42,558 nucleotides of DNA from the IMG/VR virus record IMGVR_UViG_3300032050_000273, positions 1-42,558 of that record; one strand, given 5' to 3'. Below the pieces are notes generated by a model, which was not told the origin of the DNA, made no database searches, and worked only from the letters and a program-made list of their open reading frames with translations. The first letter of the stretch is position 1, and the number at the start of each line of letters is the position of its first letter. Below are positions 1 to 42,558 of this stretch, in pieces. This DNA is from a virus. Both the position numbers and the translations under genes were made by a program.

Positions 1-729
1 TTGGGGATCAAGAACGTTGGCAAGCTAGTCCCGTCGGCAGAAGATCAGAAACCGAAAGATCCTGTGTCGGAGAACATGGCGGTGATGAATGGCAAGCCGG
101 TCAAGGCGTTCATTTATCAAGATCATCAGGCGCACATTGCTGTGCATGTGTCGGCCATGCAGGATCCAAAAATAGCCGCAATCATCGGCCAGAACCCGCG
201 CGCGCAGGTTATGCAGGCAGCACTCATGGCTCACATTAACGAGCATGTGGCGTTTGAGTACCGTAAGCAGATCGAAGAAATGCTGGGCGTACCGTTGCCA
301 GAGATGGACAAGGAGCTGCCAGAGGAAGTCGAGGTCGAGGTGTCGCGCATGATGGCGGCAGCGGCAGGCAAGTTGCTACAGAAGGACAAGGCAGAAGTTG
401 CACAACAACAGGCGCAGCAAACAGCGCAGGATCCGATTGTTCAGATGCAGCAGGCAGAACTCCAGCTCAAAGCGCAGGAGTTGCAGCTCAAGCAAGCAAA
501 GCTGGCGATGGATGCTACCGAGAAGGCGGACAGAATCCGCATCGAGGAAGAGCGTATCGCCGCTCAGAAAGAGATTGCGGGTATGCAGGTCGGCGCCAAG
601 TCGGCAAAAGACAAGGCAGATCTGGACGCTCGCATGGAGTTGGAGGGCATAAAGCTAGGTACGCAGATTGCCCGAGAACAAATTGAGATGAGGAAACCGC
701 AGCCAAAACCTGCGAAGAAAAAGGAGTAA
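1..729 (+). CDS. Portal protein, C-terminal part (5' truncated)
   Basis: The reading frame is open from the first base, so the gene very probably continues upstream of the window. The visible 242 residues start with a folded stretch of helical character. From about residue 125 they become a long Gln/Ala/Lys/Glu-rich coiled coil ending in a Lys/Pro-rich tail. Long helical C-termini of this kind are typical of P22-like portal proteins of podoviruses, where they form the barrel inside the capsid. The position just upstream of the co-chaperonin, scaffold and capsid genes agrees. The portal call rests on that context and on general resemblance, since the conserved portal core lies outside the window. 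The first codon is TTG but is unlikely to be a real start. Confidence 0.7.
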   Translation: MGIKNVGKLVPSAEDQKPKDPVSENMAVMNGKPVKAFIYQDHQAHIAVHVSAMQDPKIAAIIGQNPRAQVMQAALMAHINEHVAFEYRKQIEEMLGVPLPEMDKELPEEVEVEVSRMMAAAAGKLLQKDKAEVAQQQAQQTAQDPIVQMQQAELQLKAQELQLKQAKLAMDATEKADRIRIEEERIAAQKEIAGMQVGAKSAKDKADLDARMELEGIKLGTQIAREQIEMRKPQPKPAKKKE

Positions 730-732
730 TCC

Positions 733-924
733 ATGGAAAAAGCGCTTGAAGTACTGCTCAAACAGGTGCGTGACAAGCGCGATCAGATAGTGGAGGCCGT
801 CGCCAACAGCGCGGCCAAAGACTACGCTGACTATCAAAAACTTTGCGGCGAGATCCGAGGTCTATCGCTTGCGGAGGGTTTTATCTTGGACCTTGCAAAG
901 AAAATGGAGTATTCCGATGAGTGA
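733..924 (+). CDS. Small helical protein between portal and co-chaperonin
   Basis: This 63-residue, charged and mostly helical protein has no recognised domain. Its ATG is preceded by AAGGAG at 721-726, which overlaps the end of the portal gene, so translation is probably coupled. Its last 8 bases overlap the start of the GroES-like gene. A small gene at this place is common in related phage genomes, but I know of no assigned function. Confidence 0.75.
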   Translation: MEKALEVLLKQVRDKRDQIVEAVANSAAKDYADYQKLCGEIRGLSLAEGFILDLAKKMEYSDE

Positions 925-1318
925 AATCTTAATCGCCAGTCAAGATGGCGAGACATCCACGCTGCCAGAAACAGCGGAGGAAAAAGCGAAACAACTGCCA
1001 GAGCCTACCGGGTATCACATCCTGGTCGCGCTACCGGAAGTTGAAGACAAGTTTGACAGCGGGCTAGTCAAGGCAGACCAAACTCTGTACGAGGAAAAGG
1101 TACTGGCGACTGTCTTTTTTGTCATCAAGATGGGACCTGATTGTTACAAAGACGAAAAGCGGTTCCCGAATGGAGCATGGTGCAAGGAAGGGGATTTCAT
1201 TCTCGCCCGTCCTAACACTGGCACCCGCCTGAAGATTCACGGCCGCGAGTTCCGTTTGATTAACGACGACGTGGTTGAAGCGGTGGTTCAAGACCCACGC
1301 GGGATCTCTAGAGCTTAA
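917..1318 (+). CDS. GroES-like co-chaperonin
   Basis: The 133-residue product has the GroES layout: a start near residue 33 resembling 'GYHILVALPE', a mobile-loop-like stretch around 'DSGLVKAD', then a beta-rich core with 'CKEGDFILARPNTG' and the closing 'INDDVVEAVV'. GroES folds cap the host GroEL ring. Phage versions such as T4 gp31 and Rb43 gp31 adapt GroEL for folding the major capsid protein. It is longer than bacterial GroES (about 97 residues), like other phage versions. The start at 917 was chosen over an in-frame GTG/ATG further upstream because GGAG lies at 906-909 and the overlap with the previous gene is then only 8 bases. Its position between portal and scaffold supports a role in capsid-protein folding (inference). 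Confidence 0.8.
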   Translation: MSEILIASQDGETSTLPETAEEKAKQLPEPTGYHILVALPEVEDKFDSGLVKADQTLYEEKVLATVFFVIKMGPDCYKDEKRFPNGAWCKEGDFILARPNTGTRLKIHGREFRLINDDVVEAVVQDPRGISRA

Positions 1319-1332
1319 CAAAGGAGAAACAC

Positions 1333-2286
1333 ATGGCGCAACAAGACATGGAAGATTTCAAGTTTCCTGATGAAAAGGAGGACGAGGTCAAAGCCTCGGC
1401 TGCCGAGGATCTTGAGTATGAGATAGAGGACGATACGCCTCCCGAGGATCGTGGTAGGGAGCCGATGCCCAAGGAGATCGTCCAAGAGCTTGATAACGAC
1501 GAGCTGGAGGAATACTCCGACAACGTAAAACTACGCCTGAAGCAGATGAGGAAGGTGTACCACGACGAGCGTCGGGAGAAAGAGCAGGCATTGCGTGAGC
1601 AGCAGGAAGCTATTGCTTATGCCCAGCGAATTTTAGAAGAGAACAACGCGCTTAAGAGTCGGCTTTCGCACGGCGAGCAGGCGTTTGTTGCCACGGCAAA
1701 GTCGGCGGCAGAGCTGGAATTACAGGCTGCCAAGAAGGCATACAAAGATGCCTACGACATTGGCGACTCCGATGCCTTGATAGAGGCGCAGGAGAAGTTG
1801 AATCATGCGCAGTACAAATTGCAGCGGGTATCTGAATATGTTCCGTCTAGACAAGAGATGGAAACTGATGTACAACCTGTTGCCAATCCAGCACCTCGTC
1901 CTGACCAGAGGGCAATTGCGTGGCAAGAGCGCAATCAATGGTTCGGTAAGGACGAGGAAATGACCAGCTTGGCTCTGGGCTTGCATCAGAAGTTGGTCTC
2001 TCAGTACGGGACGGCATATCCGTCTACGGACGAATACTGGAAGAAGGTCGACGAGACCATGCGCCGTCGATTCCCAGAGCATTTTGCGGATCAGGAGGAA
2101 GCCCCTGCGCAGGAGCCAAAACCCCAGCGCGAGAAACCTGCTCCGGTTGTTGCACCTGCAACGAGAAGCACGGGATCAAAGAAGATCACGGTCAAGCAGT
2201 CCGCAGTCGCCATGGCAAAAAAACTTGGCGTACCGTTGGAAAGATACGTGCAGGAAATGCAAAAATTGGAGGGTAGAAATGGCTGA
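1333..2286 (+). CDS. Putative capsid scaffolding protein
   Basis: This 317-residue protein is strongly charged and low in hydrophobic residues. It has an acidic N-terminus (about residues 8-65), a long Glu/Gln/Lys-rich coiled coil (about 60-170), a Pro-rich linker (about 180-195 and 255-280) and a Lys-rich C-terminus. That build, together with its place directly before the decoration and major capsid genes, is typical of internal scaffolds of tailed phages, which co-assemble with the capsid protein and are then lost or cleaved. AAGGAG sits at 1320-1325 before the ATG. The call comes from architecture and position, not from a sequence signature. Confidence 0.65.
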   Translation: MAQQDMEDFKFPDEKEDEVKASAAEDLEYEIEDDTPPEDRGREPMPKEIVQELDNDELEEYSDNVKLRLKQMRKVYHDERREKEQALREQQEAIAYAQRILEENNALKSRLSHGEQAFVATAKSAAELELQAAKKAYKDAYDIGDSDALIEAQEKLNHAQYKLQRVSEYVPSRQEMETDVQPVANPAPRPDQRAIAWQERNQWFGKDEEMTSLALGLHQKLVSQYGTAYPSTDEYWKKVDETMRRRFPEHFADQEEAPAQEPKPQREKPAPVVAPATRSTGSKKITVKQSAVAMAKKLGVPLERYVQEMQKLEGRNG

Positions 2287-2725
2287 GAATCGCACACCGC
2301 GCAGTACAGAGAGTCGTAACCAAACGCAGCGTCCCCAGCAGTGGGCGCCGCCGGAGCTTCTGCCAGAACCAGATAAGCAACCGGGTTACAAATACCGTTG
2401 GATTCGCGTGTCGCTTGGAGGACAAGCTGACGCTCGCAACATCTCTATCAAACTACGAGAAGGTTGGGAGCCAGTGAAAGTCGAAGAGCAACCGCAGTAT
2501 GGACTGCTAGTCAATGGCGAGGGGCGGTGGAAAGACTGCGTCCAAGTCGGCGACGTGTTGTTGTGCAAGACGCCAGAGGAGCTAGCCGAGCAGCGTAACA
2601 AACACTACCTGCAACAATCGGAGCAGCAAATCAAGGCAGTGGACAACAACCTTATGCGTCAAAATGACCCACGTATGCCACTCTTCAAGGAGTCGAGTTC
2701 ATCGACGACGCGAGGTGGCGGTTAA
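2279..2725 (+). CDS. Hypothetical virion-module protein
   Basis: The 148-residue product begins at the ATG at 2279, overlapping the scaffold gene by 8 bases, with GGAGGG at 2269-2274 as ribosome-binding site. The N-terminus is polar and Pro/Gln-rich. The middle (about residues 35-110) looks folded, with several Trp and Tyr and short strand-like stretches, and the C-terminus is Gln- then Ser-rich. An alternative longer frame from 2084 is rejected because it runs antisense to normal codon usage inside the scaffold gene. Its place between scaffold and decoration protein suggests a head-assembly role, but I do not recognise the family. Confidence 0.7.
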   Translation: MAENRTPRSTESRNQTQRPQQWAPPELLPEPDKQPGYKYRWIRVSLGGQADARNISIKLREGWEPVKVEEQPQYGLLVNGEGRWKDCVQVGDVLLCKTPEELAEQRNKHYLQQSEQQIKAVDNNLMRQNDPRMPLFKESSSSTTRGGG

Positions 2726-2742
2726 ACTTATTGGAGTTATCA

Positions 2743-3399
2743 ATGGCATATCCTACTGTATCGAAGCCTTATGGGCTTCAGCCGATCAATTTGATCGGCG
2801 GGCAGGTGTACGCCGGTTCGACTCGCCTATTCCGTATTGCTAGCGGCTATGCCACCAGCATTTACTACGGCGATGTCGTGAAAATCGCATCGGATGGCAC
2901 TATCCAAAAGGATACTGGCACTTCGACTGCGACCCCGGTTGGCATCTTCTTGGGTTGCACTTACACCAACCCATCAACCAACCAGAAGCTGAACTACCAG
3001 TACTACGCTGGTGGCACTAACGCTCCTGACATCCAGGCGTACGTTGTGGACGACCCTGATGTTCTGTTCAAGATGGCTGCTGTTTCGTCCGGTACTACCG
3101 TTGCTTTCTACAGCTCGGAGCAGATCGGCCTGAACGCTGCCTTGATTCAGAACAACGGCTCGAACACTACAGGTGATTCGCAGGTTGCAATTAATGGCGC
3201 TTCGTTTGCCACTACTGCATCCTTGCCAATTCGCATTGTCGACATTGTCCCTGACACGTCGAACAGCGCAAACGGCTACTGCGAGTTCATCTGCAAATTC
3301 AACGCACCGTACATCGTTTCCACGTTCACGAACACATCGAACCTCGTTACTTCTACAGTAACTGGCGGACATGCGTATCTGAATCCGACTGGTGTTTAA
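2743..3399 (+). CDS. Putative head decoration/structural protein
   Basis: The 218-residue protein is rich in Thr, Ser, Gly, Asn and small hydrophobics, as in beta-rich virion proteins. It starts 'MAYPTVSKPYGLQPINLIGG', a beginning often seen in structural proteins encoded just before the major capsid protein in environmental phages. Start at 2743 is preferred to a TTG at 2731 because the sequence TTGGAGTT there serves as the ribosome-binding site. A capsid-stabilising or surface-decoration role is inferred from position and composition. It could instead be a minor head protein. Confidence 0.65.
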   Translation: MAYPTVSKPYGLQPINLIGGQVYAGSTRLFRIASGYATSIYYGDVVKIASDGTIQKDTGTSTATPVGIFLGCTYTNPSTNQKLNYQYYAGGTNAPDIQAYVVDDPDVLFKMAAVSSGTTVAFYSSEQIGLNAALIQNNGSNTTGDSQVAINGASFATTASLPIRIVDIVPDTSNSANGYCEFICKFNAPYIVSTFTNTSNLVTSTVTGGHAYLNPTGV

Positions 3400-3409
3400 G
3401 GAGTAAGAC

Positions 3410-4318
3410 ATGGCTATTTCACGCGCACAACTACTGAAAGAGCTACTGCCTGGCCTGAACGCCTTGTTCGGCATGGAGTACGCTCGTTATGGTGAAGAAC
3501 ACAAAGAGATCTACGAAACAGAGACCTCCGAGCGTTCTTTCGAAGAAGAAACCAAGCTGTCTGGCTTCAGCGCCGCACCGGTCAAGAACGAAGGTTCTGC
3601 GATCCGGTACGACAATGGTCAGGAAGCTTGGACTGCACGATACAACCACGAAACCATCGCTCTGGGTTTCTCGCTGACCGAAGAGGCCATCGAAGATAAC
3701 CTGTATGACAGCCTGTCGGCTCGTTATACCAAGGCGCTGGCTCGTGCGATGTCGTACACCAAGCAGGTAAAAGCTGCTGCTGTACTGAACAACGGCTTCT
3801 CGTCTAACTACCCTGGTGGTGATGGCGTGGCTCTGTTCAGCACTGCACACCCGCTGGTATCTGGCGGCACCAACAGCAACACTCCGTCGACCCAAGTTGA
3901 CCTCTCGGAAACCGCGTTGGAAAACGCAGTTATCCAGATCGCTGCTTGGACTGACGAACGTGGTCTGCTGATCGCCGCTCGTCCCCGCAAGCTGATCGTG
4001 CCTCCAGCACTCCAGTTTGTGGCGACCCGCCTGTTGGAGACCCAACTGCGTCCGGGAACCAATGATAACGACGTGAACGCGATCGTTAACAACGGTTCGA
4101 TCCCGGAAGGCTATACGATCAACCACTTCTTGACCGACACGAACGCATGGTTCCTGACCACTGACGTTCCAAACGGCATGAAGCACTTTGTTCGTATCCC
4201 GTTGCAGAACTCCATGGACGGAGACTTCGACACCGGCAACGTCCGTTACAAAGCGCGTGAGCGTTATTCGTTCGGATGGTCCGATCCTCTGGGTATGTTC
4301 GCATCCCAGGGTGCTTGA
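3410..4318 (+). CDS. Major capsid protein, Mu gpT-like
   Basis: The 302-residue protein resembles the Mu-like major head subunit gpT family, an HK97-fold capsid group. It shows a helical N-terminal arm ('LLPGLNALFGMEYARYGEEH'), an E-loop-like region with alternating charged and aromatic residues (about residues 55-85), a helix-rich segment 'EEAIEDNLYDSLSARYTKAL', and a C-terminal beta part with 'GDFDTGNVRYKARERYSFGW'. It follows scaffold and decoration genes and is directly followed by a strong terminator, as expected for the most heavily expressed virion gene. AAGGAG at 3398-3403 precedes the ATG. No separate prohead protease gene is visible in the window. Confidence 0.88.
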   Translation: MAISRAQLLKELLPGLNALFGMEYARYGEEHKEIYETETSERSFEEETKLSGFSAAPVKNEGSAIRYDNGQEAWTARYNHETIALGFSLTEEAIEDNLYDSLSARYTKALARAMSYTKQVKAAAVLNNGFSSNYPGGDGVALFSTAHPLVSGGTNSNTPSTQVDLSETALENAVIQIAAWTDERGLLIAARPRKLIVPPALQFVATRLLETQLRPGTNDNDVNAIVNNGSIPEGYTINHFLTDTNAWFLTTDVPNGMKHFVRIPLQNSMDGDFDTGNVRYKARERYSFGWSDPLGMFASQGA

Positions 4319-4323
4319 TAGAA

Positions 4324-4347
4324 GGGGGCTTAAATGCCCCCTTTTTT
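4324..4347 (+). terminator. Rho-independent terminator after the capsid gene
   Basis: A perfect 6-bp G/C stem (GGGGGC at 4324-4329, GCCCCC at 4336-4341) with a 6-base A/T loop is followed directly by six T residues (4342-4347). This is a textbook intrinsic terminator placed 6 bases after the capsid stop codon. It should lower read-through into the tail genes and set the capsid gene apart as the end of a head transcript. Confidence 0.9.
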
Positions 4348-4357
4348 CATAGATTTA

Positions 4358-4366
4358 TGCTATAAC
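4358..4366 (+). promoter_or_regulatory. Extended -10 promoter candidate
   Basis: TG-C-TATAAC at 4358-4366 matches the extended -10 element (TGnTATAAT) with one mismatch and correct spacing. No good -35 is present, which extended -10 promoters can tolerate. The expected start site near 4373 falls in a small inverted repeat (ATTCC-G-GGAAT, 4373-4383). Being placed immediately after the terminator and before the next gene makes it a plausible sigma70 promoter for the tail operon. Confidence 0.55.
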
Positions 4367-4372
4367 GCAGTA

Positions 4373-4407
4373 ATTCCGGGAATACCGGGTGTGGCAAACA
4401 GTCCCGG
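4373..4407 (+). promoter_or_regulatory. Structured leader with inverted repeats
   Basis: Two nested inverted repeats lie in the untranslated leader: ATTCC/GGAAT (4373-4383), and CCGGGA (4376-4381) pairing with TCCCGG (4402-4407); CCGGG at 4385-4389 could pair with the same right arm. They may form alternative hairpins in the mRNA or an operator at the start site. Function is not established. Confidence 0.3.
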
Positions 4408-4456
4408 CTGACGTCAAGCAGATTGCCATACCGAACTCGCTTGAGAGGACAATTCG

Positions 4457-4930
4457 ATGGCTGTATCTACTACCCAAAGCATCTGGCGTTCGGGCGGCGG
4501 TGATAACACCCGCCAAGCTTATTGCGGCACCGGCGTCATGGCAGCAACTTTCTATGTTGCAAACGCGGCTGTTGCCGGCAACGTTGTCGTTGCTTCTGGC
4601 ACTACCACTCCCCTGATTCTTCCTGCAAACGCTGTTGTCACGTCTGTGATCATCACGAACGGTTTGACTTCAGGCACGATGAATGTCGGCTACACCACTA
4701 TTGATGGTGCAACTTCGAACGCTGCGTTCTACGTTTCGGCGTTGGCTGCTACCTCTGCAAAGACTGTCACCCCAGGCGCTACCGGCGCAGGCGCTGGCAT
4801 CGGAACAGCAGGCAGCCCAACCAAGAACTTCACCGTTACAAGTGAAAGCGCAAGCTCGGCTGTTGGCGATGTTGCTGGCTACATTACGTACTACGTAAAT
4901 GACCCTCTGTTCGGTCAGCAGAACAACTAA
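4457..4930 (+). CDS. Small beta-rich virion protein
   Basis: This 157-residue protein is made mostly of Ala, Gly, Thr, Ser and Val, with few charges, the composition of a beta-sandwich virion protein. The stretch from about residue 40 to 155 alternates hydrophobic and small polar residues. It is the first gene after the promoter candidate, with GAGAGGA at 4442-4448 as ribosome-binding site. A decoration or head-surface role is likely from its position after the capsid gene, but I do not recognise a named family. Confidence 0.7.
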   Translation: MAVSTTQSIWRSGGGDNTRQAYCGTGVMAATFYVANAAVAGNVVVASGTTTPLILPANAVVTSVIITNGLTSGTMNVGYTTIDGATSNAAFYVSALAATSAKTVTPGATGAGAGIGTAGSPTKNFTVTSESASSAVGDVAGYITYYVNDPLFGQQNN

Positions 4931-4942
4931 TAGGGGGCCAGC

Positions 4943-5212
4943 ATGGCTCAACAAACAGACGTAAAAGCGCAGAGTCGCGGATCGTCGGGAGTAATCTTTG
5001 AAGGCCGAACTCGTGTGAAGGGCATGATCATTGCCCCGACATCGAGCGCTGGTAACGTAACTATCCAAGACGGTGGCACGAACGTGTTCACTGTGCAGAC
5101 TGTTGCGAACGGCGAGGCTTTCAACTGCCTGATTCCTGCGGACGGCATCCTCTTTTACACAAACGTAACAGTGACGTTGGTCAACACTTCTGTGACGGTG
5201 TTCTATGGCTAA
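4943..5212 (+). CDS. Small beta-strand virion protein
   Basis: The 89-residue product has a polar N-terminus followed by alternating strands ('RVKGMIIAPTSSAGNVTIQD', then 'LFYTNVTVTLVNTSVTVFYG'). This pattern suggests a compact beta-barrel or sandwich. Similar short proteins accompany capsid genes in many environmental phages. GGGGG at 4933-4937 precedes the ATG, and its end overlaps the next gene by 8 bases. Function unknown, probably a virion component. Confidence 0.68.
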   Translation: MAQQTDVKAQSRGSSGVIFEGRTRVKGMIIAPTSSAGNVTIQDGGTNVFTVQTVANGEAFNCLIPADGILFYTNVTVTLVNTSVTVFYG

Positions 5213-5459
5213 GACCCCGGCTTGGCAGCGTAAGGAAGGCAAGAACCCTGAAGGCGGCTTGAACGCCAAGGGTCGCGCCTCCTACAACAAAGCCAATCCG
5301 GGCAAGCCTGGTCTGAAAGCACCGCAGCCAGAGGGCGGTTCTCGCAAGAAGTCATTCTGCGCCCGGATGTCCGGGATGAAGAAGAAGCTGACTTCTGCAA
5401 AGACCGCCAACGATCCAAACAGTCGTATCAATAAATCTTTACGAAAGTGGAAGTGTTAA
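5205..5459 (+). CDS. Basic Cys-containing small protein (DUF6321-like)
   Basis: The 84-residue protein is very basic. It carries the conserved-looking core 'KSFCARMSGMKKK' and the C-terminus 'SRINKSLRKWKC', a pattern I associate with the DUF6321 family of short phage proteins. The family name is from memory and would need a profile search. The C-terminal Cys and the Cys in the core might pair or bind metal. It could neutralise packaged DNA or be an internal minor protein, but no function is known to me. Confidence 0.7.
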   Translation: MAKTPAWQRKEGKNPEGGLNAKGRASYNKANPGKPGLKAPQPEGGSRKKSFCARMSGMKKKLTSAKTANDPNSRINKSLRKWKC

Positions 5460-5461
5460 CC

Positions 5462-5710
5462 GTGGATATCAATTTGGTCTGGAACGGCGCGCTGTCGCTG
5501 TTTGTGGGCTTGTTTGCGTATGTCGCCCATGAGAAGTTCTCTGAGCTAGCGCGGATCACCATCTTGTTGAACAAGACGCGTGAGGAGATAGCACGGGATA
5601 ACGTGACAAAGGCGGAAGTTGACCGCATCACCGATCACATAGATCAGCGATTCAACCGGCTGGAGAACAAGATCGACCAGCTGATTGAGTCACAGAGGAG
5701 AGTGTTATGA
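5462..5710 (+). CDS. Small membrane-anchored coiled-coil protein
   Basis: The 82-residue product has one N-terminal membrane-spanning segment (about residues 4-20, 'LVWNGALSLFVGLFAYVA') followed by an amphipathic coiled coil up to the C-terminus with heptad-like Ile/Leu spacing. GTG at 5462 is favoured as start because GGAAG lies at 5449-5453, 8 bases upstream; GTG codons at 5447 and 5453 are alternatives and would overlap the previous gene. The build resembles small Rz/spanin-like or holin-like phage proteins, but its distance from the lysis genes argues for caution. Confidence 0.65.
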   Translation: MDINLVWNGALSLFVGLFAYVAHEKFSELARITILLNKTREEIARDNVTKAEVDRITDHIDQRFNRLENKIDQLIESQRRVL

Positions 5711-6441
5711 GGCGCAAGGTAAAGCGTTACGCAGAAGGCGAGTTGGTCGACGGCGATGACATCCCGATGGATGAGTCGCCCCGCCGAGCCATGAAGGATT
5801 ACATGGCCAATGCGCCCGAGGATAGAGTGGGTAGCTATACATCACCCCGAAGAGCATCGTTCGGTGAGGCTTTCTCAGAAGCTCGACGCTCTGGTGAAAA
5901 GACATTCATGTATGGCGGCAAGCGTTATACGACAGAGATGGCATCCGAGAAGAAGCGTGTGCGGTCAACTGCTCCGACAGCTGACGAGTCTGCCGCGGAG
6001 ACGGCACGTTTAGCGCGTCAGGCCAAGATGACTGAATCATCAAGAGATAAAGAAGGTGCGCCTGGATACGCAGCTCCCGCCGCTTTGGCTGGTGCGGGTG
6101 CAGCGGCTGCGCTTGCCAAAATGGCGATGGGCAGAGGCGAGAAAAAAGAATCGTTGGCAGATCGCGTGAAAGCGCGTGAAGCGGGCAAAAGCCAGTCGGG
6201 CAGTACAGTTGGCAAGATGCCGGGTAGCAGCTTGAGTGACCCATATTCTATGCAGCTCGGTAGCGATCTTGATGTAAAGAGAACGCTCCGCGGCAATAAG
6301 CGTATGGGCATGGACAGCCGTGATACAGAATTCAAGAAGGGCGGCAAGATTAAGAAGATGGCTAGTGGTGGAAAGTCATCTGCTTCTTCTCGTGCAGATG
6401 GAATCGCTCAACGTGGTAAGACCCGCGGGAGGATGTGCTGA
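5707..6441 (+). CDS. Basic Gly/Lys-rich virion-module protein with C-terminal ADG/RGKT tag
   Basis: The 244-residue protein is disordered-looking and basic. A short Ala-rich, possibly membrane-active segment lies near residues 120-138. Near the end it carries the double-glycine motif 'FKKGGKIKKMASGGK' and finishes with 'SSRADGIAQRGKTRGRMC'. An almost identical ending is found in the next gene and a variant of it in the one after. It overlaps its upstream neighbour by 4 bases (ATGA). No enzyme motif is visible. An internal DNA- or capsid-associated role is an inference from charge and context. Confidence 0.7.
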   Translation: MRRKVKRYAEGELVDGDDIPMDESPRRAMKDYMANAPEDRVGSYTSPRRASFGEAFSEARRSGEKTFMYGGKRYTTEMASEKKRVRSTAPTADESAAETARLARQAKMTESSRDKEGAPGYAAPAALAGAGAAAALAKMAMGRGEKKESLADRVKAREAGKSQSGSTVGKMPGSSLSDPYSMQLGSDLDVKRTLRGNKRMGMDSRDTEFKKGGKIKKMASGGKSSASSRADGIAQRGKTRGRMC

Positions 6442-6704
6442 TGGCTGATATGGCAAAAATGCAGACGCGTATTCGTGAACTTGAGACTCGCCGCGAGAAG
6501 GGTGAGTCAGTTCCTGAACTTGATGCGCTCTACAAAAAGATGGATGCGTTAACCGAAAAGGGTTATGCCGAGGCCACAAAGACTGTGACAGGAGAAACGC
6601 CGCCTGCGCCAGTGAAGAAAGCCAAAGGCGGTTCGGTTTCATCTGCTTCTGCTCGTGCTGATGGCTGCGCTATTCGCGGCAAGACCAAAGGAAGAATGGT
6701 ATGA
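6441..6704 (+). CDS. Small protein with C-terminal ADG/RGKT tag
   Basis: The 87-residue product has a helical, charged N-terminal half (about residues 1-50), a Pro/Thr linker, and then 'KKAKGGSVSSASARADG' and 'RGKTKGRMV' at its C-terminus, paralogous to the end of the previous gene. Start at ATG 6441 is chosen because GGGAGG at 6427-6432 lies 8 bases upstream; a GTG at 6435 is in frame but too near that site. Stop and start overlap at TGATG. Function unknown. Confidence 0.72.
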   Translation: MADMAKMQTRIRELETRREKGESVPELDALYKKMDALTEKGYAEATKTVTGETPPAPVKKAKGGSVSSASARADGCAIRGKTKGRMV

Positions 6705-7291
6705 GAAAGCGCAAAAAGTTTGCAGATGGCGGCGTGACGGGTCAGACCCAGCAGCCTACATATCCGTTCTACGGCAATCAGCCTATGGCCGGTGGTCAGA
6801 GCGGCGGCATGAATCAGACGTTCAACATGCAGCCACAAGCCATGTCTGGTCCTAACGATCAAATGACACAGCGCTTTGCCAAGGGTGGTCAGGCAAAGGT
6901 AGGCAAGGTCATGTCTGAGTTCAAGTCCGGCAAGCTGAAGAGTTCGTCGGGTCAGAAGGTAACAAATCCCAAGCAGGCCATCGCTATCGGGCTGTCCGAA
7001 GCTGGTCTTTCCAAGAAAGCTAAAGGAGGCGAGATGAAAGAGTCGATGAAGAAGGTCAAAGAAGAGGTTGCGTTCATGAAGAAGAAGGGCGCTCCTAAGT
7101 CTATGGTCAAGCATGAGATGGCAGAAGCCGGCATGAAGTACGGCGGCAAGGTCAAGAAGATGGCAAGCGGCGGTCTGGCTGCTGGTCACAAGTCGGCTGA
7201 CGGCGTTGCCACCAAGGGCAAAACCAAGGCTATGCAGGTCAAGATGGCCAAAGGTGGCATGACCAAGATGCGCAAAGGCGGCTACTGCTAA
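6701..7291 (+). CDS. Basic multi-GG protein (DUF6496-like segment)
   Basis: The 196-residue protein carries the double-glycine motif at least six times ('FADGG', 'FAKGG', 'KAKGG', 'KYGGK', 'MAKGG', 'MRKGG'). In its middle (about residues 63-100) is a segment reading 'KVGKVMSEFKSGKLKSSSG' followed by 'NPKQAIAIGLSEA', which I associate with DUF6496, a short family found in bacteria and phages. A helical region with 'MKKVKEEVAFMKKKGAP' follows, then a copy of the ADG/GKTK tag. It overlaps the preceding gene by 4 bases. The DUF assignment is from memory. Function unknown. Confidence 0.72.
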   Translation: MRKRKKFADGGVTGQTQQPTYPFYGNQPMAGGQSGGMNQTFNMQPQAMSGPNDQMTQRFAKGGQAKVGKVMSEFKSGKLKSSSGQKVTNPKQAIAIGLSEAGLSKKAKGGEMKESMKKVKEEVAFMKKKGAPKSMVKHEMAEAGMKYGGKVKKMASGGLAAGHKSADGVATKGKTKAMQVKMAKGGMTKMRKGGYC

Positions 7292-7303
7292 CAGGAGGCT
7301 GAC

Positions 7304-7579
7304 ATGATGCCCTCACGCGGGATGGGAGATATTGCTGCAAGCAAGATGCCCAAGGCTAGAACTAAGCGTCGCCGGGACAACACCGACTTCACGCAGTACA
7401 AAGAAGGCGGCAAGGTGAACGCTGCTGGCAATTACACCAAGCCAGAACTGCGCAAGCGGATCGTGGCGCAAGTAAAAGCAGCGGCTACTCACGGCACTGG
7501 CGCAGGTCAATGGTCAGCCCGCAAGGCACAGCTGGTGGCAAAGAAGTACAAGGCAGCAGGAGGAGGCTATCGTGGCTAG
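7304..7579 (+). CDS. Small basic protein with 'GxWSARKAQLVAKKYK' core
   Basis: The 91-residue protein has a basic N-terminus, a 'YKEGGKVN' double-glycine motif, a helix ('YTKPELRKRIVAQVKAAA') and the C-terminal core 'GAGQWSARKAQLVAKKYKAA'. This C-terminal half recurs in many marine and freshwater phage genomes as a stand-alone small protein, but no function is known to me. AGGAGG at 7293-7298 lies just before the ATG. Confidence 0.72.
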   Translation: MMPSRGMGDIAASKMPKARTKRRRDNTDFTQYKEGGKVNAAGNYTKPELRKRIVAQVKAAATHGTGAGQWSARKAQLVAKKYKAAGGGYRG

Positions 7580-7847
7580 CAAGTTTCCAGATCTGACCGG
7601 CGACGGCAAGGTAACGCAAGCAGACGTCCTGAAGGGTCGTGGCGTAGAGGGTATGAAGAAGGGCGGCTCCACAAAAAAGTGGATTCAGAGCGCAATCAAG
7701 AAGCCGGGCGCCCTGCGCGCTCAACTTGGCGCAAAAGAAGGCAAGCCGATTTCCCCTAAGAAGCTAGCCTCTGCTGCCAAAAAACCAGGGAAATTGGGCC
7801 AAAGAGCAAGACTTGCCCAAACTCTGAAGAAAATGGGCAAGAAGTGA
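7572..7847 (+). CDS. Small basic protein with EF-hand/dockerin-like loop
   Basis: The 91-residue product starts with 'FPDLTGDGKVTQADVLKGRG'. The order D-x-T-G-D-G-x-V-T-x-x-D matches the calcium-binding loop of dockerins and EF hands. A 'MKKGG' motif and a Lys-rich helical C-terminus follow ('AIKKPGALRAQL', 'AAKKPGKLGQRARLAQTL'). GTG is the start codon, with AGGAGG at 7561-7566. Calcium binding is predicted from the loop only. A role in virion assembly is an inference from neighbours. Confidence 0.72.
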   Translation: MASKFPDLTGDGKVTQADVLKGRGVEGMKKGGSTKKWIQSAIKKPGALRAQLGAKEGKPISPKKLASAAKKPGKLGQRARLAQTLKKMGKK

Positions 7848-8077
7848 AAGCACCGCAGCAGAGCCTGAAAGATTGGGGCGAGCAGAAATGGCGCACCAAA
7901 AGCGGCAAGCCATCGTCGAAGACAGGCGAGCGGTACTTGCCGGAGAAGGCTATCAAAGCGTTGTCTCCAGCGGAGTATGCGGCGACGACGCGAGCAAAGC
8001 GGGCAGGAAAGAAAGCGGGCAAGCAGTTCGTGAAACAACCCAAGGGCATAGCTCAGAAGACGGCGAGATTTAGGTAA
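7844..8077 (+). CDS. Small very basic protein, 'SGKPSSKTGERYLP' family
   Basis: This 77-residue, Lys/Arg-rich protein begins with GTG overlapping the previous stop (GTGA). It has 'LKDWGEQKWRTKSGKPSSKT', 'YLPEKAIKALSPAEYAATTR' and a 'QPKGIAQKTARFR' end. Proteins with this order are found in cyanophages, pelagic phages and some algal viruses, which I recall without being able to confirm the family name. The charge suggests nucleic-acid binding, possibly genome condensation (inference). It ends at TAATG, joined to the following connector gene. Confidence 0.72.
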   Translation: MKAPQQSLKDWGEQKWRTKSGKPSSKTGERYLPEKAIKALSPAEYAATTRAKRAGKKAGKQFVKQPKGIAQKTARFR

Positions 8078-8817
8078 TGGCCTACACGACTTCTACGACC
8101 TCGTTTAATCCGACGGTCAACGACATCTTCGAAGAAGCCTTTGAGAGAGTCGGGCTGGAGATGCGCACGGGCTACGATTTTCGTACCGCCCGGCGCAGTC
8201 TGAACTTGCTGCTGACGGAGTGGGCAAATCGCGGCATCAACTTGTGGACTATCGAGCAGGGAACTATCCCGCTCGTACAGGGACAGATTACCTATGATCT
8301 ACCTAATGACACCGTGGATCTTCTGGAACATGTTATTCGAACCAATCCTGGGCAGATCGGGACTCAGTCAGACATCAACATCAACCGAATCTCTGTTTCC
8401 ACCTACGCCACAATCCCGAACAAGCTCACGCAAGGGCGCCCGATCCAAGTCTGGATAAACCGTCGCAGCGGCCAGACCAGTGATGCGCCCGGCGCTACGC
8501 CGCAGTATCCACAGATCAACGTGTGGCCAAGCCCAGATCAAGGTACGGCACAGACACCGTACTACTACTTCGTGTACTGGCGGTTGCGTAGGATGGTGGA
8601 TGTAGGCAACGGTGTGAACGTAGAAGACATCCCATTCCGCTTTCAGGAGTGCCTGATCTGCGGGCTGGCATATCGTCTGGCCATGAAGTTGCCGGGCGGT
8701 CTGGAGCGGTTGCAGTTCTTGAAGGCGCAGTACGACGAAGCGTGGGAGATGGCAGCGGGCGAAGATCGTGAGAAGGCACCTGATCGGCTGGTGCCACGCA
8801 TGATCACGTACAGGTGA
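8077..8817 (+). CDS. Head-tail connector/adaptor protein
   Basis: The 246-residue protein has the look of gp4/gp11-type adaptor proteins of podoviruses: an N-terminal helical part ('VNDIFEEAFERVGLEMRTG', 'ARRSLNLLLTEWANRGINLW'), a beta-rich middle (about residues 65-180) and a C-terminal helix ('LERLQFLKAQYDEAWEMAA'). Such proteins form the ring under the portal. A second adaptor-like gene lies at 9628. Which of the two sits next to the portal cannot be told from sequence alone. Confidence 0.72.
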   Translation: MAYTTSTTSFNPTVNDIFEEAFERVGLEMRTGYDFRTARRSLNLLLTEWANRGINLWTIEQGTIPLVQGQITYDLPNDTVDLLEHVIRTNPGQIGTQSDININRISVSTYATIPNKLTQGRPIQVWINRRSGQTSDAPGATPQYPQINVWPSPDQGTAQTPYYYFVYWRLRRMVDVGNGVNVEDIPFRFQECLICGLAYRLAMKLPGGLERLQFLKAQYDEAWEMAAGEDREKAPDRLVPRMITYR

Positions 8818-8820
8818 TGT

Positions 8821-9243
8821 ATGCCAAGTAAGTACGCTAGTGGCAAGAACAGTATTTCCGAGTGTGACCGGTGCGGTTTCCGGTACATGCTCAAAGAGTT
8901 GAAGACACTGACGATCAAGACGAAGAACGTCAACATCAAGGTGTGCAGAACTTGCTGGGAACCTGACCAGCCGCAGTTGAGTCTGGGCTTGTACCCGGTG
9001 AATGACCCGCAGGCTGTGCGGGATCCGAGACCGGACAAGTCGTACTGGCAGTCTGGTTTGACTGGATTGCAGACGCAGTACAACTCTGGTACAGGTGAGT
9101 TACAGGATGGGTTTCCTGCTGGTGGTAGCCGGATCATTCAGTGGGGCTGGTCGCCGATTGGTGGCTCAAGAGCGAATGATGCTGGGCTAACGCCCAACAA
9201 CTTGGTGGCACAGACTACGGTCGCAAACGTGACCATTAACTAG
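8821..9243 (+). CDS. Virion-module protein with zinc ribbon
   Basis: The 140-residue protein has an N-terminal zinc-ribbon-like motif: C-x-x-C at 'CDRCG' (about residues 17-21) and C-x-x-C at 'CRTCW' (about residues 42-46). A Gly/Gln/Asn-rich C-terminal region of strand-like character follows. The two pairs are about 25 residues apart, right for one zinc site. It sits between two connector genes and is probably a minor virion protein. I do not know a tested function. Confidence 0.7.
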   Translation: MPSKYASGKNSISECDRCGFRYMLKELKTLTIKTKNVNIKVCRTCWEPDQPQLSLGLYPVNDPQAVRDPRPDKSYWQSGLTGLQTQYNSGTGELQDGFPAGGSRIIQWGWSPIGGSRANDAGLTPNNLVAQTTVANVTIN

Positions 9244-9252
9244 GAGTGAGAG

Positions 9253-9402
9253 ATGGACAAGATGAAGCAGGTAGCCAAAGCCGAGGTGAAAGCGCATGAG
9301 AAGCGTATGCACAAAGGCATGAAAAAGGGTGGCGTGACCACGTCCGATCTGAAAAAATACGGGCGGAACGAAGCTCGCATTCAGAACCAGAAAACCAAGT
9401 GA
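9253..9402 (+). CDS. 49-residue basic protein with KKGG motif
   Basis: A short gene from ATG 9253 to TGA 9400-9402, preceded by AGGAG at 9242-9246. The product is basic and helical, contains 'HKGMKKGGVTTSDLKKYGRN' and ends in 'NQKTK'. The double-glycine motif and tight spacing with neighbours support a real gene. Comparable tiny proteins occur in other environmental phages at this position (recalled). Function unknown. Confidence 0.7.
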   Translation: MDKMKQVAKAEVKAHEKRMHKGMKKGGVTTSDLKKYGRNEARIQNQKTK

Positions 9403-9409
9403 GGTTGAG

Positions 9410-9631
9410 ATGGCTATCAAGAACATGGGTACGCCCAAGCCTGTAAAGGGTAATGGCAAGAAGTTGCCTGACCCGAACAACATCGCGGTAGACAAGCTGG
9501 GGCCGAAGACGGCTGTGCAGCGTGTGTCTGCTGGCGATCCTGGCCGCGAGGACACCAAGACTACCGGCATCAAGATTCGTGGCACTGGTGCGGCTACCAA
9601 GGGCGTGATGGCTAGAGGTCCGATGGCATGA
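9410..9631 (+). CDS. Small basic protein with 'GIKIRGTGAATKG' C-terminus
   Basis: The 73-residue, Pro/Gly/Lys-rich protein is probably unstructured. It ends with 'KTTGIKIRGTGAATKGVMAR' then GPMA, a C-terminal signature that recurs in small proteins of unrelated environmental phages. GAGGTTGAG at 9401-9409 holds the ribosome-binding site. Its stop overlaps the following adaptor gene (ATGA). Function unknown; likely part of the same set of small basic virion-associated proteins as the 5205-8077 group. Confidence 0.72.
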   Translation: MAIKNMGTPKPVKGNGKKLPDPNNIAVDKLGPKTAVQRVSAGDPGREDTKTTGIKIRGTGAATKGVMARGPMA

Positions 9632-10311
9632 CGTACACCGAGTTAGTTGCAGCGATACAGGACTACACGGAGAACTACGAACAGACGTTCGTAGATAACA
9701 TCCCGCTGTTTGTCCGTCAGACGGAGACCCGCATTTACAATGCGGTGCAGCTGCCGCCTATTCGCCGCAACTCGACAGGTACGCTGCTGACCGGTAACAA
9801 GTATCTGACCGCGCCGACAGACTTCTTGGCGGTGTACTCCATGGCTGTGATTGAGAACTACGGCACGGCAAACGAGGAGTACCACTACCTGCTGAACAAG
9901 GATGTGAACTACATCCGTGCTGCGTATCCCACCCCGGCAGATACAGGCTTGCCGCAGTACTACGCGATCTTCGGCCCACAGGTAACGAGCAACACCACGA
10001 CGGACGAACTGAGCTTCATCTTTGGCCCTACGCCGGATGACGCCTACACGCTGGAGCTGCACTACTACTATTACCCAGAGTCGATCACGACAGCGCCAGA
10101 TGGCCGTACGTGGCTGGGTGACAACTACGATCCAGCCCTGCTGTATGGCTCTCTGCGCGAGGCGTACTTGTTCATGAAGGGCGAGCAGGATTTGATCGCC
10201 AACGTCGAGGCCAAGTACAACGAGGCTATGGGTGAACTGAAGCGTCTGGGCGATGGCATGGAGCGTCAGGATGCGTACCGCAGCGGTCAGGTTAGGGTGA
10301 AAGTGACATGA
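9628..10311 (+). CDS. Adaptor protein, SU10-adaptor-like
   Basis: The 227-residue protein opens with 'MTYTELVAAIQDYTEN' and 'VRQTETRIYNAVQLPPIRRN', then 'YLTAPTDFLAVYSMAVI', a strand-rich centre and a C-terminal helix ('LIANVEAKYNEAMGELKRLG'). This order matches the phage adaptor family typified by Escherichia phage SU10, where the protein links portal and tail nozzle. It overlaps both neighbours by 4 bases. Together with the protein at 8077 it indicates a short-tailed virion. Confidence 0.78.
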   Translation: MTYTELVAAIQDYTENYEQTFVDNIPLFVRQTETRIYNAVQLPPIRRNSTGTLLTGNKYLTAPTDFLAVYSMAVIENYGTANEEYHYLLNKDVNYIRAAYPTPADTGLPQYYAIFGPQVTSNTTTDELSFIFGPTPDDAYTLELHYYYYPESITTAPDGRTWLGDNYDPALLYGSLREAYLFMKGEQDLIANVEAKYNEAMGELKRLGDGMERQDAYRSGQVRVKVT

Positions 10312-10733
10312 CGATTTACCAAGGCCTGACCACATCGTTCAAGGTGGACATACTGAACGGGCGACAGAATATAGCGTCGGACTCTTTGAAGATGGCGCTG
10401 TATGACGGGTATGTAGAGTTAGGTGAAAGCACGACCGCATATTCCACAACGAACGAGATTAGTGGTGCGGGCTACACGGCTGGTGGCGAGGGCTTGTCAA
10501 ACGTCTCGATTGAGTCTACAAGCAACGGTATTGTGTATGTAAGTTTTGCCAATGTGGTTTGGACGAACGCTGAGTTCACTGCCAGAGGCGCGTTGATTTA
10601 CAACGCTACTCGGGCGAATGCGTCGATCGCCACGTTGGACTTTGGGAGCGACAAGACGCAGGCTGCGAATGGCACATTTACTGTGACGCTGCCACCGAAT
10701 ACGCCGTCCAGTGCGTTAATACGTATCAACTGA
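10308..10733 (+). CDS. Beta-rich tail/fibre-associated protein
   Basis: The 141-residue product starts 'MTIYQGLTTSFKVDILNG' and is built of alternating strands rich in Thr, Ser, Gly and Asn, ending 'PPNTPSSALIRIN'. The composition fits a beta-sandwich virion protein. It is translationally coupled to the adaptor gene (ATGA overlap) and is the first gene of the fibre block. Similar proteins occur next to adaptor genes in other podovirus-like genomes, but no function is known to me. Confidence 0.68.
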   Translation: MTIYQGLTTSFKVDILNGRQNIASDSLKMALYDGYVELGESTTAYSTTNEISGAGYTAGGEGLSNVSIESTSNGIVYVSFANVVWTNAEFTARGALIYNATRANASIATLDFGSDKTQAANGTFTVTLPPNTPSSALIRIN

Positions 10734-10742
10734 GGAGTCATC

Positions 10743-11318
10743 ATGACTATTGAAAAATCAAAATCCAGCGAGACTGTCACCGGCGGTGTTGCGCGGAAGA
10801 CAGGCTTTGCTGAAGGCGCATCGGGCGGCGGTGTGTTCACCGTTACTTGCTACGACAAAGACGGCAAAGAGAAGTGGGTAGACATGGGTCACAACCTGGT
10901 GGTGAACACCGGCTTGCAGGACATGAACACCAAGTACTTCAAGGGTTCGACCTACACGGCTGCTTGGCACATCGGGCTGATCAACAATACATCGGCATCG
11001 ACCACGTTCTCCGGTGGAGATACGCTGGCATCTCACGCTGGTTGGGATGAGAACTCTGATTACAGCGGCACTCGTCCACAGGTGACGTTTGGTAACGCCA
11101 CACTGGCAGATCCGTCGAACATCAACAACTCGGCGTCTTTGGCTACGTTCACGATGACAGCGAATGCCACGATCTCTGGCGCGTTCTTGTGCAACGTGGC
11201 GTCTGGTACATCTGGCCTGCTGTTCTCGGCGGCCGACTTCCAAGCGCCTGGCGATCGTACTGTTGTGAGCGGTGATGTTCTGAACGTGACGTACTCGTTC
11301 AACCTAGATGCTTCTTGA
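10743..11318 (+). CDS. Beta-rich structural protein
   Basis: The 191-residue protein has a polar N-terminus (about residues 1-30) and then a strand-rich body containing 'VFTVTCYDKDGKEKWVDMGH' and 'NLVVNTGLQDMNTKYF', a beginning frequent in small phage tail proteins. The rest is rich in Ala, Ser, Thr and Asn. GAGGAG at 10732-10737 precedes the ATG. Probable tail or fibre component; the exact role is unclear. Confidence 0.68.
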   Translation: MTIEKSKSSETVTGGVARKTGFAEGASGGGVFTVTCYDKDGKEKWVDMGHNLVVNTGLQDMNTKYFKGSTYTAAWHIGLINNTSASTTFSGGDTLASHAGWDENSDYSGTRPQVTFGNATLADPSNINNSASLATFTMTANATISGAFLCNVASGTSGLLFSAADFQAPGDRTVVSGDVLNVTYSFNLDAS

Positions 11319-11330
11319 TAGGGGGTAGTC

Positions 11331-11504
11331 ATGTTTAAGAAGGGCGACGTAGTCAAGCTGAAAGCGGTGATCCCGCAGGGTCCAATCATCAAGATGCGCA
11401 TGGATGATGATGGCAATATCTGGTGCCTGATGGAGTGGACGTCTGAAGATGGTCAGGCGCACAGCCGTTGGTTTATGGATAGTGAGCTTGAGGCTGCGGG
11501 GTAA
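11331..11504 (+). CDS. 57-residue SH3-like protein (DUF2158/YodC-like)
   Basis: A short gene from ATG 11331 to TAA 11502-11504, with AGGGGG at 11320-11325 upstream. The product begins 'MFKKGDVVKLKAVIPQGPII' and has a central Trp-Cys...Trp pattern ('IWCLMEWTSEDGQ') and an acidic end ('FMDSELEAAG'). This layout resembles the small YodC/DUF2158 family, whose members are about 60 residues with a K/GDVVxLKSGGP start. The resemblance is partial. Function unknown. Confidence 0.6.
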   Translation: MFKKGDVVKLKAVIPQGPIIKMRMDDDGNIWCLMEWTSEDGQAHSRWFMDSELEAAG

Positions 11505-11507
11505 TGT

Positions 11508-12470
11508 GTGGATGGCGGCTTTGGTAGCGGCACATGGGGGCAGGCTGGCTGGGGCTGTTCAGTCTATAACCGAACGATATCGAACGGTGGCTGGGGCAAT
11601 GGTGCTTGGGGGTCGGATGGCTGGGGTCTTGGTGATGGTGGGCTGGTCAAGGGCGCTGATACAGTTAGTGCTGATTTGGCGCCCAAGATCGTTGCAAACA
11701 TCGCCGAGTCTGCTGTTGTTACTGACTTCTACTTTGCTAGCATCAATGTCACCGGCGCTGTTGCCGAGTCTGCTGCTGCTGCCGATACTGTTGCTAGTAC
11801 CAAGTCTGTCACAGGCGCAGTATCTGAGACGGTCACGGGCAGCGACACAGTCAGTTCGCTGGCGTCGGTCGGCGCGAGGGTAGCAGAAACCGCGCAGACG
11901 GCAGATGTAGTCAGCAGTCTGGCAAACATGAACTCTCAGGTATCTGAGAGCGCGGCAGGAAGTGATGCAGTAACACCGAGGAACAACAGGTTTGGTACTG
12001 TCAGTGAGTCGGTAGCAGGAAATGAAACGGTAGCGTCGCAGGTGTCGTTCACGAGTGTGGCGGCGGAGACGGTAGCGGCGCAGGATCAGGTAGTAGGCAG
12101 GTTTGGTATTTCAGGTGCGGTTGCGGAGAGCGCAAATGCGACAGACATACTGGAAGTGTTCAACAGCATCGCCTTCGCTATCAGCGAGGATGCCAGCGCT
12201 TCTATCACGGTGTCTGCGCAGGCTAACTTTGCTGCAAGCGTGTCTGATGCTGTGGTTACGTCAGACAGTGATAGTGCGAGTGCAAGCTTCATCGCAAGGA
12301 TTCTGGAATCGGTTGTGGCAGAAGATGTTGCCCGCCGCAGATTCTTGTGGGAGCCTATTGAAACAGGCGGTAATGTTACGTGGTCGGCAATTAATACCGG
12401 CGGCGGTGGTACTTGGACGCCAATAGTCACGGGCAACGCGGCAACCTGGACGGTCATCAATACAGTTTAA
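11508..12470 (+). CDS. Fibre protein made of 20-residue tandem repeats
   Basis: The 320-residue protein has three zones. Residues 1-45 are Gly/Trp-rich with spaced GW and GTW units. Residues 50-271 are eleven tandem repeats, the first of 22 and the other ten of exactly 20 residues, with a rough consensus [S/A/T]-D-T-V-x-S ... V-[S/A]-E-[S/T]-[A/V]-x-[G/A]. Residues 280-320 are four 11-residue units beginning T/L-W ('TWSAINTGGGG', 'TWTPIVTGNAA'). Regular short repeats of this sort are typical of elongated trimeric fibres. GTG at 11508 is the start; no in-frame ATG is nearby. It lies in the fibre block between small tail genes and a tail-fibre-like gene. Confidence 0.75.
   Translation: MDGGFGSGTWGQAGWGCSVYNRTISNGGWGNGAWGSDGWGLGDGGLVKGADTVSADLAPKIVANIAESAVVTDFYFASINVTGAVAESAAAADTVASTKSVTGAVSETVTGSDTVSSLASVGARVAETAQTADVVSSLANMNSQVSESAAGSDAVTPRNNRFGTVSESVAGNETVASQVSFTSVAAETVAAQDQVVGRFGISGAVAESANATDILEVFNSIAFAISEDASASITVSAQANFAASVSDAVVTSDSDSASASFIARILESVVAEDVARRRFLWEPIETGGNVTWSAINTGGGGTWTPIVTGNAATWTVINTV
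11655..12320 (+). repeat. Eleven 60-bp protein-coding repeats
   Basis: The DNA encoding residues 50-271 of the fibre gene consists of degenerate in-frame repeats of 60 bp (the first unit 66 bp). The protein repeat is clear while the DNA units have diverged, so the array is old and under protein-level constraint rather than a fresh slippage product. Confidence 0.7.
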
Positions 12471-12479
12471 GGAAAGATC

Positions 12480-13148
12480 ATGGCTAGTACATATTCCCAG
12501 CTAAAGATCGAGTTGATCGGCACGGGCGATCAGGCGGGTACGTGGGGGACGACAACGAACGTCAACCTCGGCACGGCGCTGGAGGAGGCGATCACGGGCA
12601 ACGCGACGGTAACGTTTGCCAGCTCAAATGCAGCCATAGCATTGACAGATACCAATGCCACACAGACTGCGCGTAACTTGCGACTGATTCTGGGCGGGAC
12701 AATATCTACGACGCAGACGTTGTTTGTACCGGCGATTACCAAGCAGTATCTGGTCACCAACAATCTGTCGAGTCCGGTGGTAATTTCAAACGGCACGAAC
12801 GCATCGCCGACAGGTACAACGGTGACTGTGCCGGCAGGCCGGTCTATGTCGGTATTCAACAACGGCACCAGCATCACAGAGACTGTTACCTACGTTACAG
12901 AGCTTGCTGTAAGTAACGTGACGATCACAAACCCGCTGGTGGTATCAAGCGGCGGCACCGGCCGGGCAAACCTGACGCTAGGTAGCGTGATGGTTGGCAA
13001 CAACACAGGCACCGTAACCATGGTGGCACCCGGCACGGCCAACAACGTGCTGACCAGTAACGGCACCCACTGGGTAAGTCAGGCTCCTGCGGCAGGTGGG
13101 ATTACAACAGGTAAAAGCATCGCGATGGCGATGATCTTCGGCTTCTAA
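12480..13148 (+). CDS. Tail fibre-like protein
   Basis: The 222-residue protein opens with 'YSQLKIELIGTGDQAGTWGT', a start shared by many phage fibre or distal tail proteins. Its C-terminal half contains the common fibre segment 'VSSGGTGRANLTLGSVMVGN' followed by 'GTANNVLTSNGTHWVSQAPA', which often links a stem to a receptor-binding tip in phage tail proteins. It ends in a short hydrophobic stretch ('SIAMAMIFGF'). It is followed by further fibre and adhesin genes and is likely part of the same appendage. Confidence 0.78.
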   Translation: MASTYSQLKIELIGTGDQAGTWGTTTNVNLGTALEEAITGNATVTFASSNAAIALTDTNATQTARNLRLILGGTISTTQTLFVPAITKQYLVTNNLSSPVVISNGTNASPTGTTVTVPAGRSMSVFNNGTSITETVTYVTELAVSNVTITNPLVVSSGGTGRANLTLGSVMVGNNTGTVTMVAPGTANNVLTSNGTHWVSQAPAAGGITTGKSIAMAMIFGF

Positions 13149-13159
13149 GGAGTTATCAA

Positions 13160-13561
13160 ATGGCAAACCCTAATATTGTCAACGTCACGCAGATCTACGG
13201 TCAGACGACATATCTGACCCCTGCGAACACGGCAAACTTTGTGCTGGTCACAAACACCACCAACTCGGGCAACGTGTTCAAGTTGGATCAGATTGTGGCG
13301 GCAAACTTGACTAACGCGGCAGCAAACTGCACGGTGGCTATCTTCACGAGCGGCAACGTTGCGGCGGGGAACGCTGTGGTAGTCAGCTCTAGCAACGTGT
13401 TCCCGATCGCGTCCAATATCTCGGTGCCGGCGTTTGCATCGTTGATCGTGATGGACAAGACCACGGCCACTTATCTGCTGGAAGATAAAGCGATTGTTGT
13501 TGCTAGCGGCACAAACAACGCTATCGCATTTTCAGTTAGCTACGAACAAATCAGCTCGTAA
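13160..13561 (+). CDS. Small beta-rich virion protein in fibre block
   Basis: The 133-residue product is Asn/Thr/Val/Ala-rich with alternating strands and few charges ('LVTNTTNSGNVFKLDQIVAA', 'VFPIASNISVPAFASLIV'). This suggests a jelly-roll or sandwich domain. AAGGAG at 13147-13152 lies upstream. It may be a fibre tip, a fibre-bound accessory protein or a decoration protein. No family is recognised. Confidence 0.68.
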   Translation: MANPNIVNVTQIYGQTTYLTPANTANFVLVTNTTNSGNVFKLDQIVAANLTNAAANCTVAIFTSGNVAAGNAVVVSSSNVFPIASNISVPAFASLIVMDKTTATYLLEDKAIVVASGTNNAIAFSVSYEQISS

Positions 13562-13570
13562 AGGTACGAC

Positions 13571-14455
13571 ATGCCTATCCATGGCTATCCCGGTCAAATA
13601 ATGAGCGCCACCACGGCGACCTATCCAAGTTCTGGTATTTGGACGTTAGCGTTTGGTAAAGGACAAATAGTAAGCACCCTTGTAAACACGTTTACAAGCT
13701 CTTCAACGTGGACTTGTCCTGCTGGTGTAACTGAAGTTGAGTATCTTGTTGTTGCTGCTGGTGGTGGTGGCGGCGGCGGAGGTTCTGGTTACGGTGGCGG
13801 TGGCGGTGGCGCTGGAGGATTTAGAGTAGGAACTGGTTTGGGAGTTGTTGCAGGAACCACTTATACGGTAACAGTTGGCGCTGGCGGAACTGGTTCCGTA
13901 AGCACCGGTCTTGGTGGAAATGGCGGTAACTCAACATTCTCCACAATCACTTCAAATGGCGGAGGAGGAGGAGGTCAGGCAAACCCCGCTACTGCCGGAA
14001 GAGCAGGTGGGTCTGGAGGCGGTGGTGGAACGCAAGCAGGAGGAGTTGGTGGAGGTGGTGGTGCAGGCAACACGCCATCTACAAATCCGTCTCAAGGCAA
14101 TAATGGCGGCAGCGCAAATGGCGGTAGTGACCCTCTTTTACAGGCCGGCGGTGGTGGTGGAGCATCAGAAATTGGGGGAAGTGGTGGGCCAGTAATAGGA
14201 GGTAGAGGTGGCAACGGAACTGCTTCTACAATTAGCGGCCCTTCAGTAACTTATGCTGGGGGTGGTGGCGGCTCTACATTTCAAAATACTATTGGTCCTG
14301 GCGGTGCTGGCGGCGGCGGAAATGGCGGCAGCTATTTTGCCCCTGACGCAACCTCTGGAACAGCAAACCGAGGTGGTGGCGGCGGCGGCGGCAATCCTAA
14401 CGGCGGAACTGGCGGTTCTGGCATAGTTATCATCAAATACCAAATCGTATCTTAG
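13571..14455 (+). CDS. Glycine-rich adhesin (single domain)
   Basis: The 294-residue protein has a short N-terminal head (about residues 1-45), a strand segment 'TCPAGVTEVEYLVVAAGGGG' and then about 210 residues dominated by runs of glycine, ending in 'GGSGIVIIKYQIVS'. This is the glycine-rich domain common in phage tail tips. In Salmonella phage S16 gp38 such runs form polyglycine II helices that bind outer-membrane proteins. A receptor-binding role is therefore likely (knowledge of family plus inference). It is paralogous to the next gene. Confidence 0.78.
   Translation: MPIHGYPGQIMSATTATYPSSGIWTLAFGKGQIVSTLVNTFTSSSTWTCPAGVTEVEYLVVAAGGGGGGGGSGYGGGGGGAGGFRVGTGLGVVAGTTYTVTVGAGGTGSVSTGLGGNGGNSTFSTITSNGGGGGGQANPATAGRAGGSGGGGGTQAGGVGGGGGAGNTPSTNPSQGNNGGSANGGSDPLLQAGGGGGASEIGGSGGPVIGGRGGNGTASTISGPSVTYAGGGGGSTFQNTIGPGGAGGGGNGGSYFAPDATSGTANRGGGGGGGNPNGGTGGSGIVIIKYQIVS
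13709..13755 (+). repeat. 47-bp repeat shared with next gene, copy 1
   Basis: The sequence coding for the start of the glycine-rich domain matches 14634-14680 in 46 of 47 positions (GAG against GAA is the only difference). It is direct evidence of recent duplication or gene conversion between the two adhesin genes. Confidence 0.9.
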
Positions 14456-14462
14456 GATAAAT

Positions 14463-16145
14463 ATGAGCGGCAATTACCCCGGTAACTTCATCACAAGACA
14501 GCCAATAACGGTATCTACCACTACGGCTTCTGGTATTTGGACGCTACAACAAGCGTTGCAATATATTAAAGCCGGCACTTGGCCGGGCCTTCCGGGAACA
14601 ATTGTTACAGAAACATTTATTGCAACAACTAATTGGACTTGTCCTGCTGGTGTAACTGAAGTTGAATATCTTGTTGTTGCCGGAGGCGGTGGTGGCGGTT
14701 CGTGTGGCGGTGGTGGTGGTGCAGGTGGCTTTAGAACTGGTACCGGACTTGCTGTGGTTGGATTGCAAAGTTATACGATTACGGTCGGTTCTGGAGGTGT
14801 TGGAGGCATTTCGTTAGCGGCTGGTTCAAACGGTGGAAATTCCATTTTTTCAACCATCACCTCAAACGGTGGTGGTGGCGGTGGTGGCAACGCGGAAGCA
14901 ATAGGCAAAAATGGCGGTTCTGGTGGTGGGGCCGCATCTGCCGGAGGTAGTGCCTCTGGAGGAAATGGCAATACACCAGTAACATCTCCATCACAGGGCA
15001 ACAATGGTGGCACTAACAACGCAAGTGGTCCCAATTATGGGGGTGGTGGCGGCGGAGGATCGGCGGAGAATGGTCTTAACGGAAGCAGTACTCGTGGCGG
15101 CAACGGTGGAAACGGTACAGCAACTTCTATAGGCGGCAATTCTGCGACATATAGCGGTGGTGGTGGTGCCGGCTCTCAGGGCGGAACTGCTGGAATAGGT
15201 GGTGCTGGTGGCGGGGGCAACGGAACTGCTAGCTCTACAGTAGGAGGAAACGGCGTAGCTAATACTGGCGGCGGTGGTGGTGCTAGTGGGTTTTCAGGGT
15301 CTAACGTAAATGGTGGATCAGGCGGGTCTGGTATCGTTATATTGCGCTACAGGCTGCCCGGCACAGCCACAACTTTTACATTTACAGCATCAGGTACGGC
15401 AACAGCTCCTGTTGGAACAAACACAGCAGAATATTTGGTTGTGGCCGGTGGCGGCGGTTCATCTGGGGTTGTAGCCGCTCTTTATCCAACTGGTGGCGGA
15501 GGCGCCGGCGGACTCAGAACTGGCACAATTAGTATTGTAGGTGGTCAAAGTTACACCGTGACTGTGGGTGGCGGCGGTGCCGCTGGCGCTCCTAGTGCTT
15601 ATGGCAGTAACGGCTCTAATTCTGTATTTCATACAATTACGTCTAATGGTGGTGGCGGCGGAGCTTATGGAACTGGTCCAGGCACAGCTATCGCTGGCCT
15701 TGCAGGTGGTTCTGGGGCAGGAGGTAGTTCTACAGGCGCCGGAGGAGCGGGTAACACCCCATCAACCAATCCATCACAAGGCAGCAATGGCGGCAGCGGA
15801 ACCAACTCTGGCCCACAATACGGAGGGGGTGGGGGCGGCGGTGCCGCACAAGTTGGGGGAACTGGCACAGCTTCAAAAGGCGGTAACGGCGGCAATGGCA
15901 CAACATCGTCAATATCTGGCGTCTCCGTAACCTATGCTGGTGGTGGCGGTGGTGGCGGCTATCAAGCAGGCGCTAGTGCAATTGGAATAGGCGGTACGGG
16001 TGGCGGAGGTAACGGAGGATCGCGATCAAATGGTGTGGCCGGTACAGCAAACACTGGTGGGGGCGCAGGCGGGACGGGCAGTGATAATTCATCCCAAAAC
16101 GGCGCTGCTGGTGGTTCAGGAATTGTTATTGTGAGATTCTATTAA
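14463..16145 (+). CDS. Glycine-rich adhesin with two tandem domains
   Basis: The 560-residue protein has an N-terminal head with 'ASGIWTLQQALQYIKAGTWP', shared in part with the previous gene ('SSGIWTLAFGKG'). Two complete glycine-rich domains follow: the first from 'TCPAGVTEVEYLVVAGGGGG' to 'GGSGIVILRYRLPG' (about residues 60-298), the second from 'FTFTASGTATAPVG' to 'GGSGIVIVRFY' (about 300-560). Each ends in the same GSGIVI strand. This looks like domain duplication within an adhesin gene. Surface-receptor binding through polyglycine helices is the likely role. Confidence 0.78.
   Translation: MSGNYPGNFITRQPITVSTTTASGIWTLQQALQYIKAGTWPGLPGTIVTETFIATTNWTCPAGVTEVEYLVVAGGGGGGSCGGGGGAGGFRTGTGLAVVGLQSYTITVGSGGVGGISLAAGSNGGNSIFSTITSNGGGGGGGNAEAIGKNGGSGGGAASAGGSASGGNGNTPVTSPSQGNNGGTNNASGPNYGGGGGGGSAENGLNGSSTRGGNGGNGTATSIGGNSATYSGGGGAGSQGGTAGIGGAGGGGNGTASSTVGGNGVANTGGGGGASGFSGSNVNGGSGGSGIVILRYRLPGTATTFTFTASGTATAPVGTNTAEYLVVAGGGGSSGVVAALYPTGGGGAGGLRTGTISIVGGQSYTVTVGGGGAAGAPSAYGSNGSNSVFHTITSNGGGGGAYGTGPGTAIAGLAGGSGAGGSSTGAGGAGNTPSTNPSQGSNGGSGTNSGPQYGGGGGGGAAQVGGTGTASKGGNGGNGTTSSISGVSVTYAGGGGGGGYQAGASAIGIGGTGGGGNGGSRSNGVAGTANTGGGAGGTGSDNSSQNGAAGGSGIVIVRFY
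14634..14680 (+). repeat. 47-bp repeat, copy 2
   Basis: Second copy of the near-identical segment described at 13709-13755, here at the start of the first glycine-rich domain of the two-domain adhesin. The flanking Gly-coding DNA is similar but diverges quickly in length and order. Confidence 0.9.
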
Positions 16146-16151
16146 ACAGCT

Positions 16152-16409
16152 ATGGAAAATAAAATCTACATGATGTACGGGATTGATACTGCGATGCACT
16201 TGCTACGTCCGGGTGCAAAGTGGGAAATCACAAATAATTATTTTAGTCGTTGGGAAGACTCCCGTCCTTGTCCAAGCATGGAGGAGGTGTATGACACCAT
16301 GGAGAAGATTCGTGCTTTTGAGGACAGCATCAATACCATCTGGACGGAAGAGCAAAGGTCTGAACTCCTTGGCCGCCAGAGCGAGTTGGAAAATGCGGTG
16401 AACGGATGA
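16152..16409 (+). CDS. Small tail-fibre-associated protein
   Basis: The 85-residue product contains 'LLRPGAKWEITNNYFSRWED' and 'SRPCPSMEEVYDTMEKIRAF', a layout (RPGA-x-W ... W-x-D ... P-x-P-x-x-E-E-V) reminiscent of XkdW-like or fibre-assembly proteins encoded next to tail-fibre genes. The resemblance is in spacing, not a firm family match. It overlaps the oxygenase gene by 4 bases (ATGA). Confidence 0.65.
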   Translation: MENKIYMMYGIDTAMHLLRPGAKWEITNNYFSRWEDSRPCPSMEEVYDTMEKIRAFEDSINTIWTEEQRSELLGRQSELENAVNG

Positions 16410-17014
16410 ATGTCCACAATCTTTTTCCGTTGCCCATTGGCTTTGCCCGTTTGGGGCGAGATCTGACCGAGAAAGAATTGAGCTTCATCCTCGGCCAAGA
16501 CAAATACGCCAATCAAGGCAACACTACCAGTTCTGACCGTATGCTCTTGAAGAGCAAAGAACTGACGGACATTCGTGAGTTTATCGAAGACGCGATGGTG
16601 GACTACTTCAAGACGGTACATAACCCTAAAGGGGATGTAGCGCTATACGTCACACAGTCATGGGCAAACTACACAGATCCTGGGCAGTACCACCACAAGC
16701 ACGCACACCCAAACAGCTTCATTTCTGGCGTGTTCTATCCGCAGGCCGATCGGTCGGTAGACAAGATCTATTTCTACAAGAGCGGCTACGAGCGGATCAA
16801 GGTACAGCCGGCCACATGGAATCACTGGAACTCGGAGAGCTGGTGGTTCGAGGTGGGCGCAGGAGATCTGATCCTGTTTCCATCGCACCTAGAACACATG
16901 GTCGAGACGAAGGTTGGGAATGAAACCCGCGTGAGTATCGCGTTTAACACTTTTCTCAAGGGACACATAGGTGTCGATGAGAACTTAACTGGATTGCAAC
17001 TAGGAGAAGATTGA
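16406..17014 (+). CDS. 2-oxoglutarate/Fe(II)-dependent oxygenase
   Basis: The 202-residue protein matches the 2OG-FeII_Oxy_5 type. It has the metal-binding start 'HHKHAHPNSFISGVFYPQ' (H-x-H-P-N-S-x-x-S-G-V-x-Y-P), then a strand region, 'GDLILFPSHLEHMVET' with the distal His, and 'NETRVSIAFNTF' with the Arg that should hold 2-oxoglutarate. Such enzymes hydroxylate proteins, sugars or small molecules using oxygen and 2-oxoglutarate. The gene lies between fibre and lysis genes. In cyanophages similar genes occur among tail genes, so modification of a virion protein is one option (inference). Confidence 0.82.
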   Translation: MNVHNLFPLPIGFARLGRDLTEKELSFILGQDKYANQGNTTSSDRMLLKSKELTDIREFIEDAMVDYFKTVHNPKGDVALYVTQSWANYTDPGQYHHKHAHPNSFISGVFYPQADRSVDKIYFYKSGYERIKVQPATWNHWNSESWWFEVGAGDLILFPSHLEHMVETKVGNETRVSIAFNTFLKGHIGVDENLTGLQLGED

Positions 17015-17379
17015 TGGCGCACTTTGCAAAACTTGGCCCCGGCAACGTGGTCGAACAGGTGATCGTCGTTGACAACCGAGATACATCTGATGCCGACGGC
17101 GTAGAAAAAGAGTACATCGGCGCTGCGTTCTGTGAGCGGCTGTTGGGTGGCGTTTGGAAGCAAACTAGCTACAACAACAACATTCGCAAGAACTACGCTG
17201 GTATCGGCTACACCTATGACGAGCAGCGTGATGCGTTCATCCCGCCCAAGACGTTTGCAAGTTGGGTGTTGGACGAGGCTACTTGCCAATGGAAAGCGCC
17301 GGTAGATATGCCGACTGATGGCCAGAAATACTCATGGGACGAAGCCACGACATCGTGGGTAGCACAACAAGCTGCTTGA
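17014..17379 (+). CDS. Conserved phage protein, 'NIRKNYAGIGYTYDE' family
   Basis: The 121-residue product has the conserved-looking centre 'WKQTSYNNNIRKNYAGIGYT' followed by 'FIPPKTFASWVLDEATCQWK' and 'YSWDEATTSW'. This order is widespread in cyanophages and pelagiphages as a short protein or as part of tail proteins, with no function known to me. ATG 17014 is chosen over the TTG at 17011, with TAGGAG at 17001-17006 as ribosome-binding site. It overlaps the oxygenase stop by one base. Confidence 0.75.
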   Translation: MAHFAKLGPGNVVEQVIVVDNRDTSDADGVEKEYIGAAFCERLLGGVWKQTSYNNNIRKNYAGIGYTYDEQRDAFIPPKTFASWVLDEATCQWKAPVDMPTDGQKYSWDEATTSWVAQQAA

Positions 17380-17387
17380 GGTAAACC

Positions 17388-17801
17388 ATGGACGACAAAG
17401 ACTTAGCTGTTTTCAAGGCACAGGCTGCCGCCGAATTGAATCGGCTTGAGGCGCAGAGTACGGCCAAAGAGGTAGCAGGCAAGGCTATTGGCAAACATGG
17501 CCTAGCCTACATTACGTCTATTGTCGTTATTGGTGTGGTGGCAAGTGTGTTCTTGGAAGAGAACAAGATTGCTGCTGTGATGGGTCTTTTGGGTGCTGCG
17601 CTGACCGCGCTGATCTCCATGTTGAATGGTATCGCCGGCGCGACGCCCAAACAGGACAAGCCTGAGTTTGAAGTCATGAAGCAACTGATCGACAAGCTAG
17701 ACAAGCTTGATCGTCAGGAAGCCCCGATGCGCGTAGACGTTGAAGACGGCAGGGTGACAGTCCGCAAGGGCGACGACATGGTTACTGCTGGGAGTAAATG
17801 A
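17388..17801 (+). CDS. Two-TM membrane protein, possible holin partner
   Basis: The 137-residue protein has a charged N-terminal helix, two predicted membrane segments (about residues 40-56, 'LAYITSIVVIGVVASVF', and 63-85, 'AVMGLLGAALTALISMLNGI') and a charged, soluble C-terminal tail with 'RVDVEDGRVTVRKG'. It directly precedes the 3-TM holin-like gene and the peptidase, so a part in lysis is likely (inference). It may be a holin, antiholin or membrane accessory protein. Confidence 0.65.
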   Translation: MDDKDLAVFKAQAAAELNRLEAQSTAKEVAGKAIGKHGLAYITSIVVIGVVASVFLEENKIAAVMGLLGAALTALISMLNGIAGATPKQDKPEFEVMKQLIDKLDKLDRQEAPMRVDVEDGRVTVRKGDDMVTAGSK

Positions 17802-18295
17802 TGTTGCCATTACTTGCACCGATCTTGACGCAGCTCGCGGGCGCAGGGCTACAGAAGGTGGCCGACTCTGTGCTTGAGCAGGGCTTGGATCATGTCGAGG
17901 AGAAGCTCGGCATCAAGCTAGAGCCTAACGAGAACGGTGTGCTGGATGACACCAAGCTGGCAGAAATCCAGATGGCGGCCATGAAACATGCAGAGTTCAT
18001 GGCAGAACTGGATTTGAAGAACACGCAGGATGCGCGGGAGATGCAGGAAAAAGCCATGGAGAATGCTGATCCTTTGGTACGCAGGTTTGTGTACCTGTTT
18101 GCTGGGTTCTGGTCATTGTTTGCCACGAGCTATATCGTCCTGATTACCGTTGCAGAGATCCCGGAAAAGAACATCCGGTTTGTAGATGTGGTTCTTGGCT
18201 TCATCCTTGGTACGGTGGTAGCTACCATCCTGAACTTCTTCTTTGGTTCTAGCCAGAGCAGCAAGGACAAGACCAAGGAGTTGCTGAAAAAATGA
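17801..18295 (+). CDS. Holin-like protein (GTA 3-TM holin type)
   Basis: The product is 164 residues from ATG 17801 (165 if the ATG at 17798 is used; GGAG at 17791-17794 gives better spacing to 17801). A helical N-terminal part is followed by 'DPLVRRFVYLFAGFWSLFAT', a second membrane segment ('SYIVLITVAEI') and a third ('VVLGFILGTVVATILNFFFG'), ending in a Lys-rich tail. This matches the 3-TM holin family of gene-transfer agents, with the R-R and G-x-x-x-G features in the last segments. Such holins release the endolysin. The endolysin-like gene overlaps its end by 4 bases. Confidence 0.72.
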   Translation: MLPLLAPILTQLAGAGLQKVADSVLEQGLDHVEEKLGIKLEPNENGVLDDTKLAEIQMAAMKHAEFMAELDLKNTQDAREMQEKAMENADPLVRRFVYLFAGFWSLFATSYIVLITVAEIPEKNIRFVDVVLGFILGTVVATILNFFFGSSQSSKDKTKELLKK

Positions 18296-18753
18296 AGCTC
18301 TCGCCGAACTTCACGCTGGAGGAAATGACCGTCAGCGACTATGCGGCGCGACATGGGTTAGACAATACTCCGCAGAACGAACACCTGAAGAACCTCAAGC
18401 GGCTCGCAGTGTTCTTGGAATCTCTGCGGGCGCTGCTGGGCAAGCCGATCAGCATCAACTCGGCCTACCGCAGTCCAGAGGTAAACACAGCAATCCGTGG
18501 ATCAAAGACAAGTCAGCACTGTCACGGTACAGCGGCAGATATTCGTGTGTCGGGGATGATCCCAGATCAGGTAGTAAAGCGTATCATTGCTTCTACGTTG
18601 CCATTTGATCAGGTGATCCGTGAGTTTTCTGACCCGGTGCGCGGCGGTGGGTGGACGCACGTCAGCATCCCGAACACGCCAGAAGCCAAGCCGAGAAAGA
18701 TGGCGCTTATCATCGACAAAAAGGGTACACGCCCGTACAAGTCAGGTGGGTAG
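18292..18753 (+). CDS. Endolysin: M15-type D-Ala-D-Ala peptidase
   Basis: The 153-residue protein has the Peptidase M15A layout: 'NFTLEEMTVSDYAARHGLDN' near the start, 'SINSAYRSPEVNTAIRGSKT', then the zinc motif S-Q-H-C-H-G-T-A-A-D with likely ligands His76 and Asp83, and 'GGWTHVSIP' with the third ligand His123. M15 enzymes cut peptide bonds of peptidoglycan. Length and single-domain build are typical of phage endolysins for Gram-negative hosts. No signal peptide is seen, so release depends on the holin-like gene just upstream. Confidence 0.85.
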   Translation: MKLSPNFTLEEMTVSDYAARHGLDNTPQNEHLKNLKRLAVFLESLRALLGKPISINSAYRSPEVNTAIRGSKTSQHCHGTAADIRVSGMIPDQVVKRIIASTLPFDQVIREFSDPVRGGGWTHVSIPNTPEAKPRKMALIIDKKGTRPYKSGG

Positions 18754-18755
18754 AA

Positions 18756-20891
18756 ATGCCATTACAGAAACTACAACTTCGGCCTGGTGTAAACCGCGAA
18801 GGAACGACGCTTGCCAACGAGGGCGGCTGGTTTGACTGTGACAAGATTCGCTTCCGTTCTGGCTATCCACAGAAGCTAGGCGGCTGGCAGCCGATCTCCA
18901 GCAACACCTATGACGGTACCGCACGTAGTCTGTGGAACTGGGTAACGATACGAGGCTACAACCTGCTTGGCGTAGGAACGAGCCTGAAGTATTACATCGA
19001 GAGTGGCGGAGCGTATTACGACATTACGCCGATTAGAGACACGGCGATCCTGACCAATCCGTTTACCACCACCAGCGGCTCTAGGGTGGTGACTGTGACA
19101 GACTCCAACCATGGCGCCACTGACGGAAGTTACGTCATATTTTCTGGTGCTTCTACTGTTGGCGGATTGGATCTGAACGGCGAATATCGGATTACGTACG
19201 TCAACAGCAATAGTTACACAATTACCGCTGCAAGCGCCGCGTCGTCTTCTGCGACCGGCGGTGGAACGGTTACAGCCAAGTATCAGATCAATGCTGGCCT
19301 AGAAGTGTTTGGTTACTTGACTGGATGGGGTGCTGGCTTATGGGGTGGCTTTGTTACCGGCACTCAGCAAACCACGCTGACAGCAACGTTAGATGCCTCC
19401 AACACAACGATAACTGTAGCTTCCACCACGGGCTTTTCCAACGCTACTGGCACCATCCTGATAGATCAGGAATTGGCTGTGTATTCGGGCAATACTGCCA
19501 CGACATTTACGGGCGCTACACGCGGCGCGAATGGCACAATTGCCACAACGCACACCAACGGTTCAATTGTCTACAACGCCAACACTTTCTCTGGATGGGG
19601 TGATTCCGTTGCGTTTGAAACAACGCAGCGTTTGCGCTTGTGGTCAGAGGCCAACTATGGCGACTACCTAATCATCAATCCGCGAGGCGGTGCTTTGTAC
19701 ATGTGGATTCCCGAGTACACGATATCTGGGACTCTTACATTTAACACGCCTGCAACGATTCTTTCCAGCACCAGTAGTGGTTTGTATCAGACGGACACAA
19801 GTTGCCCGCTGGTAGCAAACAATATTCTGGTGTCTGATTCTTCACGGTTTGTGATTGCCTTTGGTGCGAATGATTACGGCGAGACAACGCAAGATCGGAT
19901 GTTGATTCGTTGGTCAGATCAAGAGAACTATGCGGTCTGGGCGCCTGCCGTCACTAACCAAGCAGGCAGTTTTCGTTTGTCATCTGGCTCTGAAATCGTA
20001 GCGGCGCAGCAGACTCGTCAGGAGATATTGGTATTTACGGACGCGGCGGTGTTCTCAATGCAGTATCTTGGACCACCCTATGTCTGGGGCTTTAACATTC
20101 TGTCTGACAACATTTCAATTATCAGTCAGAACGCGGTTGCCACGGCCAACAACATCACATACTGGATGGGTGTAGACAAGTTCTATGCGTACACAGGGCG
20201 GGTAGAAACGCTTCCCTGCGCTCTGCGGCAGTATGTTTTTGGTGACATCAACTTAGAACAGAGCGAGCAGTTTTTTGCCGGCACGAATGAAGGGTACAGC
20301 GAAATTTGGTGGTATTACTGTTCTGCAAACAGCATGGTGATAGACAGGTATGTCGTCTACAACTATCTGGATCAGGTCTGGTACTACGGCACTCTTGGCC
20401 GCACGGCATGGTTAGACAGCCCGCTACGCGAGTATCCGATGGGCGCGACGTACAGCAATACTATCGTTTACCACGAGAACGGCAACGACGATGTTGAGAT
20501 TAACGGCACGGTCAATCCGATCAATGCGTACATCCAGTCATCTGACTTTGATATTGGCGACGGGTATAACTTTGGATTTGTGTGGCGTATGATCCCTGAC
20601 ATCACGTTTGATGGGTCAAGCACGTCTGCACCAAATACGCCGGAAGTTACGTTTAGCTTACGGCCTCGGCAGAATCCTGGCTCTCCGTACGCGGCATCGG
20701 CTAATGCTACAGTGGAATCTGCGCAGAGTTATGCGACTGTCAGAAACTACACCGTGCAAGAGTTCACGGGAATTGTGTACACACGCCTACGTGGCCGGCA
20801 AATGGCGTTCAAGGTGGAGTCGAACCAGTTGGGCTGTCAGTGGCAGTTGGGTGTGCCGCGAGTTGATGTGCGTCCTGATGGGCGTAGATAA
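18756..20891 (+). CDS. Large tail hub/nozzle-like structural protein
   Basis: The 711-residue protein starts 'MPLQKLQLRPGVNREGTTLA', then 'IRFRSGYPQKLGGWQPISSN' and blade-like repeats with 'LLGVGTSLKYYIESGGAYYD'. Extended beta segments, many aromatic residues and 'RLLWS'-like strands suggest a beta-propeller. Proteins starting this way in podovirus-like genomes are annotated as structural or as DNA-stabilisation (P22 gp10-like) proteins, and nozzle proteins have comparable size and fold. An insertion with Thr/Ser-rich, Ig-like sequence (about residues 100-320) may be a surface domain. ATG 18756 is preferred; the frame is open upstream to 18651 but that part overlaps the peptidase gene. Confidence 0.72.
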   Translation: MPLQKLQLRPGVNREGTTLANEGGWFDCDKIRFRSGYPQKLGGWQPISSNTYDGTARSLWNWVTIRGYNLLGVGTSLKYYIESGGAYYDITPIRDTAILTNPFTTTSGSRVVTVTDSNHGATDGSYVIFSGASTVGGLDLNGEYRITYVNSNSYTITAASAASSSATGGGTVTAKYQINAGLEVFGYLTGWGAGLWGGFVTGTQQTTLTATLDASNTTITVASTTGFSNATGTILIDQELAVYSGNTATTFTGATRGANGTIATTHTNGSIVYNANTFSGWGDSVAFETTQRLRLWSEANYGDYLIINPRGGALYMWIPEYTISGTLTFNTPATILSSTSSGLYQTDTSCPLVANNILVSDSSRFVIAFGANDYGETTQDRMLIRWSDQENYAVWAPAVTNQAGSFRLSSGSEIVAAQQTRQEILVFTDAAVFSMQYLGPPYVWGFNILSDNISIISQNAVATANNITYWMGVDKFYAYTGRVETLPCALRQYVFGDINLEQSEQFFAGTNEGYSEIWWYYCSANSMVIDRYVVYNYLDQVWYYGTLGRTAWLDSPLREYPMGATYSNTIVYHENGNDDVEINGTVNPINAYIQSSDFDIGDGYNFGFVWRMIPDITFDGSSTSAPNTPEVTFSLRPRQNPGSPYAASANATVESAQSYATVRNYTVQEFTGIVYTRLRGRQMAFKVESNQLGCQWQLGVPRVDVRPDGRR

Positions 20892-21550
20892 TGGCCAATC
20901 TTTCTGTCACTAGCCAACTGATTGTTCCAGCGGTTCCGGCGTTGCCGATTGGTCCGGTGGAGTACAGCCGGCAGTATCAGGATCAGTTCAACAACGTCTT
21001 GAGATTGTACTTTCAGCAACTTGGTGGTGCGTTTGCTGCGTTTGTAGAAGAGGGCGGCGGCAGGTTTGGCAGTCTCCCGTGCGGGTCTTATTTTTCCAAC
21101 CAAACCACGACGCTGACGGCAAACGTAGTAACCACGCTGACGCTGAACAATACAGATGCCAATGCCACGGTAGACACGTCTTTGTCGAATGGCAGTGTGC
21201 AAGTGCTTTATCCTGGGGTGTACAACTATCAGTTCAGCGCCCAGTTTGAGAACGCAGATTCACAAGAACACGATGTAGAAATATGGGCGCAAGTAAATGG
21301 AACGGATGTTTACGAATCGGCAACACAATTAACAATACCTTCTAAGCATGGCAGCCGGAATGGTGCGGCTGTAGCGGCGTGGAATTTTTTCCTTGTGGCA
21401 GAAGCCAACAGTGTGTTTGATTTGGTAGTGGCGGCTACGCACCCTGATGTAACAGTAGCGGCTATACCGGCTTCATCCAGCCCGTTTGTTCGGCCTTCTA
21501 TACCGTCGCTAATTACCACGGTGACGTTTGTTTCACGGTTGCCCACATGA
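20891..21550 (+). CDS. Fibre/decoration protein with jelly-roll-like C-terminus
   Basis: The 219-residue protein has an N-terminal anchor with 'YSRQYQDQFNNVLRLYFQQL', followed by a long strand-rich domain (about residues 65-219) with 'GVYNYQFSAQFENADSQEHD' and 'IWAQVNGTDVYESATQLTIP'. That order of strands is typical of TNF/C1q-like jelly rolls found in phage fibres. Its stop is followed by a short gap before the ejection genes. It overlaps the hub-like gene by one base. A tail-fibre or nozzle-attached appendage is likely. Confidence 0.7.
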   Translation: MANLSVTSQLIVPAVPALPIGPVEYSRQYQDQFNNVLRLYFQQLGGAFAAFVEEGGGRFGSLPCGSYFSNQTTTLTANVVTTLTLNNTDANATVDTSLSNGSVQVLYPGVYNYQFSAQFENADSQEHDVEIWAQVNGTDVYESATQLTIPSKHGSRNGAAVAAWNFFLVAEANSVFDLVVAATHPDVTVAAIPASSSPFVRPSIPSLITTVTFVSRLPT

Positions 21551-21558
21551 TACGATTG

Positions 21559-21570
21559 ACAAAATTTTGT
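21559..21570. other. 12-bp perfect palindrome before ejection module
   Basis: ACAAAATTTTGT is a perfect inverted repeat lying directly upstream of the ribosome-binding site (AAGGA, 21571-21575) of the large internal protein gene. It could be a small operator or chance. No convincing promoter is attached to it. Confidence 0.3.
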
Positions 21571-21581
21571 AAGGATGTGCT

Positions 21582-24500
21582 ATGAGCCTCCATAACTTAG
21601 CCCACCACCTCCAGAGCGCTGGTCGCAACGGAGATTCCGTGCTTGTCCACATGTCTCCTAACGAGGTCAAGGGCTTACAAGCACTGGCCATGGCGCACGG
21701 CGGTAGTCTGACTATCAACCCCAAGACGGGGCTGCCAGAAGCGTTCTTCCTTGCGGCCATCCTGCCAACGATTGCAGGTATTGGTTTGAAAGCAGCCGGC
21801 ATGACCGCATTGCAAGCGGCTTTGACTGTAGGCGCAGCCGGCACGTTAGCCACTGGCAGCTTGGGCAAAGGCTTGATGATGGGCTTGGGTGCTTTTGGCG
21901 GCGCCGGATTGGGAGGGGCGCTTGCTGGCGGCGCAGCAGGAGCCGCAGCAGGAGCCGGCACTGGAACTACGGCAGCAAGTCTGGCTCAAGGAATGACGCA
22001 ACCACAATTGGCGGCAGCATTTGGACGCCCTGATTTGGCGGCAGCAACATTTACTCCGGGTACTGGCCAAACAGTTCTTGGTCAAGCCGCATTGAATCCT
22101 GGTACGACAGCGTCTTTAGATGCGCTCAAGCAAACTCTTGGATCTCAGGCAAATTTTGCAGGAATGACGCAAGGAGTGCAGGGTGTGGCGACACCAGTTG
22201 CAATTCCGCCGCCTATCAATGTAGCAGAGACTGCACAAAAATTAGCTATAGAGCGTGCATCAAATCCTTCATATCTTGCTTCTGCTGCCAAGCCTTCATC
22301 GACACAATTGTTTGGTGTAGATGGGGCGCAATTCAAAGAAAATTTAGCGTCTATGGGCCAAGGATTCAAAGACATTACAGAAAGCCCAGAAAAACTTCTT
22401 CAGTTTGTAAAAGACAACCCGTATGACGTGGCAAGCGCGGCTTCTTCTATTTATTCTGGAATGCAGGGGGAACGCAAAATGCCACAGCGCAAAAAAGGCG
22501 AGCCTATAGAAATCATGGAATATGAATACGACTACCCCATAGGCGTTCCCGGCGGTAGAACTTCTGAGCGCAACTACTTTCCGAACGCTCGGTTCACGCC
22601 GACAGGTAAGTTTTACAGCGCCGCAGGCGGTGGTTTGATGTCGTTGGCAGAAGGCGGTTCGGTAGAGGAGATGTCCCGCTTAAATGCTATCGGCGCAAAC
22701 ACCATGTACCCGATGGCAAACCAAATGTCTCAGCGTTATGCGACACCGGCACAACGTCCTGTATCTGAGAATGTCATTCGTCCTGTGGGTGGTACAAACA
22801 TAGATCCGTACACAGGCGAACAGCGGTTTGCCGACGGCGGTGGAATTGATGATCAATTAACCAAGTTGTACGGTGATGTGTTGAAACGTGCGCCGGATTA
22901 CGAGGGTTTGCAGTCATGGAAGAATCAGTTTGGCTCTACGCTTGACCCGAATGAAATTGGGTTTTTTGTAAACAAGGCCAACGAAGAACTGTCCTCTAGA
23001 GGCCTGCCAGCGTTTTCTGGAACGTGGACATATAACGCACCGGGAGCAGACAAAGCGGCAGCAGATCAAGCGGCAGCAAAAGATGCGGCAACCAAAACCA
23101 ACAATGTTGGATATATCGGTGGCGGCTTGGGAACCACGACAGGAAGCGATGAGGAAGCCGAAGCCAAAACTCCTTCGCCATTCAAAGACTTTACATTTGG
23201 ATACGATCCAGCAACAGGAAGCTTTGCCAAGCCTGGTGCGGGAGCGCCGCAGGGATACGCTACACCGTCGCAAGTGGCAGATATTTACGAAAGAGTGTTA
23301 GGCCGAGTGCCGGATATTGGCGGCTTGAGCTTCTACGCGCAGCAGCAAAAAATGACGCCGCAGATGCTTGAAGCACAACTGCAATCGTCTCCTGAATACT
23401 TTACCAATTTGACCAAACCGCTGGTTCCTGAGATTACGTACGGGCCAACTGGTCTAGCATCTATCTCTGGTGCGCCTGCGTATAACGCTCCGCAGTATGG
23501 GTATCCAATGCCAGTGGTACCAAATGTACCGGCACCATTCACACAGATATTGACCAAACCATCGGGTGGCACCAGCACTGGCGTCACGGGCGGCACAACT
23601 GGCGGCACAACTGGCGGCGCGACCGGAACTACGGGTGTAACAGCTGGCGCACTTGCAAACAACGCAGCGGCAGAGATTGAAAAACTGTATTCGTCTTACT
23701 TAAAACGGCCTTCGGATCGAGGCGGCTTTGATTATTGGATGAGTACTATTGGTGCAGATGGAATTATCACACCCGATGAAGTGAATAAGTGGAAGTCCGC
23801 TGCTGACCTAGAGTTGAAGATGCGCGGACAAACACCAGGCACTACCACTACCACCAAGGTTGACACTGGTGCCAAGGTTGATACTGGTGCCAAATTAACT
23901 GACAAAACTACTAAATTAGACAGCAAGGTTATTGATGGTGTGTACACCCCCGTATCAAAGACAGGACAACCTTTACGCGCAGCACAACTGCAACTAAAGA
24001 ATTTGTACAAACAGGTTCTTGGTAGAACGCCAGACGCGCCTGGTCTTGATTACTGGATGAAGACTATCGGCGCGGACAACATAATTACCAAAGCCGAGAA
24101 AGAGCAGTTCCGCCAAGCAGCGCTGCCTGAAATTGAAAAAATGAAGGGTCAGCCAAAACCAAAGACCGCTTTGCAATTGCGCATGGAAAAAGCGCGCGAG
24201 CGCATAGAAAAAGCGCGCGAAAAGTTAGCTGCTGCAAGGGCGCCAAAACTGGCGACGAAAGCGGCAGAAAAGCAACAAAGAGAAGCGGAAAGATTGGCTA
24301 GAGTGAATGCAAAGGTTGCAGCTGCTATGGCAGGTCGGAAGATGGCTGCTGGCGGCATTGCTGATCTTGGTGGTTATTCTGACGGTGGCAGACTACTGAA
24401 AGGACCCGGAGATGGAGTTTCTGATTCTATCCCTGCTGTCATTGGCAACCGGCAGCCTGCTCGTCTTGCTGATGGTGAGTTTGTGATCCCTGCACGTATC

Positions 24501-24647
24501 GTGTCAGAGCTTGGCAACGGATCCACTGATGCCGGCGCCCGCAAGTTGTACGCGATGATGGACAGAATTCAGCGCGCCCGCAAGAAGTCTGTAGGCAAGG
24601 AAAGAGTGGCAGTCAACAGTAGAGCAGACAAGTATCTGCCAGCATGA
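21582..24647 (+). CDS. Internal virion (ejection) protein with four DUF4214-like repeats
   Basis: The 1021-residue protein starts with 'LVHMSPNEVKGLQALAMAHG', a beginning frequent in large virion proteins of environmental phages. A long Ala/Gly-rich, membrane-active-looking region follows (about residues 55-130). Four repeats of the pattern [I/V]-x-x-L/I-Y-x-x-[V/Y]-L-x-R-x-x-D-x-x-G-[L/F]-x-x-[W/Y] lie near residues 423-475, 560-607, 695-745 and 803-855, matching DUF4214. The C-terminus has a Lys/Arg/Ala-rich helix, 'GPGDGVSDSIPAVIGNRQPA' and 'RLADGEFVIPARIVSELGNG', a conserved ending of such proteins. Double-glycine motifs occur at 'LAEGG', 'FADGG' and 'MAAGG'. Likely ejected or lumenal. 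Confidence 0.72.
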   Translation: MSLHNLAHHLQSAGRNGDSVLVHMSPNEVKGLQALAMAHGGSLTINPKTGLPEAFFLAAILPTIAGIGLKAAGMTALQAALTVGAAGTLATGSLGKGLMMGLGAFGGAGLGGALAGGAAGAAAGAGTGTTAASLAQGMTQPQLAAAFGRPDLAAATFTPGTGQTVLGQAALNPGTTASLDALKQTLGSQANFAGMTQGVQGVATPVAIPPPINVAETAQKLAIERASNPSYLASAAKPSSTQLFGVDGAQFKENLASMGQGFKDITESPEKLLQFVKDNPYDVASAASSIYSGMQGERKMPQRKKGEPIEIMEYEYDYPIGVPGGRTSERNYFPNARFTPTGKFYSAAGGGLMSLAEGGSVEEMSRLNAIGANTMYPMANQMSQRYATPAQRPVSENVIRPVGGTNIDPYTGEQRFADGGGIDDQLTKLYGDVLKRAPDYEGLQSWKNQFGSTLDPNEIGFFVNKANEELSSRGLPAFSGTWTYNAPGADKAAADQAAAKDAATKTNNVGYIGGGLGTTTGSDEEAEAKTPSPFKDFTFGYDPATGSFAKPGAGAPQGYATPSQVADIYERVLGRVPDIGGLSFYAQQQKMTPQMLEAQLQSSPEYFTNLTKPLVPEITYGPTGLASISGAPAYNAPQYGYPMPVVPNVPAPFTQILTKPSGGTSTGVTGGTTGGTTGGATGTTGVTAGALANNAAAEIEKLYSSYLKRPSDRGGFDYWMSTIGADGIITPDEVNKWKSAADLELKMRGQTPGTTTTTKVDTGAKVDTGAKLTDKTTKLDSKVIDGVYTPVSKTGQPLRAAQLQLKNLYKQVLGRTPDAPGLDYWMKTIGADNIITKAEKEQFRQAALPEIEKMKGQPKPKTALQLRMEKARERIEKAREKLAAARAPKLATKAAEKQQREAERLARVNAKVAAAMAGRKMAAGGIADLGGYSDGGRLLKGPGDGVSDSIPAVIGNRQPARLADGEFVIPARIVSELGNGSTDAGARKLYAMMDRIQRARKKSVGKERVAVNSRADKYLPA
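23589..23624 (+). repeat. 12-bp tandem repeats (Thr-Gly-Gly linker)
   Basis: GGCGGCACAACT occurs twice in a row and is followed by a third copy with two changes. They encode a Gly-Gly-Thr-Thr linker between the second and third DUF4214-like repeats. Slippage within a linker is the probable origin. Confidence 0.8.
23856..23891 (+). repeat. 18-bp tandem repeat (KVDTGA)
   Basis: Two adjacent 18-bp units starting AAGGTTGA differ at one position and encode Lys-Val-Asp-Thr-Gly-Ala twice, in the linker between the third and fourth DUF4214-like repeats. Confidence 0.85.
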
Positions 24648-25054
24648 AGATACAACACATAGATGCAAGACACGTAAATGTGACATGGCAGTACATAGAG
24701 CCTTTTATTATTTCTGCAATAGAGGCTTCTGGTGTTTATGAGTACAGTGCAGAGCAATTTAAGGTGCGGTTAATTGATGGTACTTGGATTGCCTTGGTAG
24801 CGGTTGATGATGACAACAAAATACATGGCGCTGCTGTTGTGAACTTCTTCAACCGTCCTGATGCGCGAGTTGGTTACATATTAAGTATTGGTGGCAAACT
24901 TATCTCAAACCATGACACATTTGAGCAATTAAAAAATTTTATGAGAGCGCACGGCGCAACCACAATAGAAGGCAGCGCTAGAGAATCTGTAGCTAGGTTG
25001 TGGACGCGGTATGGGTTTAAGGAAAAGTACAGAGTCGTAGGAGTATCAATATGA
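24644..25054 (+). CDS. GNAT-like acetyltransferase-fold protein
   Basis: The 136-residue product has the order 'WQYIEPFIISAIEASGVYEY', strands with 'WIALVAVDDDNKIHGAAVV', a 'LSIGGKL' turn, then 'FMRAHGATTIEGSARESVAR' and 'LWTRYGFKEKYRVVGVSI'. This is the layout of short phage GNAT proteins, as in gp13-like internal proteins of T7-type phages. A clear acetyl-CoA pyrophosphate loop (R/Q-x-x-G-x-G/A) is not obvious, so it may be structural rather than catalytic. It overlaps the large gene before it by 4 bases and lies between two ejection proteins. Confidence 0.68.
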   Translation: MKIQHIDARHVNVTWQYIEPFIISAIEASGVYEYSAEQFKVRLIDGTWIALVAVDDDNKIHGAAVVNFFNRPDARVGYILSIGGKLISNHDTFEQLKNFMRAHGATTIEGSARESVARLWTRYGFKEKYRVVGVSI

Positions 25055-26118
25055 GCCGCATTTCATCACGTATGCTGGAGTCGGGGTATATCCCAGGCGA
25101 CCTTGGCGCTTTCAAAAAAGAAGGCGGAAAAATTAAGTTGTACAGTGGTGGTGGGGGTGGTGAAACTCCAAGTGCCGTTACTCAAACCGCATTGTCTTAC
25201 GCGCCGGAAGTACAGCCCATCGTCAACGCGGTCTTGGGCGGTTCTGCGGCACTAGCCCAGCAGCCCTATCAAACGTACCAGTACAACCGTCTGGCGGGCT
25301 TTGACCCTATGCAGCTGCAAGCGCAGCAAGCAACGGCCAACCTTGCGGTATCCCCATATGTAAACCCATCTGCACAATTTGCAGGCGGTGCGGCACAAGC
25401 TGGTCTGGGCGCTATCTATAATCCGTCTAGTCTTGCCGGTCCTTCGTTCACCAATCCGTATGTAGCGGGATCATATATGTCTCCGTACATGCAGAACGTG
25501 GTGGATATTCAAAAGCGGGAAGCCCAACGTCAGGCTGATATTGCAGGAACGCAGCGTGGCGCCGAAGCCGTCCGCGCAGGTGCATTTGGTGGCTCACGTC
25601 AGGCCATCATGGAAGCAGAAGCCCAGCGCAATCTGGCGCAGCAGATGGGCGACATACAAGCCAGAGGATCGCAAGCTGCGTACGAGCAGGCAGCACAGCA
25701 GTTCCAAACAGAACAGGCACGTCGTTTACAGGCGTCACAGATTGGCTTGCAGTCGGCGTTGCAGGGTGCGCAACAGCTGGGTCAGTTAGGTCAAATGCAA
25801 TTCGGGCAAGCCAAAGACATTATTGGTTTGCAGGCGGCAGCGGGCGCAGAACGTCAGGCGTTGCAGCAGAAGAAGTTGGAGCAGGACTACCAAGATTTCT
25901 TGGCGCAAAAGCAGTTCCCATATCAGCAGGCGCAGTTCATCATGGAGATGGCGCGTGGTATGCCCATGCAATCGACCAGAGAAATCTACGAAGCACCGCC
26001 GTCTGTACCTGCGCAGCTCGCTGGTCTGGCTGGCATTTATGCAGGCGGCAGACAGGCTGGTGTATTTGCTCAAGGCGGCCTAACAGGTTTAGCGCTGCAC
26101 AACATGACGGAGTCATAA
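25051..26118 (+). CDS. Internal virion protein, Gln/Ala-rich helical
   Basis: The 355-residue protein has an N-terminal 'AFKKEGGKIKLYSGGGGG' stretch, a central region with 'AQQPYQTYQYNRLAGFDPMQ', and a long Gln/Ala/Arg-rich helical section (about residues 150-295) that looks like a coiled coil, ending with 'VFAQGGLTGLALHNMTES'. Proteins of this build occur in the ejection modules of many uncultured podovirus-like phages. Start and stop overlap its neighbours by 4 bases or sit within 2 bases. A lumenal or ejected role is inferred from the module. Confidence 0.7.
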   Translation: MSRISSRMLESGYIPGDLGAFKKEGGKIKLYSGGGGGETPSAVTQTALSYAPEVQPIVNAVLGGSAALAQQPYQTYQYNRLAGFDPMQLQAQQATANLAVSPYVNPSAQFAGGAAQAGLGAIYNPSSLAGPSFTNPYVAGSYMSPYMQNVVDIQKREAQRQADIAGTQRGAEAVRAGAFGGSRQAIMEAEAQRNLAQQMGDIQARGSQAAYEQAAQQFQTEQARRLQASQIGLQSALQGAQQLGQLGQMQFGQAKDIIGLQAAAGAERQALQQKKLEQDYQDFLAQKQFPYQQAQFIMEMARGMPMQSTREIYEAPPSVPAQLAGLAGIYAGGRQAGVFAQGGLTGLALHNMTES

Positions 26119-26119
26119 G

Positions 26120-27736
26120 ATGGCTATCCCCGGCATTCAAGAGATACAGTCGCTGGCGACGAAGTACAGCAAGGTTCAGTTAAAGCAGATGGCGCAGAGG
26201 GGTCTGATAGATCCCACCAAGGCTGTGATGGCCGGGATGATGATCGACCGCATCCAGAAGCAGAACTTGCAGCCACCCCAGCAGACCGTGGCAGATGAAG
26301 TACTGGGCGCGCCTCCTGTGCCGCAAGCCATGCCGCAGCAGGCATCGGCAGGTATGACGGCACTACCTTCGGGCTTGCCAGAGGAAATGGCGGGCGGCGG
26401 CCTTGTAGCGTTTGCTGAAGGCGGCGATGTTCCGGGTTATGCCAAGGGTGATCTCGTCGACTTCCGCAACGACCCAGAAAGATTTGTATCACCTGCCAAG
26501 CAGCGTGAGCTTGATCAGTTGAGCATTCCGTATCTCATGGATGATCTCAACTACGCCCGCAGAACAGGCGATCCCAAGCTGATTGCCGCGGCCGAGCGTC
26601 AGGTTCGTCAGCGCGTGGGTCCGAAAGCAGACTTGAATGGTCTCTACGCTTTGTTCCCATCCGCAGCTGCTGGTGAGTTAGACAGGATGAGCATGGACAG
26701 GCCTGGCCGTGCAGGCTATGTTGAAGATCCGCTCCTGCGTGGTGCAGAGATGCGCGGCGGGGAGAAGTTACCTGTGCGTGAGATTCCTTCTGTGGCGCCA
26801 CCACCTCCTCCTCCACCAAAGCCAGCGGCGAAGAAAGAAGAGCCGAAGAAATTTGAGGTGCAGCCGGCAGAGCAAAAGCCAGCAGAGAAGCCTGCGCCAG
26901 AGCAAGAGATCAAACCGCCAGAAGATTTTGCTGCTGAACAGTTAGAGGTTCCGGCCAAGCCTGACTTCTCCGAGCAGTATGGAAAAGTCCGTGAAGCCTA
27001 CAAAGAAGCTGGTGTTAACGTTGACTTGTACAAAGATCTGCGTAACCAGCTCAAGGAAAAGAAAGCCGGTTTTGGTACTAGGCGTGATGCTGCTCTAGGC
27101 CATGCCATGATGGCGTTCGGCTTTGAAATGTTGGGCGCTCGCCGCGGGCAAGAGTTTGCCAAGATGAGTCAAGCGGGGCAGAAAGCGCTGTACCAGTACA
27201 TGGGCAGCATGGACAAGATTACTGAGAACGAAGAGCGGCTTGAGACGCTTGACCGTCAGATCCAGTTGGCAGAGCAGCAGTTCAAGATGACAGGCGCTGA
27301 TTCTGCTATGCGCCGCATGGAGAAGCTTGAGGATAAGAGAACAGCGATCATCGGCAAGAATGCTGAACTTGCGCAGGATGCCAACAAAGTTCGCGCTCAA
27401 GTGGCGGCGGATGTCTATCGCACCAATATGACATTCAAAGCGCGGCAAGAAGCCAACGCAGCAAACCTTATAAGAGCATTACAAGGTAATCGCGGTGGCC
27501 TGACAGACAAACAGATTATCGACTTACGTGCCGGCATAGAAATGAATGAAGGTGCGCGGTTGCGTGAGCTGTACAAAGATCGCGGCAGCAGGGATCAGAT
27601 AGAAGCGATTGTTCAAGAAGAGATTGATAAAAAAGTTTTAAACGAGGTCAACAAAGCTCGTGGCATCCGTCAGTCGGGTAACATTTCTGTACCGTCTAGC
27701 GGGCAAACTTGGCAAGTTCAGCCGTATACAGACTAA
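26120..27736 (+). CDS. Internal virion protein, Pro-rich linker and coiled coil
   Basis: The 538-residue protein starts with a helical part ('YSKVQLKQMAQRGLIDPTKA'), followed by 'MAGGGLVAFAEGGDVPGYAK' with two double-glycine motifs. A region with 'NDPERFVSPAKQRELDQLSI' and a Pro/Lys/Glu-rich linker (about residues 210-285) come next, then a long coiled-coil half (about 285-500). The N-terminus 'DPTKAVMAGMMIDRIQKQ' is widely seen in environmental phage internal proteins (recalled). It overlaps the following gene at TAATG. Probable ejection protein; no enzyme motif seen. Confidence 0.7.
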   Translation: MAIPGIQEIQSLATKYSKVQLKQMAQRGLIDPTKAVMAGMMIDRIQKQNLQPPQQTVADEVLGAPPVPQAMPQQASAGMTALPSGLPEEMAGGGLVAFAEGGDVPGYAKGDLVDFRNDPERFVSPAKQRELDQLSIPYLMDDLNYARRTGDPKLIAAAERQVRQRVGPKADLNGLYALFPSAAAGELDRMSMDRPGRAGYVEDPLLRGAEMRGGEKLPVREIPSVAPPPPPPPKPAAKKEEPKKFEVQPAEQKPAEKPAPEQEIKPPEDFAAEQLEVPAKPDFSEQYGKVREAYKEAGVNVDLYKDLRNQLKEKKAGFGTRRDAALGHAMMAFGFEMLGARRGQEFAKMSQAGQKALYQYMGSMDKITENEERLETLDRQIQLAEQQFKMTGADSAMRRMEKLEDKRTAIIGKNAELAQDANKVRAQVAADVYRTNMTFKARQEANAANLIRALQGNRGGLTDKQIIDLRAGIEMNEGARLRELYKDRGSRDQIEAIVQEEIDKKVLNEVNKARGIRQSGNISVPSSGQTWQVQPYTD

Positions 27737-30700
27737 TGGCTAAATACTCAGTCACCTCTCCTGAAGGCAAGCGCTACGTAGTCACCGGCCCTGAAGGCGC
27801 TAGCCAACAGGAGGTGCTGCAAGCCGTGTTCGATCAGCTTGGCATCAAGCCACAGGAACCTGAGCGCCCAGACCGTACGCTTACGCAAGAAGTAACTGCC
27901 GGCTTTCGCCGTGGCAAGGAGCGGCTCAAGTCCACGCTAGGAGACGTTCTGCCTGCCATGGTGGCTAGCGGCCTTGGCTTTGAAGACTATGCCAAGCAGC
28001 AGATGGCAGAAGCTGCGGAGACAGAGCGTCAGATCGCAGAGTACAACCCGCCTTCCTATCGGTCGTTCAGGGAGATTGAAGGGCCACGTTCAGCTTTGGG
28101 TTATGCGGCAGAGACGCTAGGTGAAGTAACCCCTGACATCCTGACATCTCTGATACCTGGTGGCATAGGTGGCGCTGCTGCGCGTCGCGTTGGTATCGCT
28201 GGCTTGGGTGCCGAGCAGATAGCTCGCCGCGGTGCTATAGGTGAAACGGCGGGTGTCTATCTTGGCAGCTTCGCCCAAAACTCTCCAGAGATCTTCCAGA
28301 ACATCTATCAAGAGACAGGGCAGCTAGAGCCTGGTGCTGCTGCGCTGTTCGGATCCGTCAATGCTGTGCTGGATTCTTTCCTACCTGCATCTATCCTGCG
28401 CTCAATGTCTGCGCCTGTACGTGTTGGCGTGGTAGAGAAGATTCTTGAGCGCTCTGGCATGGAGCCAAGTTTGCTGCGCAAGGTAGCAGCGCAAGTGCCG
28501 GGTAACGCGGCGCTTGAGGGTCTGACAGAAGGCGCGCAAGAGACAATTAGTCTGGTAGCAGAAGACTTTGTCAGCAACACCGAGCGCATCTGGGGCAGTA
28601 AAGAATTTGATCGTATCGTTGATGCCACGCTCAGAGGGTCGATTGCTGGTGGTGCGTTTGGTGTACCCGGCTCTGTGGTTGAGCGTGTGCGTGAGCGGGC
28701 AGCCGAGCCAGCGGTCAGGTCAGAAGAGATTGCTGCGGCAGAAGAGCAGCTAGCGCGCGAGATACCTCCGGCTGCCGAGCCTGAACCTGCACCGATGGTC
28801 AAGCTTGCCCGTAAGGACTTGCTGCAAACAGGATTGAAGCCGCAGTCAGGGTATCTACGTCAACTCGTCGACAAAGACTTGAGCATCCCAGAAGACGCCA
28901 CGCAGGTAGAGGCGACGCTGGAGAAGATGCGGCAGAACCCGAAGATAGATCCTGAAGTACTGGCTGCGGTAGAGAAAGTCATTGAGGCATACAGGACGCC
29001 AGCAGAGCAGGTTACAGAAGAAGCTCCCACGCCTGCTTTGTTCAGTGCCGAGCGCAAGAAAACCAAAGAGCGCATCCCAGAGCTGGAGGCGTTAGCCCAA
29101 GGTGTTGTTGATGGTACGGTTACCAAAGAGCAATACGACGAAGGCGTCAAAGCATTTAAGCCTGTCACTCCGTACGAAGAAATCCCTGCGCCGGCTTCCT
29201 CTGCTGATCTGGAAAGATCGCTGTCTACGGATAAGCGTGAGCGCATTTATGCCCCGCGGGAGGAGCTGGAAGAGGGCTACCCTGTCGGTCTGCGGCTGGA
29301 CATCCCTGCTTACACCAATCATGGTGTGTGGGCTATCTCTGTCCATGAGCAGCAGAAGAACTTCAACGCCGGCAAGTCTATTGGTTACGACTCTGTAGCG
29401 GCAATTACGGAGCCAAGCTTTGGAGCCGTAGAGAAGGCTGCATTATCCATCGCCGCGGGCAAGGCTAAGTCTACGATTGCGGTGGTCAAGGGCAAGTGGA
29501 AGCCAATTACAGAGAAGGAAGCTGTTGCCCAATCCAAGGCTGCGTTAAAGGACAAGAGCTGGGCGCAGGTGGGCATGGATCCCACGCGGCATTCTTACTT
29601 CTACGATCGTGCGACTGGCGAGCCTGTAGTCTCGGGCGACGAAGCCATCATGGTGGGGCCGCTGGTACTGGTGAAGAACCCGGTATACGCACCGAAAGAT
29701 CAGTTCTTGTTCAGCAGCTCTCCGTTGGTAAATGCGCCGCCTAACGAGCGGGGTATGACACGGGATGCGGTAGAACAGGTAGTACAAACCATCAAGCCAA
29801 CCTGGACGAACGCTCCCGCGCATGAAACTTTGCAGAGTGTCAGTGATCTGCCCGAGGCTTTACGTGAGCAGGCAGAGCGGGATGGCGTGAATCCGCGAGG
29901 TGTGTACGACCCAGATAGTCAGGTGGTGTACCTGATTGCAGACAACATCTCAGATAAAACACAAGCTGCCATCACGTTAGCTCACGAAGCGCTTGGCCAC
30001 TTCGGCCTGCGTGTGGTGTTGGGCAAGAACTTCAACAAGATGATGGACGATCTGTATCGGTCGAACAAGATGGTTCGTGACCGTGCGGACGAGAAGATTG
30101 ATGACGGGATGGACAAGCGCACCGCCGTGGAGGAGGTGCTGTCAGAGATGGCGCAGGAGGTGTACGACGTCCGAGTGCCGAGGAGCAAGAACAAGTTATC
30201 CGCTTTGCAGAAGGTCATCAATGCGATTCGCCAGTTCCTGCGTGACTTAGGTGTGCCGCTGCGGGAGATCACAGATCAAGAGGTTATTGGCTTAATTGCC
30301 AACGCACGTGCGGCCGTGGTGAAGGGGCCGGTCAAGGCTGCGATGCCCGCCAAGGAGCAGGCAAAATACAGCACTCGATCCAAGGGTATCTTTGATGGAC
30401 TGAACCAGCAGGTGAACAACCTGCCAGGCATGAACTCGCAGCTAGCTGATGACTTCAAGAACGCGATGTCTAACGTGCCGGACAAGGTACGTAGTGCAGC
30501 GCTCGGCTTCCTGACGATGCCACAGATACAGGAAATCTACGGTACGGCTCTGCCTTCTCTGAAGAAGCTGACTGCCGCGCTGGAAGCCCGTGCGTCTGAC
30601 ATGATGGATCGTCGGCAGCGGATCTCCAAGAACATCCAAGACTGGTACAAGATTGCCAATAAGCACAAGGCTGCGTTGCCACGGTTTTTCGCGATCGCCA

Positions 30701-32991
30701 ACCGCACCACGTTGGATCAGATTGATGTGCTTGATCCGGCGATGGCAGACAACCCGCTGACCAAAGAGTTCAAGAAACTGCCGGCGGACTTGCAGAACGT
30801 ATACAAGCAGCTGCGCGATGACTATAAGAAGTCATCCGACGAGTACATGGATTTGCTGCTGTCGAACCTGCAGCAGAGCAAAGCATCTGAACTCAGGCTG
30901 AAGATGGAAGCCAAGCGGCTAAAGGTATACCTGCCGCTGTTCCGTATGGGCGACTACTGGGTATCGTACAACGACAAGAACGATGAACGTGTATCCATGG
31001 CGTTTGAGTCTGTGCGGGAAGCCAAGCAGGCTGCGGACAAGGCTCGTGCAGATGGCATGGCAGATGTCCAAGAATTCACCCGCTTGCAGCAGATCAGTTA
31101 CCGCAGCGCGCCGCCTACCGGCTTTATGGGATCGGTCGTCAAGCAGCTGGAGGATCAGGGCGTCAAGGCCGAGGTGATCGACAGCATCTACCAGACCTAC
31201 CTTTCTCTTTTCCCTGCGCAATCCGTACGCCAGCAGTTCCGCAAGCGCGAGGGCAGACTGGGTTTCCGCGAGGATGTGTTCCAGGTGTATGCGAATGTAG
31301 CTACACGCATGGCCAATCAGCTAGCCAACATGAAGAACGCAGAGCCGCTGGAGACTGCGGTGACTGGTGTGCGTGAGGAGTTTGAGCAGAACCCCACCAT
31401 GGAACTGCGTGATGTCGTGGACAACATGCAGAAGCAGCTGGACTTCATCCGCAACCCTGTCAACGGTGACATTGTTAACAAGGCAAGCTACTTCAGCTAC
31501 ATGTGGTTCATCGCTGGTAACGTATCCAGCGCGCTCGTCAACCTGACTCAAATGCCGATTGTGGTCTACCCGCTTTTGGCCGGTAAGTATGGCTTTGGTA
31601 ATGCGGCAGATGCAATGCGCAAGGCAACGGCTACGTACTGGAAAGGTGGCAAGGATAACAACAGTGAGTTCCTGCCTGACTGGACGTTTGGCGCCAAGGC
31701 TACTGGTGAACTGAAGCAGCTGTATGACGTAGCAGTCCAGCGTCAGGCAATCCGTCGCTCAACTGGCTACGAAATCACAGAAGCCCGCAAGGCCAAGGTA
31801 GAAGATTTCACCGGTCGCAGAGCGCAGATAGAACACGGTCTTGGCTGGATCTTCCAGAACTCTGAACGTGCCAACCGTGAGATCACCCTGATTGCTGCGT
31901 ACAACCTAGCTCGTGAAGGCGTCAAGGGCAAGCCGGGTATGTCGGTGGACAACGCAATTGAGTATGCGCTGTCTGTCGTTAACGACGCACACGGCGCATC
32001 TCTGGCAGAGATTGGTCCGCGGTTCTTCCAACAAGGCATCGGTAAGGTAGCCTTCACCTTCAAGCGATTTGCACAGGCGCAGATCTACCTGCTAGGCAGA
32101 CTGTTCCATCAAGCGTTCAAGAATGCAGACAAAGAAACCCGTGACCTAGCCCGCAAGCAGCTGCTGGGCATCGCCGGTATGTCTTACATCTTCGCTGGTA
32201 TCCAAGGTATGCCGCTGTACGGCGCGGTCTCTCTGCTGATGAACATGCTATCCGACGATGATGACGAGCCGTTCGACATGGACGCAAGTGTCCGTGCGGC
32301 GTTCGGCGACATCGGCTACAAGGGTCCGATCAATGCGCTGTTGTCTGTGGATATTGCAAGCCGTACGGGCTTCAATGGTTTGCTGTGGCGTGATGATCCC
32401 AAGCGTTTGGCAGAGATCGGGCCGACGTTGTATGCCATCGAGCAGGCCGCGGGTCCAGCCTACGGCGCATTCAGGAATGCAGAGCGTGGCTTGAAGTTGG
32501 TACAAGAAGGTGAGTGGCAGCGCGGTATGGAAGCGCTGGTGCCAAGCTTCGTGCGTAACGGATTGAAGGCTTTCCGTCTAGGTACGGAAGGCGCTATGAC
32601 CAAGGATGGCGTACCAATCACGGACGATATCGGTGTCTACAATACCTTCATGCAAATCTTCGGGTTCAACCCTGCGCAACTTGCAGAAGCACAAGCAAGG
32701 GCTGGGGCAGAGAAACGTGCAGAACGTGCCATCATGGATCGGCGCGCTTCGTTGTTGGAGAAAGCCTACCTAGCCCGGCAAGAAGGTGACAGCGATAACT
32801 TGTCCGACATCATGGGAACTATCGACAAGTTCAACGAGAAGAATCCAGAGGTCGCCATCAGTGCCAAGACGCTCCGCATGTCATTCGCGCAGCGGCAGCG
32901 GCAGATTGCACAGAGTGTGGATGGTGTGTACCTGAATCCAAAGCTACGTGCGAGGCTGATGGATACCTACGGCGGTGGCGGTGAGGACTAA
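27736..32991 (+). CDS. Giant polyvalent ejection protein with HEXXGH metallopeptidase-like and LPD38/PLxRFG-like regions
   Basis: The 1751-residue protein is the largest in the window. Residues 1-40 ('YSVTSPEGKRYVVTGPEG') form a start common in phage internal proteins. An Ala/Gly-rich, membrane-active-looking section spans about residues 115-330. About 520-670 is a folded domain with 'GMDPTRHSYFYDRATGEPVV'. At residues 750-755 is HEALGH, a HEXXGH motif as in dipeptidyl peptidase III, with a Glu-rich helix downstream. The C-terminal third, containing 'QQGIGKVAFTFKRFAQAQIY' near 1430, resembles LPD38/PLxRFG domains of phage polyvalent proteins. A joint role as DNA-ejection conduit with enzymatic activity is likely (inference). 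ATG 27736 overlaps the previous stop. Confidence 0.72.
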   Translation: MAKYSVTSPEGKRYVVTGPEGASQQEVLQAVFDQLGIKPQEPERPDRTLTQEVTAGFRRGKERLKSTLGDVLPAMVASGLGFEDYAKQQMAEAAETERQIAEYNPPSYRSFREIEGPRSALGYAAETLGEVTPDILTSLIPGGIGGAAARRVGIAGLGAEQIARRGAIGETAGVYLGSFAQNSPEIFQNIYQETGQLEPGAAALFGSVNAVLDSFLPASILRSMSAPVRVGVVEKILERSGMEPSLLRKVAAQVPGNAALEGLTEGAQETISLVAEDFVSNTERIWGSKEFDRIVDATLRGSIAGGAFGVPGSVVERVRERAAEPAVRSEEIAAAEEQLAREIPPAAEPEPAPMVKLARKDLLQTGLKPQSGYLRQLVDKDLSIPEDATQVEATLEKMRQNPKIDPEVLAAVEKVIEAYRTPAEQVTEEAPTPALFSAERKKTKERIPELEALAQGVVDGTVTKEQYDEGVKAFKPVTPYEEIPAPASSADLERSLSTDKRERIYAPREELEEGYPVGLRLDIPAYTNHGVWAISVHEQQKNFNAGKSIGYDSVAAITEPSFGAVEKAALSIAAGKAKSTIAVVKGKWKPITEKEAVAQSKAALKDKSWAQVGMDPTRHSYFYDRATGEPVVSGDEAIMVGPLVLVKNPVYAPKDQFLFSSSPLVNAPPNERGMTRDAVEQVVQTIKPTWTNAPAHETLQSVSDLPEALREQAERDGVNPRGVYDPDSQVVYLIADNISDKTQAAITLAHEALGHFGLRVVLGKNFNKMMDDLYRSNKMVRDRADEKIDDGMDKRTAVEEVLSEMAQEVYDVRVPRSKNKLSALQKVINAIRQFLRDLGVPLREITDQEVIGLIANARAAVVKGPVKAAMPAKEQAKYSTRSKGIFDGLNQQVNNLPGMNSQLADDFKNAMSNVPDKVRSAALGFLTMPQIQEIYGTALPSLKKLTAALEARASDMMDRRQRISKNIQDWYKIANKHKAALPRFFAIANRTTLDQIDVLDPAMADNPLTKEFKKLPADLQNVYKQLRDDYKKSSDEYMDLLLSNLQQSKASELRLKMEAKRLKVYLPLFRMGDYWVSYNDKNDERVSMAFESVREAKQAADKARADGMADVQEFTRLQQISYRSAPPTGFMGSVVKQLEDQGVKAEVIDSIYQTYLSLFPAQSVRQQFRKREGRLGFREDVFQVYANVATRMANQLANMKNAEPLETAVTGVREEFEQNPTMELRDVVDNMQKQLDFIRNPVNGDIVNKASYFSYMWFIAGNVSSALVNLTQMPIVVYPLLAGKYGFGNAADAMRKATATYWKGGKDNNSEFLPDWTFGAKATGELKQLYDVAVQRQAIRRSTGYEITEARKAKVEDFTGRRAQIEHGLGWIFQNSERANREITLIAAYNLAREGVKGKPGMSVDNAIEYALSVVNDAHGASLAEIGPRFFQQGIGKVAFTFKRFAQAQIYLLGRLFHQAFKNADKETRDLARKQLLGIAGMSYIFAGIQGMPLYGAVSLLMNMLSDDDDEPFDMDASVRAAFGDIGYKGPINALLSVDIASRTGFNGLLWRDDPKRLAEIGPTLYAIEQAAGPAYGAFRNAERGLKLVQEGEWQRGMEALVPSFVRNGLKAFRLGTEGAMTKDGVPITDDIGVYNTFMQIFGFNPAQLAEAQARAGAEKRAERAIMDRRASLLEKAYLARQEGDSDNLSDIMGTIDKFNEKNPEVAISAKTLRMSFAQRQRQIAQSVDGVYLNPKLRARLMDTYGGGGED

Positions 32992-33269
32992 CGGCTATGA
33001 TGACGTTCAATCGTCATAGCCATCAAGTCCCACTCTGTGAGCTTGTACCGTGTATAGAACCCTCTGCTTCCCAGCCCATGATAGCCTGACGCTCCCTGGT
33101 GGTGTTCTGGACACAGGGGGATCACGAGCCAATCTGACGCTCGCTGCGCTCCTCCAGCCGCGTCGCGTGGATGATGCAGGTGAGCAGGCGTGTGACCGTA
33201 GCCAAGATGATGGCAAAGAACGCAGCCTACCTCTGCTACTTCGTTCATATACTCCTTAAGCGTCTTCAT
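32988..33269 (-). CDS. HNH nuclease, Ref-like (RecA-dependent nuclease family)
   Basis: The 93-residue protein shows 'CVLCHHLGYGHTPAHLHHPR', then 'DWLVIPLCPEHHQGASGYHG' and 'FYTRYKLTEWDL'. The pairing of a C-x-x-C with A-H-x-H-H and P-L-C-x-x-H-H-x-G is that of the beta-beta-alpha HNH fold in phage P1 Ref, which makes double-strand breaks at RecA-bound displacement loops. Ref has 186 residues; this protein would match its C-terminal catalytic half only. Start ATG overlaps the end of the zinc-ribbon gene by 14 bases. Stop codons of this gene and of the plus-strand ejection gene overlap. Confidence 0.78.
   Translation of the reverse strand: MKTLKEYMNEVAEVGCVLCHHLGYGHTPAHLHHPRDAAGGAQRASDWLVIPLCPEHHQGASGYHGLGSRGFYTRYKLTEWDLMAMTIERHHSR
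32993..33021. other. Hairpin at the convergent operon junction
   Basis: GGCTA (32993-32997) and TGACG (33001-33005) pair with CGTCA (33012-33016) and TAGCC (33017-33021), giving a 10-bp stem with a 3-base bulge and a 6-base loop. It lies just past the overlapping stop codons of the two convergent operons, inside the end of the minus-strand nuclease gene. It lacks a T tract on either strand, so it is at best a weak or factor-dependent terminator or an mRNA 3'-end stabiliser. Confidence 0.4.
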
Positions 33270-33453
33270 TTTCCTCTTGCTCTGGGCGGTAGTGTTTGTC
33301 CCACAGATCCTTGGTTATCTCAATAGACGAGAATCTATGCCCGCAGTCACGGCATATCCTGCGGCGTTCAACGAAGTCAAACGTGCGGGATATGTCCTGA
33401 TACTTACGAGTGTCTATCACCTGCGTTGGCTTATCACACGTCGGACACCACAT
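33256..33453 (-). CDS. NrdR-type zinc-ribbon protein
   Basis: The 65-residue protein has C3-x-x-C6 ('MWCPTCDKPTQVIDTR') and C-x-x-C near residues 34-37 ('RRRICRDCGHRFSSIEI'). The order 'CP-x-C ... V-I-D-T-R ... R-R-R-x-C-x-x-C-G-x-R-F-[S/T]' is that of the N-terminal DNA-binding ribbon of NrdR, the repressor of ribonucleotide reductase genes. The ATP-cone domain that NrdR uses to sense nucleotides is missing. It may act as a small transcription regulator or DNA-binding accessory. Overlaps its neighbours on both sides. Confidence 0.72.
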   Translation of the reverse strand: MWCPTCDKPTQVIDTRKYQDISRTFDFVERRRICRDCGHRFSSIEITKDLWDKHYRPEQEENEDA

Positions 33454-33586
33454 TTTTTGGCCTTGTTTTCTGGTAGCAGTCGTAGCATAGCCACTGTCTT
33501 CTGCCGTGTTTGATCTTAAAGTAACCGCCCGGACAGCGGCGAAAGCTGGCGCAGGTAGCGCACCAGCGAGTCTGTGTCAGATTCAC
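33434..33586 (-). CDS. 50-residue zinc-ribbon protein
   Basis: A short gene starts at GTG (33586-33584), overlapping the SDR stop as GTGA, and ends with TGA at 33436-33434. The product carries two Cys pairs, 'WCATC' and 'WLCYDC', about 22 residues apart, with a basic segment between ('FKIKHGRRQ'). It overlaps the NrdR-like gene by 20 bases in another frame. The coupling and the regular zinc-ribbon spacing argue for a real gene. Function unknown. Confidence 0.55.
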   Translation of the reverse strand: MNLTQTRWCATCASFRRCPGGYFKIKHGRRQWLCYDCYQKTRPKNVVSDV

Positions 33587-34485
33587 TTGAGTAACTTGTC
33601 AGCTTCTTCAAAGATGGATTCAAGAGAGGTCAGTGTTGGCCTGTATCCCAGCGTGTACGCCGCCGTGTTGGTGGAGTAGTAGCAGGGCTTGACTGCCGCA
33701 GGGTGGTGCGGAGATCCGGCGCTCACCACATACTTCATGCCATACCGCTGCGACATCCCCTCCAGCAGTTTCTCTTTGGTCACGGGCGCTCTGCTGTAGC
33801 AGTCCACCGCCTGATTGATATTGTTGTTCTTCAGCAAGACTTGGATCATCTGGTAGAAGTCCTTGGGTCCCATGTAGTCACGGGATAGGCGGTTCTTGTC
33901 TGCTCTGAACGTTTCATTTCTTATGACCGCCTGCACCATCTGACTGACCATGAACTGGTGATCAGGATTCATGGTGCTGCTGTAGTAACTGAACACACGT
34001 AGGTCGATGATGTTTCTGTCAGACAGCCGATGACGGTACTCTGCCTGCGCCTTGGCGACCCCGTAGTAGTGGTGCGGCTGGATGTCGTTGATAGGAAAGG
34101 ATGACATCTTCTGTGCGCTGGCAGGCGTGTCAAAGTTATCTCCGAACACCGCACCGCTGGAGATGAAGATGTACTGACAGTTCTTGTGCTGCTCCAGATA
34201 GTCCAACACCATCAGGTCATAGAACCCTGTGACGTAGGAGATGTTGCTACCCATCTGCTGGATACGCTCTGGGCTGCCGGCGCCGATGAAGTTGATGATG
34301 GCGTCGAACTCATGATGCCGCGAGAAGTCAGACAGGAATCTGGTGGGATGCTTTTTGTTGTTCTCCACCAGCCAGCGGTCGAGCGCGAGTTTGTTGCGAG
34401 CAAACAGGTACAGCTCTGCTCCTTCAAAAGACAGAATCAGATCCTTGGCTATCTCGCTGGTAGCCCCGAGTATTGCAATCTTCAT
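33583..34485 (-). CDS. SDR-family NAD(P)-dependent sugar reductase/epimerase
   Basis: The 300-residue protein opens with a Rossmann turn ('MKIAILGATSEIAKDL') and has 'YIFISSGAVFGDN' and the catalytic Y-x-x-x-K pair ('HHYYGVAKAQAEYRHR'), as in extended short-chain dehydrogenases acting on nucleotide sugars. It lies directly after the ThDP enzyme with an 8-base gap. In the yersiniose pathway the matching enzyme (YerF) reduces the acetyl side chain added by YerE. That specific role is an inference from gene order. A 4-keto-reductase or epimerase is the main alternative. Confidence 0.75.
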   Translation of the reverse strand: MKIAILGATSEIAKDLILSFEGAELYLFARNKLALDRWLVENNKKHPTRFLSDFSRHHEFDAIINFIGAGSPERIQQMGSNISYVTGFYDLMVLDYLEQHKNCQYIFISSGAVFGDNFDTPASAQKMSSFPINDIQPHHYYGVAKAQAEYRHRLSDRNIIDLRVFSYYSSTMNPDHQFMVSQMVQAVIRNETFRADKNRLSRDYMGPKDFYQMIQVLLKNNNINQAVDCYSRAPVTKEKLLEGMSQRYGMKYVVSAGSPHHPAAVKPCYYSTNTAAYTLGYRPTLTSLESIFEEADKLLK

Positions 34486-34493
34486 GTTCTCCC

Positions 34494-36275
34494 CTATTCC
34501 ATCAAGTCTATGTACATCAGACTGCGTAGTTCTTCTCTGTCTAGCAGTGGCGCCATATCTTCCAGCGGTCTGGATGACATCGTGCCGTCTGCCCGCATGA
34601 ACGAGCCAATCGTTGGCGTGGTTGGCTTATGCGGATCCATGATGACCTCTATGATCTCAGGATCATCGTTGCTCAGTATGCTGTCGATCAGCGTCGCTAC
34701 CTGAATGTTGTTGTGCATCTTCCTGTATCTCAGGCCGAAGCAACTTGCCACGTTTGAGAATGGCCGGATATGCACCCCTGTGTCTTCGGTCGATCCTACG
34801 TACCGGCTGTCGAAGTACTTCTCCTGCGTAATCCTGATCGCGTGATAGCCAGCGTTGTTGAACACGAAGACCTTGATGGGTAGTTGGTGGTGCTTGATGA
34901 TAGCTAGCTCTTGCAGGTTGAGCTGGATGCCGCCGTCGCCTGTGACGCAGATGACCCGCTTGCCGGTAGCCATGTGCGCGCCGATAGCAGACGGTAGGCA
35001 GGATCCCATCATGGCCAGGTTCTTGGCACCAAACATCCGAGTGTTCTCTTTTATCTCCAACACTTGGTGGCCGATAATAAAAGCCTGTCCTGATCCTGTC
35101 GGCGTGAGAACAGCATCCTCTGGTAGTTGCTTGCCCAGTTCTTGGTAAAAGTAGTACGGGTTGACGTACTGCTCATCCCGCACGTCTTTGAACGTTGCAC
35201 CGGCAGGGAACCGCTCCTTGACCTTGCGGCAGTAGTCCAGCCACTCCTGTGACGCAGAGACAGGCTTCTCGTACAGCAGCGCGTCTATCAGCTTCTTGGC
35301 GCAGACCCGTGAGTGTCTGCCGACATTCAGCCCCGGTTTGTTGGCCTCTGCCGGATCAAGGTCAATCATGTCAACGAACGCGCCTCTGGCAAACGTCTCG
35401 ATGTTGTGGCTAGTGTGCTGCACACCCAGACGCGCCCCGATAGACAGGATGTAATCGGCGTTCTGGATGATGATGTTGGGGTAGCGTGGGCCAAAAGAGT
35501 TTGACCGCCCGAAGTAATTGGGATGGCTGTCAGGGATCAGATCAACCGCGCCCCATGTTGTCTGCACAGGGATGGTGAAGGCTGATGCCAACGCTCTGGC
35601 CGCGTCCTTGCCGCCGCTGGTGAACACGCCGTTGCCGAACAGGATCAGTGGGCGCTTGGCTGATTGCAGGCGCTGCCGGATGTCCTTGATCAGATCTTTC
35701 GTTGGTGCTGCGTTAGAACTGAATCCTGTGTAGCCTGCGAGCGTGTCCGGCGTGATGTCAGCACACTGCACGTCCAGCGGAATGTCCAGCCACACAGGTC
35801 CGGGGCGGCCGTCGTTTGCCATAAACACAGCCTTCTCCAACTCCATCTTCACGTCGGCAGCCGAGCTGATGAACTTGGCATACTTGGTAATCGGCTTGAC
35901 TACCTCAATGATGTCTAGCTCTTGGAAGCCTCGTATGCGCAGGTTCAGGCCATGGGCAGAGAACGTCTGCGTGATGTTGCCGGAGATGATCAGCATGGGT
36001 ACGCTGTCTGTAAATGCAGAGGCAACAGCCGTGATAGCGTTAGTACCGCCGGGGCCGCTGGTTACAAACAGCACACCTGTCGAGTTCACAGTTCTGCCAT
36101 AGGCATAGGCTGCGAACCCGCAGGACTGCTCATGATGCAGGTGCATGTAGCGCAGGCCGTCGGTCTTCCCGACGCTGTCCAGCAGGTGCATCATGCCACC
36201 GCCAGACAGCAGGAAGACAGTATCTGTACCAGTTAGCTCTTTGATCCTTGAGCAAATGTAGTCAGATACTTTCAT
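34494..36275 (-). CDS. ThDP-dependent acetolactate-synthase-like enzyme (YerE-like)
   Basis: The 593-residue protein has the three domains of the acetolactate synthase/pyruvate oxidase group. The cofactor-activating Glu lies at residue 49 ('HLHHEQSCGFAAYAYGR'), 'SGPGGTNAITAVASAFTDS' follows, and the ThDP-binding motif GDG ('CVTGDGGIQLNLQE') is followed by N-N ('VFNNAGYHAI') 24 residues later. Stand-alone enzymes of this size next to a CDP-hexulose 3-dehydrase are known from yersiniose synthesis, where YerE joins an acetyl unit from pyruvate to C-4 of a keto sugar. Its ATG overlaps the dehydrase stop (ATGA), supporting a shared pathway. A plain acetolactate synthase is less likely here. Confidence 0.8.
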   Translation of the reverse strand: MKVSDYICSRIKELTGTDTVFLLSGGGMMHLLDSVGKTDGLRYMHLHHEQSCGFAAYAYGRTVNSTGVLFVTSGPGGTNAITAVASAFTDSVPMLIISGNITQTFSAHGLNLRIRGFQELDIIEVVKPITKYAKFISSAADVKMELEKAVFMANDGRPGPVWLDIPLDVQCADITPDTLAGYTGFSSNAAPTKDLIKDIRQRLQSAKRPLILFGNGVFTSGGKDAARALASAFTIPVQTTWGAVDLIPDSHPNYFGRSNSFGPRYPNIIIQNADYILSIGARLGVQHTSHNIETFARGAFVDMIDLDPAEANKPGLNVGRHSRVCAKKLIDALLYEKPVSASQEWLDYCRKVKERFPAGATFKDVRDEQYVNPYYFYQELGKQLPEDAVLTPTGSGQAFIIGHQVLEIKENTRMFGAKNLAMMGSCLPSAIGAHMATGKRVICVTGDGGIQLNLQELAIIKHHQLPIKVFVFNNAGYHAIRITQEKYFDSRYVGSTEDTGVHIRPFSNVASCFGLRYRKMHNNIQVATLIDSILSNDDPEIIEVIMDPHKPTTPTIGSFMRADGTMSSRPLEDMAPLLDREELRSLMYIDLME

Positions 36276-37504
36276 GCGTACTCCTCCATGAACGCGTCAA
36301 TCTGGTCGCAGACGTAGGACAGCATCTCCTCCGTCAGCGCAGGCTGCACACCCAGCCAGAAGGTGTTGTTCATGATGTAGTCCGTGTTCTCCAGCAGTCC
36401 CTTGACGCCATACTTCTGGCCTTTCATGAACGGCTGTTTGGTGGCGTTACCTGCGAACAGCAACCGGCATCCGATCTGCTTGCGCTCCAGATACTGTGTC
36501 AGTGCATCCCGCGTGAACTTGGCCGTAGGAGACAGGGTGATAGGGAACCCGAACCAGCTAGGCTGTGCGTCAGGGTAGACCGCCGGCAGCCAGAACTCTT
36601 CGTACGTACTCAGTCTCTCTTTCAGGAAGCCGTAGTTAGACTTCCGTGCGGAGATGAAGTGGTGCAGCTTCTCCAGCTGTGCCACGCCGCAGGCAGCCTG
36701 CATCTCTGTGATCCGCAGGTTGTAGCCCAGATGGGTGTACACGTACTTGTGGTCATAGCCGTAGGGTAGTTCGCCGAACTGCTGATCGAACCGCCGCTTG
36801 CAGGTGTTGTTCTTTCCTGGCTCGCACCAGCAGTCTCTGCCCCAATCACGGAAGGACTCCACCAGCCGGCTGAGTTTGGTGTTGTTGATGATGACAGCAC
36901 CGCCCTCGCCGGTGGTGATGTGGTGCGCAGGGAAGAACGACAGCGTGGCCAGATCCCCGAACGTGCCGACGTACTGATTACGCCAGCGAGCGCCCAGCGC
37001 GTCACAAGTATCCTCGATGACCCACAGCTTATACCTGTCTGCCACGTCCATGATTACGTCGATGTTGAACGGGTTGCCCAACGTGTGAGCAATCATGATG
37101 GCTTTGGTCTTGCTGGTGATGGCCTGCTCCAGCATCCTGGTATCAATGTTCAGGGTGCTGTTCACATCCAAGAACACAGGGATAGCGCCGAACTGCACGA
37201 TAGGCGCGATCGTCGTAGGAAATCCGCAGGCAACGCTGATGACCTCGTCGCCCTTCTGGATTGCCCGCTTGCCCAGAGACGGGCTGGTCAGCGCAGAGAA
37301 GGCGATCAGGTTGGCAGAGCTACCGGAGCTGGTGGTGCGTACTGCCTTGCACCCCAAGAACTTGGTCAGCCCTTCTTCCAGTTGTCGATTGAACGCACCG
37401 GCTGTCAACCAACCACGGTCGACAGCTTCGTGCATCAACTCCTTCTCCCTATCCCCGACCACTTGGCCGGAGGCAGGAATGTACGTCTTGCCGGGGATGA
37501 ACAT
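36272..37504 (-). CDS. rfbH: CDP-6-deoxy-hexulose 3-dehydrase, E1/RfbH type
   Basis: The 410-residue protein belongs to the DegT/DnrJ/EryC1 aminotransferase fold but has His-His (194-195, 'SFFPAHHITTGEGGAV') where the PLP-binding Lys would be, as in the dehydrases E1 (RfbH/DdhC) and ColD. It also has the full cluster motif C-X57-C-X-C-X7-C (Cys167, Cys225, Cys227, Cys235), known for the [2Fe-2S] centre of E1, which separates it from ColD. E1 removes the 3-hydroxyl of CDP-4-keto-6-deoxy-D-glucose with electrons from the E3 reductase. E3 is not in the window. The gene starts directly after the glycosyltransferase stop. Confidence 0.87.
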   Translation of the reverse strand: MFIPGKTYIPASGQVVGDREKELMHEAVDRGWLTAGAFNRQLEEGLTKFLGCKAVRTTSSGSSANLIAFSALTSPSLGKRAIQKGDEVISVACGFPTTIAPIVQFGAIPVFLDVNSTLNIDTRMLEQAITSKTKAIMIAHTLGNPFNIDVIMDVADRYKLWVIEDTCDALGARWRNQYVGTFGDLATLSFFPAHHITTGEGGAVIINNTKLSRLVESFRDWGRDCWCEPGKNNTCKRRFDQQFGELPYGYDHKYVYTHLGYNLRITEMQAACGVAQLEKLHHFISARKSNYGFLKERLSTYEEFWLPAVYPDAQPSWFGFPITLSPTAKFTRDALTQYLERKQIGCRLLFAGNATKQPFMKGQKYGVKGLLENTDYIMNNTFWLGVQPALTEEMLSYVCDQIDAFMEEYA

Positions 37505-38269
37505 TTATACCTCTTGAGATTGAGGAGGTTGTGGCTTCTCTGTCAGGATGCCGTCGAACTTGTGTGTGCCGATATGCGAGAGCTGCGCCCATGGTGCTGC
37601 CCAGACAGAGCCTTGGCACTTGTCACGCCAGACTTTGCAGAAGTGATAGTCCTCAGACAGCAGGCGCTCACCCAGCGGTTCGATGCTGGTGGCAAAGAAT
37701 TCATGAATCCTCTCATTGCCAATGTTGCCGCCCAGATCATTGGTGTCGTTGATGTATGACGGTACATGTTCCTTCAGCTGCTCAAACACCTCACGCTTGA
37801 TCATCATGAAGCCGGTGCCACCGTTCCAAATCTCTACTGGCTTGTCCAGTTCTACGCGCTGCTCGTTCTGGTAGTTGATCAGGTTGACCACGAAGGAGCC
37901 GCTGTACTTGCGCAGTTCGTGCGGTGGTACACCTGATAGTGCTGCTGCGTGGATCTGCTGCCAGTTGATTTCCTTCTTGGGGTAGATACCGCAGATCACC
38001 GGCTTGTCGGCCAACAACATCGGCAGGACATCGGCAGGATTGAAGTGGATGTCTGCGTCGATGAACATCATGTGGGTGAAGTCTGTCTTCAGGAACCCGT
38101 GTACCAGTGCGTTACGCGCGCGCTGGATCAGTGATTCGTTGAACAGGAAGCTACATGCCATGTCCACACGGTTGTCGCGCAGGTTGTTCTGCAAGGTCAT
38201 CAGGGACTGGGCGAAGTAGCCGAAGCATTGGCCGCCGTACATCGGTGTCGCAATATAGAGTTTTGCCAT
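37505..38269 (-). CDS. GT-A type glycosyltransferase
   Basis: The 254-residue protein starts 'MAKLYIATPMYGGQCFGYFA', has the metal- and nucleotide-sugar-binding D-x-D in 'HMMFIDADIHFNPADVL', then 'PVICGIYPKK' and 'WNGGTGFMMIKREVFEQL', and 'LLSEDYHFCKVWRD' near the end. This is the layout of a GT-A enzyme group frequent in cyanophages and large algal viruses. Donor and acceptor cannot be told from sequence. Its place between the fucose and dideoxysugar genes suggests use of one of those sugars. Confidence 0.78.
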   Translation of the reverse strand: MAKLYIATPMYGGQCFGYFAQSLMTLQNNLRDNRVDMACSFLFNESLIQRARNALVHGFLKTDFTHMMFIDADIHFNPADVLPMLLADKPVICGIYPKKEINWQQIHAAALSGVPPHELRKYSGSFVVNLINYQNEQRVELDKPVEIWNGGTGFMMIKREVFEQLKEHVPSYINDTNDLGGNIGNERIHEFFATSIEPLGERLLSEDYHFCKVWRDKCQGSVWAAPWAQLSHIGTHKFDGILTEKPQPPQSQEV

Positions 38270-38278
38270 CTAGTTCTC

Positions 38279-38995
38279 CTAGTAGTTAAAGATCTGCCGC
38301 TTCGTCCACGGGAAGTCTGTGAACTTGCTGCGCATGAAGTGGTTGTTGTCGGTGAATGCCTCCTTGCTCATGCCTCCTGACCCGTCATGGGATAGTCTGT
38401 AACTGACACTGTGCTTGCCGCTGGTGCCGCAGCGAACTCTGGCCTGCATCAATGAAGCCTGGAACGATCTGTCTGACACCACTGGGATGTACCAAGCGTG
38501 GCTGTGCTTGCGGGCGACATCTGCCCTGACCGCGTAGCAAGAGTTATCCACGAGGTAATGACCGCTGGCGTTCGGCTGGCAGCCTAGCGACTCGCAGTTG
38601 TCATCGAACAGATAGTTGCCGTCGTTGTCTACGATCTTGCGCAGGCTGTACGCCCACCCTAAGTCATGCTGTTCTATCAGCGTGACGAGGGATTCGATAT
38701 GGTCTGGATCGTAGAAGTTGTCGTCATCGAGGTAGAAGACAACGTCTTCGTCGATGATGTAGGGGGCAGCAGCAAATACAGGAGCCATAGCAAGACCACC
38801 ACGCCCATTAGCACGAGGTAGGTGGACGGTGATCGTGTCAGGCGATACCAGAGACTGGACTTTGTCGGAATACTCTTGGCCATGGGCGAATACATAGTGG
38901 GTCGCTCTATAAGTTTGGTTGTGGACGCTTTCGATACACCGTGTGAGGGTGTCTCTGCCCTGTGTGCTGGTGACTACCGCGACGGACAGACTCAT
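38279..38995 (-). CDS. Family 2-like glycosyltransferase
   Basis: The 238-residue protein has the GT2 start '[20 protein letters not shown]', 'IESVHNQTYRATHYVFAHG', and the metal motif D-D-D in 'VVFYLDDDNFYDPDHIESL'. The C-terminal part includes a 'VSDRSFQASLMQARVRC' helix and the final 'FPWTKRQIFNY'. GT2 enzymes transfer a sugar from a nucleotide donor with inversion. Its start overlaps the fcl stop by 4 bases, tying it to the fucose genes. Donor and acceptor unknown. Confidence 0.8.
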   Translation of the reverse strand: MSLSVAVVTSTQGRDTLTRCIESVHNQTYRATHYVFAHGQEYSDKVQSLVSPDTITVHLPRANGRGGLAMAPVFAAAPYIIDEDVVFYLDDDNFYDPDHIESLVTLIEQHDLGWAYSLRKIVDNDGNYLFDDNCESLGCQPNASGHYLVDNSCYAVRADVARKHSHAWYIPVVSDRSFQASLMQARVRCGTSGKHSVSYRLSHDGSGGMSKEAFTDNNHFMRSKFTDFPWTKRQIFNY

Positions 38996-39912
38996 AAATT
39001 AGCCTTCATTATGTGCCGGCGCAGGAAATCTTTGAAGGTTTCATTGACACCATCTGCCAAAGAAGTCTTCGCTTTCCAGCCTAGTTTGTTGATCTTGGAT
39101 ACATCTAACAACTTGCGCGGTGTGCCGTCAGGCTTGGAGTTGTCGAACACCAGCTTGCCTTCGTACCTGACCACGCGGCAGATCAGTTCCGCTACCTCGC
39201 GGATCGTCACGTCCTTGCCTGTACCAATGTTGATCAGCCCGCCGTTGTAGCCCTTCTCCATCAGGAACACGCAGGCGTCAGCAAGATCATCTGCGTACAG
39301 GAACTCGCGCATAGCCTTGCCTGTACCCCAGACAGTCATCGTTTCCTCGTTGTTCTGCTTGGCTACGTATGCCTTGCGGATCAACGCCGGCAGCACATGG
39401 CTGTTCTGCAAGTCGTACTTGTCGCCGATGCCAAAGAGATTGGTAGGCATGACGGCCACGTAGTTGCGCTTGTACTGCTTGCGGTACGCTTCACACAGCT
39501 TGATGCCTGCGATCTTGGCGATGGCGTAGGCTTCGTTGGTTGGCTCCAGCGGTCCTGTCAGTAGATGCTCCTCCCTGATTGGCTGCGGCGCGTGTTTGGG
39601 ATAGATGCAGCTTGACCCCAAGAACATCAGGTTCTGGATGCCTGACTCGTGCGCCAGGTGCAACACACTCATGGCGATCATCGTGTTGTCGTACAGGAAC
39701 TCTGTCGGGTACGTGTCGTTGGCAAGGATGCCGCCCACCTTCGCTGCACAGATGAACACGTAGTCCGGCTTTGCTGCGAACAGATCCTTCGGTGGATGCC
39801 GCAGGTCAGCATCTACTGTCAGGACTTCATACTTCTTGTGCTTCAGGAGTCTGGCTATGGCACCACCCACCATACCCTTGTGACCCAGCACCATGATCTT
39901 TTTACCTTGCAA
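38992..39912 (-). CDS. fcl: GDP-L-fucose synthase
   Basis: The 306-residue protein shows the Rossmann turn '[12 protein letters not shown]', the Fcl-typical '[16 protein letters not shown]', the catalytic pair in '[15 protein letters not shown]', '[20 protein letters not shown]' with the substrate-binding region, and '[18 protein letters not shown]'. These are hallmarks of GDP-4-keto-6-deoxy-D-mannose 3,5-epimerase/4-reductase, which finishes GDP-L-fucose with NADPH. Length is close to the bacterial enzyme (about 320). The gene overlaps gmd by 11 bases. Confidence 0.92.
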
Positions 39913-40891
39913 GTTCGGCCTCCACCATCTCGTCTACCAGTCGGTCAAATGTGTACTTAGGCTCCCAGCCCAGTTTCTCTTTCGCCTTGGTGGCATCTCC
40001 GCACAGGGTGTCTACCTCTGTCGGACGTAGGTAGCGGGAATCTACGCCTACCACTACCCTGCCATCTAGCGCAGCGTGTTCAAGCTCGCCTCTGCCGCTC
40101 CAAACCAGGTTCATGCTTAGTCGGGCAGCAACCGCTTTGACGAAGTGCCTGACCGTCCATGTGTAGCCAGTAGCGATCACAAAGTCTTCGGGCTTGTCCT
40201 GCTGAAGCATCAGCCACATGGCGCGGACGTAGTCCTTGGCGTGACCCCAGTCTCTACGGGCGTCCAAGTTCCCAAGCAATAAGATGTGCTGCTGGCCACG
40301 TTTGATCCTGACCAACCCCTGCACGATCTTGCGGGTGACGAATGTCTCGCCACGGCGGGGAGACTCGTGGTTGAACAGGATGCCGGAGCAGGCGTACATG
40401 TTGTAGGCTTCGCGGTAGTTCACCGTCATCCAGTGTGCGTACAGCTTGGCCGCACCGTACGGGCTGCGCGGATAGAACGGCGTCTCCTCTGACTGTGGTG
40501 CAGGGCTAGCGCCAAACATCTCGCTGGTGGATGCTTGGTAGAACTTGGCACCGCTCTGCCGGCAGGCTTCCAGCAGGCGCAGCGTACCCAGCGCATCTGC
40601 GTTGGCCGTGTACTCAGGCTGTTCAAAGCTGACAGCCACATGGCTCTGGGCTGCTAGGTTGTACACCTCATCAGGTTCAATCTTCCTGACCAAGTGAGCA
40701 AGGTTGCTGCCGTCCGTCATGTCACCGTAGTGCAGGTGGAAGTTGGGATTGGCAAAGAGATGATCCACCCGCTCGGTGTTCAGGTTGGAGCAGCGGCGCT
40801 TGATGCCGTGTACCTCGTAGCCTTTCTCCAATAACAGCTCTGCAAGGTACGAACCGTCTTGTCCGGTCACGCCCGTGATCAGTGCCTTCAT
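39902..40891 (-). CDS. gmd: GDP-mannose 4,6-dehydratase
   Basis: The 329-residue protein has '[20 protein letters not shown]' (NADP-binding), '[19 protein letters not shown]', 'STSEMFG' with the catalytic Ser/Thr-Glu, Y-x-x-x-K in '[12 protein letters not shown]', '[17 protein letters not shown]', and '[20 protein letters not shown]'. This set defines GDP-mannose 4,6-dehydratase, making GDP-4-keto-6-deoxy-D-mannose. It is somewhat shorter than the E. coli enzyme (373). Its start overlaps the fucosyltransferase stop by 4 bases (ATGA). Confidence 0.94.
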
Positions 40892-41832
40892 TTGTTCTCC
40901 TCAATCAGTCGGTACAGCTGGTTGATCTCGTGCTTGTTGCTGAACTGCTTGTCTGACCGGATGAACGCGTCAATGTTTGCCAAGTACTCGCAGTAGCGTG
41001 GGTAGTCCACGCCGCGCAGGAAGCCGTACAACTCCTCCCAGCTACCGAAGTCCGTCATATCAATAAAACAATCTCGCGGGATGTGGTCATGGATGTTGGG
41101 TGCGCCCCAGTACACAGGCACGATGCCAGCCATGAAGGCGTCCAGGATCTTCTCGCTGATATAGCCGACCGCGTTGTTGCAGTTCTCAAACGTCAGAGCA
41201 AACTTGTAGTTGTGCAGCGTAGCCAGCTTGTTGTCTGTCGTACCCTTGGCGCAGAAGAAGGTCTTGATATCCCAGCCTCTGCCGTAGAGATCGAACTCAA
41301 ACATGGCGTTCTGCTGGAACCAGAAGATGGCTTCTATCCGCTTGGGGTACAGGCTGTTGGGGTGCTGGTTGTTCTTGGCCGTCTGCATCAGCGTCAGTAA
41401 CTTGCGGCGCTCGAACTCCGATCTGTGGATCTCGGTGTTCAGCCTGCTGTCCCAGTCAACGGTAAAGTTGTGCTTGACGTAGTTGCCGCGTCCGACCAGC
41501 CGGTCATCCCATGTCAGGACTTTCACGAACTGATCGTGATACGCCGGATCCCAGTTGTGCGGCAGGATCATCTCTGGTTCGTACAAGATCAGCGCCTTCT
41601 TGGCGTTGCCGATCTCAGGCTCTACCTGCGGCCTGTCCATGTAGATCACGAAGTCCAGCTCTGCCGGATCAATCTGGTCGAGCGTGTAGAGTTCTATGCC
41701 GTTGGCCTGGCACAACTTGTACAACTCTACCCACGGGCGTAGCAGGTTGTGACCGACGTTGCTGTTCTCGTTCCTGAACAGGAAACCGTTGCGGGTGATG
41801 AACTCGTAGTGGTTGTGGACGGCGACCTTCAA
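40888..41832 (-). CDS. GT10-family fucosyltransferase (alpha-1,3/4-type)
   Basis: The 314-residue protein carries the GT10 signature: '[20 protein letters not shown]', then '[20 protein letters not shown]' and '[16 protein letters not shown]', corresponding to the GDP-fucose-binding region (F-E-N ... E-K-I/L ... A-G-x-V-P-V-x-x-G). The N-terminal half is more variable, as is usual for the acceptor-binding part. GT10 enzymes transfer fucose to GlcNAc or Glc. TTG at 41832 is taken as start since no ATG or GTG lies near, with GGAGAAG just upstream. Immediately followed by gmd and fcl, which supply its donor. Confidence 0.87.
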
Positions 41833-41999
41833 GCGCTCTTCTCCTGATACTCAATGCACCCACGCTCACAGCACACATCGCCGATATGGGGCAGGTGTTT
41901 ATCAAGGACTTCCAACAGCTTGTGCGGCAGCTCCTGACTCGCATGGAACAGGATTGCTACATCGCGTAGCTCGCGTATGAGTTCCTTTTTATATTGCAT
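41829..41999 (-). CDS. 56-residue protein with CC...C cluster
   Basis: A short gene runs from ATG (41999) to TGA (41831-41829), overlapping the fucosyltransferase start as TTGA. The product has a basic helix at the start ('MQYKKELIRELRDVAILF'), His/Leu-rich middle and a Cys-rich end ('GDVCCERGCIEYQEK'). A strong ribosome-binding site (AAGGAGAAA) lies before it. It has no recognised family. The three Cys and several His might bind a metal (inference). Confidence 0.6.
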   Translation of the reverse strand: MQYKKELIRELRDVAILFHASQELPHKLLEVLDKHLPHIGDVCCERGCIEYQEKSA

Positions 42000-42219
42000 G
42001 GTTTTTCTCCTTCAGCTTGGCTGGGTCTGTTGTGTATCGATCATCTCCCGTTGCCACCCAATAGCCTTCTCTGTAGCCCTCGTAGTGTGCAAGCCACTTA
42101 CCGTTCAATGCTTCTTCACTCATGTGGTCTACTTCGCCGCTTTTCATTCCTTCTACGTAGGCATTTTTGCGGTTGGTTGCATAGGTCGCTGCCTGTAGGT
42201 GTAGTTCCTCGTCATCCAC
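41989..42219 (-). CDS. 76-residue hypothetical protein
   Basis: The charged, aromatic-rich protein has 'YVEGMKSGEVDHMSEEALNG' and 'WLAHYEGYREGYWVATGDDR'. It begins with GTG (42219-42217), preceded by AAGGAGAAGAAC inside the end of the gene before it. Its own last codons contain the ribosome-binding site of the next gene. No domain recognised. Confidence 0.62.
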   Translation of the reverse strand: MDDEELHLQAATYATNRKNAYVEGMKSGEVDHMSEEALNGKWLAHYEGYREGYWVATGDDRYTTDPAKLKEKNHAI

Positions 42220-42409
42220 TGTTCTTCTCCTTATGTGTATTTATTTGCGTCACTGCTTGTGGTGCTGACGGATAAACGTGTTGCCGCTGGTCTATCGTCA
42301 AATCGTTTGTATATCGCAAGGCTCGAACGATAGCAGGGGTCAATGCCGTGAACTGCTTAGGGTTCGGCTCGTCTGGGCAGATAGTGATTGTGTAAGGTAA
42401 CTTAGCCAT
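42212..42409 (-). CDS. 65-residue hypothetical protein
   Basis: The product starts 'MAKLPYTITICPDEPNPKQF', continues with 'LTPAIVRALRYTNDLTID' and has a Gln/Thr/Lys-rich end. It overlaps the 76-residue gene by 8 bases and the gene upstream by 8 bases. ATG lies 7 bases after AAGGAGAAG. No domain recognised. Confidence 0.62.
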   Translation of the reverse strand: MAKLPYTITICPDEPNPKQFTALTPAIVRALRYTNDLTIDQRQHVYPSAPQAVTQINTHKEKNSG

Positions 42410-42554
42410 GGTTCTTCTCCTTCAGCTTACTTTCGATGTTTCTAGCCAAATGCACAATAAGTTGTGAAGTTAATTCAAGATTTGTCTGACACGCTTCGTA
42501 CCAAAGGTGTTTGATTTCATTCTCTGTCAGGGTTTGCCATTCGTTCTTCTCCAT
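42402..42554 (-). CDS. 50-residue hypothetical protein at window edge
   Basis: From ATG 42554 to TAA 42404-42402 the strand encodes a helical, charged peptide containing 'TENEIKHLWYEACQTNLELT' and 'QLIVHLARNIESKLKEKNHG'. Its ribosome-binding site would lie outside the window, and the frame may extend further upstream, so the start is uncertain. The end overlaps the 65-residue gene. Confidence 0.5.
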   Translation of the reverse strand: MEKNEWQTLTENEIKHLWYEACQTNLELTSQLIVHLARNIESKLKEKNHG

Positions 42555-42558
42555 TTCT

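Follow-up and report, generated by a model that had tools for sequence, protein, structure and literature searches.

This locus raises the question of how two neighbouring phage genes came to share a short, nearly identical stretch of DNA within otherwise different glycine-coding sequence. The window, that is, the whole stretch of DNA that was analysed, is an IMG/VR virus record of 42,558 bases and represents a fragment of a phage genome. Matches to the SU10-type adaptor and major head protein point to an SU10-like podovirus.

The genes of the module all lie on the plus strand. Gene A (12480–13148), a conserved gene of the tail region, precedes the module; it is assigned to phrog_31104 (function unknown), keeps its position in most relatives and falls in a stretch with 88–90% DNA identity to two related loci, L119 and L120. 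Gene B (13160–13561, 133 aa) is present in most genomes with two glycine-rich genes and missing from a one-gene variant. It is followed by GR1 (13571–14455) in slot 1, which encodes a glycine-rich adhesin of 294 aa with one domain (two in relatives), and by GR2 (14463–16145) in slot 2, which encodes a two-domain adhesin of 560 aa. Gene C (16152–16409, 85 aa), conserved behind the module, is weakly XkdW-like and may encode a fibre assembly protein: 6 of 39 relatives have XkdW matches, the best with E 6e-4, the similarity to the XkdW NMR structure 2hg7 is weak (Z 3.7 over 52 residues), and the fold search with gene C gave no Foldseek match. A 2OG-Fe(II) oxygenase gene (16406–17014) is conserved immediately after gene C. 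Elsewhere, the window holds an open reading frame (ORF) of 1021 aa matching DUF4214 (21582–24647, E 1e-19), a 1760-aa ORF (27709–32991) containing LPD39, a large polyvalent protein associated domain, and, on the minus strand, a sugar-pathway block (33583–41832) with an NAD-dependent epimerase, a TPP-dependent enzyme, a DegT-type aminotransferase, a nucleotide-sugar epimerase and a weak Anp1 match. The GR genes of the window prefer T/A-ending codons, with a GC3 of 0.33 against 0.59 in the other ORFs; in every relative measured GC3 is likewise low in the GR genes (about 0.21–0.40, versus 0.42–0.70 in their neighbours).

Both GR proteins match the Pfam family Gly_rich_2 (PF21722; curated cut-off 24.3 bits), GR1 with 84.9 bits (E 1e-23) and GR2 with 187.3 bits in two stretches (E 5e-55), as do 65 of 65 domains in the panel of relatives. 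Domain 1 of GR2 (14625–15353, residues 55–297) is one such Pfam stretch, and domain 2 (15369–16142) covers the remainder of the protein from about residue 303 onwards. The AF2 model of GR1 has a mean pLDDT of 90.5, falling to about 50 in residues 1–30, and no helix is predicted at the N-terminus. It resembles most closely the fibre of cyanophage Pam3 (Z 17.1, 2.3 Å over 182 residues at 29% identity, and Z 16.5) and a Bxb1 tail-tip chain (Z 16.0), followed by the glycine-rich domains of ALK/LTK (Z 7–8). As in a Pam3-type tip, glycine motifs alternate with variable segments along the GR alignment; by alignment entropy, the segments between the motifs are hypervariable in the GR1 domain interior (13757–14430, limits approximate), the putative exchanged cassette. 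PDB sequence searches with GR1 and its profile returned nothing useful, and a search of annotated phages for GR relatives returned one weak record only. Fold and position make it very probable that GR1 and GR2 are receptor-binding tail-fibre tips, in agreement with the preliminary description of this DNA.

Each gene begins with an anchor of its own. The slot-1 anchor (13571–13708, N-terminal M[AP]IHGYPGxIxSA...) is conserved among the slot-1 genes of relatives, unlike slot 2, where the anchor (14463–14633) reads MSxxYPGxxIT...ASGIWTLQQALQxIKAGxWPG and is conserved among slot-2 genes. Next comes the shared block, which serves in both genes as the bracket opening a Gly_rich_2 domain: the first copy (13709–13755) starts the domain of GR1 and the second (14634–14680) starts domain 1 of GR2. 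Direct comparison confirmed that they are identical at 46 of 47 bases, and both encode WTCPAGVTEVEYLVVA. A predicted beta strand at GR1 residues 55–61 closes the block just ahead of the first glycine run, which suggests that an exchange would spare the two framework strands, opening and closing, and replace what lies between them.

The DNA around the block does differ, as had been described, since codons for the same residue are identical in 42 of 136 cases outside the block and in 13 of 15 inside (Fisher P 4e-5). A segment shuffle of codon identity along the GR1–GR2 alignment gave P 3.5e-4 for the window, and codon resampling with the peptide held fixed gave a probability of at least 46/47 matches of 5e-5 under GR-gene codon usage and 1e-5 under that of the other ORFs; the block was selected post hoc, so the resampling values are optimistic. 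Among 470 within-locus bracket pairs of the fetched loci, the pair in the window has the highest identity, and only one other, in L014 (45/48), reaches 45. Counted over 48 bases, GR1 and GR2 agree at 46 positions in the window and at 28–37 in 15 other genomes, and the peptides of the two slots agree at 16 of 16 residues in the window against 10–12 of 16 elsewhere. An exact search of viral_contigs for the 47 bases found the near-identical contig described below and no other.

The near identity most likely reflects the transfer of a short piece of DNA from one gene's bracket to the other's in the lineage of the window. The signals of its direction conflict: the A of WTCPAGV is slot-1-like, and TEVEY is slot-2-like. 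Coincidence would require strong protein constraint and codon preference to have produced the match in a conserved motif without any transfer of DNA. Part of the identity is indeed due to constraint, because WTCPAGVTEVEYLVVA is a conserved family motif, and the preference of the GR genes for T/A-ending codons acts in the same direction. But the resampling probabilities are low even if optimistic, none of the 15 relatives exceeds 37 of 48 bases, and the peptides are unusually alike between the slots, so we consider coincidence unlikely.

The loci of relatives, all of them from metagenome assemblies in which repeats may be misjoined, were collected by way of GR1, GR2 and the two flanking genes. 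Their brackets and interiors behave differently. In a nearest-neighbour test, the closest relative came from the same slot for 52 of 59 brackets (P<5e-5) and for 23 of 59 interiors (P 0.024), i.e., a faint slot signal remains in the interiors; slot labels assigned automatically near the ends of contigs (such as L009/L010 and L014/L016) were excluded, because truncated ORFs shift the domain count. Between close pairs, same-residue codon identity is 0.63–0.91 in brackets and 0.35–0.46 in interiors (Fisher P down to 1e-20). Such near-saturated synonymous difference inside, combined with low difference outside, indicates import and not local point mutation. With upstream flanks at least 98% identical by single best match, the identity of the interiors reaches 95% or more in 70 cases and stays below 75% in 10, with no case in between; the 70 cases were de-duplicated, some being one contig fetched twice, and the pair counts are not independent.

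Individual pairs illustrate the exchange. L113 and L117 have similar backbones, with aligned parts about 96% identical; their anchors and opening strands agree at 170 of 180 and 179 of 180 bases, the GR1 linker at 114 of 120 and the GR1 end at 27 of 27, whereas their interiors are about 45–78% identical with many indels. L166 and L170, whose upstream flanks are 99.9% identical, carry unrelated alleles of domains 1 and 3 and have kept domain 2, identity breaking at the YLVV codons and returning at GIVxIK. Domain 2 of L102 and domain 1 of L103 are 92% identical over 721 nt, that is, across slots. L222, L237 and L234 have domain 1 in common at 99.9–100% over 750 nt, with differing second domains and upstream flanks that do not match one another. 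At the level of sequence, these comparisons demonstrate brackets fixed to their slots, all-or-none replacement of interiors and movement between slots. The breakpoints fall at the YLVV and GIVxIK codons, and the 47-base block of the window sits at the opening one. Between the window and L119, the contrast of brackets and interiors is not significant (P 0.17 and 0.89), and a search for donors of the window's two sets of interiors, those of GR1 and of GR2, found nothing close except the near-identical contig; given also that the nearest relatives are diverged (flanks about 90%), swapping in the window lineage is deduced from the other pairs. The expectation that the locus generates new tips stands as far as recombination is concerned, but the main route appears to be whole-interior replacement between conserved brackets, including between slots, and not duplication or gene conversion.

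Could misassembly, with metagenome repeats collapsed or misjoined, have created these patterns? Glycine-coding DNA is repetitive, and contigs of dataset 3300005525 break right behind GR2: one is 100% identical to the window over 13,742 bases, including both GR genes, and stops at window position 16221, and a second, also 100% identical, begins at 16238. The former supports the joining of both genes as found in the window, but the two contigs were possibly assembled from the same reads and thus form no independent population sample. Against misassembly, the swaps recur across many records and break at the same codons, which leaves this explanation very unlikely.

Ongoing gene conversion between the two paralogs had been proposed as well. 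As concerted evolution across the whole family it is highly improbable: the block identity of GR1 and GR2 averages 33.2 within genomes (window included), about the same as the GR1–GR2 average between genomes (32.5), and shuffle tests on 14 other genomes found no clear local segment of excess identity (lowest P 0.038). The pair in the window and the second high pair in L014 speak in its favour, but 46/48 in the window against 28–37/48 elsewhere indicates a single local event and no family-wide habit. What survives of the proposal is one local transfer in the window; as a general process it finds no excess identity in the 15 other genomes.

The same panel contradicts the other origin suggested for the repeat, in which one adhesin gene was recently duplicated in tandem and the glycine runs later changed in length. 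The gene order A, B, GR1, GR2, C, D, E is found in most close relatives, including 15 whose GR1 and GR2 each encode about 525–590 aa, i.e., two domains' worth. The slot-1 and slot-2 anchors are distinct and maintained across the two-gene relatives, L115 excepted, where both GR genes have one domain. A one-gene variant without gene B occurs in seven records (L153, L158, L162, L149, L161, L151 and L157); in it gene A is longer (318–343 aa), and the lone adhesin, which has two domains, begins differently (in most, with MFAYTKIMQAL or a near variant of it). Adjacent genes carrying a 46/47 block would fit duplication, but with both slots and their own anchors in the same position in 15 relatives, and with 42 of 136 same-residue codons identical outside the block, the panel refutes it, barring independent duplication in all of them; we regard it as scarcely credible. 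The distinct anchors and the shared placement establish, as far as sequence comparison goes, that the pair is old and not recently duplicated. Domain number and glycine runs do vary strongly among the relatives, as the preliminary description had anticipated, and the end of the window's GR1, GIVIIKYQIVS, looks like a shortened linker; the one-domain GR1 has probably lost a second domain.

Targeted hypermutation of the tips, by a diversity-generating retroelement or by very fast selected point mutation, would account for hypervariable segments alternating with conserved motifs, but it is hardly conceivable here, with no reverse transcriptase (RVT_1) match in the window, a fragment, or in five related records of 64–67 kb, interiors that differ through indels and near-saturated synonymous changes, near-identical phages that mostly carry identical interiors, and intact donor interiors elsewhere, as in L222/L237/L234. 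The window and the same five records also gave no match to the Resolvase family of serine recombinases. Two of the five (G001 and G002) carry a gene for an Erf-family annealing protein, and one of these two is the L120 record, which ranks with the closest relatives of the window; the gene is absent from the 42.6-kb window and the three other records of about 64 kb, and RecT, Rad52 and RecA families were not found in the records searched. Rad52-like phage recombinases, including Erf of phage D3, recombine diverged sequences well (PMC3945230), and an Erf-type recombinase is the putative helper in the exchange.

In short, the following account appears likely to us. Each GR gene would encode a slot-specific N-terminal anchor and then a single receptor-binding domain or a pair of them; in every domain a framework of TNF-like strands would carry glycine-rich loops arranged in a lattice and hypervariable at their ends. 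The anchor DNA, together with that of the opening strand (...WTCPAGVTxVDYLVVA) and of the closing strand (GGSGIVIIKY...), would remain with its slot, and the loop-bearing interior would be exchanged whole, sometimes into another slot, through homologous recombination in the strand-coding brackets, probably aided by a phage-encoded annealing recombinase of the Erf type. The 46/47 block would be one such bracket, transferred between GR1 and GR2. More tentatively, and on balance doubtfully, these phages may have in common a reservoir of exchangeable glycine-rich domain cassettes, with brackets kept recombinogenic at the DNA level and the recombinase inserting any cassette in any of several slots; if so, this reservoir would be a combinatorial receptor-binding repertoire that needs no dedicated switch or retroelement. 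Besides correcting the duplication reading of the 47-base repeat, the analysis makes the unit, breakpoints and slots of receptor-binding swaps readable from sequence alone. How fast host recognition changes in uncultured phages thereby becomes directly measurable in metagenomes, and a natural rule emerges for where glycine-rich domains tolerate exchange.

Several known systems bear comparison. The Pam3 tail fibre gp24 (PDB 7ypx and 7yfw; PMC9608196) shares with GR1 the TNF-like strands, the glycine-rich lattice and the hypervariable tip. It has a single such domain and an alpha-helical docking domain, and forms a homotrimer with the two-domain chaperone gp25; the GR system, in contrast, consists of two genes with other anchors, each coding for a single domain or for two in tandem, and wider relatives have as many as four domains in a gene. 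The gp38 adhesins of T-even phages (S16, T2 and PP01; PDB 6F45) resemble the GR proteins in combining glycine-rich motifs with hypervariable segments, and these segments set receptor specificity (PMC6851490, PMC12892980). However, whole domain interiors are exchanged here, and in several slots. The GR proteins have no Pfam match to the gp38 family (Gly_rich_2 only), S16 gp38, a beta-helix with a polyglycine sandwich, is absent among the fold matches listed for GR1, and phrog_863, annotated as tail fiber assembly, matches GR partially (E 4e-9). Among those fold matches is a protein of the Halorubrum phage HF2, one of the haloarchaeal hafunaviruses with glycine-rich adhesins (PMC8651126); they are a different virus group, and the parts of that source consulted describe no tandem slot system. 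In metaviromic and metagenomic islands, receptor-binding genes or domains are swapped for distant homologues in otherwise near-identical genomes, although the consulted parts of those reports mention neither glycine-rich domains nor fixed brackets nor changes of slot (PMC3909814, PMC7468147). Two elements were therefore already known, namely the variation between the glycine-rich motifs of gp38 and, in phage genomic islands, the replacement of genes or domains that bind receptors; what is new is the unit of exchange, a whole interior of a Pam3-type domain, together with its sharp breakpoints at two framework strands and its movement between slots.
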